A stretch of 64,000 nucleotides of DNA, from contig NC_091941.1 in NCBI RefSeq assembly GCF_041260155.1, positions 38,016,747 through 38,080,746 of the forward strand, in the 5' to 3' direction. Position numbers and translations under genes: made by a program. Below, one piece after another: positions 1 to 64,000 of the stretch. The stretch comes from Ptychodera flava (Eukaryota > Hemichordata > Enteropneusta > Ptychoderidae). The notes under the pieces were generated by a model. It made no database searches. It was not told the DNA's origin and saw only the letters and a list, made by a program, of their open reading frames with translations. How positions within the stretch are numbered: the stretch's first letter is position 1; each line of letters starts with the position of its first letter.

Positions 1-860
1 GCGCGCCCTCATCGTACGCAGCTGGAGAATGTACGGCCGCGTTCACAAATATAAAACCCTTTGTCGGGGGACGTAAACAATGTATTAAGTTGTGAGGATT
101 TGAAAATATTTTGGGACTCAATGAGAGGACTTGAAAAATAAAATGCTGCTGATATGAAGTATTATAATATTGAACAAAAAAGTCACGCATTTCACATAAT
201 ATGTCACATTCTTTATTTTTTGAATAAGTTTTCGAATGATTTAAATTATTCTCTCTTTTTTCCTGCTTTGCTGTTCTTTCCCGGGCGATTACTATGCAAT
301 GGCTTTAAATTCCTCACTGGTTTTGTAGACTTCCCAAGATAGATATTTTAGTAAGACAGGAAATTATCATCTACTCGTCTATTGGATTATATTGCACGGA
401 CTTCGGAGAATGAAAATAGAGGGATTAACGGACTACTTCCCGCAATATTTTTCACCCCAAAACGAGGCTTTGTCAGATTTCGAGGCCAGACATGTTTGAA
501 ATCATCCCCTCTGCTGTGTGAAACAAATTCCTGAACCCCTTGCAGTTTACCAATATGAGATGAATCCCCCCTCCCCCCGGTTTAGTCGGTACACCCCGGC
601 TACAATAAGTGAACGCTCCCTAAGTATATTTTGTTTTTATTTTTGCCACTGATAATTATCCGCTGAAAACTAAAAGGGTTGAAGTTGCTGCACATTGTTC
701 AGCTAGCATGTCATTCACTATCAAAAATCGAACATTTGTCATAGTGACTTTCTGTATATTATGACAACGTATCGGTTCACGCCCTCTAAAACTATTTTGT
801 GCCTGTGAGAGTAGTGTGAGTTGTTCTTTTGTTGAATGAACGCAGGACTTTTAAAATAGG
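1..860. other. Non-coding flank with a solo transposon end
   Basis: I see no supported exon here. At about 591-620 there is a sequence that, read on the minus strand, begins GGGAGCGTTCACTT and is followed by a G-rich stretch. It is bordered by TAA at 621-623. This matches the end of the G-tract inverted-repeat elements described at 16894, 25643 and 57633, so one terminus of a related element is probably present. A partly similar sequence, GGCCGCGTTCACAAA, lies near 35-50, but without a matching TAA, so the left end is uncertain. Confidence 0.4.
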
Positions 861-875
861 TCATTGCCAATGACA

Positions 876-2090
876 TAGTCCCCACTTGCCTAATGAATTT
901 GCAAACCATTTACAGTAATAATGTTGACGTGATATTGGTCAATAGATATCCGGGAAATGATGGAGAAAACGTTGTATTGAAATGTATGTGCAGTTGATGT
1001 CTGATGTGTGAATGGAATTAGTTAGCTATCTGTGAAATAGTTGGGTGTGTGATCAATGGTAACAATGTGGTTATATGAAGCCTGAGTGTTGGTTTAACTT
1101 TGTAATAAAGATTGATAATGGGTGGACAGATGTATAAGTGCCTCACATGGAATATATCTATGGTATTTTAAATTGTTCAAAATTGTTGGCCTGGCAATGT
1201 GTAAAGTCCAGTTTTACAAGCACAAGAGTAAAAGGTGACTTGACTTGAAAGTACTGGGCACAAAAGGAAATACAGGGCTGCTAATTATAGGTGTCGATGT
1301 AATAGTTTTATCGGAAATGGATTCAGATTCGTACTAAGATTCAGCAAATTTCAGTGTCTTATTACAAGAAATTGCACGAAAGATGACTGACATCCCTGTA
1401 TTTCACTTTTATTCAATAACACAATCATACCAAAAACTAGCATACTGCATTTCACAAAACTTTATACAATATATTTAGACTCAGAGTTTTTAAACTATTA
1501 ATTTTTAAGCTATTATGGTGAAAGTCGGGAAATTCCAGAAGCAGATTAAGAGTAATTTCATTCAAACTTCACGAGCTGACATTCATTCTTGTAGTCAATT
1601 TTCATTCAATACAACAAGAACAACAACAACAAACAACAACAACACAATAACAACAAACAATCGAACACGCATTTACTAACCACATTTTGCCTGGTACAAA
1701 ATACTTGACTTCACATATTTTGGCTCATTTTTATTCCTTAAAACACCATCAACACAAACAAACATGGCCGTCCGATACATAAATTGGATCATATTGCTAA
1801 AATAATTTACGTCCGTATGTACGGTTGTCCTTGTGCCGAGTTTGAAAGACTTTGGTCTAAACCTGTCTGAGTATGGCAGTAACGTCAGATAAAGAAACAA
1901 TTAGCCGTCACGCTGCCATATTGGATTGTGTCACAAGACAAATTTCGTGAATATGTATGACACAGGAAGTAATCCTTGTACAAAGTTTGAAAGTTGAAAA
2001 GAGAGCGCTCCATCTCTCAGAACATTGTGTGAACGGACGCAGACACGGAAGCACGGACATGACTAACTATTTGTCTGCGCAAACTAACAA
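876..2090 (+). repeat. Degenerate TAGTCCCCAC-type element
   Basis: The stretch starts with TAGTCCCCACTTG at 876-888, preceded by the same short TCATTG-CAATGACA hairpin seen upstream of better copies at 29686 and 58956. Around 1980-2060 it contains the family's typical 3' part: a 'ccttgtacaaagtttga' segment, 'gtgaacggacg' and 'cggacatgac'. The final hairpin is decayed. It is best read as an old, diverged copy of the composite family described at 29686-31730. No gene is supported inside it. Confidence 0.45.
1613..1662 (+). repeat. AAC-rich microsatellite
   Basis: An imperfect run of AAC/CAA triplets, interrupted by ATA and AAA. Confidence 0.8.
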
Positions 2091-2731
2091 CTGAACAGAA
2101 ACGATACTGTACCTCATCGAGTATTTCCCTGCCTTTGTATGCAACATTTCCCCTGATTTGCTTTGACTAGCTGCCCACTTCCTTGGATCGTTTGACAACT
2201 TCACCCTCTGTTCATGTTAGGGACTGTGGATAATAAGAACGTTTGAATGAAAACAAAACCCTGCATCTTTTCTCAGGGAGAGGTCTAGCTCCATTTTGTC
2301 CTTGTCTGTGATGATAGAAACCGGCATCATAAGGACACACGATCAGCCTTCCGATATTATGTTGAAGTGTTTGTTACTTAAAAAGCCTGTTCACATGCAG
2401 TTTAAACTTCATACAAGTTATTTCAGTAATTTATTGTGTTATGGGATGTTCAAAATAGCGTTGTTGGATTTTGCTCGACTTCAATCTTTTGTTTAGGGTT
2501 CGATATCAAACGCAACGGTTTCCGCTTTCCATCCCGCTTTCCATACACGTGTTTTACTTTACATGGTCGTACTACTGGCGTATGCTGCTCAGATACAGAA
2601 CACCAAACACTGGTACGAAACGAGTATACATTTCGGCATTTGAGACACGTAGTGTAATTCAATCAGATATCCTCTCCCCCACATGTTTACAAAAAGAGGT
2701 TGAATTTCCAGCAAATAAGTCATTTCCTTTT

Positions 2732-2884
2732 CGTGAGTAAAACGACGTTTTACGTATCACAGTGGAAATAATGTCACATCCGTGAGTAAAGCGACGTTTT
2801 ACATATCACAGTGGAAATAATGTCACATCCGTGAGTAAAACGACGTTTTACATATCACAGTGGAAATAATGTCACATCCGTGAG
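2732..2884 (+). repeat. 49-bp tandem repeat, three copies
   Basis: CGTGAGTAAA begins at 2732, 2781 and 2830, and CGTGAGG follows at 2879, so the period is exactly 49 bp. The three units are almost identical. Each contains the 15-bp mirror TAAAACGACGTTTTA (7-bp arms around a central A), with one arm changed in unit 2. Confidence 0.85.
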
Positions 2885-4224
2885 GTGGGCTGCAAAACGC
2901 GAGTCATCCGAGTCAATCGTGAATTTTAAAACAGAGAAGAGGCGACATGTAATTTGCGTAAAGAGAGCAATTTTTATATGTATAAATGCATTCATTACAA
3001 ACAGACTGAAATTATCAGGAATTATAGTTGCTGATATATGTGGGCAAGCCGTCCATTAGCGTTTTCCCATCGTTTTCTTATTGCATACATATCTGATGTG
3101 AAAGAGTGCATTGCTTAATTTTCATGTAAAAGGAGAAGACCTTTCTGGTAAAACGAACAAAACATACTGAATCCGTGACATTATTCGGCCAACCATTTTT
3201 TCACCCTGAAATCAGACAATGAAAGTCGAAATATGGGCAGATTTCATTTGTTCACATGACCATTTACAATAAAATTGGACCAAATTTCGATCTTGAATTT
3301 GCTCTGTTAGCATTCTATTTCGGAATTAATAATGATACGTTCAGCGTGGTATCTTATGCGGCCAACCTTATTTTTTATCAATAAATGCAAATAGGATTAC
3401 GAATTGGATAAAATGCTAAATTGTAGTTGGTTTTCCCGAGTAGGAATAGCGACGTGAACCGCTAGTTGTGCAATGTTAACTGCAAATCTAGAAATTAGAA
3501 ATTGGCACCGACTTAGGGAGCTTCCATATTTTACAGAGGTGTCGGCGAAAATCAAGGGGTTTAGTTTTACGACACGGCTGGAGTCAGACATTACAAAACA
3601 CTGTTGGGGGGAGGTTATTCTACATAAGCTTTTTGTAGAACTATAGCAATTACAACAAAATTGAACGAAATATGTAAAACCAACCATGTAGTTTAAAAAA
3701 ATAGGAAATGAGTACATGGCTATAAACAGCAGTTGTCTGTAAAACTGTGGCACTTCACGAACTTACTGTAAATGGAGGTACAGTTTTGAAACTATTGTGG
3801 GGATGGGGTTTTATGATCAAGGTAGCTAAGTCTGACTTCGTAAAGAAGCAACAACAAATCGTGTATTTGCAATGAACTCGCTAGGTTTATTGCTGCACTG
3901 ACGGTGCGAGGGAAAGAACTGAACAAGACTAGAAAATGTAGCAAACTAAACGTGCTTGCAACGAACGTGATAGAAAACCAAAGGAGAAACATTTTGGCGG
4001 GAGATTAGTCCACTGTGATTGGTAGAAAGTCATTGAAGTGTCTGATTGGCTGAATAAATCGCGTCTAGGATCCGCATGCATGATGCATGATGTTTTGTGA
4101 GGTGAATGTAGGCATTTCACCACGCAGTAGAAAGGGAAGCCAGGAAACCAAAATAGTCAATTTTCAAAACCATAGGAAGCTACTGAGGAGCAAGAAGACA
4201 TGTTTCAGAGGAAGATGTGTAATC

Positions 4225-4645
4225 CGAAAAAAATGCTCCCAAAGTGCCACCAAATAACAACATTTTTATCTCTATTTTTCAAAAGCTCCAACAGCAAGAG
4301 GGGGGACACCCCCTTCCTGACCTCCCCCCGTAAAAATACTCCCCAAGTGCCACCAAATAACACCATTTTAATCTCTATTTTTCAAAAGCTCCAACGGCAG
4401 GAGGGGGACTCCCCCTCCTGACCACCCCCCGCAAAAATACTCCCCAAGTGCCACCAAATAACACCATTTTAATCTCTATTTTTCAAAAGCTCCAACGGCA
4501 GGAGGGGGACACCCCCTCCTGACCTCCCCCTGCAAAAATACTCCCCAAGTGCCAACAAATAACACCTATTTTTCAAAAGCTCCAACAGCAGCAGGGGGAC
4601 ACACCTCTCCTGACCTCTCCCCCCCCCCCCGTGACCGCTTGCGTG
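4225..4645 (+). repeat. ~100-bp minisatellite inside the foldback element
   Basis: About four copies of a unit containing 'gtgccaccaaataac', 'atttttcaaaagctccaac' and an inverted pair GGAGGGGG...CCCCCTCC. The last copy is shortened. The unit can fold on itself through the G-run and C-run. Short reading frames across it are by-products of the repetition. Confidence 0.75.
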
Positions 4646-4934
4646 GCCGCTTGTGGTGCTTGGCACCACATCTTTGCCCTCTATATCTTCAGACAGCGAC
4701 GAACTAAAAAAAAATTATAAATCTGAAAATTTACTCTGAAAAAAAAAATTTGCACAGCTAATCTCAATTGGAAAAAAAAAATTCAGAAATTTACAATAGT
4801 AAAAAAAAAATTTTCACAATTTCATTGTGACCACCCCCCTCCCAAGGTCTAATGGTCCATCCCTAACACGAACAGTAAAATGGTATATTCACTTCTGGGT
4901 ATGACACTTTAGCCTACGATTAATCGTTTGATGC

Positions 4935-5190
4935 TGACAAGTTACTTTGAATGTCAAGTTCGTGGATGTCAAAGCCCTCTACAGGGCGTAGTCAACTTGA
5001 GACTAAAAGTGACCTCTCAGAAGTCAATGATTAATTTTAGGGGAACTGTCACAACTAGAAACATGTATAATCCGCTTAAAAGTGATCATTTGATTCTGAG
5101 GGGTTCAACTTTGGTGTTAAGTTCACTGCCCTCCGTAAAGGGATTTGACATCCGTGAACTTGACACTCAACGTAACTCGTCAGACTCAGA
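4935..5190. repeat. Inner inverted repeat of the foldback element
   Basis: 'aagttcgtggatgtcaaa' near 4959 is matched in reverse complement by 'tttgacatccgtgaactt' near 5144. The similarity covers roughly 60-70 bp on each arm around a loop of about 100 bp. Confidence 0.65.
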
Positions 5191-5958
5191 CGGTTGAATC
5201 GTTGCCACAACTAGAGATGTATATAGTAGTTTACTGTTCTTGTTCGTTTTAAAACTGTTGTTATCGTCGAATGTTCGTAAACTGCTACAGTTGTACTGAT
5301 ACATACACCCGCTGCAGTCATTATCGAATGGACATCCATGACAGTTGTATCAATACAGAGATTGTAAAGGTTGTACTCATATCCTATCTTTTCTATCTAC
5401 ATCGATTCGTGGTTGTGTATTTCGTATCGTTGAATTTTGCTGATGTTGCCATAATTGAACAAACAGCTTTTGTAAAATGCAACTCCCCAAACTGTCTTTT
5501 TAATGTCTGATCCCCGAACAGGATTGTGAAACTAAACCCCCTGCTATGATCCACCACCCCTAATCGAAAATGAAAGTTCCCTAACTTGGAATCACGCGGT
5601 GCAAATTTCTAATTTCTAATTTCGATTTGGAGTTAACATTGCACAAATAGAAGTTTAGTCAGTAAAGTCGCTATTCGTACTCGGGAAAACCAACTACAAT
5701 TTATGTTTCACCCAATTCGTAATTCTCATTTGCATTATTGATCATAAATAAGGTTGGCCGCAAAAGATACCGCGCTGAACGTGTCATTCTTAATTCAGAA
5801 ATAGAATGCTAACATAGCAAATTCAAGATCGAAATTTGGTCCAGTTTTAATGTAAATGGTCAAGTGAACAAATGAAATCATGAAATTTGCCAATATTTCG
5901 ATTTTCATTGTCTGATTTCAGGGTGAAAAAAAATGGTTAGCCGAATAATGTCACGGAT

Positions 5959-7033
5959 TATACTGGACCGACTTTATGCAATTAGATATTTGCGAAAAAG
6001 GCCGCAAGTAACACAATCGGTTGTCACTGACATGTTGCTGGTATCACTGGTTTTCGAAAATAGTGTTGATGGGGAATAATAACATCATTTGAAATCCACT
6101 AACTAACTTTTAATACATTTCCATCATTTTTGGTCTGTTTTTAAGATATATTGTTCTACCGATGAAATCATGTCGAAATGTCTGCTGTTTCACTTGATAA
6201 CACAGCTTGTATGTATGCATAATGTCAAATGTGAACCTAGACCACTTGGTGTGAATGGACAAGTCCAACTGACTTCATCGGATGTTGATAGAAAAACCTT
6301 TTCTCATACACCAATTGTTCTTCTCGCTGATTGTGTTACAATTTTCCGGTTTTGCGGAACATCGAATCACAAGAATAGTCTGAATCAGAATCTGGTCTCA
6401 TTGAACAACATGTCTTGAATAGCATTGCTTGGCTTGCGATGAAGCGACCGTGTCAACCAGACAACAAGGAAAAATTGATTTATCCTGTAATGTTCTTCAA
6501 AGGAGCATCTGCACGTTAAATAGTTCAGCACTATCAGGGTACAATCTGATCATATTTTATAGAGTCGGCCAAAATATGGATGGATGTTTCAGAACATCGG
6601 AAATATAGATTGTTTTGTGTTTTATAAGAAAACTCAAAAATAGAAAATAACAAAGCATTCCGTGTGGAAACTGGACTACTTCGTTTTCTGTAAGCTGTAA
6701 TTGAGCTCCAATGCGCAAGTACAAGAAATATTTGGACATTTCCATTTGAAAGGTGAAAATCCTGTCAGTGATTCCAGGCTGCTCTTTCCAAGAATTACAA
6801 TGAATCACGTCTAATTTGATAGTGTTGGAGTAAACATAGCGTTTGATAGGGATATAGCTTCAACAGGAATAAGTCTTAGAGTACATACATATAATCGTCA
6901 ACTCGATTCTAGCTAATATCATGTTTCAGTTTGTCTCCTCAAGATGGGGAAATTATAGATTCTGGTTTCGAAATCACCAAAAGAATCAATAAAGATGGAG
7001 GTGTGGGGAACTCCCGTAATTTGCTTATAGCAG
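5959..7033. other. Non-coding interval
   Basis: AT-rich sequence without a splice-bounded frame I can support. A 82-codon frame at 6170-6418 begins with a hydrophobic, cysteine-containing stretch, but it has no other gene-like property, so I do not call it. Confidence 0.4.
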
Positions 7034-7315
7034 ATGATGACGTCACATGTTACGGTAACCTTTCTCACTATTTTGGTAACACTTCACTTCGCCTTTCTTC
7101 TGTGGCGCGTTGAAACTTACCCTAAACTTCCAACTATGCAAGAAAACTTGAAAGATCTTAAGAAATATAGAAAACCACGTAATTTTACAACCTACGATAA
7201 ATACTTTTCGACAATCCTTCGTGTCCCATTGTACTGTATCATGTTGGAATGTCCACATAATCACAATTTTGACGAATCATGCATAATGGTGTATTGTAAA
7301 CAGAGACATACCTAA
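7034..7315 (+). CDS. Candidate secreted four-cysteine peptide
   Basis: I do not recognise this 93-residue frame. It opens with two Met codons, followed by a strongly hydrophobic segment (residues about 5-24, VTVTFLTILVTLHFAFLLW), which looks like a signal peptide or signal anchor. A lysine/arginine-rich middle (about 37-55) follows. The C-terminal part has exactly four cysteines in a symmetric pattern, C-x4-C-x9-C-x4-C, in which both halves start Cys-Ile-Met. The frame is unspliced and closes with TAA. The combination of leader, basic stretch and paired cysteines suggests a small secreted peptide or hormone-like protein. No TATA box or poly(A) signal is obvious, and a chance frame remains possible. 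Confidence 0.4.
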   Translation: MMTSHVTVTFLTILVTLHFAFLLWRVETYPKLPTMQENLKDLKKYRKPRNFTTYDKYFSTILRVPLYCIMLECPHNHNFDESCIMVYCKQRHT

Positions 7316-7735
7316 CGCAGCAGACATTCTTCCTTTATATTCCATAATATTGTTCAGATCAATAATGACGTTATCGAAACAGGGTTGAATTTATTAGTAA
7401 CATTTCATAACAGCTTACTCTTCACTCGATGATGGTAAATTGGACAAACTTTTTTCTCGCATTAACAAATTAAAGGTTTAATAGCCATTCAGAGTCTTAT
7501 AAAATAACTTATAAAGTCAAGTTAATACCGCTGCTGTATCCATGATGTCCGACAAGTCAGTCTCCGTAACTCGTTCAGTCAACTTTTCCAGTGTCTGATT
7601 AGTATAAAATTATCTTTTACTGTCGTTCCACTGCTTTCCAAGTCCTGTCAATGAAACGGGAGTATTTTGTAACTTTAATTTTATGATTTCAAAGTCTTTG
7701 TCCTAGCATCACGGCCACTGCAACAATTTATAACA
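7316..7735. other. Non-coding interval
   Basis: No exon, structured RNA or repeat end is evident in this short stretch. Confidence 0.4.
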
Positions 7736-9397
7736 ATACCGTCAAGGACGCTGTGTGCTTACATTCGGTTTGAATTGGACCATTCGAGAAATACTTAAAC
7801 CAGAAAAACAAGAATGACAAAAGGAAATAAGGTCTCCAACTAAGGTACTGGAGGTCATCTTTAGGAACATGCATATCAACTTCTATAGCAATGGGACAAG
7901 CAGATCCTAAATACATAAGCAAATGTCAACAACAAAAAATAGCCAGAGAAGGCTTGATAAAAAGAAAAGGTGGGAGTGGGGAAAATGTACAAGGGATCTG
8001 GCAAAAAAGTAATGCTACCTCATCAACCTTCTAGACCCTACCCCCTCCTGATTATCAAATGTTCCATCTCTTGGTATTACATAAGACAAGATGGCAGGAA
8101 ATGTATTTACAACCTTGGGGATTTTTTAATTAACGCTATGAGTGCTATCATTCTAATGTAAACAGCATTTAAGTTAGTTACAGATAATGAAATGCCTTCC
8201 ACCGGTGGGGGGGGGGGGGTGAGTCGACATCTGGAATTATCCTGGATTCAAATTTCTCATCAGTTCTTGTGTGTCTTACATAGAAAAAATGCGAAAATTG
8301 GTCTGCAATGAAAAATTCACCTCAGCTTTGTTTTCTGGATCAAATTTTCCTACAAATTGATACCATATATATGACAAAATTATGTTCACAGCCTTCGAAA
8401 CTGTCTCACAACATATCCTTGGTTGGTGTAGGTCATTTAAGATCACAAACTTAGAAAATTACCTAAAATATGCAAATTTGGCAGTTTCGCAACACTTTGA
8501 GCAGAAAATTTATCTAATAACATCCCTCGGGACGTTTGTACCAAATTACAAAGCTATCAGACGAGTAATTTTGAGAACAACTTTTCTTGGCCAAAAATGA
8601 CAAAATAGTCTTAAGAATACAAATTTGTATAGTTCAGGACAATTTCCACATATCTTACTATTGTCATCTCTTGACATCTGTGTACCAAATATAAAAGCTG
8701 TCTGTCCAGGGGCTTTAAAAAGAGAATACTATTTAAGATTCTTTGACCAAAAATGACAAAAATTGCCCAAAATAGTAATCTTCCCAATTTTGTCATAATT
8801 TCAACAAATTAGAAGAGTAACACCCTCGCAAACATCCAACCCAAATTTGAGAGCGATTCGGCTGGCGGTTTCAGAGAAGAGGAATTTTTACTTAAAATGA
8901 GAAAAATCACCAAACAATTCAGCAAAAATACAAAATTAAAGATATCTTCACGATATTCATAAAACTGTATAAGATTCACCTAAGGTACTTGCACGAAAAT
9001 TTTCAAAGCAATCAAACCAGCAGTTCTTGAGTTATTAATTTTGACCATTTTCACATTTTGTAAGCTCATTTTCATAATTTTGGCAATGCAGACTTCATTT
9101 GAACAAAATCCCATCTATAGTCCAGGATGCATTCACACATCAAATACCAAGCTGAAACGTGCAGCGGTTTGTGTGTTTTTGATGTTGACGGACATACTGT
9201 ACATACGTACATACATACATACATACATACATACAGACAGACAGACAGACAGACATACATACATACATACATACATACATACATACATACATACATACAT
9301 ACATACATACATACATACATACATACATACATACATACGCCATCGACTTCAGCTTATACGATAACCTCACATTGATATACCAAATGTGAGCTAACAA
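7736..9397 (+). repeat. Long interspersed repeat, copy 1
   Basis: From ATACCGTCAAGGAC to CCAAATGTGAGCTAA this region is collinear with 40908-42450, including an identical order of sub-segments and the terminal TACA microsatellite. Much of it is built from a loose unit of roughly 150 bp with the landmarks 'gaccaaaaatgacaaaa', 'aatttgtata' and 'accaaatataaaagctgtc'. The same unit recurs at 23.6, 49.1 and 62.1 kb. No coding potential is seen, so it is a non-autonomous dispersed repeat. Confidence 0.75.
9197..9338 (+). repeat. TACA/CAGA microsatellite
   Basis: Pure ACAT tetranucleotide runs interrupted by five CAGA units. It forms the 3' part of the dispersed repeat. Four-base periodicity generates long open frames of His-Thr-Tyr-Ile on one strand and Met-Tyr-Val-Cys on the other, and neither is a gene. 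Confidence 0.95.
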
Positions 9398-9604
9398 TAT
9401 ATTTTGTGTGCAAGATTAATACTGTGCATTTCCTGTTAGCATACATGTAAGTTTCAAAGTAGGCATGTGTATGTTTTATAGAACATAAATAATGAAAATA
9501 GTACCAATCATTACAGTTGTCCCTCTAAATAAAGAAATTCCCTTTAAATAAAGAAAAGTTTGGAATGGTTTTTCAAATAACAAAGTAAATTTTAAAAGTA
9601 TCAG

Positions 9605-9804
9605 TCCTAGAAAGTTGGCTAGATGAAGACACGTATCCTTGCATAGAAAACAACGAGCGAGGGGACAAAGGACATAACTTCACAGTCCTTGGGAAGCTTG
9701 GTACAAAAGAAGATAATGACCTGCTAGATTCTGATTACGAAAAGAGAAACATAGGCAAGATTAGAAAGAAAACGGTTACAGAAATGTACAACGGAATGAT
9801 GAAG
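9605..9804 (+). CDS. Possible orphan exon, unrecognised
   Basis: On the plus strand, CAG at 9602-9604 is followed by two bases and 66 open codons, ending AAG before GTAAAT. The encoded stretch is hydrophilic and rich in Glu, Asp, Lys and Asn (for example TKEDNDLLDSDYEKRNIGK and KKTVTEMYNGMMK) and does not look like repeat-derived translation. Neighbouring exons in the same orientation were not found. It sits antisense to, and downstream of, the third visible exon of the minus-strand cysteine-rich gene. It could be an exon of an unseen gene, a transposon remnant or chance. Confidence 0.25.
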
Positions 9805-9867
9805 GTAAATTTCAAAGGGCTAGCTACAGAGATATGATGAAACAAACAGACGTGATTTGAAACTTAC

Positions 9868-10002
9868 TTATGTTATTTATATATTCGACAATGCTTCCCA
9901 GGTTGCAGTAGCAGTTGTAATATTGACCGGGTTGACATATTTCATCGAAAGCAACGCAACCTTTAAGATGTTCCTCACATTTAACACGATAACCGTCACA
10001 AA
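9868..10002 (-). CDS. Cys-rich gene exon 4
   Basis: A 135-base exon, phase 1 to phase 1, following a TTTAG acceptor whose pyrimidine tract is a (CT)n microsatellite. It encodes six cysteines (VCDGY, KCEEH, KGC, EICQPG, NCYC) and ends EYINNI before a GTAAGT donor. Confidence 0.6.
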
Positions 10003-10004
10003 CT

Positions 10005-10042
<38 letters not shown>

Positions 10043-12748
10043 AGTTACATTCGCTGCTAAAAGAGCTTGCTATTCTAGAATTTCTCTCGCTTAATCATTT
10101 TTCAGTCGGCGTCCGTCGTTAAATGACTTTTAGTGAGCCACGGAGCACAAGGGTAACCGATAGAATGTACACATAGATGTCAATGAAGAGATGTTCGCGT
10201 AACATAGTTTATAGGGTATATATCATGAACAATCAATTTGCATTTTCCCTGCATTTACTATCCTGTCTGATGCAATACTTACATTCTATTCCATAGGTAG
10301 TTTGCAATTCAACCATTAATTTGACAGTCCTATTTAGTGGTAAACCTAAACTCGGGACGCCTGAGGAAAAACAAATTGCAATTGCAAATGGAATAAGAAA
10401 TCAAACGATGTACGGACTTTTACTGCATCTAATTACCAATAAGATGTGTAGGACTTCATATGTATACTTATATGTATGCAACCATAAAAACACGTACACA
10501 TACATATATTTGCATACATGTGTGTATATACGTGTACATATAAATGTGTATATGTGTGTCCGTGTGTGAGTGTATGTTTTTTATAAAAAAGGCGTGCGAT
10601 GGCGTGATATCTCAAATCATGGGAGTATTGTTATTGCCTGCATATTTAAATAATCTTGTCCGCATAAATTCGCATTAAGATGACATTTTTCTCACCCTTT
10701 TGATCAATCATGTATTGCACTGCGTCTGCGAAGTCACAATAATCGGGTCGTTCGTATTCGAACTCGTGCCAATCACAAAGAGGATCAACATCTCTGCACA
10801 CGGCACGCAAACACTCCGTCATAGGCAAGCAATCGGGAAGAGACTGCAAGTTCTGGGAACACGCCATGGACTCTGGATAAAACGGAATCCTGTTACAGGC
10901 CACTCCATAGCTACTGTGATTTCCACATGCTGATCATTACGGCAAAAATAAAGAATGAAATGTCAGACTCACAAATCATTCTTGTTTAGAGTGATGAGTG
11001 ACTCACCGGAAATGATTGTAATCGTACTGAGGAAATTATTTTGACATTCTCCTTGCATTATGAATTAGAACTCAGTTGAATTTTAACATATTGTACTATT
11101 TTTGTTAATTTTGTTTATTATTAGATAATGAATCGCCTATAATTAATACTGTAGTAGATATGATATTAACTTATTTTTATCGTAAAATGGTTGTTGTAGA
11201 TTAAAGTTAAATAAAGTCCTTAAATATTGCTCAGATAAAGTTTACTTTATACATGTATATGGTAATAGAGTCTGACTGAATGAAGCTCTTAACGGTATGG
11301 TTGATGTAATTTACAATTAGAAGAAAACGTACATGTATTCGCGTTGAAACCTTGTGGTCGCTTTTAGAAAACCATGTCTATTCGAACAGCTCGTAGGCAT
11401 ACTATCAAGAAGAAGGTGGATATTTTATAAAACATAACAATTTTGAAAAGAATGGAGCCGATCTTACTAATTATTTGTAAGTTGATATGATAATTATCAG
11501 AAACGGTACAAAATGAAGAGAGATCATTAATCTAAAATACATATGAACGTTAAAAATAGACAGCAGAGACTGTCTATTGTTTAAAGCAAAAATATCTTCG
11601 TAAGTCTACGGAGAACACAAATAACACTCTTCCGACTCTCCGATTTTGAATAAAGAAATTATCTCCAGGGGCAGCCATCAAGCCGATTTTGAGAAATTTT
11701 AACTCGAGATGTTTTTACAAGTGAATCAAGAATATGCTATTCCGACGTATGTTGAACAAAATTTAAGTCAGATAGGGAAATAAGGGTTGTTTTTTTAACT
11801 GCTCTCCCAGTCTCCCGCCATAATATGAAAATTTTCTTCTCCCGCCAATAGGTTTTCACCTCTCCTCATTCCTTGCTGGGAGATATCTCCGCTTCCCCTT
11901 CTCCATAGGTAAAGTTCCCTATTGCCCTCTCCCTACTTTAAATGATCTCCCTGGCACCTCTTTGCAACGTACTCTTTCCCTGACAGGCATCCAAACAATA
12001 ACAGAATCATACTCCATGCCCGCACACTGGGCCTTTTTTAAGTTGTTCGCCGAATAGTAGAATAAAATTTCCAAGCAAACTAACGTGGAAACAACTGTTC
12101 GCTGGCTTGCTTATCGGAAATAAAGATTGCCCGCCGAGAAATCGCTTAGGACAGATTTTTGCACGAACAGCTTTGTTGACTGCCCCTATCATCTTCTTCC
12201 TCCTAGTGCCATATGAACCTTTTGAACAATTTGTATATCTTCCCATCCAAGTCCTTTAGCGAAATCAGTGATCTTGACCACACTCTCAGTATAATTCTTA
12301 CAAGTAAGAAGTTAGTGGTACTCACTTTGGAGTTGAAGGTTATCGTAAAGTGTAGCCTCGTTCATTTTTATCAGCGAAAGTGCTCCGACCTGTTTTTATT
12401 AATGTAGAAATGATAACATGTTAATCTATTGAATGATAATGTTCAATTGGACGATATAACTTTATACTTTCAAATTGGTAATATTTTCATTGTGTGCGGG
12501 AAAACAGGCACATTTTCTCATCTTAGTCTGTCGAAATACAAAGTGTTCGCATTGCCTGTAGACATGCATTGTGTACACCATGTAGCTCTGTGGCTGACAA
12601 TTTTTCGTTCTTCATTCCAAGTTTACATTCGCAAAAAAAAAAAAAAACAAATTAAGAAAAGAGTAAATGAACTTACTACATCTACCGAACACAGCACGAC
12701 CACTAGGAACTTCATGGACATCAAGAGGATATTGTAAGATAACGACAT
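9868..12748 (-). CDS. Secreted cysteine-rich protein gene, 3' end missing
   Basis: Not a family I recognise. Four exons on the minus strand join without a phase conflict: 12748-12677, 12389-12326, 10929-10696 and 10002-9868. The predicted product begins with a signal peptide (hydrophobic core FLVVVLC, likely cleavage near residues 24-27). It continues with a short helix-like linker and then a domain with 14 cysteines over about 120 residues. Landmarks are ACNRIPFYPESMAC, LPDCLPMTECLRAVC, KCEEHLKGC and YYNCYCNLG. All cysteines lie in the two long exons, as expected for an extracellular disulfide-bonded protein. A TATA box lies 82 bp upstream of the start codon. The last visible exon ends with a good donor, so at least one further exon should lie below 9868; I could not place it. 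The spacing does not match the phospholipase A2, EGF or Kunitz patterns I know. Confidence 0.6.
10010..10039 (+). repeat. (AG)n microsatellite forming a pyrimidine tract
   Basis: About 15 AG dinucleotides. On the minus strand this is a pure CT run ending a few bases before the acceptor of the exon at 10002, so it serves as that intron's polypyrimidine tract. Confidence 0.85.
10430..10575. repeat. Degenerate TA/TG-rich microsatellite
   Basis: An impure purine-pyrimidine alternation of TATG, TACA and TGTG steps lying in an intron of the minus-strand gene. It produces short meaningless frames on both strands. Confidence 0.7.
10696..10929 (-). CDS. Cys-rich gene exon 3
   Basis: A 234-base exon, phase 1 to phase 1, between a GATCAG acceptor and a GTGAGA donor. 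It encodes eight of the cysteines. The spacing is C-x9-11-C around VACNRIPF, then MAC, DC, EC, VC, LC and YC. The C-terminal part (DFADAVQYMIDQK) looks helical. Confidence 0.65.
12326..12389 (-). CDS. Cys-rich gene exon 2, short linker
   Basis: Sixty-four bases between an AACAG acceptor and a GTGAGT donor. It enters in phase 0 and leaves in phase 1, exactly what is needed to connect exon 1 with the next exon. It encodes about 21 residues (VGALSLIKMNEATLYDNLQ and onwards). The alanine near its start gives a plausible signal-peptidase site. The exon was chosen because its phases fit, so it needs transcript support. Confidence 0.5.
12677..12748 (-). CDS. Cys-rich gene exon 1, signal peptide
   Basis: Twenty-four codons from ATG to a GTAAGT donor, ending in phase 0. 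Three Met codons (1, 10 and 12) could serve as start. The first gives the full leader, and Met12-Lys13 directly precedes the hydrophobic core. The frame ends VLCSVDV. Confidence 0.6.
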
Positions 12749-12829
12749 TATTTTGGTAAAGATATTCTCAGTCGTTCATGCACAGTCAGCTGATTAACGT
12801 ATCTACAATATTGTCTGTGTGTCTGGTCC

Positions 12830-12837
12830 TTTTTATA
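12830..12837 (-). promoter_or_regulatory. TATA box of the Cys-rich gene
   Basis: The minus strand reads TATAAAAA here, followed by GG. With initiation about 30 bases downstream, near 12800, the 5' leader before the ATG at 12748 would be roughly 50 bases. Confidence 0.5.
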
Positions 12838-15800
12838 GATAAAACCAGTGTCATGTTTGCCACGTTGTCAAATGTCCAACTTGTGTTTCATCATTTTGCA
12901 AATTTCCTCTACAGCCAATTTCCTTACCAGCGTTTCAGAATGCGTCGGCGCGTTGACGTTTTCCTTTTTAAATTGTTAATTGTTGTTAAAAGGCATGGAT
13001 CAGGTGTCAGATTGTCTTGCCGGGAAATTTACTTGCCAGATTACAATTTCAATGGAAAACAAAAGGCTACAGCACCTTCATAATCCTCTTACAGAGTAAA
13101 GCAAACTCGATCCCTGGAATCGAGTCCCCTACTTTTAAGATATCACTTACAAAAGTAGGTAGCCATCATTTATATTGTTCGTCTCCCTGTGTTTATAATT
13201 TTGGATCTTTTAGTAAAATATTTGGCAAAGAGGAGCTAACGTACACCCCATTTCCCGTATATACGATCCGATCGGCAGGGTTTTAATTAGAAGCCGGCAG
13301 CCAGCGAAATCGGACGGCTGTCACAGCATTCTCACCGGTTGTGAATTTTAAAGAAATGTTACTGAACAGCAACGAAATTGATAAGGTCTCCCCGAATTGT
13401 CACAAAATATAACGTGTTTAAACTTAGGCGTCTTATGTTTGGGCGCGATAACACGGCCAACTGTGCTCATGTGCGTTATATCAGTGGTTGAAAGAAGCCC
13501 TTCTTTTGTGAGCGACGGTATTACTATGTATATGTTGCCTGAATCGGTGTGAATTAAATACGTTTTAGTACGGGTATGTCGCAATAATATTAGGCGAACA
13601 AAAAATACGGCGAGTGGTTAGCGATGTTGAGATGCGCCGAGAACAGTTGTCCTTTGGAAATAAATATCATTTTTGTACTTATGTTATATTTTGGGTGCTG
13701 AAGACGTTTATTCGTTTTGAACAACTATAGGTCTACATAGAGTAGAATATAAAAACGATGCGTCAAAGCAAGGTGTGACGAATGGGGGTTTGTTTACATG
13801 TGTTTTCACCGTTGTTGGTCGATCGTCTCTTAATGAATATTCTTCTCTCTAAAATACTTGAGTATTGTGATGTTTACTTAAAGCATTGGTTTGAATAAAT
13901 ACAGTCAGGATGGCCATTTACCTCGCTTTTTAATATTCACAAAAAAGCTTATTCGAACCAACGGATTCAATGTTGTCTCCTGATTGACATTGACCAAACT
14001 CTGAAATCGTGGTTGTTTGAACATATCAAAGTTACCACTCTATAGGCCTACTAATACATTTAATATTTCAATGGTGACGTACAGCACAAAATCCCCGTAG
14101 TGTTGCTTTCAAATTCTATCGATATAGATTTGTTTTACATTATCAAAAAATCAAGTAAACTTGGAGTCACTTTGCATGCAGTCAGAATTGACTAGAAACA
14201 ACGTTAAGGGAACTTTTCACTGGCACAGGGAAGGGCAAAGCGTCGGGAAGATCACAATATTTCGTCATTTTCACAACACAGTATTAATTTTGAGATGCTT
14301 CAACGCGAGAAAAAGGCTGACGTTGGGAGAAATTTACAAAGTTGACGGTAGAAAACTCAATGTGTTGGTCATATATTTAGGAATTGTAAATTCTGCCTGT
14401 AGCGTCATTTGTTCACCGGATACGATGGAAAATGTAACAAAAATCTATACGTTTTAAGATATTCCGATACAAATGTACACTGTCATGGTATTGGCTCTCA
14501 ATTGTGAATACGGGATAGATGACAAAATGTAACATGAAGAGGTAGTATTTTAGGAATGTTTACGTCAGATAGCAAAACAGCGGGTCATATGTCTATAAGA
14601 CAGTCCATACAAACCGCACATGAGAGACTAGCTTAAATATCATCAAATAGTTCTATTCCTGTAATACGTAGGAACTGTTAACATTAAAGCGACATTTAAA
14701 ACAAAACGACATATAAATTACACAATTGTTTGTCCCCAGTACATATGAAACAATATTAAGCTCAGTGATCAGAGTAACAGAGGCAGATGTTTCGTTTCCT
14801 ATCTAAATAGAAGCCAAACAACTCACACGAACTGAAAATGCTCCCGTATATTGCAGTTGTCTTGTAACTTTGAACTGTTGCCACAAGCAACTTCATTGAA
14901 ACTGTAGTGATCAACATCGTGAACAATATTCACCACATATTAATTCCAAAGGTCGTTATTAAGAATACAAATATACGTAATGATCTGGAATAAAAATACG
15001 AAATTATTTTGACAGCTTTCATTGTATCACCAACTCCTTTAAGCTTTATATGCGAAATTTTGAAAGCTCATTAGATATACAATTAATAAATTACCTGATA
15101 TGATGAAAATGCAAAATTACTGGTATGAAATAAAAATTACAGGCATGAAAAAATAATTCCAGTATGAAATAAAAATACATCTGTGGTCCTATTTAGTCAT
15201 TCTAGCCTGAGTAAACCCAGCACTACATTTAATTAATTGCGCGGACGATATGCAAGTAGGAAATATGCATATTACGGACTCTTGTGTTGAGTATATGTGT
15301 GTCATAGTCATTGTGAACACAAGTTGTCATAGAGTTATCCTATTACAAAGTGGAATGATCAGTCGACGAATTACACTTGTGTGATGTCCAGTTTGATAAT
15401 GAAATTTTATTGAAGAAAGTAGTCAGGAAGTGTTTGACTCTCATGCATATGATTCGGTAAAACTGAACTTGTTTGTTGTTGTTTAGGTATTACAAAATAT
15501 GTGAACGGTAAAGCTCAATTTTCCGGGCAAAACCAATATAGTTCAGTTTCAAGATGCTTTGCCTTACGGTTATCAAAGTTTCCCAGTCCTCGGTCTAGCA
15601 GCTTTCGTTGCTGGTTGTAAGAATAGTGAACATTGGTGTTTTGTCTCCTTTTTTCTGTTCTTGTTTATTTCCAACTCGGTTGGGGTTATGCTGTTCCTTT
15701 GCAATCTTCTGTAAATTTCAACGTGAGGGAGTTTGTATTTGCACTCAAAATGAAAAGTCTCCGTTGGAAGGGCAGAGAAGAGCGCCAGCTTGCGACTTCG

Positions 15801-16100
15801 ATGATGTCTTTGTTTTCCAGGATGAATACATCATTCATATAATAACTTACTTTACTGGGCGTGTTGTCATGGTGAAACATAAATAATCAAACCGACATCC
15901 CATAGGTATGAATAATTAATGATTAATTAGATACGTGACAGTGTGAAATGTACCAACCGCTCTTCATAAAATTAATATCGAAGTATCCCATGGACACAAG
16001 GCTTTCTCTACCCGGCTATGTAGATATGTTTTTCAATCGGGTTGGAATTCTGGTGTGGTGATCAACAAGTGTTTTTTGTGAATATTTCATCGCTGGACAC
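12838..16100. other. Non-coding interval upstream of two divergent genes
   Basis: This stretch lies between the 5' ends of the minus-strand cysteine-rich gene and the plus-strand KY-type gene. Both promoters should fall in it. I see no splice-bounded coding segment and no clear repeat ends. Open frames at 14161-14457 and 15608-15886 have no recognisable features. Confidence 0.4.
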
Positions 16101-16145
16101 TTTGTGGTGTACAGATCAAGAGATATTCCTGTCAAAATCATCAGG

Positions 16146-16334
16146 ATGGGAAGTACTTGTACAGTAGCAGCAAAGGGTTCTAGCGTCGCCCCGGCAGTAG
16201 ACAAAAACAGCGAGGAAAAACTACACACTGTAACTGATGAGCCATATCTGTCGCTACCCTCTCCCTCCTCAAATGAGAGTAAAACGTCGATTGACGACCA
16301 CAATTTTAATTTGATCGACCAAATGGTACTAGAT
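16146..16334 (+). CDS. KY-like: KY-like gene exon 1
   Basis: Sixty-three codons from ATG to a GTAAGT donor, phase 0. An upstream in-frame non-ATG extension exists, but this ATG gives the MGSTC acylation-type start. The rest is Ser/Thr-rich and probably disordered. Confidence 0.65.
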
Positions 16335-19300
16335 GTAAGTATGCAATGGATTGCGTTATCATATGTACCTGAGCTTTAGCGACCGTGTCCCTCTAATAGA
16401 ATCCACAGTTATACCCAGAATCGGTGAGAATTATTAAATTTGTTTATGACCGATGGAACATTCATAAATTTATGTGTTCATGGAAAGTCATCGATAAGTT
16501 CGATGATTAAACAGTAATACGAACGTGTTTGTGTCACATTTCTTGACAAACAATGGCCTAATTCGTTCTAATTCGCCCTGTACATCATACATACCTGGAA
16601 CCATTGCCTCATAATGCGGTATAGTATACTGAATGCTTTATCCATAAATGATACAAGTTGACACTTTTTTCGTAAGTGATTTTCACAGTTTGAAATTCAC
16701 GTAATCATTTTGATGCAGTGTATGATGGACACATTCATGCCTGCTGCTCCAGTTATTGTTGATCAAACTGGGCAACACTATGATATAATATTCTTCGAGC
16801 GCCTGTGTTCGACTCTCTGATATTTTCAATGTAGCACGTACCTACTAGCCACAACGTATAGGAGTATTACCGGTCAAACGCAGCACATGATAAGGCTGCG
16901 TTCACAAATAACGATTGGGGGGGGGGGGGCTGGAGGAATCGCGATTGAAATCTTTTTTTTTTCAGATCCCCCCACCCTCAATGCCCTAAAAATTTTCAAA
17001 TGCCCCTCTCTATATGATCAAAATTTTTCAAGTCCCCCCTAACTATCACAAGCACGCATATTTGTAAAGGATGTGCGCACAGACAAAATAAACACGTATT
17101 GCTCCATTCCGCTCGCAGATGTTCAACATTACCTGTTATTAGTACTTTGTAAAGTCATATTTCAAAGTTGATTCATTTTTAAATGCATCAGTGAACTTTT
17201 TGAAATTACAGTATCAGTCTATAAGCCAACTTGAGTTAATCCAAATCTGGCCAGATCAATTGCTCCTACCGAAGAGCACACAAAATGACGATCATGAGAG
17301 AGTATGCAAATTGTTAATTCTGGCTAATTGCCATATTGTAAAACGTATATGAATTAGATGCTACTCAAAATTGAAAATATTGGAAGGTTAAAATATTCCA
17401 TCAAATAAATGTTTTAATCTCTGAAATTTTGGGTGTAATAATGGCAAATTTGTTTAAAAAATAAATAATTCCATTTGGTCACATATTTTTTCATTTAGTC
17501 TTTACTGTTCAAAGTTTTACTTTTGTATTATTTTATGACGTGAATATGAAACTTTAGAAAATTGAACATGGTGACCCCATCTTTTTTCTTTAATATTATC
17601 CTCATATGCCAGAAAGTCTCCTGGTCTTCCATGTGTTGTTCTCTGGCCTAATCTAGTGTACAAGTATGTTTCACTGTCATGAGCGTCATTTGACACAAAC
17701 TCTTCTTCAACTACCATGTACATCAGAGTCAGAGCTATCTCTATCACTGCTCAGGTATGCAGTGACAGTAACACTGCAGTAGCAGGGCAGTATCTGATAG
17801 TGACACTACCCGTAGGCAGTAGCTGTATTAACTTTGACAATTTTGACAATATTTTTGTTCAGTTTATACAGCTGCGTTCTTGTTCTACTCCCTACAGCAT
17901 GTTGAACTGTCCAGTATTCAGCTTGCTATCACAGCCTGTGTATGTGTATCATGCATTTGTATCGCTGACAACTGACTGCCACTGATTAAATTATCACCTT
18001 TTACATATTTATATATACAGGCTTTGTCGACAAACTAATGTTGTGTGTTTGATTATGCTGTAGAGAGACAGCAAGAAACTGCAGTTGATATCACATATTA
18101 ATTGCAAAAATCATCAACAGTTGCAGCTTCTGCCCTGTTACTAAGCGCGTTTGGTTTTTTATGACAAATCACACGTTTAGATTTTTTCGAGATAAAAGTC
18201 ATGAAATGTGACAAAATGCTTCTAGATTTTGTTAAATGATTACTAATATTATAACAATTAGATGACACGAAAATGGTATTCATTTTCATTGAATTACCTA
18301 CAAAAACTTGGAATTGGAAAATGTAAAACATAAAAGGGAACCAAAAAATTTTCAAGTTCCCCCCCCCCTTTACAGGCAGAGCAAAATTTTCAAACCCCCC
18401 TCTACTACCCCAAAAATTTTCGAATCCCCCATGAATTCCTCCAGCCCCCCTAACCATTTTTTGTGAACGCAGCCTAAATGTGGTTTTAACAAGCACAAAT
18501 ACACGCATATGCTCTCCCGAAAGTTTGCCTGCCTAAGGCATATGTACACACATCTATGGGGCGCATAGACGCAGAGCGGAATAGACCACAGGGGACTGTG
18601 CTGCAGTTCAAGTTCTCTGCGATTTCGATTGCTGCGCAAGTTTTATATCCGCACAATACGGTTAGGCATTTATGGAATACACATTTTAAAATTTACTTGT
18701 TTACAAATTGCCAATTCAACCATTGAGGTTTCGAAATAAGGCTAGTTACACAGCCATCACTCTTATACGTACATTTTCTTTTAAGTCGAAAATCGACAAG
18801 TTCACCTGCTACACGGATCTAGTTACCTACTTCGTGGAAAAGGGAAGAACAGATGTTGAACGTTTGAGGGCATTCTTCGTCTGGATTTCTACAAATATTG
18901 CCCAGGAAGTTGATTTCTACGAGACATTCCGTATGCAGGAATGGATGTACTATCAGCTGCAAGATAACGACGACGACGACGACATTTCCCTCAATGAAAA
19001 GGATAAAAGTGACGTCATAGATTTCTTACATAATCACCGTCGTCCGAAGGAACCTACACGATTCTTGGACGACGATGGACCAAAACGATTCAAACCACCC
19101 GGTCCCGATGACATCGACGTTGCAGAAGTTTACAATTCTGGCATGGCGTACAGTTCTGGCTACGCTGCTCTGTTCAAGGCAATGTGCAGGTGAGTTTCCT
19201 CTCTACAAATTCAACTCTGTTCAAGGCAATGTGCAGGTGAGTTTCCTCTCTACAAATTCAGCTCTGTCCAAGGCAATGTGCAGGTGAGTTTCTTCTCTAC

Positions 19301-22300
19301 AAATTCAGCTCTGTCCAAGGCAATGTGCAGGTGAGTTTCCTCTCTACAAATTCAGCTCTGTCCAAGGCAATGTGCAGGTGAGTTTCCTCTCTACAAATTC
19401 AGCTCTGTTCAAGGCAATGTGCAGGTGAGTTTCCTCTCTACAAATTCAGCTCTGTTCAAGGCAATGTGCAGGTGAGTTTCCTCTCTACAAATTCAGCAGT
19501 TTTTGATTCCCTTCATGCAATCTCAAATTGTGCATAGTTTTATATTCTTCTTTTAACTTAACAAATATCGTTTCATAACTTATTTGACTAGACAACTATC
19601 GACATGTTGAACTCGGCATGAGGCTGCCGTTCAGGTGATTGCAAGTATTTGTTGCAAATCCTATTTTTAATCTAAAAATAAACCATTCTATTAAAGGTTT
19701 TACAAAAAAAAAGAGAAAAAAAAACGGGAAAAGTTAAGGGACAATTACCGTAAAGTTTGATGATATTTTAATTTATTTTAACTCCAGAAAACAATTATAT
19801 TTCTTATTCTTCTCCTCTAGAATGCTGAAATACAAATTATCAGCTTGGCACGCACAACGCTTGGTGTACAGAATGCGATGTTTTTTCTCGTTGTGCAATG
19901 CTTTTTCTCGTTGAAAAAATTGCCTAGCATAATTCTGTTTTTAGCGATAACATGGTACATCACACACATACAGACACCAATTTTAGAAAGAAAAATGATA
20001 CTTATTTTATTAACGAAACAAGAACAGCGGAAAAGATTCCGAAATTTCAGCCATCGGATCTTTTTAGCGTTCGACAATTGTCTTCATATTATAATTGCAA
20101 AGTAGTCCCCACCTACTAGTTTCTCCATCTCCCCGCTGCCAACACCATCAAATGTTTTCCTTCGTATCAGGGGAGTTCCCCACTGCCAACACCCCGCCAC
20201 TTGCTGTTATCCTGTCCTGGCTAAATCCCACCTGGTTTAGCCTTTTCCCTCTGCATGCTTTATATCGCCGCTTTTTGCCCTCTCCTTCTGCATAATAATT
20301 CCCAAACTGCTTTCGTGATCATGTACTAAAAAATTATATACTTGCATTGTACATTTTATATACTTACATTGTACATTTTATGAGTATTAAACAACCCTTG
20401 CGAGAACATAGCGAAAACGCTATAAGAACTATAATTCTTTGCGTACTGTTCTGTACCAACAGTTTTGGTGGCATCGATTGTATTATAATAAGTGGATACA
20501 TCATGGACGCCGACTTTCGTCCGGGCATGACAATTCCTAAGGAATGGCTGGGCGACCATTATTGGAATGCAGTTAATGTAGACGATCAGTGGTTGTTTGT
20601 TGATTGCTTCAAAGGTGCCGGCTATGTCAATTCCCGAGGTGGGTAAATAATTGTGATCAAATAACGATTACTTGAAATCAAAGGATTTCATCAAATACAG
20701 AGACATTTTCAAAATGCCCGACACACAATTTTCCAATGGCTTGTTGTTTTTACTCTTATTATAAGTCCACAAATGTAATGCGCAACGTGAGAAAATTTTG
20801 GAGAAATATGAGATAAATTGATTTTCTCGATGATTTTCACCGAAATGTTGATCCACTATACATTGTTATCTATGAGGAAACTATGAATAATTTGTTTTGA
20901 ATAGGTTATGGGGCAGGGTTGTTCCAGACAGAATATAGTGTCGTTTGCATCATATAGCCATCCTGATCATTAACAGTTTACTATTATATGTAACTTAACC
21001 ATACATGGGACGATTTACCTCATTCTACTCTGCTTTTACACAGGGGACTTTGAAGCTTGTTTTGAAGATCATTATTTCTTGGTCGATCCCAAGGTCTTTA
21101 TCAAGGACCACTTTCCATCCTGCCAAAGCTGGCAACTTCTACCAACTCCCATTACAAAAGAAGAGTTTGAGCGGCAACCAGTGATTGTTCCTGACATGTA
21201 CAAGTACCAACTGTCAATAGCTGAACCCAAAGAGGGCATTGTTGTGACATCGAACGACACAGGCATTGCTGAAGTTGTTTTGTCATTACCAGATTATGTA
21301 CCAAGTGATATTCTTGAGAGTGTTTTAGTGAAGAAGGACGATCCGGCAGTCACCGCTGTTAAAGCCTATTGGGCCAAAGTAGCAAAAGAACTGGAAGAAT
21401 TGGAAAATGAAAAGGATAGTGTAAAACCACCGCCATGGCTTTTTAAAGACGAGGCCGAAGAATACAAACGTAGGGGCAGTTTTCGTCCAAGTAGTAAAAG
21501 AGGAACAGATATTTCTGAGCAGGAGGTCAAAGGTGAGCTGTTAGCATTATTGGAAGAAACTGAGGACGGTGATGAAAGAAACATAGACCAACAGTCAACC
21601 ACCTCGTCAAACCAGACTACCAGGTCATGGACATCCAGAACAACTAAGCCTCTATCGAAAGCTGGAACAGGATCCCAGTTAATAAACGTGCCAAATTCGA
21701 AATCAGATGGCCAAGTTAGCGCAGTTCCATCAAAGGAGGTACACCTACCACAGGGCAGCCTGCAAGATAGCGAACCCGGGACGGTAGAAGAAACATCTGA
21801 CATGCAAATTAATCGCGACTTCGAATTCTCCTGGAAATTGCACAGAGTCGACTGGATCGACCAAAACAAAGTGGTAGAAAACCACGTGATGGTACAGAGA
21901 AATGAAGGTCAAGTCACATTCTACATTGTACCACCAAAACCAGGAGCTTACTACTTCACACTGTTCACTAGAATTCAGCTATCCCAAGATGAAAAGAAAG
22001 CTTTAACATTCGAACAGGGTGCGGCGGGTAACTCTGAAGAAGGTGAGGAAGATGATGATGAGGACAGTGACGATGATGTACAACCACTGGAGGGGACTCA
22101 CACGGTCCCGGACGACGTCAATGTTGAAGAAACGGAAAGTGTCGATGATGAAAGCTCAACAGAGTCGGACAGTGAGTCGGACAGTGAGACGGACGAGGAG
22201 GAAGAAGAGGAAGGTCCTAAACTCATCAAAGTAAACCCGACAAAACTGATGTTGAAAATGAGGGATAAGGAATTGAAACCTAAGATAGAACGGGAGCCGG

Positions 22301-23448
22301 AGAATGATGACGATAAAAAGAATGACCAGACAGCCGAACAACTTGAGAGGTCAGATGGCATTAAAAAGGGAAATAGAGCTACACAAGAGAGCGGAGAGAA
22401 TGGTCCAGAAATGCCACATCAAGCGAACACGAAGGATGAACTGGACGAGAGCGGCAGTACAGAACACACAGATCATGAAAACAAAAAGGTCGAAGAGGAT
22501 GCTGCTTATTTCTACGACTTAGAGATGGCAAAGATCAATGATCTACCGTCTTTGAAACCAATGGATCAAATAGTAGACCATCGTAAGGACACCAAGACAC
22601 AATTGGGAAAGAAAAAGGAAGAGACGGAAGTCCAAAAGAATTTGAAAGATCGAAAGGAGAAGAGAGAACGTTTCACGGAAATTGCGTCCTTCTATATCTT
22701 TAATGAAACCTGTGCAGAAAGCTATCTACCTCTACCAATATGCAGTGCAGATCTTTGGGGTCCTGGCCAACGACTGAAAGAATATGGTCTGGTAGCATTA
22801 TCACATCCATACGCTGTGATTCACCCTCTGAGAGGCGAAGTGGAGATCACTTTCAACATTGATCAGAGCATACAATATGCAAAGTATATGGAATTCTCCT
22901 ACAAGCTTCGATATTTGCATGGCGGTGATGAGAATATCTCAAGTCTACAGAAGTATGTCCTACAGGAAGCTGTGAGAGCCATTCTCAGGTTCAAGATTCG
23001 ATTTCCCAAGGCCGGTCCGTATAGTCTTACCATCTTCGCCATTGAAAACAGACCAAAATTGAACGAGAGTGAGGAAAGCCGACCGACTACTCAGGACGGG
23101 ACGAGAATTGCCAGTGCATCGGCTTCAACCAGCGCAAAGTCTGACACGAGTGACACAAGTGGGAGGAAGAAAGAGGTGGTTACACCGTCAGGTGTGGTCA
23201 TTAATTCAGCACCAACCAAGGCTAAAACAAAAACCAGGCTGTGCAAGTATCTGATTCTTTGCAGCGAGTCATACACACAGTGTACTCCTTTCGAAAATGC
23301 AGGGCCGAAGAAGGACAAGGGGACAAAGAAGAAGAAAAAGAAGAAGAAGAAAAAGAAGAAAAAGAAGCAAGCCAAAAAGGAGGAAGCAAAGGAAGGAGCT
23401 AAAAAGAAGAAGAGCGTAAAAACAAAGAAAGGTAATAAAAAGAAATGA
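16146..23448 (+). CDS. KY-like: KY/hillarin-type transglutaminase-like protein
   Basis: Four exons (16146-16334, 18741-19189, 20463-20638, 21044-23448) join in phases 0, 2 and 1 into one frame of 1072 residues ending in TGA. The transglutaminase-like core spans about residues 80-270 and shows VERLRAFFVWISTNI, SGYAALFKAMC, IDCIIISGY, GDHYWNAVNVDDQW and FVDCFKGAG in family order. Within it, His245 and Asp260 match the catalytic His and Asp, but the position expected for Cys is Ser201. About three Ig-like KY repeats follow, around residues 300-350, 540-610 and 830-950. They are separated by very acidic linkers, and the protein ends in a long lysine-rich tail. The N-terminus MGSTC fits N-myristoylation plus palmitoylation. 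The vertebrate KY protein acts in muscle and hillarin is cytoskeleton-associated; a structural role is inferred. The start of exon 2, or a missed small exon before it, is the least certain point. Confidence 0.85.
16894..18474. mobile_element. Harbinger-like non-autonomous element, copy 1
   Basis: The left end GGCTGCGTTCACAAA is repeated in reverse complement at the right end. Both ends are flanked by TAA (16891-16893 and 18475-18477), a TWA-type 3-bp target duplication. A long G run follows the left end, and C runs and 'aaaattttcaaa' motifs mark both interiors. Inner segments CTGGAGGAAT and ATTCCTCCAG also pair. The element lies in intron 1 of the KY-like gene. No transposase frame is visible. 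Confidence 0.75.
18741..19189 (+). CDS. KY-like: KY-like gene exon 2
   Basis: The exon follows ATAAG and ends GTGCAG before GTGAGT, leaving phase 2. It encodes the start of the transglutaminase-like core, an Asp-rich insertion (DNDDDDD) and the segment with Ser201 where the catalytic Cys is expected. Its last 22 bases are the template of the tandem repeat that follows. Confidence 0.75.
19168..19495 (+). repeat. 47-bp tandem repeat of a splice donor, seven copies
   Basis: Each unit holds the last 22 bases of exon 2 and the first 25 bases of the intron. GTGAGT donors sit at 19190, 19237, 19284, 19331, 19378, 19425 and 19472, exactly 47 bases apart, with only a few substitutions between copies. 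The intron part ends in a pyrimidine stretch and TTCAG, so every unit also contains an acceptor-like site. Reading through the first donor meets TGA at once, so only the first donor preserves the protein. Confidence 0.95.
20463..20638 (+). CDS. KY-like: KY-like gene exon 3
   Basis: Between a CAACAG acceptor and a GTGGGT donor; enters in phase 2 and leaves in phase 1. It carries the His (GDHYWNAV) and Asp (WLFVDCF) of the predicted triad. A second GT four bases downstream would break the frame. Confidence 0.85.
21044..23448 (+). CDS. KY-like: KY-like gene exon 4
   Basis: A 2405-base terminal exon after TTTTACACAG. It starts RGDFEACFEDHYFLVDP and contains the Ig-like KY repeats, Glu/Asp-rich linkers (for example EGEEDDDEDSDDD) and a C-terminal tail with more than a dozen successive lysines encoded by AAG/AAA. 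TGA is at 23446-23448. Confidence 0.9.
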
Positions 23449-23599
23449 AACAGGAAAACCACCCAAGACATATAGAAATGCTGACTCGTATTTGTAGAAG
23501 TAGTTCATGACTATGGAAATTGCGTCAACGACACTGCCACTCCGATATAGTTTACAACACAAGCTGAAAATGTGTGACAATAGTTAGAATTCTGAAATC

Positions 23600-24665
23600 C
23601 AAAATTTTCTGATTCTGTACCAGTCTGAGATACATGATTGCAGATTTTATCATAATTTGCACATATCTAAACTATGTAATCATTTTAAAGAAACCATCTG
23701 ATACATAGTTATGAATAATGAGGTTTTGGGACCAAAATTAGCAGAAATATTCTCAAAAAATAAAAACTTCTAGATTTCATCACAATTTCAGTGAAGAGAT
23801 CTGAACTTGACTATCCTAAGAGGCTATGTCAAATCCCAAAGCTTTAAGACAAGTAGTTTGAAGAATATGACTTTCTGACTGAAAGATCACAATAGTCTAA
23901 AATATTTACATGGTAGATTTCATCACAATTTGCTCATGTTTGTTTCTTTTTTATCAAAAATCACTAAATTAGCCTTTTAAAATACTACATTGTAGATTTC
24001 ACCATCATTTGCTCACATTTCAACTAGGTTATCACTAGGAACCAGTACTGTTTGACCAAAAATCACAAAAATAGCCTTAAAATACTACACGGTAGATTGC
24101 ACCACAATTTTCTCACATCTCAGCTAAATCCGTAGGAACCAATATACTAAATTAAAAACTATCGGATAGGTAGTTTTGAAAAACATTACTTGATCAAAAA
24201 TCACAAAAAAATCCTTAAAATGGTATACACTGTAGATTTCATAACAATTTCACAAAATTGACAACAGGTCATATCAAGTAACATGTGTACCACATTTCAA
24301 GTTTTGGAGTGAACCAGTTTTGATTAGTTTTTGACCAAAGTGGCAAAAATATTATTTACTATAGGAAATGATACATATCCCTATAAAATTACTTAATTTG
24401 TATAGAGCTTGAATGTGCACAAAATATTAACTTAGTCTGGCCAGCGGATCCAGAATTTCAGCATTTGGACCGATTTTGGTGTTTGTTTATCTCATTTGCA
24501 TGTATTCGAACAAATTATCATTTGAACAAATTGACATCACCCCTTCGTGCACTTCGACACGAAATACTGAGATGGTTCGTTGCTGTGGTTTTCAAGTTTT
24601 TGATATGGACTGACATACCGGTACATAGAGACAGACATACAGACAAAAGACATTCTTTTTAGCCT
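23600..24665 (+). repeat. Dispersed 'gaccaaaaatcac' repeat array
   Basis: Several imperfect copies of the loose unit also found at 7.7-9.4, 49.1 and 62.1 kb, with recurring 'gtagatttcat-cacaattt' and 'gaccaaaaatcacaaaa'. It ends in a short 'gacagacatacagac' tail. It lies directly downstream of the KY-like gene. Confidence 0.65.
23759..23764 (+). terminator. KY-like: Candidate poly(A) signal of the KY-like gene
   Basis: AATAAA lies about 310 bases after the stop codon, at the edge of a dispersed repeat. Another signal could be used. Confidence 0.3.
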
Positions 24666-25195
24666 ATTGCCATATAATGTGCAATGGCCTTAACTTTGAT
24701 TTTTAAACTTGACACTGCTGCTACAAGAATCCACAGCTCAAAGTTCACAAGGGTCGAGTAATGAGTCATTCCTGAGATTATTCACGTAAATCTGTCTGAA
24801 GGAATGGACAAAAAAGTTCGTCCTTATCGATATAAATTTAGCAAATATTCAAACGCTGTAAGTGGCATAGATCAGTGCTCTGTTACAGTTTTGGCTACTG
24901 CTTGCTATGCATCGGGATAAATTACAATTTGAAAATATAATAATTTTAGTTTTCATGTGATTGAAATCATCGGTTCCATGTGTATTCTGAAAAACGTTTG
25001 TTAACGAACAGTTTACAGTGTTTCTGTTACATCATGCAACCATTGTATTATGGTATGCACAGTTCTCCATGCGAATTGTTGCATCAAAGGCTAAAATTCT
25101 ATCAATGTTAAAGTACATAGAATGTATACTCTTGGATATAGTTTGAATATCTTGTTGAAGCAGACAAAATTACTTCACAAATATTTTGATGTACG
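24666..25195. other. Non-coding interval
   Basis: No gene, repeat end or structured element that I can support. Confidence 0.4.
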
Positions 25196-25199
25196 GCTA

Positions 25200-25290
25200 G
25201 TTTTCAATCGGGTTCGAACTCACAACATACGGCAGCCAGTCGTCTAGCGGAGAGGCCACAGACGGAGCCGCTCGGCCTAATCCCCACACT
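25200..25290 (-). repeat. tRNA-like sequence, probable SINE head
   Basis: On the minus strand, TTAGGCCGAGCGG (25280-25268) resembles an internal A box and GAGTTCGAACCCG (25221-25209) resembles a B box. Their spacing of about 60 bases fits a Leu/Ser-type tRNA with a long variable arm. I cannot pair a convincing acceptor stem, so a tRNA-derived SINE head or pseudogene is more likely than a working tRNA. Confidence 0.45.
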
Positions 25291-25838
25291 AGTAGTTCTA
25301 GGAAACAGGTAATGTTTCTTTCAGTTAATATTACGGAAAACTTTAATTTTAAGAATTGAGACTAGGATTGTCGACAAAGTTCTTCTTTGATTTCCGTCTT
25401 GTGTGTTTTCTTCTCTTCCCAGGTTTATTGTCAGAATATTTAAGTTATGTATGTCAGTAGTTTAAAGCTTTAACACTAGTCAATAGACGATGTTCCGCTG
25501 ATTGCGAGATCTCGCAAGACTTTCATACATGCCCGTAGACACAGATTTCCAGCTTAGTAATACAAGTCAAATTTTGTATGGAACTAGAAAAAGTGCAGAA
25601 ATGAGCAAAGATTCCAACTTCATATATTTCATGCAGTGTTTAGGGAGCGTTCAGTTTTTACGGCGGGGGGGGGGGGGCGGCAAAATCTTGTCGCCGGTGT
25701 TCAAAAAAATATAGACCCCCCCTGCATTTTTCGTGAAAAAAAGATGACCCCCCCTTTGTCAGACGAAAAAAATTGATGAACCCCCCCCCCCCCCGCTTAA
25801 AAATAACCAAAACCCATATGTCAAATTTACCCGCATGG

Positions 25839-25920
25839 TTTGGATTTGAACTCTGGTACGCGGCGCACTTTATTCGTGTAGCAGAGATGCCAGTGCACAA
25901 ACTTCTCAGCCACATCCATT
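25839..25920 (-). repeat. Second tRNA-like sequence inside the element
   Basis: The minus strand shows GTGGCTGAGAAG (25913-25902) as an A-box-like and AGAGTTCAAATCC (25854-25842) as a B-box-like motif. It differs from the copy near 25250, so two separate tRNA-derived insertions are possible. Confidence 0.4.
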
Positions 25921-25984
25921 GAAACGTCTGTTAATTAGTACGACTGTAAGGCAATTTTTAACTTCATTTCCATAGACAACTCAT

Positions 25985-26436
25985 GTCCATGGACATTGTA
26001 TAAAGTGAACTTTATTGGAGTGGTTCGCCAAAGGCAGCCCTCCGGTTAAGAGGGTCATGGGCCATTACGTAAAGTCAACTTTATTCTAGTGGGCCACCAA
26101 AGGTGGCCCGCCGGTAGAGAGGGTCGATCATGGCTATTGCATAAAGTAGACTTTACTGGACAGGGCCGCTGAAGGCGCACGGCCATTAAGATTGCTGTGG
26201 GGTATTACATAAAGTCAATTTATTGGAGTGGGCCGCCGCAGGCGGCCCGCCGGTAAAGAGGGTCGATCATGGCCATTGCATGAAGTAAACCTAATTGGAG
26301 TAGGCCGCCAAAGGCGTCTGCCCGTTAAGAGGGTCATGGGTAATACATAATGTATATTTATTGTAGTGGGCCGCCGAAGGCGGCCCGCCGGTAAAGAGGG
26401 TCGATCATGGCAATGGCATAAAGTGAACTTTATTGT
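25985..26436 (+). repeat. ~70-bp tandem array with GGCCGCC hairpins
   Basis: Six or so alternating units share 'aaagtgaactttattggag', a hairpin of the type GGGCCGCC-GAA-GGCGGCCC, and 'aagagggtc'. Several units keep both hairpin arms complementary despite substitutions elsewhere. Confidence 0.75.
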
Positions 26437-27454
26437 TGGTATTATGTTTTTGAAAATGTGGTGACCCCCCCTTTCCTACCAGTGAAAAAGCGATGACCCC
26501 CCCCTTTGCGGATTCCAAAATTTTGATGACACCCCCCCTGGATTTTGCCGGGCCCCCCCGGCCGTAAAAACTGAACGGTACCTTAACGTAATTAGCGACT
26601 TGTCCTGTTTTACGCAGTTTGTCCGGTGTTGCGAGAACACGTCCACTGCGAACCACATATTCTCGCGATATCTCGGAATGTCTCGCGCGGTTCGGAACGT
26701 GGTCTATTAGGTAGACCTTTGACTATCGTCAATGGATACAAAACCAAAGCACGCAAGTGAGAGAGAGAGCTCCTATCAGGAACTGTCTGAATAGTAATGC
26801 TAGTTGTTAGCTTGGATAATCATTTGTACTTGTGTATTTCAAAAAACAGAGTTGGATATATGTGAAAATTAAATTTGTAGCATTCAAAGAATACTGCTTG
26901 GTGAAACTGACACAACATCAATGATGATGTACTTTCTCTGTTTGTTGAGTGGATAGCCTGTTTTGATTGCATCCAATTGTCGAGTAGGTAGCAAACACAC
27001 ACACAGGCAACAGTGCTTTAGGTCGAAATGTACTATCGCTTTTGTTACATCAGTTTGCAAGAATGTAGTGGGCAAATCATAGTACGTGTTTTATGCCTGT
27101 AATATTTCATGACTTACCATCCATGGACAGTAGTCAAGAATTCTGCACGTTTTACATTATTACATTTATTCACATGCACGGAATACATTTTTTTACATGT
27201 AATACATTTTCTCATTAAACGTCAGCAAGAAATACTTTATACTATCGGGACTTCGTCGGAAGCTCGAAGGCTGATCGGACAATCGATAGTTCGGGCAGGC
27301 CTTGCACGAAATACATTCTTTACATTTAATACCTTTTTTACATTTTTTTTACATTCATTACATGAAAGGTCAGCATGAAATACATTTTTTACAGTTTTTA
27401 ATTAAATGTCCATGTTAAATACACTGAAGTATCGTGACTTCTTCGGTAGGGACT

Positions 27455-27667
27455 GTAACCTCCACAAATGTAATAATCTCCACAAATGTAATATCAACCA
27501 CAATTGTAATAAAATGCACCCATAAATGTAATATCGCCCATAAATGTAACAAAAATCAACCATAAATGTAATAAAAACACCAACCACAAATGTAATAAAT
27601 GGTAACCATAAATGTAATAAAAAAATCACCCATAAATGTAATACTTGTCAACCATAAATGTAATAAA
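27455..27667 (+). repeat. CCATAAATGTAATAAA array, forward
   Basis: About nine copies of CC(A)(T/C)AAATGTAATA(A) spaced by roughly 17-35 bases of variable sequence. Spacing is irregular and spacers are not conserved as in CRISPR. Confidence 0.8.
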
Positions 27668-28497
27668 TCTATTTTGTCGTTGCAATTGAGGAATTAGCCC
27701 TTAAAATATTGATCTATGTAATATGGAAAGCAACTCCACACATTATTCATTTCTTAATTGTTTGCGTTTAGTGTGTTTTGAAAGTGTATTTTACGTTTCC
27801 CTGTTTTGTGTACTGAACTGACTGGCCATGGCTAGACACAGCTGTAATCTGAGTGTCAGTGCAGTCTCTACTCCAGAGTGGGGAAGACTGTATAACACTA
27901 CGATCCTTTAACGCCGTTTTTTCGAAAATTGCCGTACTTTCTTAATCAATCTCCTCAAATTCGTCTTCAGTGGATAAATTGTGTGGAATAATCGATAGAT
28001 TGTCTGTATTCCCATGTTGTCCCACTTGAAGTTTGTTCCTTCACTGGGGATGCCAGGATGTCTAATTTTGTTCTACTGTGTTCAACTTGAAGGTAGTGTT
28101 CGTATTGTTTTTTACTAGATTGAAATATATGTTCTCGTCAACATGTTTTGTGTCGTAAGTTTCTGTTATAAGGTTTTATATTTCTCTGCATATTTGTTCT
28201 AAGTCATCTGTCATAAACTTTGTGTGGTATCACTGGTTGACGAGTTATTTTGACGCTTCCTTATTATGTAATTATCAGTGTCTAGAACTGCTGGTCCACT
28301 TCCATTATCTAACGGTTTGATCAGTACCTCGCCCTTTTCTGATAGTGTTCTCAAAGTATTCTATTCTGTGTTTCGGAAAGGAAACCTAGTTTCAGGAAAG
28401 TATGCTTAGTTTCAGGAAAGTAACGTTACAATAGTCTTATTAAAGTTATTATTTACTCAGGGCATTGATAAACAAATGATCACATATGCATGTTCAA

Positions 28498-28672
28498 GTT
28501 TATTACATTTATGGTTGAGTTTTATTACATTTATGGTTAATTTGTTTATTACATTTGTGGTTGTGGGTTATTACATTAATGGTTGACAATTTTATTACAT
28601 TTGTGATTGATTTTATTGTGGTCGATATTACATTTGTGGAGATTATTACATTTGTGGAGGTTACAGGGACGA
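28498..28672 (-). repeat. CCATAAATGTAATAAA array, reverse
   Basis: About seven copies of TTTATTACATTTATGG and variants: the reverse complement of the motif at 27455-27667, with similar irregular spacing. Confidence 0.8.
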
Positions 28673-29899
28673 TTGGATGTCATCGGGAGTTTGGGCAGAC
28701 CTTACATGAAATACATTCTTTACAATTAAAACGTTTTCTGCCCGGTGGTTCCTGAGTTGCATCATCTTCACCAAATTTCACTTTTTTGTACCTCATTTGC
28801 ATATTTTTGACACAAACACCTTGATTTGAACAAATTCATATCTCCAACCTCGGATGCCCTTAAGTACCAAATATGAAGACAGTAAGTGTTGTACTTTTCA
28901 TGTTTTTGATATAGATGGACTAACAGACATACATACACACAGACGGCCATTTTTCCACTTTATAAGAATAAATGCCATTTGCATATATACATATGCTAAT
29001 ACGGGAGCTACAAATGTACTATTACATGTAAAGAATGTATTTTGTGCAAGCTAATCTAGACCTAGCTGTGCGATCTTACAGTGGTTTGTGTTGACCCATG
29101 GGCATTAGGCGAACTAGACATATTAAAATCGAGGTGTAGCCAAACACTGTCAAGTGTAATATCAACTAGGCGGTAATATGAGTCGATCATAAAGGAATCA
29201 ACTCTACAAAAGTTGAGACATTGTCTAGCAGGAGGTCAAATGTAGTTAAAACATCACCTGATCCACACACACCACATCTGCTATGCTAGGCTACATAGCG
29301 GCAATCCGTGTTGTAATCTGTTTTTACATAGTTCCATTGCAATAATGTTTGGTGTATTGAGAAAATAACTGCTTATTTATTAACGATATATGTGTGTATG
29401 TGTTTGTCAGCTCAAAAATTTGTAAATGCGAAAAAGCCTTATACAGCAAGTGATATACCTAGACAGTTAGCCAGCTGTGTGTGGATAGGCTATTGTCTGA
29501 CCTTCTGACAATGTTTCAACTTTTGTAAGGTTGATTTCTTTGTAATTGACTGATCCCTTGATGATAGTTATGCACAGTGTTGACAACATTAGACTGTATG
29601 TCATTGGGTCAATGCAAACCACTGCATAATGTATTCATGCAGACCTTTAGTGTAATTAATGTAAAACAAGTCATTGACAATGACATAGTCCCCACTTGAA
29701 ATAGGGGAGTATTAGTCTTGATGGGGCAGGTAAATGTGGTCTTTAAGAAGTATCACTGGAGTGTATATGTTAAGATCTATGGGCACATAGGTCTATGTTG
29801 TTTTTCCCAATTTGAAACACATGAGGCATGTCTAAGTTATGGTTCTAAATCGGGAAAATAGATCAGACCTCTAGCTGTATTGGCCAGCCAAGAAATACA

Positions 29900-31170
29900 T
29901 ATGTGGATAATAAATGATGTCCAAGATGTGACATCTTAAGGTCTAATATCCTATCAAAATTGGAGGGTATAGAACTTGTGGTTACTGAGTTATGCATATA
30001 TATGTATAATCAAGGTAAAAAGTCATCGAGGTCACATGACATTTTGAAAAAAAAAATATATTGCTAATTAATCCCTATATGCCAAAAATCAGACATCTAG
30101 CTCGATTCGCTTGCCGAGAATTAGATATGTGCATAATCAATGAGGTAAAGTGTGTGTTGTCATAAGGTCGCCCATCCTACTAAATATAAAGGACATAGCA
30201 CTTGTGGTTACTTATTTATTGACAAAAACGTATATTTTAGGTAAAAGGTCATAGAGGTCACATGACATTTGATCAAAAAATTTCTATTCTATAGTTATCC
30301 CTATATACGAAAAATCAGACATCCAGCTCTATTGACTTGCTATGAATTAGATATGTGCATAATTAATGAGGTACAGTATGTGGCATCATAAGGTCTTCCA
30401 TCATACCAAATATGAAGGGTGTACCACTTGTGGTTAGTGACTTATGGACTAATATGTATATTTTAGGTCAAAGGTCATTGAGGTCATGTGACATCTTGTC
30501 AAAAAAATTATATTACTAAGTTATCCCTATATACCAAAAATCAGACCTCTAGCTCTATTGGCTTGCTCAAAATTAGATATCCATATAATTAATGAGGTAC
30601 AATATGTAGCGTCATAAGGTGTCCCAGCATACCATACATGAAGGGTGTAGCACTTGTGGTTACTGAGTTATGGACAAATATGTATATTTGAGGTCAAAGG
30701 TCACATGACAATTTGTCAAAAAAAATTGTATTGCTAAGTTATCCCTATATACCAAAATCAGACCTCTAGCTCTATTGGCTTGCTCAAAATTAGATATGCA
30801 CATAATTAATGAGGTAAAATATGTGGCGTCATAAGGTGTCCCATCATACCATTTATGAAGGTTGTAGCACTTGTGGTTACTGAGTTATGGACAAATATGT
30901 ATATTTGAGGTGAAAGGTCACCGAGGTCATGTGACTTTTTGTCAAAAAATTGTATTGCCAAGTTATCCCTATATACCAAAATCAGACCTCTAGCTCGATT
31001 GGCTTGCTCAAAATTAGATATGCACATAATTAATGAGGTACAATATGTGGCGTCATAAGGTGTCCCATCATACCATTTATGAAGGGTGTAGCACTTGTGG
31101 TTACTGAGTTATGGACAAATATGTATATTTGAGGTCAAAGGTCACCAAGGTCACGTGACATTTTGTCAAA
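29900..31170 (+). repeat. 225-bp tandem units carrying DR1 and E-box motifs
   Basis: Units share 'attagatatgcacataat', 'gtggcgtcataaggtgtcc', 'gcacttgtggttactgag' and 'aggtcaaaggtca', followed by 'aaggtcacgtgac'. Adjacent copies of 'tagatatgca' lie 224 bases apart. The clearest DR1-like site is 31132-31144 and the E-box CACGTG is at 31152-31157. Confidence 0.8.
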
Positions 31171-31312
31171 ATATCTGAGATATCATCTTGAATGGAGGGA
31201 CATGACCCAATCTATAAGCCCCCTGGACTTCATCCGTGGGCTAAAAACCGTATCACCGCATCCTTTTTGCTATATGAATACGATGAGAAACTAAATTTTT
31301 ATTTCACTTGGC

Positions 31313-31512
31313 CTTATACATGGGATTCTATGCAGAGCTGCCTTTAACATGGAGTCTATGGACTCCCTTATACATGGAGTCTATGGACTGCCTTATACAT
31401 GGGAGTCTATGGACTGCCTTATACATGGGAGTCTATGGACTGCCTTATGCATGGGAGTCTATGGACAGCCTTATACATGGGAGTCTATGGACAGCTGCCT
31501 TATACATGAGAA
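31313..31512 (+). repeat. 26-bp minisatellite (TATACATGGGAGTC unit)
   Basis: Seven or eight units of TTATACATGGGAGTCTATGG plus ACTGCC. The same minisatellite occurs in the same position of the copies at 46376 and 61054. Long frames rich in Trp, Tyr and Gly through it are artefacts. Confidence 0.9.
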
Positions 31513-31730
31513 TCTATGGAGGTGGAAACTACAAAGTCCTCTAATACGGCCAAATTTGATCGCATTGTGAAACAAATCGACGTGCATCTGTATGGGGTAG
31601 GGTACTATCCTTGTGCAAAGTTTGAAAGAAATTGACAAGGGCATGTCTGAGATATCTGTGTGAACGGACGAACTGACGGACGGACGGACGGACGGACATG
31701 ACCCAATCTATAAGTCCCCCCGGACGACTA

Positions 31731-32060
31731 AAAATGTATTAAATGTGAACTTAGCCCATCTAGACCCGGCTCTCATTTATAATGTAATTCGTGCAGATCT
31801 TTCATGTAAACTTGAAAAATGTATTGAGTACAAAGGATGTAGTATCAAGGAATGTATTTTGTGCAAGACCATCTTGACCTACATTTAGCCCCAATCTTAA
31901 AATGTAATTCATGCAGATCTTTCATGTAATAAATGCAACAAATGTCCTGAATGTAATGACTGTATCTGTGCAAGCCCATCTAGATCTAGCCTTGATCTTT
32001 TTATGTAATTGGTGCAGACCTTTCATATAATAAATGTAGCAAATGTAAATAATGTATTAT
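31731..32060 (+). repeat. Tandem 'gtgcagatctttcatgtaa' repeat
   Basis: About three units of roughly 110 bases containing 'aatgtattttgtgcaag', 'catctagacctag' and 'tgcagatctttcatgtaat'. Related segments occur near 29033 and 29640, on either side of the start of element I, which suggests that element I inserted into this repeat. Confidence 0.6.
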
Positions 32061-32815
32061 AGGTCAAAAATGTGTTTCGTACAGAGTGTAATTGAAAAAA
32101 TGTTAATCTGGCAACTGTTGGCCAAAGCTCAAACTTTCACGCTTAAATTTTCCTTCAGTGATACAAATCTCTTTCTGTGTGTTTATCATTATGTTAATGG
32201 CTCTGAAACAGGTATGGGATACAGTTTATATTTCTTTTATTCTTGAAAACACACCAATATTTCTTTCATTCAGGTCTCCGAAAGGCAGGACATGGCTCAG
32301 AAGCAAACATGATAACTAAAATATGACATGATCGTTCAACAGAAGGGAGAGAGGGTTTATCCAGTTTGCGGATGTATGTATGGCATCCATAGAATGGGTC
32401 TGATGCTATAATGCACATAACACAACATCCCTTGTCAATATCCAGAATTTTAAAATGGTGGCTGTGCTAAAACTGGTGACTGCCTCTGAAGCAGTTCATA
32501 TTGACAAAGAGATGCAACCAAAGTTTATTTAACAAGTCTTGCAGTGATCAGAAAGCGACAAAACTTGTGAACTATAAAACTTGCATGAAATGCTGAACTT
32601 ACTTCACATTTGCTGGACATTCATCGCCAGTTTGTCACACAGCCACTGACAAGAAAACTCCCTCCCTTTAAAGACCACTGAAATTACAGGTTTGCAAGTT
32701 GCGTATGTGCAAGCTGATATGTACGTACCCTTTAATTTTCTGCCTTTAGACTTTGTTTGATGGAATCATAATTAAAATGCCACACATAGTAAATTCATTG
32801 TGGAAGTACAACAAC

Positions 32816-32821
32816 TTTATT
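32816..32821 (-). terminator. PAPLN-like: Candidate poly(A) signal of the papilin-like gene
   Basis: The minus strand reads AATAAA here, about 580 bases after the stop codon. Another AATAAA-type site lies near 33285. The 3' untranslated region would then be roughly 0.1-0.6 kb. Confidence 0.4.
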
Positions 32822-33401
32822 GTAAAAATGAATATTACCACTTAAAACATTCATGTGCACATATATAATTTTCATGAGTAATTACGGTAAAAACGTTAAA
32901 TATCTTATCACATGATTACAAGTTTGACTACAGAGTGCAAAATATTTACAAGATTAAAGAATGAAAGACTTCAATTTTAGCTGTTGCTTTCTTTGGCTAT
33001 TAAAATGTCTGGATCACCTGGCTACATTGTTAATAAATTATTCATAATTCTGAATAAAATATTTACATTGTTGATTGTTGTGCAACTCTTATCTACCTGC
33101 TAAGAATACCAACCTACTGAAAGAGTACATAATCGTGTTCTGTGTTATTTCTTGCATTACATAGTGCACACCTACATCTACATAGTCCTTAAAATTTCAT
33201 TTTTTGCAAAAATGAACAAGTCAGTATCTAAAATATTACTACAAAGTAAAAATCTATGTAGAAGAAAAACACTCTATCATAGGTTTATTTTGTTCTAAAA
33301 TGACTGACACTGCCATTGTAAGCTGTCATGGTTTTGTTCCGCAGACATCCATGCCACCTCAATGACACAAATCATGCCAGTGTTGATGTATACTAACTGA
33401 T

Positions 33402-33553
33402 CTATGCTGATGGTGGGTAGCCATTATCAGTACAGGTCTTACAACAGAAGCCTGAGTAATACTGATTGGTACACAGGTTGGCTGCCAGAATGAGGTTACA
33501 GTTGGCTAGGTCATTGTCATCTTTGCAGTTTGGATCCACTGGCACTGGGGCTC
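33402..33553 (-). CDS. PAPLN-like: Papilin-like last exon: PLAC domain and stop
   Basis: The exon follows TCACACAG. It encodes a PLAC domain with C-x6-8-C spacing ([20 protein letters not shown]), then [10 protein letters not shown], and ends in TAG at 33404-33402. PLAC domains close papilin, lacunin and several ADAMTS proteins. Confidence 0.85.
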
Positions 33554-36500
33554 CTGTGTGACAGAACAAAACGTAAACACTTCACTTATATGAAGAGGGG
33601 AGGAAACAGCTCATTAGATTTCCATTCAAAGCACCCATTTCTAATCCCTGATTGAAATGTAGAAGATATCTGAATTCAAAATGGACATTGTCCTTTTATA
33701 ACATTTTCAACACTGTCTTTAAATGCCAAAAGTTTACATTTGACCTTGAAAACATCAGCTCAAACCCCTGAGAACCGAATATTTGGTGGTCTTCGGCAGA
33801 TTTTTTAGCTGCTACACTTCAAGGATTTACTTGTGTATTGACTGACACTATTCACAAGGGTCCACTAGACCCTGCAGTAAAAAGACATCTGTCATCTTAA
33901 CTTTGCAACCAATAAGCTATTGCTCCTTGTTTCAGCTCTGGCACTGCACCATGCAGTACCCGTCACCCGTGCTCAAACAAATTTATTCTTCCAAGCTCAG
34001 AGAACAGGTTGTAGGATGTCAGGATCAATGCTTTATCTTTGGAAATAACAAGTCATCGTTGATGACACAGTCCCCGCTTGTCCATTTTATAATCTTTGGT
34101 GTCTAGGTAGCTGTGGTCTAGGTAGCTGTGGAATGACATTGATGCAACGGGTGCATCAGGCCTGTGACTTGATAATAAAGTAATCTGAGGAACGTTCAAT
34201 AAAATTGACCCATCTCTGCCGGTAATGACCATTGAAGGAACTTTTGATTACATCACACATAACGATGCCCTCACTGCCTCTAGTGTCATGATGGCACATA
34301 CTATACACATGGTTTGGTGGAATTTTAGAAATGGTATGGGATCGGGTATGTTGTTGTAATCAGCCATTTCGGATCATATAATGAAACAAATTAATGTGCA
34401 CAAGAATGCAGCCATATCATGTTTAAACAAAATCAGTCCATCGAAGGACAGTGACCTATGTTTATGTTTCAAAGACATAAAAAAAATCACACCAAAATTG
34501 AAATCAAATGGCTGTCTATTGGCCATATGGATCATAGCACAAAATTAGTAGACATGCATATGTATGCCATAGTACTTTATCTTTGTACCAAGTCTCAACA
34601 ACATTGGATAAGGAATATTTGCATATGATTAAGCCTCAAAGACATGAAGAAATCCAAAAATGACCAGCTGGCAGCAATATTGGGGAAAAATGACAATGTG
34701 GCAACCATATTGGAACATGACATGAAGTACATTGACATGTACATGTATGCCTTAGTGCATGATCTTTGTGCCAAGTTTGGACAAAATCAGTGTAATGACC
34801 TTTGAATTAAGCTTCAAAGACATGCAAAATTCCAACAAAATGGCAGTTCTGCAGCCATATTGGCTCCTATCGCAAGGTTAATTGATACATGCATATGTAT
34901 GCCATAGTACTTTGCCTTTGTGCCATGTTTGAACAAAATCGGTAAAAGGATATTTGAGTTATGGTTCAAAGACATGAAAAAATCGCAACAAAATGGCTGC
35001 CTCACGCCCATATTGGATCGTATCGCAATATAATGCAACATGCATATGTAGGCCATAGTGTTATGCCTTTGTGCCAAGTTTGAATGGATTTTCGAGCTAA
35101 TGGTTCAAAGACACGAAAAATCGCAAACAAAATGGCCATCTCACGCCCATTTTGGATCATATTGCAATATAATTTTACATGCAAATGTAGGCCATAGTGT
35201 TATGCCTTTGTGCCAAGTTTGAACAGAATCGGTTCAAGGATGTCTGAGTTATGGTTCAAAGACATGAAAAATCGCAAACAAAATGGCCGCCTCACGCCCA
35301 TATTGGATCGTATCGCAATATAATTCGACATGCATCTGTAGGTCATAGTGCTATGCCTTTGTGCCAAGTTTGAACAAAATTGGTTCAGCAGTGTCTGAGA
35401 AACGGCTCCGGACGGACGGACGGACGCACGTACGGACGCACGCACGCACGGACGGACGGGACCCAATCTATAAGTCCCCGCCGGACTTCGTCCGCGGAGA
35501 CTAAAAATTCACTTGGATATCAAATAGCCAAGTTCTCTGAAGATGCCATTGCTTTTATTCAATTTTGTATGATCCATACATATGTGCAAGATCAAACTTC
35601 TCCCATTGGAATAACAATCACATTGAAGTATGAGACAAATATATCATGAGACTTTGGATGTATGGTTACATCTTCGTGATGTAGACTAAGGTTCCTTGGT
35701 CTTGCAAATAAAAATGTGGGGGCTGTGTAGAAATTTCTGGATAAAACGATTTGGAAAACAGCATAGTTTGAGATGGTTGAGATCATCAGGGAAAGAAACA
35801 CAGTTAAACAGATTTCTCTATGTGACAAGCTGACACCAGATGCAACACATTACTGACTGTTTACTTCAGGTATTCTCTTTACTGCTATTACTGGTACTTG
35901 CTGTCTTGTTGCTGTCTTGATTGTGTTGAATATTGTGGAAAACTCACTAGTAAAGTAATGAGCTGGATATTAAAACAAACAACTGTGTTCATGGTCTACT
36001 CTGTCATACATGTTGCTGATTTGTTTCAAGACCTTATTATGATTTTTTGGGTTTCAACTTTCCTATGAATGGCATCGACCGCCGAGTGGAGTGTACTCTC
36101 CATCACTAACATCCTTCATGATTTAATGAACAACAAACAGGTGAAAAACAGAAAGGTCAATGAAAATGGGAAATTGTTGTAAGATGCATATTTTACCTGT
36201 AAGATAAGCATGAAACTAAAATGTCCAAACATTTCAAAAAGCAGTCTACTATGTGAGGCTGAAAGTATGGGTAGATTAATTATTCATGGTGCACATCCCA
36301 CGCTTTTAGACATACAAAACTGATGTGAAATTGTCAATATTTTAGTTGCATGCTGGGAAAATCACAGAGTTGAACCATTCTTAAATGGATTCACCTTAAA
36401 AATATGCCCAAGAAAAGCTTTTCATAAGTGTAAGTCAGTTCATCCGTATGGTATGAACTATGACAAGTCAACATCGAAGTAGCTATTACAGTACATGTAT

Positions 36501-39500
36501 ATGTATACAAAGGTAATCCAAAGGTCTAGATACCAAAAGTAAAATATTGTATCCCTCAGATGCTCAAAAATTTCACAGTAAAAGCAGCGCATGCTCTGAG
36601 CAAATGGGTTGACCCATTAATTTAAACCTGTTCTCTTTGACAACAAAAAAATGTTACCAATTACATGTTATGGTATGGGGCTAGCAAAAAGACATTTCTA
36701 GAAATTTCTACATTTGACTCATCGATAAAGAAGGGACGCAGCAATGTTATTTTCTGATCAAATAAGAAATATTTCCACCTTAGTAACAAATATTTCAATG
36801 ACCTTGAAAGTCTCACCAAGAGTTATAGTTGACATGCCTGGTGTACATATTTTATACACTGGATCACATTATACACAACAGCAAACTAAAGCTGCAGCAA
36901 ATTACAGATGTATCTGACCAGCTTTGTAAGAGAATTTCACAATAAGCAGGAGCATTTGTATTGTCCTGGTGAATGTTCAAATATCTGTAGAAAGCTGGTA
37001 CAGGCTGTAGGTAACCAGCAGACCATGTAAAAACTCATTAGGTCTTCTGTCACGCTTCATAAATTGCATTCAATTGCTTTTGTTACTACTGACATTGTTC
37101 CTCAGTTCACAGGTGGCTTAAAATATTTTTTAATTTGATAATGCACATTAACCTTTCAAGAAAGCACCCTGTCTCAAAATGTCTCAAAAAGTCTGAATGG
37201 TTCTGTGACGGAAGGTATCAAACCAAAGAAAAGCTTAAGTTTGGTACTTTGGAGTGAATTGTCTTTGCTATTAATAATGAACAAAGTAAGCACATACTGA
37301 CAAAAATTTCTAATTACTTAATGTACTGGTAAAATGGTGACTGCTTTTGTTACCATGACAACCTCTGTTTTGTTGCTGTTTTGCAAATGTTTATGTTACT
37401 GCATACTGCTGTCAAGGTGTAATTTGCTAATGCTATTGTGTTTTTAATAAACAATATAATCTCAAATGAATGAAATGTTTTGAGAAAAAATTGTCAGAGA
37501 TCCATTAATTATAATGAATTACTGCTAATATACGCTACAAATAACAAAACATATGATACTGACTATAATAACTCCTCTTGGGAACAAAATAAAATAACTA
37601 AATAAACTATAAGTGGTATATGAATAGCGCCATCTAGAGGTGAAAGGTCAGTTTGTGAGTGGAATGTATTTTGCAAGTACTAGTATCGATTTTCTTGAGA
37701 ACTTTGAACGGTCATGATAACACACTCATTTGTTAAGTTATCTAAAGAGTAATAAAATCATAAAAGACGACAACAGATGAGAAGGAGATATCCATAAAAA
37801 CTGGATTATTTTTATGAGCCTTTGGAGACTTACCACTGACAACCAGCTCACTCCTGGCACTGACACTGTTTCTACCATTGGCTGCTGTGCATGTGTAGAA
37901 TCCTGAATCGGTCTTTCTAACATCTGTGAAAGAAATGATTGGACAAGCATTACTCTCAATTCAGTTTCATATTTATTAGACAGACAATAGTTTTTCAGCA
38001 GCTCTATGACAGCACGGCTTTCACTGTGTTAACAGCTCCCTGCATGTCAATCTGTTGAGTGCGTCTCACTGAGAGATCATTCTGCAGAATTCCTCTCAAA
38101 AAATTTGAAAAAGGACACAACCACTGTCAAGCAATCATAGCTGTGTACTGAGCAAGAAAAGTTAGGACAGCAGCAGACCTACCTTTGATCTGGAGGTCAC
38201 CGCTATCCAGGAAAACAAATCTATCAAGTAAAGGAAGGGGTACATCATCGACCATCCAACGAATGGAAGGTTTGGGTGATCCTGTAGCTCTACAAGTCAG
38301 TGTTACTGAGTCACCTTCTGATGCTATGATGTCCATTGGTGGTGAAATTATCTCTGCATCAGCTGTAAGGTGATACAGAAAAAAAAATTCTTTTTGGATG
38401 ATGTAACACAGAACACATATACTCAATTTCCATTATTCTTGGCATATTAGATGATTTACAGGGCTAGAAGAAAGGACAAATTCCAGTTGTAAAGTTTAAA
38501 TTGCACTATGGGTAAATACAGATATCTTCATACACATGTGAAATTACTTGTGCTTATTTATAGTGATGTGAAGTGCTGATATTACCTACACGTGCGATTG
38601 TGCAATACCTTAGTCCAAGCTTAGTCAAAGCTTATATGAAGCTTGGCGGCGAAGCTCAGTACAATAGTGAGCGTGCAAACCTTAATTTAAGACTGGTTCG
38701 CCCAAGATTTGTTGAAGCTTATTCTTGCAAACCTTTGTTAAACCTTAGGCAACAAACCTATATAAAAGCTTAAACTTCCAAATCTTGTTCAAAGCTTGGG
38801 CAGTAAACTTTCGAACTTTACGGATAAGCTTCTTATCATCCTCGTTTCTACTGTAGCTTTTGGGTCACTTGACCCAGCATTCGACCTAAAGGGTTATCTT
38901 TTTGCTCAGTTTAGGGAACCCATTTTGCTGCCGAGTCTTGGCAAATTATTGGTTTGAAAGTTATGATCCACATTTAAGTAAAAATATAGATCAGTAAGCG
39001 GGCTTTTGATAAAATAAACACAAACTCATTGACAAAAATAAACACAAACTCATTGACGTATGTTTGCATTGAGACCGACATCGCGACAGGAACACCTCTT
39101 ATCATCACGGTCCAGTACGCCCAGTGCTTTCAATTTCATGTCATCTGCACAGCTGAAGAAGAGTGCGGCTTGATCAACTGCATCATGACGTTTATGAATT
39201 AACCGCTGTATGACAATTTTTTTGTTGACAAGGTTTAATACTGATGTGATGAATTATATCGAGTATAGCCAAAAATGAGCTACAAAACTCCGACTACACT
39301 TCTAAAAATACACGACAGCAAAGAGATGCATACACCACACTTTACGATTTGTAGTGACTCAGAAAGTTTGTGATCCTGTTCCTTGTATAAGTTTTTGACA
39401 CAAATCATATTACTCGTAAAGATACTCCCAAGAAAGACAAAGTTTAATGTTGGTCGTTTAAACAAGTTTAGTCATATTTAAGCAAGCAAGTGACAAAAAT

Positions 39501-42500
39501 ATATGAGCAGACTATGAAAATACCTTTGAAATGATTTATCCATATATTGCAACAAAATGTACACAGTATACAACTTACAAGTTACGAAGCTGTACTCACT
39601 TCAAGTATTCCCTAATCCGCTCACAAATTCCTTTCTAAGATGATAAATTCGGCATATGGGATGTGTAAGGAAGGGCATGGATAATTCTTGAAGATGAACT
39701 GACTGGCACATCCACATTGCATTCATACGTAGAGGCCGTACAGATATCTGTAGATTTTCCTCCGGGAGCGGTGCTCGGTCTATTTTGACCAGATTTTGAT
39801 AGGCCTCGTAACTTTCATGAAGGACTGTGAGTATTTTTTGGAGTTGAAAAATTACTCACTTTACACAGTCCAGCCTATATTTCACATTTAATGCGGTAGT
39901 TCACATAAATATAAACATCCTTCAAATTATGGAAATGTGGATTGACATCTTAATAATTAAATTGTGTAATCTGAGTTTTTACCATAACCACCCAGTGAAG
40001 TGGAATGGCCCAAAAGCGGAATAATATCAACAAGTGAAACGGTTACCATCACTCCTTCGCAACTAACTTTCTACATATGAGTACAGCGCGAATAATGAAT
40101 AAACAAGGGCATATTTCTATCGATTTCGTATCAAGTATCGGAATGTTGCCAGGGAAATGATCATAACCAATGTATGCATGACTGATAAAGGGGTTATTAC
40201 ACATAATGTGTCTGCATTTTGTACACATCGCTTGAATACAACGCAATATTGACCAAACTGCTTGTCTGCGTTTTTCCCGGCCATACGTAAAGCTCCGTTG
40301 TTTGTCCTTAGGTGAAGGTTAAAATGCCAAGTTTCACTGAAGCTTAATCCCAGGTACGCTTGATTTAAGATTTGGCAAAAATGCTGCTCCAAGCTTTGGA
40401 CACAATCCTTATCTCAAGATTTGCAAAAAAGATTGGATTAATCTTTATCGCAACAAGCTTGGCCAAAGAGCATTGGCAAACCTTCACCCAAGCTTAGAGT
40501 ACCGCCAAGCTTGGACTAAGCCCGGGTACTGCACAATCGCGTGTGTAGTTGGAACAAAATATAGGTCAAACAATAGGTATCATTAAGTGTTGGCAGTATT
40601 GGCCCTCATTGTTGTTCTAGACTTAACCAGATATGAACTGGAAATGCTCCAGATCTGTGTTTCAATTAATCTGTTGAGTTGTCTGTAAATCAACACTTTT
40701 CTTTCACATTAACGCTAAGTAAAGCTCATTAAATATGCAAATTACCAATTAGCTGATTTGGAAATAAAAATGTATTAAACAACTATTTTATATTTGTATC
40801 ATTAATATTAATGGAACTTTAATCAATATTGGTCAAGTCCTTCCAGTTAAACTTAATAATTGGGACAATTCAGCAAATTAGTAAATTACTGAACAGGTAA
40901 CATAAAAATACCGTCAAGGACAGTGTGCTCGCATTCGGTTTGAATTGGTCCATTCGAGAAATGTTTAAACCAGGAAAAACAAGAATGACAAAAAGCAAAT
41001 AAGGTCTCCAACTTAGGTACTGGAGGTCATCTTTAGGAACATGAATATCAACTTCTATAGCAATGGGACAAGCAGATCCTAGATACAGAAGCTAATGTCA
41101 ACAACAAAAAATAGACAGAGAAGGCTTGATAAAAAGAAAAGGTGGGAGTGGGCAAAAAAATGTACAAGGGATCTGGTAAAAAAGTAATGCTACCTCATCA
41201 ATCTTCTAGACCCTACCCCCTCCTAACAGGAAATGTATTTACAACCTTGGGAGTTTTTAGTTAATGCCATGAGTGTTATCATTCTAATGTAAACAGCACT
41301 TAAGTTAGATACAGATGGTGAAATGCCTTCCACTGTGGGCGGTGATTACAACATCTGGAATTATCCTGGATCCAAATTTCACATCAGTTCTTGTATGTCT
41401 TACATAGAAAAGTTGCAAAAATTGGTTCGCAGTGAAAAAATTCACCTCAGCTTTGATTTCTGGATCAAATTTTCGAAATTGATACCAAATATGACAAAAT
41501 TATGTTCACAGCCTTCAAAACTGTCTCACAACATATCCTGGGTTGGTGTAGGTCATTTAAGGTCACAAACTGAGAAAATTGCCTAAAATATACAAATTTG
41601 GGGGTTTCCAAACACTTTGAGCAGAAAATTTATCTAATAACATCCCTCGGGACTTTATACCAAATTGCACAGCTATCAAACAAGTAATTTTGAGAACACG
41701 TTTTCTTGACCAAAAATGACAATATTGTCTTAAAAATACAAATTTGTATATTTCAGGACAATTTCCACATATCTAACTATTGTCATCTCTATACGTCTGT
41801 GTACAAAATATAAAAGCTGTCTGTCCAGGGGTTTTTAAAAGAAAATACTATTTAAGATTTTTTGACCAAAAATGACAAAATTGCTCCAAAATAGTAATTT
41901 TCCCAATTTTGTCATCATTTCAATAAATTAGAAGAGTAACACCCTCGGAAAGATCCAACCCAAATTTGAGAGTGATTGGGCTGGTGGTTTCAGAGAAGAA
42001 GAATTTTTACTGAAAATGAGAAAAATCACTGAAAAATTCAGTAAAAATACAAAATTAAGGATATCTTCACAATATTCATAAAACTGTTTAAGGTTCACCT
42101 AAGGTACTTGCTCACAAATTTTCAAAGCAATCAAAACAGCGGTTCTCGAGATATTAATTCTTGACCATTTTCACATTTTGTAAGCTCATTTGCATAATTT
42201 TGGCAATGCAGACTTCATTTACAGAAAATCCCATCTATAGGCCAGGATGCTTCCACACACCAAATACCATGCTGAAATGTGCAGCGGTTTGCGTGTTTTT
42301 TACGTTGACGGACATACTGTACATACGTACCTACATACATACATACATACATACATACATACATACATACATACACACATACATACAGACGCCATCGACT
42401 TCAGCTTATACGATAAACTCACATTGGTATAACCAAATGTGAGCTAAAAATGGTAAATGTCTTTCACTTCTATTATATTGTTGTACTCAGCAAATGTTAT

Positions 42501-43296
42501 CCACATTGGTCGAGTCGTTTCAGTTTTATTACCGATAATGATAAGAGTTCATTAAAAATACAAACTCCTAATTAGCTGACATAAAAATTGCGATATACAT
42601 TCACCTCTACTTTATCATGGTTTCATCAATATATACAATGAGTTTCATCTATTTCAGTCTATAATGGTTTGATGAGCCAAATGGGAAATATTCATTGAAT
42701 ACATAGATCAGTAATTTGCTGACATGAAAGTGCTAAATGACTTTCATTAATGTTATATCATAGTATTTTCAATGTACAGCAAGTTTTGTCAGTTTCAGTC
42801 AATCCAAATATATATCCCTAATTAGGAAAGTTCGTTAAGTATACACAGCAATTTGTTGATGTACAATGCTAAATGACCTTCAGTATTGTTATCTCACAGT
42901 AACTTCAATGTACATAGCATTTCAGTGAAGTTACAAATTTGTGTCAAAAGATTCAATTTACAGACAACTACAATATAATTTGAAACACAGGAGCATTTTT
43001 TATCTTGTTTCTGTAAAAATGCTTGTGCTAGCTTTACTTTAGACGTGAGGATATAGACTGTTTATGCATTGAAAATTGCTATCAGTAGTCTAGGAGATTA
43101 ACTGAAGGTACATCAATCAATCCTACAGGTATATGTTGGATTAATGTTTTGTTCCTGTACTGAATAATGAGACACAATTTCACCAAGTATAATTAGACAA
43201 TGGTATAAATAAATATTTATTAATATGGATCAATGATAGATGGAGGGCAGTTCTTGAACAGACACAACATGATCTAATTTGAATAAGCTGGAATAG

Positions 43297-43334
<38 letters not shown>

Positions 43335-46300
43335 CTTCTTTGGCATCGGGAAAATGACAGAAATATTTAAATCAAATGGCCAGGGCTTTGAACAAGTTTC
43401 TAGACTGACCTTCAACTATGAGTGTGACAGTCTTCTTTTGAACTGTACCAACATTATTGACTCCAGTACAAATATAGTCACCGGCATCACTGCGGGATAC
43501 TGACTGGATTTCTAGGGAATTGTCTCCTGACTGGGAGAATCTTGGAATAGTACCAGGAAGAAGTATATTTCCCTTATGCCACTCAATTGTTGGTTTTGGT
43601 ATTCCAGTAGCATGACACTCAAGGGTGACCGATTTGCCAACAGATGTTGTAACCACAGATTGACCCCCTCTGATCTCAACAGGAACTGTTCAAATGAAAA
43701 TTTCATAAATAAGCGATGTCATGAGAAAGTAAATATAAACTTTACAGTCAACATATCTATATTCCTACAACCGTGGAAATAGAAATTATGTAAATTTAAA
43801 AGTCTTATGATAATATAAATATGACTTAAAATTCAAACGGCAAATAAAAAAGGTAAAACTTGTCCAATCACCCCATCAAACGAACCATGCAAGAAGAGTT
43901 GAATATATGAATATGTAAATGACAGATTTTGAATCGTGGTACTAAGCAAACAATTAAATTCTCTCTTGCCACGCTTTAATTCCCTAATTTCTGTAACATC
44001 TAAGTTTCTAGACTGGAATGCTGTGTGAAGTCTGGCAAAGTAGTAGTGCTGTCATGCTGTCTGATTGTTGTTTCTTTGTAAAGGTCTTGCCACCATTGTG
44101 AAAATAACAGGTGAGTTCTTAAGTCTTGTTTCAATAATTCTGTAGCAATAGTTCTTCATTAGCATATAAATTTGGAATACGATATGCACAGGTTTCTTGT
44201 ATCATGTGATGAAGATAAAAGCGATGCTGGTGTGAAAGGAATGGACATAAAAACCCCAGATTACGTAGCTGCTTGAAACTGCATTACTTGTTTTGTTTAA
44301 AATCAATACACATGAATCTCAAAAAGTCGCTGTCTCCAAAGATTTTTGTTGTTGTCAGATTTGCTATGAGGGATCTACCATGGTAAACACAGTAGAATTA
44401 AAACACCTGTGGGTGTTACAAACCTACGTCAACAGATTGTAAATAAGGTGTGAATAATAGGTTGCCCTAGGTGATCAGGAATTCATAGAATCTAGTCACC
44501 TTCACTGAAAATATGTGCAACGTTGATACAATTTGATCACTGTCTGGCTAAAAAACTAATATGAATAAAACACATTCTCTAAAAGTTTTGTAAGAACTTA
44601 CCAAGAACAGTGACAAATACTCTGTAGACTGCAGGCTGTCCAAGACCATTGAATGCTGTACAAGCATAGACTCCAGCATCCTGGGAACTGATGTCATATA
44701 TGGTCAACACTCCATCACTGCTTTCAACAAAATGCTCCTTGCCAAGTTGATCGATAGTCCTGGCGCCCATTCTCCAGGTTACTCTGGGTTCAGGCACACC
44801 TGAGGCTGCACAGCTCAAACGGATAGTGTTACCAGAATCTACTGTGATATCAGAAGGCCCTGGAATGATAGACGCTGGGCTGGCATCTGCGAAAATAAGG
44901 GAAAATAGCACAACACTGAAAAAATCAAAGTGAGACTTGAGTGGACACCGTGGGTCATTGGCTCGCTCAAAATTAGATATGCACATAATTAATGAGGTAC
45001 AATATGTGGCGTCATAAGGTGTCCCATCATACCAAATATGAAGGGTGTAGCACTTGTGGTTACTGAGTTTTGGACAAATATGTATATTTGAGGTCAAAGG
45101 TCACCAAGGTCACTTGACATTTTGTCGAAAAAATAGTATTGCTAAGTTATCCCTATATACCAAAAATCAGACCTCTAGCTCTATTGGCTCGCTCGAAATT
45201 AGATATGTGCATAATTAATGAGGTAAAATATGTGGCGTCATAAGATGTCCCTTCATACCAAATATGAAGGGTGTAGCACTTGTGGTTAGTGAGTTATGGA
45301 CAAATATGTATATTTGAGGTCAAAGGTCACTGAGGTCACATGACATTATGTCAAAAAAATTGTATTGCTAAGTTATCCCTATATACCAAAAATCAGACCT
45401 CTAGCTCTATTGGCTCGCTCGAAATTAGATATGTGCATAATTAATGAGGTAAAATATGTGGCGTCATAAGATGTCCCTTCATACCAAATATGAAGGGTGT
45501 AGCACTTGTGGTTAGTGAGTTATGGACAAATATGTATATTTGAGGTCAAAGGTCACTGAGGTCACATGACATTTTGTCAAAAAAATTGTATTGCTAAGTT
45601 ATCCCTATATACCAAAAATCAGACCTCTAGCTCTATTGGCTCGCTCAAAATTAGATATGCACATAATTAATGAGGTACAATATGTGGCGTCATAAGGTGT
45701 CCCATCATACCAAATATGAAGAGCATAGCACTTGTGGTTACTGAGTTATGGACAAATATGTATATTTTAGGTCAAAGGTAATTAAGGTCACGTGACATTT
45801 TGTCAGATATTGGCTCGCTCAAAATTAGATATGCACATAATTAATGAGGAACAATATGTGGCGTCATAAGGTGTCCAATCATACCAAATATGAAGGGTGT
45901 AGCATTAGTGTTTACTGAGTTACGGACAAATATGTATATTTGAGGTCAAAGGTCACCAAGGTCACATGACATTTTGTCAAAAAAATTGTATTGCTAAGTT
46001 ATCCATATATACCAAAAATCTGACCTCTAGCTCTATTGGCTTGCTCAAAATTAGATATGCACATAATTAATGAGGTACAATATGTGGAGGCATAGGGTGT
46101 CCCATCATATCATATATGAAAGGTTTAGCACTTGTGGTTACTGAGTTATGGACAAATATGTATATTCGAGGTCAAAGGTCACCAAGGTCACGTGACATTT
46201 TGTCAAAGCGTCTGAGATATCTGCGTGAACGGATGGACTCACATGGATGGACTAACGGACTGACATGACCCAATCTATGAGCCCCCTGGACTTTATTTGT

Positions 46301-49300
46301 GGGGACTAAAAACTGTGTCACTGCATCCTTTTTGCAATATGAATACGATGAGAAACTAAATTTTTATTTTTCTTGGCCTCATACATGGGAGTCTATGGAC
46401 TGCCTTATATTATACATGGGAGTCTATGGACTGCCTTATACATGGGAGTCTATGGACTTCCTTATACATGGGAGTCTATGGACTGCCTTATACATGGGAG
46501 TCTATGGACTGCCTTATACATGGGAGTCTATGGACTGCCTTATACATGGGAGTCTATGGAGGTGAAAACTAAAAAGTCCTCTTACACGGCCAAATTTGAT
46601 CGCATTGTGAAACAAATCGACGTGCATCTGTATGAGGTAGAGTACTATCCTTGTACCAAGTTTGAATGAAATTGCTCCAGGCGTCTCTGAGATATCTGCA
46701 TGAACGGACGGACGGACGGACATGACCAAACCTATAAGTCCCCGCGGACGGTGTCCGTGGGGACTAATTTAGTATGTGTACAGTCACATCAAATTTGGTT
46801 CAATATTTCTTGAGATATAGCCCTATGGTAAAAAAGTCATAAAATATGCAAATAAGCAATTAATTAATAAGCCACACCCACCAAAATCTAATCAGATCTA
46901 AGTCTCATCATGATAATACCAAATATCAAATTGCATGACATTGGACCTAAGGGTTCTTAAGTTATGAGTGGAACAAAATCTGTCTACGGACGGACAGACG
47001 GACACACACACAGACATTGTGGCGACAAAGGACACCTTTGGTGCTTCGCACCACGGTGTCCAAAAACTGCAATAAAAATAATGCAAGAGTTTCAAATTGA
47101 AAATTACACATGCTAATAAGATAATTGAATGAAACTTATGACAATATTTTTGAAATAACTGTCAAAGAGGCATAGTTTTGCATGACATAAAGATTATCCA
47201 AGGAAGACAATTTAATTTTGACTAGCGGCCGATAGAGCTCTGAGATACATGTGTCGATGAAGAAGGTGGAAATCTTTGAAAGCTCATTTCAAGATGGCCT
47301 GACCAAAACTGGCAAAAACAGCTGCAAAAATACACAATTAAGGATTTAATGATAATTTGAACTTGACAGATGAAGATCATTCCATCACTGCTTTCAATAG
47401 GTTAAAGGTAAAAACCTCTTACTCAGATGTGTGGGCTGTTTCAGTTACTGCCTGCACATTTGCAGGATTTCCTGCTTTTCTTACCTCATTTGCATATTTT
47501 TGACACTGACATGTTCATTTGAACAACGCCACATCTCAACCCCTGCATCTACCTGTACACCAAATACTGAGATGGTAGCTTTGGCGGTATGGGAGCCTTT
47601 GCGTGTAACGGACATACATCAACACATACATACCCACATACATACAGACATACAGACGCCATCGACTCACCATCAGTGTTCGCGGTGACTTTTTTCTCCT
47701 CGCGTACGGCATACGCATTAGTCTGCTAAAATTGCGTAATGGCTGGATTTGAGTGCGTAATTTCACTTCCGCACTCGATTGATGAAAAAACTGACTGCAA
47801 AACACAATGTGCCGTTGAATAAACCTACACTACATATTCGGATTGTACGATGTAACATTATTTTAATGAAAACAGTTCAACGAACAACTTGAACAATGTT
47901 GAAACGTAACAGCGAAGGGTATACATGCAACCGTCACAACACATCGGGCAACCCAAAAGTTAGAGTTATGGCAGCTTATCCAGACGGTTTCTGGACGTTT
48001 CGGCAACAAGTCGTTTCGGCCAAAGACGTTTCGGCCTTCCAATTTCAGGCCCCAAGTCCGAGTCGTTTCGGCACTGCAACCCAAGACGTTTCGACACCGC
48101 TGAAGGCTACCTGTGGGAACTAGTGCTGGAGGGTAATGTTACAAATCAAAGTACTAAAAAGTATAGTGTCAACTAACATTCACGTACATGCTTAAGACCG
48201 TAAGAAAAAACTTCATATCATTTTCAAATCTGTGACACAAGTTTATCGATATCAATAGCCGCCGACACGGAAAAGTTTGAAAGCGGTGAGGAAACAGCAC
48301 GGCAAAATTCACACAAAATGCACATAAAGTACTGGTCAGAACGCAAAGGTCACGCTTACGAATATGACGGATCAGTCAATTACTAAATAGTTTGAAAAAA
48401 AATCGAAACACAGACGCCGAAACGTCTTGGGATGCGGTGCCGAAGTGACTTGGGACCGGAAATTGAGAGGCCGAAACGACTTGGGCCGAAACGACTTGGT
48501 GCCTGAACGACCAGTTACCATCCAGACACTTCTGCAGTGTTCAAAAGTTATCGGGATTCCGACGAGTTCTACCAATGAATCATTTTTTTCACGGACTCGT
48601 AGAGCAAAGTTGAAAGAAATTAAAAACAGATTTGTCTGCTTCGACGCCATGCTGCATGTGTGCTTGATCAAAATTTGGGAACAGCGAGACGCGATGATCG
48701 TGCATGGTTGGCATTTATAAAATTTGTCGCAACATTTCTGTCAATCACTCACTTTCAGAAACTATCGCTCACCTGCAAATTAGCAACGTAATTCATAGGC
48801 ACAGCTGACATGATAACGTGCCTAACGTGATAACGTGTGGACTACGATGCCGATTTTTCAGACAACGCCCAGAGAATTCGAAACTTTCCACACAAAATGA
48901 GTGATTGACAGAAATGTGTTGCAACAAATTTCGTCTGGTTGTCGCCTAAGCTCAGTCGTGGTGAGTGCTTTCGGTGTTATCCTTTGCGTATAGAAAACGC
49001 ATAACGATGAAAAAAATGCGTAGAGAGTCAATTTCAATGCGTAAATACGCACTAATTTTGCGTAAACGCGAACTCTGACCATATAAGCTCTTTTTGGTAT
49101 TTATATAAATACCAAATATGAGCTAAAAATGGCAAAAATTGCCTTACATATACAAATTTGCATTTTTCTGCAAAATTTGAACAACTCTGAAAGAGGTAAT
49201 CCCTGGGGACATATCCCAAATATCAAAGCTGTCTGACCTGCATTTTTGAAGAAGAAGATTTTTAAAGAATTATTGACCAAAAATGACAGAATCGCCTTTA

Positions 49301-52300
49301 GAATACAAATTTGTACCACGATTGGTACAAATCTAACTGTCATCCCAAGTAAACTGCATATAAAATTTCACAGTAATCGGACATCTGGTTTTAGAGAAGG
49401 CAATTGTTGACGGACGATGGACAAATGGACAAACGACGACTGACAATCAGCCTATTTGATAAGCTCAGCATCACTGACAGCCGAGCTAACAAGGGTGAAC
49501 AGTAGTACCACCTGTTTTAGTAACCAGTTTGGCAGTTAACGTTTTTAATATTCAGCTATCTCTTGATGGCCTGTATCTCAAAACTAATGAAATACTCTAA
49601 TGGAAATACATAAATTCTGATGAGTGATTTAATTTTACTGCAACAGTTGAGATATTTCGTTGGAGCATTGGGAAGGGAAATAAGGCTACGGTACATGAGA
49701 AAGGAGTGATCATAGTTTTAAAAGGTTTGGCTAAACCACTCTACCTGGACAACCAAGCATGTTTTCATCTTTTGCAAAGGTAATGCCATCATTGCAACAT
49801 CCATATTCACTGATGACACAACCAAAAAGAACCTCTCTGTCTCTGTCCTCATCCTCCTGTTCCTCTTCAGACTCAAAACCTGGACAGCCATCATTAGTCC
49901 ATCCAGATCTAGGAATATCACTACCAGGACAGCATCCATATGTAGTTATTCGACAGTCAACACCCAGCTGTGGGGTTTCCTCTCTGTCTACTTCTTCTTC
50001 GACAACAGGCGGGCATCCACTATAACCTCTCTCTGTAGCTGGTGTTATGCCATCTGGACAGCATCCATATGGAGTTGTTCGACAGTCACCACCAAGCACT
50101 GGGGCTCCTTCTCTGTCTACTTCTTCTTCCACAACAGGTGGACATCCACTGTAACCCCTTTCTGTAGCTGGTGTTATGCCATCTGGACAGCATCCATATG
50201 GAGTTGTTCGACAGTCACCACCAAGCACTGGGGCTCCTTCTCTGTCTACTTCTTCTTCGACAACAGGTGGGCATCCACTATAACCTCTCTCTGTAGCTGG
50301 TGTTATGCCATCTGGACAGCATCCATATGGAGTTGTTCGACAGTCACCACCAAGCACTGGGGCTCCTTCTCTTTCTACTTCTTCTTCCACAATAGGTGGG
50401 CATCCACTGTAACCCCTTTCTGTAGCTGGTGTAATGCCATCTGGACAGCATCCATAACGACTTCTGCGGCAGTCTTCACGACCTTGTTCTTGCTCGTCTT
50501 CAGAGTCAGACTCTGGTTCCTGTCTATCAACTTCATTGAAACTTGGCTGCGATGTTCCTGTGAGGAAAATGCATAACTAGATCACATATTCTAAAATTCA
50601 ATTATAGGGCAGTGGAAACTATCATATGCATATCATTATTCCATGCAGAATCATTTGGTCCTCTTCATTAATTAAGTCTGTGATAACTTTGATACAGATG
50701 GCACTCAATGGCCAAGAATGAGTTCCATGGTGGTGAAAACATAAAACCAATGTAGGCCGTCATCCTAATTACAAAAGGTCATTAAATGAGTCAATTAGGA
50801 ATTAATCGACAGGATGTTGCCAAACATTTTTGCATACTATCCTAACACTAACAGATTATCACTGGTACCATATTTAATAAACTTTGATGCAGTATTTACA
50901 CACTATGAGATCAACATCTGTACCAAGTTTCATCAAATTTGAAGCAGTATTTGTGGATATATCACTCGAATTAGGAAAGTTCATTACATATGCAATGACA
51001 AATTAATTAATATGACACTGATAAATGTCTCTTTCACTGTTAAAGCAATGTGAGCTTAACATCTGTACCAAGTTTCATGAAATTTAATGCAGTATTTATT
51101 GACATAGCAGCCTTATTACGAAACTTCAATAATTGACATAATACTGCTACATGACGTGAAACAAATTGACGTGCATATGTATGAAATAGCTCAATGTCCT
51201 TGTACCAACTTTGAATGATACTGGTGGAAATGTGTCTGAGTTATGGCTCTGTACATGAGAAAATCATGACAAAATCGCCGCCCATAGCGATATTTGATCT
51301 TACTGTTTAAAAAATCAACACGTATATGTATGACATAAGTTAATGTCCATGTACCAACTTTGAATAAAATCAGTTGAGACTTGCCAGAGTTATGGCTCAT
51401 GACATGCTAAAAACCATAACAAATTTGCCACCATGTGGCCATATTGGATCATATTGTGAAACAAATAGACCTACATATGTATAACATAAGTCAATGCCCT
51501 TGTACCAACTTTGAATAAAATTGCTTGATACATGTCTGAGTTACGGCTCCATACATGAAAAAATCTGATACTATCCAATATGGCGGCCATATTGGATAGT
51601 ATCACAAAACAAATCAATGTGCATATGTATGACATAGGTCAATGTCCTTGTACCAAGTTTGAATAAAATCGGTCGAGACGTGCCTGAGTTATGGCTAAGG
51701 ACATGAAAAAATTGTAACAAAATGGCTGCCATGTGACCATATTGGATCATATCATGAAACAAATTGACGTGCATGTGTATGACATAGGTTAATGTCCTTG
51801 TACCAACTTTGAATAAAATCGGTTGAGATATGCCTAAGTTATGGCTCTGTACATGGAAAAATCGTAACAATGGCCGTAAGGCAGTCATATTGAATTGTAT
51901 CACAAAACAAATTCACGTGCATATGTATGACATAGGTCAATGTCCTTGTACCAATTTTGAATAAAATCAGTTGAAACATGTCTGAGTTATGGCTCTGTAC
52001 ATGAAAAAATCGTAATAAAATGGCCACATGGCGGCCATATTGGATTGTATCACAAAACAAATCAATGTGCATATGTATGACATATGAAGTAATCCTTGTA
52101 CCAAGTTTGAATGAAATCGCTCCAGGCATCTCTGAGATATCTGCGTGAACGGACGGACGGACGGACATGACCAAACCTACAAGTCCCCCCCCGGACGGTG
52201 TCTGTGGGGACTAAAAACTGAAAATAAAGATTTAATCAGTATAAATATTGCCATGAAATACACATATTTTGTATTTAAGTAATGGTTATTAATCCATCTC

Positions 52301-55300
52301 AAAATTAAGATATCCAGGAAGTAAACAGTCTTGCATATATGTCATCAAACTAGTTTGCAGACAGCATCGATCAGAAATCAGAATTAAGCAGGCGTTGCAC
52401 ATAAGTCAGCGCATTTTGCTGAAAATGTTATGTAAAGATTCTTTAAATTTTCATTAATTTCCTAGCCCAAGATTCAATATTGGCTGGGTTCACCTTTTAG
52501 CATCACCAGCAGTCATGAGTTGGGTGAGACTCAAGTCTCAGTTTATACAAAAACCCGATTTTCTTGTTTTTCTCTGCTGCTTTCAACATTTCAAAATTGA
52601 GGTCTTCTTATCCCAAGTATGTACCCCTTCAACCTATATAAAATATTTCTACCATAATAAACTTCAAATTCTCTGCTTTTTTGGAAATACAAGTTTGAGG
52701 GAGTTTTTCATGTCATCTTTCATAAATATTGCTTTGGAAAAAGTGTGTTGGTTGAGTGCAATGCCACTTAAAACTAATTATGCAGAGTGCACCACCTTCA
52801 ACTAATTATGCAGAGTCCGGCTTTCAGAGGATTTGTTTCTGTTAAATGTTTCTTCCTCTCATGATATTCTTCAACAACATTTCAAATAAAGCAAATTTGT
52901 TTTGCGAGTATCATTGCGTTTGCATCGTACCTCTACAATTCGGTGTCTGCCTTCTATCAACAGTTCTTGTCTCTTCCAGTTCCCGGCCATTTTCATCCAC
53001 ACACCAACAGTATCCATCATCTAGTCCACCATAGCACTGAACTTCAGCATATTCTCCATTATCCTTGCATGCTGGTACAAAAGCTTCAACTCCTGACAGT
53101 ACCCTTGCCTCTGCTTGCTCTTTGTGTCTAATGCAACGAGTATCTAGCCTTCTGTATGCTGTCAAGGAATATCAAATATGGCATAACAAAACCATGTATA
53201 GAAGTCTCAATTACTGTACTGTACTTATTCATTTATGAGGAAAACAATTTCAAGAATTATCTAACAAGAGTAAACATGTACATACCAAATCCTGTTTATA
53301 TTTAAAAAAAAATAAAGTCCCCTGACTTATCAGACACCTTAATTACTGTAAATAATTACATGTAAATTAGAAAAAATAAGAAGTGTTGGTGGAAACCATG
53401 GGGTTGCTCTATTCTAGTACCCCCTCCCCTATAACTACACCTAAAAATTCATGTGGCTGACCCGGGTCTTACCGGTATAATCGGATGAATACAGTAGATT
53501 AAGTGAAAAGGGTCAATGTATGTATTGTCAAGATCACATCAACTGGAATTCTCTTCAAAGGCCAATTGAGATACAGGAGAGAGCATACACTTACGTTCAC
53601 AATCTGGATTTGGTTGTCCTCTAGACCTGTCTGTTCCAGGTACTTTCTCCCCATTCACATCAACACACCAACATGAAGACAGGAAGCCATAGCACTGCAT
53701 TGGTTCAAAGTCTCCTTCCTCAGTACAATCAACTGTAAACTGGTCTGGTAAAAGACTGATCAGTTGCTCAGCTCTCTGTTTTCTACATTCAGTATCACGT
53801 AGTGGTTGGTATTCTGCAATACACAGCACAGTCTGCAGTTATTATGATGCTAAGTTTTACTCTCCGAATATATGGTGTGAGAGCTTCTATCCTGCATTGT
53901 ATGATCTATACAATTTAACTGAATTCCAATTTTGAAGAAACAGTTTTTCTAGGGTATCAATTTGACAAAATCTGACAATTTAGAGATGTAATAAAGTACT
54001 AACAGTGTACTTATTTTTTGTAATTGCCAACTGTGAATATGACAATCTCTTTTACCTTAACAGGACGAAGTCGGCCATTTTTCATGAATTTTGTTTGATA
54101 CAAGATACTACTTATATTGTTTAACATGTTGAAAGATACTGAATGAATGGGTGACCATGCACACATTCGACCCCGGTTTTAGACATGATCAATGAAACCA
54201 TTGCAAAAATGAATTAATGGTCATGACCATTAATTCATTTTTGTGATGGTTTCATTTATTGTGCCTAAAACCGGGATTGAATATATGCATGGTCACCCAT
54301 TCATTCAGTATCTTTTGATATGTCAAACAATATAAGTAGTATCTCACACCCAACAAAGTCATGAAAAATGGCCGACTTTGTCCCTTTAAATTTATTTCAA
54401 TAAGAAACTGATACAACTGTTGTTTTTGCTTCACTGTCTATGTTGTTATGATCAGGTAAAGTTGCTTCAAAGATTATAAACATGAACATATCACTTATCA
54501 TATTGAGACTGACCATTTCCAGAAGTCCTAAATGATTGTCAGGGTTATTTGGTTGTCTATGGTAACTTTATCTATTCAAAATTCAACATTTTGTTCTGAG
54601 GAAAATGCAGTTTTTGGCTTAAATGGTGATTCAGTACAGAAAAAAACACACTCAAGGTTGCCCACCATTACTCAGAGGAATATTACACTGTACCAGAGTT
54701 GCTTGTTACTGACCATTAAATCCAAATGGTCTGGCTTGATACAGTAGCAAGATGTTAGGTTTCAAAGGGTTCATGAAATGGAAAATTGTATTTTCAAAGT
54801 TATAATGATGTCATTCATACCATCACAGTCAGGTCTTGGATCGTATGGTCCTTTTCTAGTTCCTACTACCTCTCTTCCAAGTTCATTTACACACCAACAG
54901 TAACCAGAATTTCCCCAACACTGTCTTGCTTTAAATCCGCCTTCCTCTGTGCACTGGGGGATCATCTGACCAGGTTCAGGATCAGCTAAGGCATCTGCAC
55001 GCTGTCTTCTACACTCTGTGTCTCTTATTGTTTCTATAGAAATCAGAATCAAATTAAGTCATGGAAAATTATGGAAATTCAACAATCTTATTTTATTGTT
55101 GTTAAAATTTTATGGGGCTTACCACTTTCTCAATATCACTCAGAGAGAAGCACAGCAACTTATTACACATAGGGCCAATGTCCCTGAAGCTGCTATAGAT
55201 GGTATAATAATCTTTACAGCCCTGATACGGGTTTTGCGGACCGAGGTTGTACGGCGGAAGGGCCCGAGTGTGCGAGGGCCCGTACGCCGTACGACCGAGG

Positions 55301-57821
55301 TCCGCAAAATCCATATCAGGGCCGTAAAGGTTTTATCATATACCTTATTATTACTGAATATCCAGGAAAATTATTTATTTTTTCAATCTCGTATGGCTAG
55401 ATTGAGCGGTTTTTTCATTTTTATGGCGAAATTAGACCTGACATCGTCATTCCATCGGCGAAAGCCCAAGCCAAATCACTTTGCGCATTGATATAAGTAT
55501 GATGTAATCTATTTACATGTAAACAAACTAATTCTCAATCACAGCTGTCACTCGCAAATGTACAAACAAAAAAGGGAAGGAGACCTTTGTTAAAGTTACA
55601 CAAATCCGAACGTTTAATAAACTTTTCAAATATGAATATTAAGTGCTGACAGATTAAAATTTTCTAATGATTGAAACGACTGAATGAGCACGGCAACGTA
55701 CAATCGAAATAGACTTGAAGTTGAAACACAAGAACGCAACGACACGGACTTAGTCAACGTGCAACGTCAGCACAAACATCAAAATTCAAAAAACAAATGC
55801 AACAGTCAACAGACTGAATCACTGACTATCACTGTCAGATTCGATGACAAATGGACGGCTTCTCTTGACTTTCGGTGCGAGCGTGATGTTAAATGTACAG
55901 TTATTCATTATCGTATGTGCACAGGCGAGCGCCTTTTCTGTCTTCGGTTGCAATGGGGAGAGTGGTCTTTTCATGATCGGTGAATTTGCGATGGGTTTCG
56001 CCGGGCACTCCGTCTTCACGCCTGTCACCGTGGCAGGCTCAGAACTGTACCTCTGCTGATTGGCGACATCTGTCAGAATACCTGAAATACGGCGGTGGTC
56101 ATCGATGGAGACGGTGTCATAATGCTGGAGACTCGACACATTTTTATGGCCAGTGATCTTGATGATCTGCTTAGGTGGAACGCCGGCTTTGCTTAGGGTT
56201 TGCACTGTTGTTTTGCGAACGGAGTGGTTTGTTTTGCATCCAGCAAATGACATAGATTTTGCAGCCCGTTGCATGAAAGATCCAAGCTTGTTTTTACCCA
56301 TCGGTCGGGGATAAAACCACAGCAAGGAGTTGATCTTATGAGACGGGATAGGTTGAAGGTAAAACGGACTATCATCGTTGCACGCGTCAATGGGTCTCCG
56401 ATTGATGAACTCGCGGTAGATCGAAATCGGGTCACGGTCACTTCCGGGAGCTTCAAACACGCGAGGGGGGACGGAGCGACAATCCATATACTTTCCGTCT
56501 CTAGTCTTCGTGTCACGCTCGCGAAATTCTAGGAACAAGTGTCCGGAGTTGTCTCTCTGTAGTTTTATATCGCCGAAGGTCAGTTTTTTATGTTCGTCAC
56601 GACCGCGGAGTCCAAAGTTCTTCGTAAAGATATACCACAGCGGGAAGATGATAGTTTCACCGTCCTTCTTTCCAAGAACGCCAGACTTCCACATTGCATT
56701 TTCTTCCTTGGGAGAAATTGCCTCAGATGCTTGAGGCTTTCCGCCCATCCCACGCTTCTTGAGTTGCATCCGCTTTGCCTTCAGTGCTTCGTTAGCTATG
56801 TCGAATTGCTTATCATTTAGAGAAACGCCGTATCGCTTTTCCGAAAAATACCTCTCAATGCTGTGTTTCACTGTCGAGATTGAATCAGGCTCGTAGTCGC
56901 TCCCATTGTCTTTCTTCATATTGATGAAAAACGCCGCTAGGTATTCATTCAGGGCAGTTGCTGGGATGTTAGACAGCTCACGATGGTCATCATACCGAGT
57001 CTCGATAAATCGTCGTACTTTGTTTACATCTCTCTCGGTCGTTCTTACAGTACTGACCTTTCACTGAGATTTTATGAAATTGTTCACGGAATCCATGTCT
57101 TCGTTTCCTATGGCGGATGCGCAGGTGTTTGTCGTTTCAGAGCCATCATCGATATCACCGAACAAGATACTGTTTAGATTTTCTGCGGGAATTTCCTGCA
57201 ACCACTGCATTATTTCATCAGCTTGTGCCATGGTGTTTTGATCAGCACTGAGAACTGAAGAACGCAGACGACAATTTTTGAATCTCGCGCTGATTTGTTT
57301 ACACGTTGGGAAGTGTACAAATAGCAACGCGCATAGCAACCACACTGAAAGTAGTTCAGGACTGTGCGTGAATGTCCATATTTAGACAAAGTGTGCCGGT
57401 CCGTGATACGGCAACTTATTACACACCTGTCAGAGCGCCTTTTCCCATAGGTTTACATGGGTACGTGAATCTAGGTATATGATAATACCTGATAAAGTGA
57501 GAGCAGAGGTCCTTTGGCAATACAGTGTATTCTTATGGCAGGAGACTGTTTCAGTATGGCTCATACTTACAGAGTCCCCTATAAACACAGACATTCATCA
57601 ATAGCCAGCATAGAAAACTGCCATGCCTATAAGGGACTGGTCAGTTTCTTCGGCCTGGGGGGGGGCCGGTGGATTATTTTTTGCCGACGTCAAAAAGTGG
57701 CTGACCCCCCCTATTCCAAATTTTGAAAACAGGGTGACCCCCCTATTCCAAATTTCTAAAACAGGGTGACCCCCCCCCCCCCCCCCCCCCCCGGCGTGAC
57801 AAGGTAAAACAAAAGATGGAC

Positions 57822-57920
<99 letters not shown>

Positions 57921-60900
57921 ACATTTTACATATATTTATATTTTAAATAGTCATTCTATGTTTTAGTGAAATTGTTCACATGTCAGTTGTAAGATAGGAA
58001 TTTCAAAGGTCAATCTTAATGTTTAAATACAGTACATTTTGAATGAGCTGTATTTTGAATGAGCTGTGAATGTATTTCACACTTTCTCTGCTTAACCAGA
58101 TGTCCTGAACTGTTGTACAGAAATGGATGTCAATCATAAATATCAAAGAGGAAAAAGCAGTGAATCAAAAACTTTGATGGGTGTTAAGACTTGCCAACCA
58201 TCCAATTAAATCTACTGAGGAGCCATAGAGAGCTTTTTTAGCCAAATCTGATGTGTACAGTGTCTGAGAGGACCTTTTCTTGTGTAACATTGAAACCATA
58301 AAAGCACAGCTAATAATGACAAAAACTGCCTTTTTTAACTGTTATTTTGTTTCATAAAAAAGCATCTTTCTACAGAAAACCTATGAAACAAAGGAAAATA
58401 ATTGCATCAATGAGAAGGAAAGATATCTTGTCATTTTTCTATCTCTAAAATAAGTCACTGTATCAAATATATATTGTGAAATATTTGTGCATGTTGCTTT
58501 CTCATACTGAATTCTCACAGAGAGAACAGAAAAGTATCAGGAATTTGTCATCCTTTTCATATGAAATGCAGATTTCATAATGGTACACTTTCACTTAGCA
58601 AACATCAAGATATCTCTGAAAGTATGGCGCCCGAAGGGCGCGCCAAAAAATATGAAACATCCTGATATCTCTGATATATATGCCTTGTATATTAAAGTCA
58701 TGCACCTGAAGGGCATGCTGAAAGATGTATGATATATTAAAGTAATGAGCTTGAAGAGCACGCTGAAAAATATTGAACATACAGATATCTCTGATGTTTA
58801 AGTTGGGCATGCTGAAAAATATGACTGATTATTAAAGTTACGCGCCCGAAGGGCGCGCCAAAAAATACAACTGAATGATGAATTTTGTGGCTGACACTAG
58901 CATTTTAGGCAATGATGAGCCTGTGTCAAAATTCAACAAGTCTTTGACAATGACATAGTCCCCACTTGTAATAGGAGTATTAGTCTTGAGGGGGCAGGGA
59001 AATGAGGTCATTAAGAAGTATCACTAAAGTGTATATGTTCAGATCTATGGACGCATAGGTCTATGTCATTGTTCCCAATTTGAAACAAGAGGCATGTCTA
59101 AGTTCTGGTTCTAAATCGGGAAAAAAGATCAAACCTCTAGCTGTATTGGCCAGCCAAGAAATACATATGTGCATAATAAATGAGGTACAAGATGTGACAT
59201 CTTAAGGTCTATTATCCTATCAAAATTGAAGCGTAAAGAACTTGTGATTACTGAGTTATGCATATATACATATTCAAGGTCTAAGGTCATCAAGGTCACG
59301 TGACATTTTGAAAAAAAACATTGTATTGCTAATTAATCCATATATGCCAAAATTCAGACCTCTAGCTCTATTGGCTTGCCCACAATTATATATGGGCATA
59401 TTAACGAGGTAAAGCATGTGTTGTCATAAGGTCTCCCATCCTACTAAATATAAAGGACATAGCACTTGTGGTTACTTATTTATTGACATAATCGTGTATT
59501 TTAGGTAAAAGGTTATCGAGGTCACATGACATTTTGTCAAAAAATTTCTATCCTATAGTCTATCCCTATATACTAAAATCATACATTTACCTCTATTGGC
59601 TTGTTCAAAATTAGATATGCACATAATGAATCAGGTACAATATGTGGCGTCATAAGGTGTCCCATCATACCAAATGTGAAGGGTGTAGCACTTGTGGTTC
59701 CTGAGTTATGGACAAATATGTATATTTGGGGTCAAAGGTCACCGAGGTCACGTGACATTTTGTCAAAAAAATTGTATTGCTAAGTTATCCCTACATACCA
59801 AAAATCAGACCTCTAGCTCTATTGGCTCGCTCAAAAATTAGATATGCACATAATTAATGAGGAACAATATGTGGCGTCATAAGGTGTCCCATCATACCAT
59901 ATATGAAGGGTGTAGCACTTGTGGTTACTGAGTTATGGACAAATATGTATATTTGAGGTCAAAGGTCACCAAGGTCACGTGACATTTTGTCGAAAAAAAT
60001 TGTATTGCTAAGTTATGCCTATATACCAAAAATCAGACCTCTAGCTCTATTCGCTCACTCAAAATTAGATATGTGCATAATTAATGAGGTACAATATGTG
60101 GCGTCATAAGTTGTCCCATCATACCAAATATGAAGGGTGTAGCATTTGTGGTTACTGAGTTTTGGACAAATATGTATATTTGAGGTCAAAGGTCATTGAG
60201 GTCACATTACATTTTTCAAAATAATTGTATTGCTAAGTTATCCCTACATACCAAAAATCAGACCTCTAGCTCTTTTGGCTCGCTCAAAATTACATATGCA
60301 CATAATTAACGAGGTACAATATGTGGCGTCATAAGGTGTCCCATCATACCAAATATGAAGAGTGTAGCACTTGTGGTTACTGAGTTATGCACAAATATGT
60401 ATATTTGAGGTCAAAGGTCATTGAGATCACTTGACATTTTGTCAAAAAAATTGTATTGCTAAGTTATCCCTACATACCAAAAATCAGACCTCTGGCTCTA
60501 TTGGCTCGCTCAAAATTAGATATGCACATAATTAATGAGGTACAATATGTGGTGTCATAAGGTGTCCCCATCACACCAAATATGAAGGGTGTAGCATTAG
60601 TGATTACTGAGTTATGGACAAATATGTATATTTGAGGTTAAAGGTCACCAAGGTCACGTGACATTTTGTCAAAAAAATTGTATTGCTAAGTTATCCATAT
60701 ATACCAAAAATCAGACCTCTAGCTCTATTGGCTCGCTCAAAATTAGATATGCACATAATTAATGAGGTACAATATGTGGCGTCATAGGGTGTCCCATCAT
60801 ACCATATATGAAAGGTTTACCACTTGTGGTTACTGAGTTATGGACAAATATGTATATTCGAGGTCAAAGGTCACTAAGGTCACATGACATTTTGTCAAAG

Positions 60901-63779
60901 TGTCTGAGATATCTGCGTGAACGGATGGACTCACGGACTGACATGACCCAATCTATGAGCCCACTGGACTGTATCTGTGGGGACTAAAAACTGTGTCACT
61001 GCATCCTTTTTGCAATATGAATACGATGAGAAACTAAATTTTTATTTATCTTGGCCTTATACATGGGAGCCTATGTACTGCCTTATAGATGGGAGTCTAT
61101 GGACTGCCTTATACATGGGAGTCTATGGACTTCCTTATACATGGGAGTCTATGGTCTGCCTTATACATGGGAGTCTATGGACTGCCTTATACATAGGAGT
61201 CTATGGTCTGCCTTATACATGGGAGTCTATGGTCTGCCTTATACATGGGAGTCTATGGAGGTGAAAACTAAAAAGTCCTCTACCACGGCCAAATTTGATC
61301 GCATTGTGAAACAAATCGACGTGCATCTGTATGAGGTATGGTACTATCCTTGTACCAAGTTTGAACGAAATCGCTAAAGGCGTCTCTGAGGTATCTGCGT
61401 GAACGGACGGACGGACGGACGGACGGACATGACCAAACCTATAAGTCCCCCCAGACGGTGTCCGTGGGGACTAATAAACCATTTATTTTATTTACTTCGA
61501 TCAGTAAGAGCATGAAGAAAGGAGAGAAAATGATAGAGAAAACAGTGTGAAAATCTCAGTAATACTTTATGGGTCGCCTGTGCTTATACATGGGAATCTA
61601 TGGACTGCCTTATACATGGGGGTCTATGGAGGTGAAAACTAGTGTGAAAATCTCAGTAATACTTTATGGGTCGCCTGTGCTTATACATGGGAGTCTATGG
61701 ACTGCCTTATACATGGGGGTCTATGGAGGTGAAAACTAAAAAGTCCTCTAACATGGCCAAATTTGATCGCATTGTGAAACAAATCGACGTGCATCTGTAT
61801 GAGGTAGGGTACTATCCTTGAACCAAGTTTGAACAAAATCACTCCAGGCGTCTATGAGATATCTGCGTGAACGGACGGACGCACAGACGCACGCACGCAC
61901 GCACGCACGCACACACGGACGCACGGACGGACGCACGGACATGACCAAACCTATAAGTCCCCCCGGACGGTGTCCGTGGGGACTAAAAACACACTGACCC
62001 CCCCCCTATTGGGCATTTCAAAAACATGGTGACCCCCCCTATCACCAAAGTCAAAAACAGGGTGACCCCCCCATGAATCCACCGCCCCCCCCCCCCCCCC
62101 CCAGGCTGAAGAAACTGACCAGTCCCTAAAAATGGCAAAAATTGCCCAAAAAATACAAAATTGCAGATTTCATCATTATTTTGATGCATTGTAAATAAGA
62201 TAACCCCTACAAACCTGTGTATCAAATATCAAAGCTATCAGATGAGCAGTTTTTGAGAGACAAATTTTTTGATCAAAAATGGCAAAAATTGCCCCAAAAT
62301 TACAAAATTGCAGATTTTATCATAATTTTGATGCTTGAATTTCAGTTCATCACTAAAAAACCTGTATACCGAATATCAATGCTGTCAAACAAGCGGTTTT
62401 GATGAAATAACTTTTTGACCAAAAATAACAAAAAATTCCTTAAATATACAAATTTGCATATCTCACAACAATGTACGAAATCTAAGTTAGGTCATCCCTT
62501 GGGACCTGTATACCAAATGTCAAAGCTGTCAGACAAGCGGTTTTGATGAAATAACTTTTTGACCAAAAATGACCAAAAAATTCCTTAAAAATACAAATTT
62601 GCATATTTCATCACAATGTGAACAAATCTTAATTAGGTCATCCCTAGAGACCTGTATACCAAATATCAGGCTGTCTGACCAGCAGTTATGAAGAAGAAGA
62701 TTTTTTACAAAAAACGCCTTTTTTGAGCTAATTTGCATATTTCAACAATATCAAAAAACAAAAAAATAGTTTCTCATGATCATATTTTTCATCTACACAA
62801 CAAATATCACATCAGCAAGTACTGTGGTTCTCAAGATATTTGAGTGGACAGACACCCTCACAAACGGACATACATACATACAGACTGACATTAGACGCCG
62901 GACGGATACCCATCCCAATAGCTTCTATAGACTGTAGTCTATAGTAGCTAAAAGAAGTGACAAACCCTTGTATCTAGAAACCATATTTCACAAATAATGA
63001 CAAGTCCCTGTGATTCAGAAACCTATATTTGGACTACAGATGTTTACAGATGCAACTGTGCATCAATACATTAGACGAACAAGATGATTGAAAAACAGAG
63101 TTGAAAAGCATTGGGCTGTCAATCTGAGCCTGTAATGGCCTGAAAAGACTGAAACACTGCTGTCCAACAACTTAAGATAATGTTTGCTCACTCACAGTAA
63201 CAGGACCTTGGCTTACCCCATTAGAGTCATCAATATTTCTGCCACGTTTTTCACAGCTTTGCAGAAAAGAGTGTAAATTCAAAGGGGCTAGAAAGATTTT
63301 AATTTGGTGGTGGTAGTTTTGAACTGAAAAAATGTACTAACTTATAAAGCCCTAGGTATTCTACATAATGTTAAGTCTGGCAAACTTAAATTTTCAATCT
63401 TTAGATGGGAAATATATGGCTTGGTGTAACAATATAGAAATTATACAATGAATTCAAATGGAAGAATTATAACTTTCTTTCCAGTCTATCAACTTTTACT
63501 ATGCAGCAGGAACAATATCAGAGTGCTGTTATTTATGAGAATATCTACCAATGTAATAGTTACCTTCACAAACTGGTCTTGGTTGACCGGGAGCTCTCTG
63601 AGTTCCAGGTATCTCTCGTCCCTCCTTATCTACACACCAACAACGACCACTACTTCTTTGGCATTGCATAGGTTCAAACTCACCATTTACATCACAACTG
63701 GGAATATATCCACCATCCTCAGCATTGTTGAGGGCTTCTGAATGACGTCTTCTACACAGTGGAACTTCTGGTTCATTTT
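33402..63779 (-). CDS. PAPLN-like: Papilin-like matrix protein, 3' portion
   Basis: Ten exons on the minus strand encode about 890 C-terminal residues; the N-terminus lies beyond 64000. Domain order is: four thyroglobulin type-1 domains (each with a CWCV core), one exon with six CC repeats (GCCPDG type), three I-set Ig domains (the third split over two exons), then a PLAC domain and stop. Three Ig domains followed by PLAC is the end of papilin. Papilin is a secreted basement-membrane glycoprotein related to ADAMTS-like proteins. The thyroglobulin modules are unusual, since the papilins I know carry Kunitz domains upstream of the Ig block; thyroglobulin modules often inhibit cysteine proteases. 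All introns are phase 1, typical of shuffled extracellular modules. The gene may be a papilin orthologue or a lineage-specific mosaic. No Kunitz or thrombospondin exon is visible here. Confidence 0.85.
34068..35503 (+). mobile_element. TAGTCCCCAC-type element with 149-bp-like units
   Basis: It starts CAGTCCCCGCTTG after an AACAAGTCATCGTTGATGACA hairpin. It ends with GGACGGACG-type runs, 'gacccaatctataagtccc' and GGAGACTA. The interior is five or six units with 'ttgtgccaagtttgaacaaaat', 'atggttcaaagacatgaaaa' and 'catattggatcgtatcgc'. It lies in the last intron of the papilin-like gene. Frames across the units are spurious. Confidence 0.7.
35504..37830. other. Intron sequence without recognised elements
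   Basis: This is the remainder of the 4.3-kb intron before the PLAC exon. It is AT-rich, and I recognise no exon, inverted repeat or tandem repeat. Confidence 0.4.
37834..37923 (-). CDS. PAPLN-like: Papilin-like exon: Ig domain 3, second part
   Basis: A 90-base exon after TTCACAG and before GTAAGT, encoding [18 protein letters not shown] and the final strand. It completes the third Ig domain. Confidence 0.85.
38183..38362 (-). CDS. PAPLN-like: Papilin-like exon: Ig domain 3, first part
   Basis: A 180-base exon after TTACAG and before GTAGGT. It contains [16 protein letters not shown] up to the strand GDLQIK. The second cysteine lies in the next exon, so this Ig fold is interrupted by a phase 1 intron. 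Confidence 0.85.
38586..40548. mobile_element. Inverted-repeat element with HindIII-site-rich ends
   Basis: The left end CTACACGTGCGATTGTGCA is matched at the right end by TGCACAATCGCGTGTGTAG. Inside both ends are further inverted segments (TAGTCCAAGCTT, GCTTGGCGG) and many AAGCTT motifs. It is about 1.96 kb long and lies in a papilin-like intron. No transposase frame is evident. A clear target duplication could not be fixed. Confidence 0.7.
40908..42450 (+). repeat. Long interspersed repeat, copy 2
   Basis: It is collinear with 7736-9397 from ATACCGTCAAGGA to CCAAATGTGAGCTAA. It has small indels and a shorter TACA microsatellite (about 42318-42388). It lies in a papilin-like intron, in the same orientation as copy 1 and opposite to the gene. 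Confidence 0.8.
42451..43405. other. Intron sequence with a CAT microsatellite
   Basis: AT-rich intron. About 42460-42960 holds diffuse copies of an old repeat ('gctaaatgac-ttca', 'tgtaca-caa'). A pure CAT run lies at 43298-43335. No exon is seen. Confidence 0.5.
43410..43685 (-). CDS. PAPLN-like: Papilin-like exon: Ig domain 2
   Basis: A 276-base exon after GAACAG and before GTCAGT. Signature residues are [14 protein letters not shown] and [14 protein letters not shown]. Confidence 0.9.
44602..44886 (-). CDS. PAPLN-like: Papilin-like exon: Ig domain 1
   Basis: A 285-base exon after TTCGCAG and before GTAAGT. The I-set Ig signature is complete: [14 protein letters not shown] and [14 protein letters not shown]. 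An inserted repeat block starts only about 55 bases upstream of its acceptor. Confidence 0.9.
44942..47062. mobile_element. TGGACACCGTGG-ended element containing copy IV
   Basis: TGGACACCGTGG at 44942-44953 is repeated exactly in reverse complement at 47051-47062. The right end also has its own hairpin (GGTGCTTCGCACC). Between them lie five or six 225-bp units, a 26-bp minisatellite (46376-46560) and the fixed TAGTCCCCAC-family 3' end closing GGGGACTA at 46766. The family's 5' end is missing, so the outer element seems to have captured, or been built from, a truncated copy. Confidence 0.6.
47978..48535. mobile_element. Nested element with AAGTCGTTTCGGCC arms
   Basis: The left arm, with CAACAAGTCGTTTCGGCC and further CGTTTCGGC copies, is inverted at the right as GGCCGAAACGACTTGG. 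The arms are about 100-120 bp long and start near CCAGACGG on the left and end near CCATCCAGA on the right. No reading frame is convincing. Confidence 0.65.
48720..48935. repeat. Inverted repeat within the hAT-like element
   Basis: 'gcaacatttctgtcaatcac' near 48729 is matched in reverse complement by 'gtgattgacagaaatgtgttgc' near 48900, giving a stem of about 23 bp. Confidence 0.65.
49083..49480 (+). repeat. Remainder of split dispersed repeat
   Basis: It continues the dispersed 'gaccaaaaatgac' family after the hAT-like insertion, with 'accaaatatgagctaa', 'caaagctgtctgacctgc' and a final short 'gacggacgatgg' tail. Confidence 0.6.
49745..50557 (-). CDS. PAPLN-like: Papilin-like exon: six GCCPDG-type repeats
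   Basis: An 813-base exon (271 codons), phase 1 to 1, after CTCACAG and before GTAGAG. An acidic lead-in is followed by six cysteine repeats of the form C-x4-YGCC-x(n)-GCP joined by Glu-rich linkers. Repeats 2-4 are practically identical over 43 residues (129 bp) and share most of that unit with repeat 1, while repeats 5 and 6 have diverged ([22 protein letters not shown]). Such GCC-DG modules occur in papilin-type matrix proteins. The near-identity implies recent unequal exchange or gene conversion. Confidence 0.85.
50558..51145. other. Intron sequence with weak repeats
   Basis: Segments such as 'gtaccaagtttcat' recur at about 120-130-base intervals, suggesting an old dispersed repeat. No exon is seen. 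Confidence 0.4.
51150..52213 (+). repeat. 149-bp tandem units with TAGTCCCCAC-family 3' end
   Basis: About seven units share 'gcatatgtatgacataggtc', 'ccttgtaccaactttgaat', 'gagttatggctctgtacatg' and 'catattggatcatat'. The motif 'gacatagg' recurs at 51631, 51781 and 51929. The block ends with 'gcgtgaacggacgg', 'catgaccaaacctacaagt' and GGGGACTA. It is a close relative of 34068-35503. Minus-strand frames through it are spurious. Confidence 0.75.
52214..52925. other. Intron sequence, nothing recognised
   Basis: AT-rich intron before the fourth thyroglobulin exon. No repeat end or exon is seen. Confidence 0.4.
52931..53158 (-). CDS. PAPLN-like: Papilin-like exon: thyroglobulin type-1 domain 4
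   Basis: A 228-base exon after TTGACAG and before GTACGA. It contains [27 protein letters not shown] and [14 protein letters not shown]. It is the most diverged of the four. Confidence 0.85.
53595..53813 (-). CDS. PAPLN-like: Papilin-like exon: thyroglobulin type-1 domain 3
   Basis: A 219-base exon after TTGCAG and before GTAAGT. It contains [24 protein letters not shown] and [14 protein letters not shown]. It is closely similar to domain 2 at its start (RDTECR). Confidence 0.85.
54062..54385. repeat. 323-bp near-perfect palindrome
   Basis: The left arm starts AGGACGAAGTCGGCC and the right arm ends GGCCGACTTTGTCCCT. The two arms meet without a loop at TTAATGGTCATGACCATTAA, with the centre between 54223 and 54224. 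Arms of about 160 bp differ at a modest number of sites and small indels. It lies in a papilin-like intron, between thyroglobulin exons 2 and 3. It is probably a foldback (snap-back) MITE. Confidence 0.85.
54821..55033 (-). CDS. PAPLN-like: Papilin-like exon: thyroglobulin type-1 domain 2
   Basis: A 213-base exon after CTATAG and before GTATGA. It contains [24 protein letters not shown] and [14 protein letters not shown]. The preceding 8.5-kb intron contains the Crypton copy and a 4.5-kb element. Confidence 0.85.
55201..55344. repeat. 144-bp GC-rich imperfect palindrome
   Basis: Arms run from GGTATAATAATCTTTAC inward and mirror GTAAAGGTTTTATCATATACC at the right. The inner part (TTTTGCGGACC, GTACGGCG, GGGCCC) is strongly GC-rich, in contrast with the AT-rich surroundings. 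The centre is near 55272. Confidence 0.85.
55819..57231 (-). pseudogene. Crypton-type tyrosine recombinase, one in-frame stop
   Basis: The frame starts with ATG at 57231 ([14 protein letters not shown]) and runs to the stop at 55819-55821, interrupted once by TGA at 57063-57061. After it, the frame continues without shift and reaches Met at 56919, followed by 366 open codons. The product belongs to the Crypton/DUF3504 group, seen in [29 protein letters not shown] and [12 protein letters not shown]. Counting from the Met at 56919, the catalytic set of a tyrosine recombinase is present: Arg at about 105-107, HSVR at 232-235, GHKN with His258, and Tyr267. The C-terminal 90 residues are basic and Ser/Pro-rich. 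Only the stop argues against activity, so the copy is young or recently inactivated. It lies in a papilin-like intron, in the gene's own orientation. Confidence 0.85.
57821..57917 (+). repeat. (AT)n microsatellite
   Basis: Nearly pure TA dinucleotides over about 95 bases with one TATT interruption; able to form cruciform structure. Confidence 0.95.
57918..58615. other. Unremarkable interior of the Harbinger-like element
   Basis: AT-rich sequence without repeat structure or exon. A short direct repeat 'tgaatgagctgt' occurs near 58040-58065. Confidence 0.4.
58617..58865 (+). repeat. Tandem repeat with GCGCCCGAAGGGCGC hairpins
   Basis: About four units of 55-75 bases with 'attaaagt-atgc', a hairpin of the form GCGCCC-GAA-GGGCGC (perfect in the first and last units, mutated in the middle ones) and 'caaaaaata'. 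'gatatctctgat' lies between units. Confidence 0.7.
58956..61473 (+). mobile_element. TAGTCCCCAC composite element, copy III
   Basis: It starts TAGTCCCCACTTG after AACAAGTCTTTGACAATGACA and has the same order as copy I. About eight 225-bp units (to about 60900) are followed by the 26-bp minisatellite (61054-61260), 'gccaaatttgatcgcattg', a GGAC run and a terminal hairpin ending GTGGGGACTA at 61473. The terminal GTGGGGACTA is the reverse complement of the starting TAGTCCCCAC. Confidence 0.8.
61550..61986 (+). repeat. Partial duplication of the TAGTCCCCAC 3' end
   Basis: Two direct copies of a segment of roughly 100 bases ('agtgtgaaaatctcagtaat', 'gggtcgcctgtgcttatac', 26-bp minisatellite units) are followed by the family 3' end, with GCAC/GGAC runs and GTGGGGACTA. 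Confidence 0.75.
62130..62955 (+). repeat. Dispersed 'gaccaaaaatgac' repeat array
   Basis: Four or five loose units with 'aaaatggcaaaaattgcc', 'gtataccaaatatcaaagctgtc' and 'gaccaaaaat' end in 'catacatacatacagac'. This is the same family as at 7.7, 23.6, 40.9 and 49.1 kb. Confidence 0.65.
62956..63560. other. Intron sequence, nothing recognised
   Basis: AT-rich intron sequence downstream of the first thyroglobulin exon of the window. No feature is supported. Confidence 0.4.
63564..63779 (-). CDS. PAPLN-like: Papilin-like exon: thyroglobulin type-1 domain 1
   Basis: A 216-base exon, phase 1 to 1, between GTAACAG and GTAACT. It shows [22 protein letters not shown] and [14 protein letters not shown], with the six cysteines of a type-1 module. 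It is the first exon of the gene inside the window. Confidence 0.85.
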
Positions 63780-64000
63780 CTGTTACAGAAATAAAATCTC
63801 TTATTTGTTAATCTGACAATAAATTAATGCGATTACAGTGAATTTCTAGGACTAAAATCACACCTAAATTGCTTTGCTAAACTGGTCTTGTTTCCAAGTC
63901 TATAGCAGATTACCAGTAGTTTTCCTCTCCCCATATTTCTGTCAATGCATATTGAAGTGCACTAGTGAAAACTCCAACTGGGTCAGTGACAAAGGTCTAT
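63780..64000. other. PAPLN-like: Papilin-like intron reaching the window edge
   Basis: Sequence upstream (minus strand) of the first visible papilin-like exon. No further exon is seen, and the gene continues beyond the window because that exon begins in phase 1. Confidence 0.5.

What the first reader, a model, noticed from the sequence alone, without database searches (positions are those of the whole stretch)
19168..19495. A splice donor copied seven times in tandem
Exon 2 of the KY-like gene ends in a 47-bp unit made of 22 exonic and 25 intronic bases, repeated seven times at an exact 47-bp period. Each unit has an intact GTGAGT donor and an acceptor-like TTCAG. Since 47 is not a multiple of 3 and the first donor is followed at once by TGA, downstream donors would truncate the protein. 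The array could compete for U1, buffer donor mutations or allow regulated nonsense isoforms.
Basis: partly seen in the sequence, partly recalled or inferred. Interest (0 to 1): 0.75.

Follow-up and report, generated by a model that had tools for sequence, protein, structure and literature searches.

The report
Splice-donor minisatellite in an acorn worm
In one gene of an acorn worm, a 47-letter stretch spanning the end of an exon and the start of the next intron has been copied seven times in a row; it looks like a recent tandem-repeat expansion of a kind already described in amphioxus, and it offers a natural test of how cells choose among identical splice sites.

Summary
Seven 47-bp units (22 exonic + 25 intronic bases) lie at 19168-19496. 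All seven donors are identical CAG|GTGAGT; six of seven units end in TTCAG. The gene is KY-like: four coding exons, 1057 aa. The window is almost certainly Ptychodera flava (Hemichordata): ten papilin exons match that species at 87-100%. Only direct use of donor 1 keeps the reading frame and rejoins the transglutaminase core; donors 2-7 all run into the TGA of the first intronic copy. Units differ at three columns only, so the array looks young. Tandem arrays cover 16% of the window, so overlap with a splice site is not beyond chance. Arrays over exon-intron boundaries are known in amphioxus as 'mirages', with splicing reported as normal. I file this as a mirage-type minisatellite in a hemichordate; the papers listed by my searches showed no earlier case there. 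U1 competition, buffering or poison isoforms have no support from sequence, but are not excluded; work on paired donors in human cells even leans towards the last donor. New detail: two units can form an in-frame 69-nt cassette exon. The P. flava Iso-Seq reads described in PMC11175523 would show which donor is used.

The parts
16146..16334 (+). Coding exon 1 of the KY-like gene (63 codons, phase 0, donor GAT|GTAAGT)
   Evidence: ATG start and MGSTCTVA resemble the start of the Saccoglossus kowalevskii homologue P0092 (MGTTCTVA)
18786..19189 (+). Coding exon 2; ends in the first, frame-keeping donor CAG|GTGAGT
   Evidence: tblastn of P0092 ends at 19187, 50.8% identity; Xenopus KY residue 185 ends at 19187
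19168..19496 (+). The array: seven 47-bp units, each 22 exonic-type + 25 intronic-type bases
19168..19214 (+). [quoted passage not shown] it ends TTCAA
19190..19195 (+). Donor 1 (GTGAGT), the only one whose direct use keeps the frame; TGA stop at 19191-19193
19237..19477 (+). Donors 2-7 (GTGAGT at 19237, 19284, 19331, 19378, 19425, 19472), identical to donor 1
19190..20462 (+). Intron 2 as spliced from donor 1 (1273 bp, phase 2), holding the rest of the array
20463..20638 (+). Coding exon 3, acceptor CCAACAG|TTTTGG
   Evidence: P0092 match 20473-20640, 55% identity; Xenopus KY residue 186 falls on the codon at 20461-20463
21044..23448 (+). Coding exon 4, to the stop codon; holds the KY Ig-like domain matches
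   Evidence: Pfam PF23265; P0092 match 21043-23301

Best explanation
The array is a young minisatellite of the 'mirage' type. A 47-bp segment straddling the exon 2/intron 2 boundary was duplicated, perhaps by mispairing at a 2-bp GC shared by its two ends, and then grew to seven copies by slippage or unequal crossing-over. Unit 1 holds the original coding sequence and donor; units 2-7 lie in the intron. The functional mRNA is made from donor 1. Copies 2-7 are passengers whose occasional use would give unstable or truncated messages. SHOWN: the array, its near-identity, the open gene when donor 1 is used, truncation from donors 2-7. INFERRED: that donor 1 is the one mostly used, the duplication mechanism, and neutrality.
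For: Unit divergence is 0-3 of 47 bases, with three variable columns in all. Joining at donor 1 gives 1057 aa with one terminal stop and reconstitutes Transglut_core (32.8 bits, cutoff 23), which the exon 2 frame alone reaches only at 16 bits and the exon 3 frame alone not at all. In 3 of 3 homologues aligned, C and S flank the junction with no gap. The array ends share the two bases GC (a 2-bp match is weak evidence, as chance gives it often). Background: 36 merged arrays of period 10 or more cover 16.3% of the window; 1 of 26 exon edges is covered against 4.2 expected by random shift. [quoted passage not shown] a passage of PMC3902484 says the same of Adh and TnC and suggests it for PGBD5.
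Against: No transcript was seen, so use of donor 1 is inferred. Passages on competing donors in human systems lean the other way: in ER-alpha exon 1 two donors of equal score 33 nt apart lead to normal use of the intron-proximal one (PMC6002489), which here would be donor 7 and give a stop. All seven donors tie as the strongest U1 matches in the gene (-12.2 kcal/mol), so sequence strength does not favour donor 1. The amphioxus globin paper itself notes that the copies could act as cryptic sites and give aberrant transcripts. No P. flava KY protein was listed by two protein searches.
Confidence: 0.78

Rival explanations
1. The array damages the gene. U1 binds all seven donors, the intron-proximal donor 7 wins, most messages carry the TGA and are degraded; the allele is weak or the gene is on its way out.
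For: Seven identical donors tie as the best U1 matches of 378 GT sites in the gene. The reported 35-nt U1 footprint (23 exonic + 12 intronic, quoted in PMC6002489) is below the 47-nt spacing, so all could be occupied at once. No P. flava KY protein was listed, although P. flava papilin was.
Against: The other exons are open and intact: 1057 codons with one terminal stop. Amphioxus mirages reportedly splice normally. Absence from a protein search may be a matter of annotation or of the search: one search also missed the S. kowalevskii homologue P0092, which is within its length range.
Confidence: 0.12
2. A regulated poison switch: choice between donor 1 and donors 2-7 sets the amount of KY-like protein through nonsense-mediated decay.
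For: 6 of 6 downstream donors give the same premature stop, and a later intron exists in the model, so decay would be expected.
Against: Nothing found shows selection for the copies; folding is no better than shuffles (z -0.31, 40 of 100 shuffles at least as stable). One extra donor would suffice for a switch.
Confidence: 0.05
3. Exon birth: acceptor-like TTCAG ends and downstream donors splice two units in as an in-frame 69-nt cassette exon, adding 23 residues that repeat the motif ALFKAMCS (or ALSKAMCS).
For: 4 of 50 donor/acceptor/donor routes stay open to 1017 aa of the exon 2-4 frame, all from donor 1 and all with a 69-nt cassette. Pyrimidine content before the unit acceptors (0.76) equals that of exons 2 and 4. 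The one longer product tested still passes the Transglut_core cutoff (26.7 bits). An intron-gain model from mirages is published (PMC3087553).
Against: No RNA evidence. The domain match of the longer product is weaker and shorter than without the cassette (26.7 against 32.8 bits; profile 58-108 against 35-108). 46 of 50 routes are out of frame or stopped. Exon definition of so short an exon beside identical donors is doubtful.
Confidence: 0.05
4. Assembly artefact: a smaller true copy number expanded by the assembler.
For: No reads are available here. The P. flava assembly in PMC11175523 used PacBio reads with MARVEL and Pilon polishing (that the window is from it is an assumption), and the amphioxus globin authors found a mirage wrongly assembled in the draft genome.
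Against: Units carry ordered private variants (C in units 3-5, T in unit 3, A in unit 1), which plain stuttering would not make; 329 bp lies well within a long read.
Confidence: 0.05

Closest known systems
[quoted passage not shown] Adh3, TnC, globins BflGb6 and BflGb9, PGBD5), as described in passages of PMC3087553 and PMC3902484
   Same: Tandem copies spanning an exon-intron boundary, with AG/GT signals in many copies; unit length within the reported range (Adh3 10-72 bp, globins 150-160 bp); similar units within an array (81-100% in BflGb6)
   Different: Here in a hemichordate KY-like gene, on the donor side, with seven identical donors. Length polymorphism and normal splicing are reported there and could not be tested here
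Intron gain by tandem genomic duplication (AGGT duplication model; passages of the review PMC3443670)
   Same: Duplication of a segment holding AG|GT, so each copy brings splice signals
   Different: There a segment of exon is duplicated and a new intron arises; here the copies lie at an existing boundary and no new intron is shown
Competing alternative 5' splice sites (DOK7 intron 4, passages of PMC5585400; ER-alpha exon 1, passages of PMC6002489)
   Same: Several donors compete and the choice decides between full-length and altered product
   Different: There two donors 11 or 33 nt apart; here seven identical ones at 47-nt steps

Membership tests
Mirage-type minisatellite | Tandem repeat unit spans an exon-intron boundary | tested here: met
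   Each unit is 22 exonic-type + 25 intronic-type bases; boundary at 19189/19190
Mirage-type minisatellite | Copies carry AG/GT splice signals (many, not all, in the amphioxus cases) | tested here: met
   CAG|GTGAGT in 7 of 7; TTCAG in 6 of 7
Mirage-type minisatellite | Unit length in the published range | tested here: met
   47 bp; 10-72 bp in Adh3 as quoted in PMC3087553
Mirage-type minisatellite | Normal mRNA splicing in spite of the copies | not testable with these tools
   No RNA reads at hand; donor 1 is favoured only by frame and homology
Mirage-type minisatellite | Copy-number polymorphism or somatic instability | not testable with these tools
   One haplotype; no genome held for the window
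Mirage-type minisatellite | Host group: the passages seen report it from amphioxus (where it has been seen, not how it is built) | tested here: not met
   Window is Ptychodera flava or very close, Hemichordata. The passages define the term by structure, so I take this as a range extension and not as a failed defining feature
Intron gain by tandem duplication | A new intron is spliced out of the duplicated segment | not testable with these tools
   An in-frame 69-nt cassette is possible but no transcript was seen
Poison-exon type regulation (AS-NMD) | Alternative site use introduces a premature stop | tested here: met
   6 of 6 downstream donors
Poison-exon type regulation (AS-NMD) | Conservation or regulation of the alternative site | not tested
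   No other acorn-worm DNA of the locus was available; the near-identity of units speaks for youth, not for old conservation

The most novel reading that the evidence does not exclude
A 'self-healing' array. Every unit has CAG|GTGAGT, so an exon wrongly extended to any of donors 2-7 still holds donor 1 and still ends in CAG (6 of 6 extensions). A second splice from donor 1 to the end of the extension would then restore exactly the normal mRNA; splicing donor 1 to any later CAG|GTGAGT would likewise regenerate the same donor. This could explain why mirages are tolerated at all. Against it: these CAGs have a poor pyrimidine tract (0.47 against 0.59-0.76 for the three acceptors of the gene model), a rival TTCAG lies 22 nt upstream of 5 of the 6, and the shortest extensions (47 and 94 nt) would make very short introns.
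Probability: 0.03. Interest if true: 0.8.

Novelty: new member of a known kind. Interest (0 to 1): 0.38.

Why it matters
If the array is real and donor 1 is used, it extends boundary-spanning minisatellites from cephalochordates to hemichordates and makes a clean natural experiment: seven identical strong donors at equal steps, with only the first giving protein by direct use. The share of reads per donor would test the tendency, seen in two-site systems, for an intron-proximal site of equal strength to win. It also gives a concrete substrate (a 69-nt in-frame cassette) for the published proposal that such arrays seed new exons and introns.

Tried and rejected
Selection on donor copies: 0 changes in 63 donor bases looks striking, but with three variable columns of 47 chance gives this 52% of the time; rejected as evidence. 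RNA structure hiding some donors: the nine donor bases are mostly paired in all seven units (mean unpaired probability 0.05-0.12), but the array folds no better than shuffles (z -0.31; three smaller pieces z -0.83, 0.13 and 0.06) and donor 1 does not stand out; rejected. Beyond-chance targeting of a splice site by the array: 1 of 26 exon edges covered against 4.2 expected (the 20 papilin edges are approximate tblastn ends, and the KY start and stop were not counted); rejected.

Species: an amphioxus was considered because of the mirage papers, and dropped when papilin exons matched Ptychodera flava. A first protein search gave only two distant KY homologues and missed P0092, which the third search found, so these searches are not exhaustive. 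The recombinase search gave only a hint (90% to a P. flava protein over 33% of the query; 85% over 186 residues).

Literature: searches (10 of 10 used). (hemichordate, minisatellite, splice site; any two) counted 164 papers and listed 20; none of the 20 listings was about a boundary array in a hemichordate; the other 144 were not seen. I make no wider claim of absence. Papers seen in passages only: PMC3087553, PMC3902484, PMC5585400, PMC6002489, PMC8724738, PMC3443670, PMC11175523; no paper was read whole. Not held and not read: the paper sought as the source of the term 'mirage' (by a DOI recalled from memory, which may be wrong), Hodson 2012, Hicks 2010.
Full report
WHAT IS THERE. Tandem Repeats Finder gives one array at 19167-19497, period 47, 7.0 copies, no indels, score 627; the best score in 200 dinucleotide shuffles of the surrounding 4 kb was 56. 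The majority unit is CTCTGTTCAAGGCAATGTGCAG followed by GTGAGTTTCCTCTCTACAAATTCAG, with three variable columns: C for T at unit position 7 in units 3-5, T for C at position 32 in unit 3, and A for G at position 47 in unit 1. So 7 of 7 donors are identical, and 6 of 7 units keep the acceptor-like TTCAG.

WHICH GENE, WHICH ANIMAL. Exons 16146-16334, 18786-19189, 20463-20638 and 21044-23448 join to 1057 codons with one terminal stop. Exon 4 holds KY Ig-like domain matches (PF23265, 2.5e-32). The joined exons 2-4 (first 286 residues given) match Transglut_core (9.1e-08, 32.8 bits against a cutoff of 23). A Saccoglossus kowalevskii protein (P0092) matches exons 2, 3 and 4 in order at 51, 55 and 35% identity. 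Downstream on the minus strand lies a papilin-like gene. For ten of its exons the best match of the Ptychodera flava papilin-like isoform X2 (P0089) has 87-100% identity, including 271 of 271 residues over 50558-49746. The window is therefore P. flava or an animal hardly distinct from it; P. flava is a hemichordate.

WHICH DONOR IS THE REAL ONE. Donor 1 (19189/19190, phase 2) joins to 20463 and keeps the frame. With any of donors 2-7 used directly the frame meets TGA at 19191-19193 after 135 residues of the exon-2 frame (6 of 6). tblastn of Xenopus KY puts residue 185 at 19187 and residue 186 at 20461. In the alignment of the window protein with three homologues, C and S flank the junction without a gap in 4 of 4 rows. 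The Pfam transglutaminase domain spans the junction; the exon 2 frame alone scores 16 bits, below cutoff, and the exon 3 frame alone nothing. So donor 1 is taken as the ancestral, protein-making site. This is inference from homology and frame; no RNA was seen.

HOW IT AROSE. Units differ by 0-3 of 47 bases, which means a young array. The ends of the original segment share two bases, GC; that would allow a microhomology-mediated first duplication but is weak evidence. Growth by slippage or unequal crossing-over is the usual next step (inference). The window is rich in such events: 36 merged arrays with period of at least 10 bp cover 16.3% of it. One of 26 exon edges (6 of the KY gene, 20 approximate ones of papilin) lies in an array, against 4.2 under random shift, and at least one would be hit in 96% of shifts. 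An array over a splice site is thus not surprising here; if anything exon edges are hit less than expected.

WHAT IT MAY DO. The U1 footprint quoted in PMC6002489 (23 exonic + 12 intronic nt, passage) is shorter than the 47-nt step, so seven U1 particles could sit side by side. In that paper two donors of equal score lead to normal use of the intron-proximal one; passages of PMC5585400 show that SRSF1 bound upstream can suppress the intron-distal site. Both would push towards donor 7 and a stop. Against this stands the direct precedent: PMC3087553 (passages) says that Adh3 data and globin RT-PCR suggest no interference with regular splicing, while noting that the copies could serve as cryptic sites; PMC3902484 (passage) says that Adh and TnC mirages do not generate aberrant mRNAs and suggests the same for PGBD5. 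Which rule holds here is open; I weigh the precedent and the intact gene more.

Splicing donor 1 to the end of unit 2, 3, 4 or 5 and leaving from the second donor after that gives a 69-nt cassette that keeps the frame to 1017 aa of the exon 2-4 frame (4 of 50 routes). It would add SSVQGNVQVSFLSTNSALFKAMC (2 of the 4 routes) or a variant with ALSKAMC (the other 2). The first form still passes the Transglut_core cutoff, but with a weaker and shorter match (26.7 against 32.8 bits). This is the kind of event that the globin paper proposes for intron gain.

WHAT WAS NOT FOUND. No sign of selection on the donor copies, no structure beyond shuffles, and no P. flava KY protein in two protein searches covering about 547-2680 aa, although the P. 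flava papilin came up in the second. Those searches are not exhaustive: the first missed P0092. The absence fits an annotation gap, a limit of the search, or a locus whose transcripts do not look coding; I cannot tell which.

COMPARED WITH WHAT IS KNOWN. The structure meets the three features of amphioxus mirages that can be tested on sequence: a repeat over an exon-intron boundary, AG/GT in the copies, unit length in range. Length polymorphism and normal splicing could not be tested. I file it as a new member of that kind, outside the cephalochordates. One search showed no hemichordate case among the 20 papers listed of 164.

VERDICT. A real, young, boundary-spanning minisatellite, most likely neutral, with donor 1 making the protein. 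It is modestly interesting because it makes donor choice among seven identical sites directly testable with reads that are reported to exist (16-stage RNA-seq and Iso-Seq of P. flava).

Noticed in passing
window 19120-19190 (protein AYSSGYAALFKAMC): At the position of the transglutaminase-type cysteine (FCTGY in Xenopus KY) both the window protein and S. kowalevskii P0092 have serine (YSSGY), so this hemichordate KY-like protein may lack the usual active-site cysteine (alignment; the active-site role is recalled).
   Followed up: partly
window 16146-23448: No P. flava KY protein was listed in two protein searches although P. flava papilin, from the same window, was in one; the S. kowalevskii homologue is marked LOW QUALITY PROTEIN by its source.
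   Followed up: no
window 49927-50456 (- strand gene): A coding tandem repeat of 129 bp (43 codons, CCPDGIT motif) inside one papilin exon, about four copies, identical at protein level in the deposited P. flava protein.
   Followed up: partly
window 29862-31171, 44957-46205, 59124-60899; and 31311-31520, 46376-46560, 61054-61259: Three loci carry arrays of about 226 bp with similar consensus, each followed by a 26-bp array of the same consensus (GCCTTATACATGGGAGTCTATGGACT), as if a composite element with internal satellites moved as one.
   Followed up: no
window 55822-57381 (- strand): A DUF3504/tyrosine-recombinase reading frame (Crypton-like is recalled) with a single stop codon between its two open parts; a P. 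flava KIAA1958-like protein is 90% identical over a third of it.
   Followed up: partly
window 2732-2884: A 49-bp, 3.1-copy array whose units contain CGTGAGT; I recognised no gene around it.
   Followed up: no
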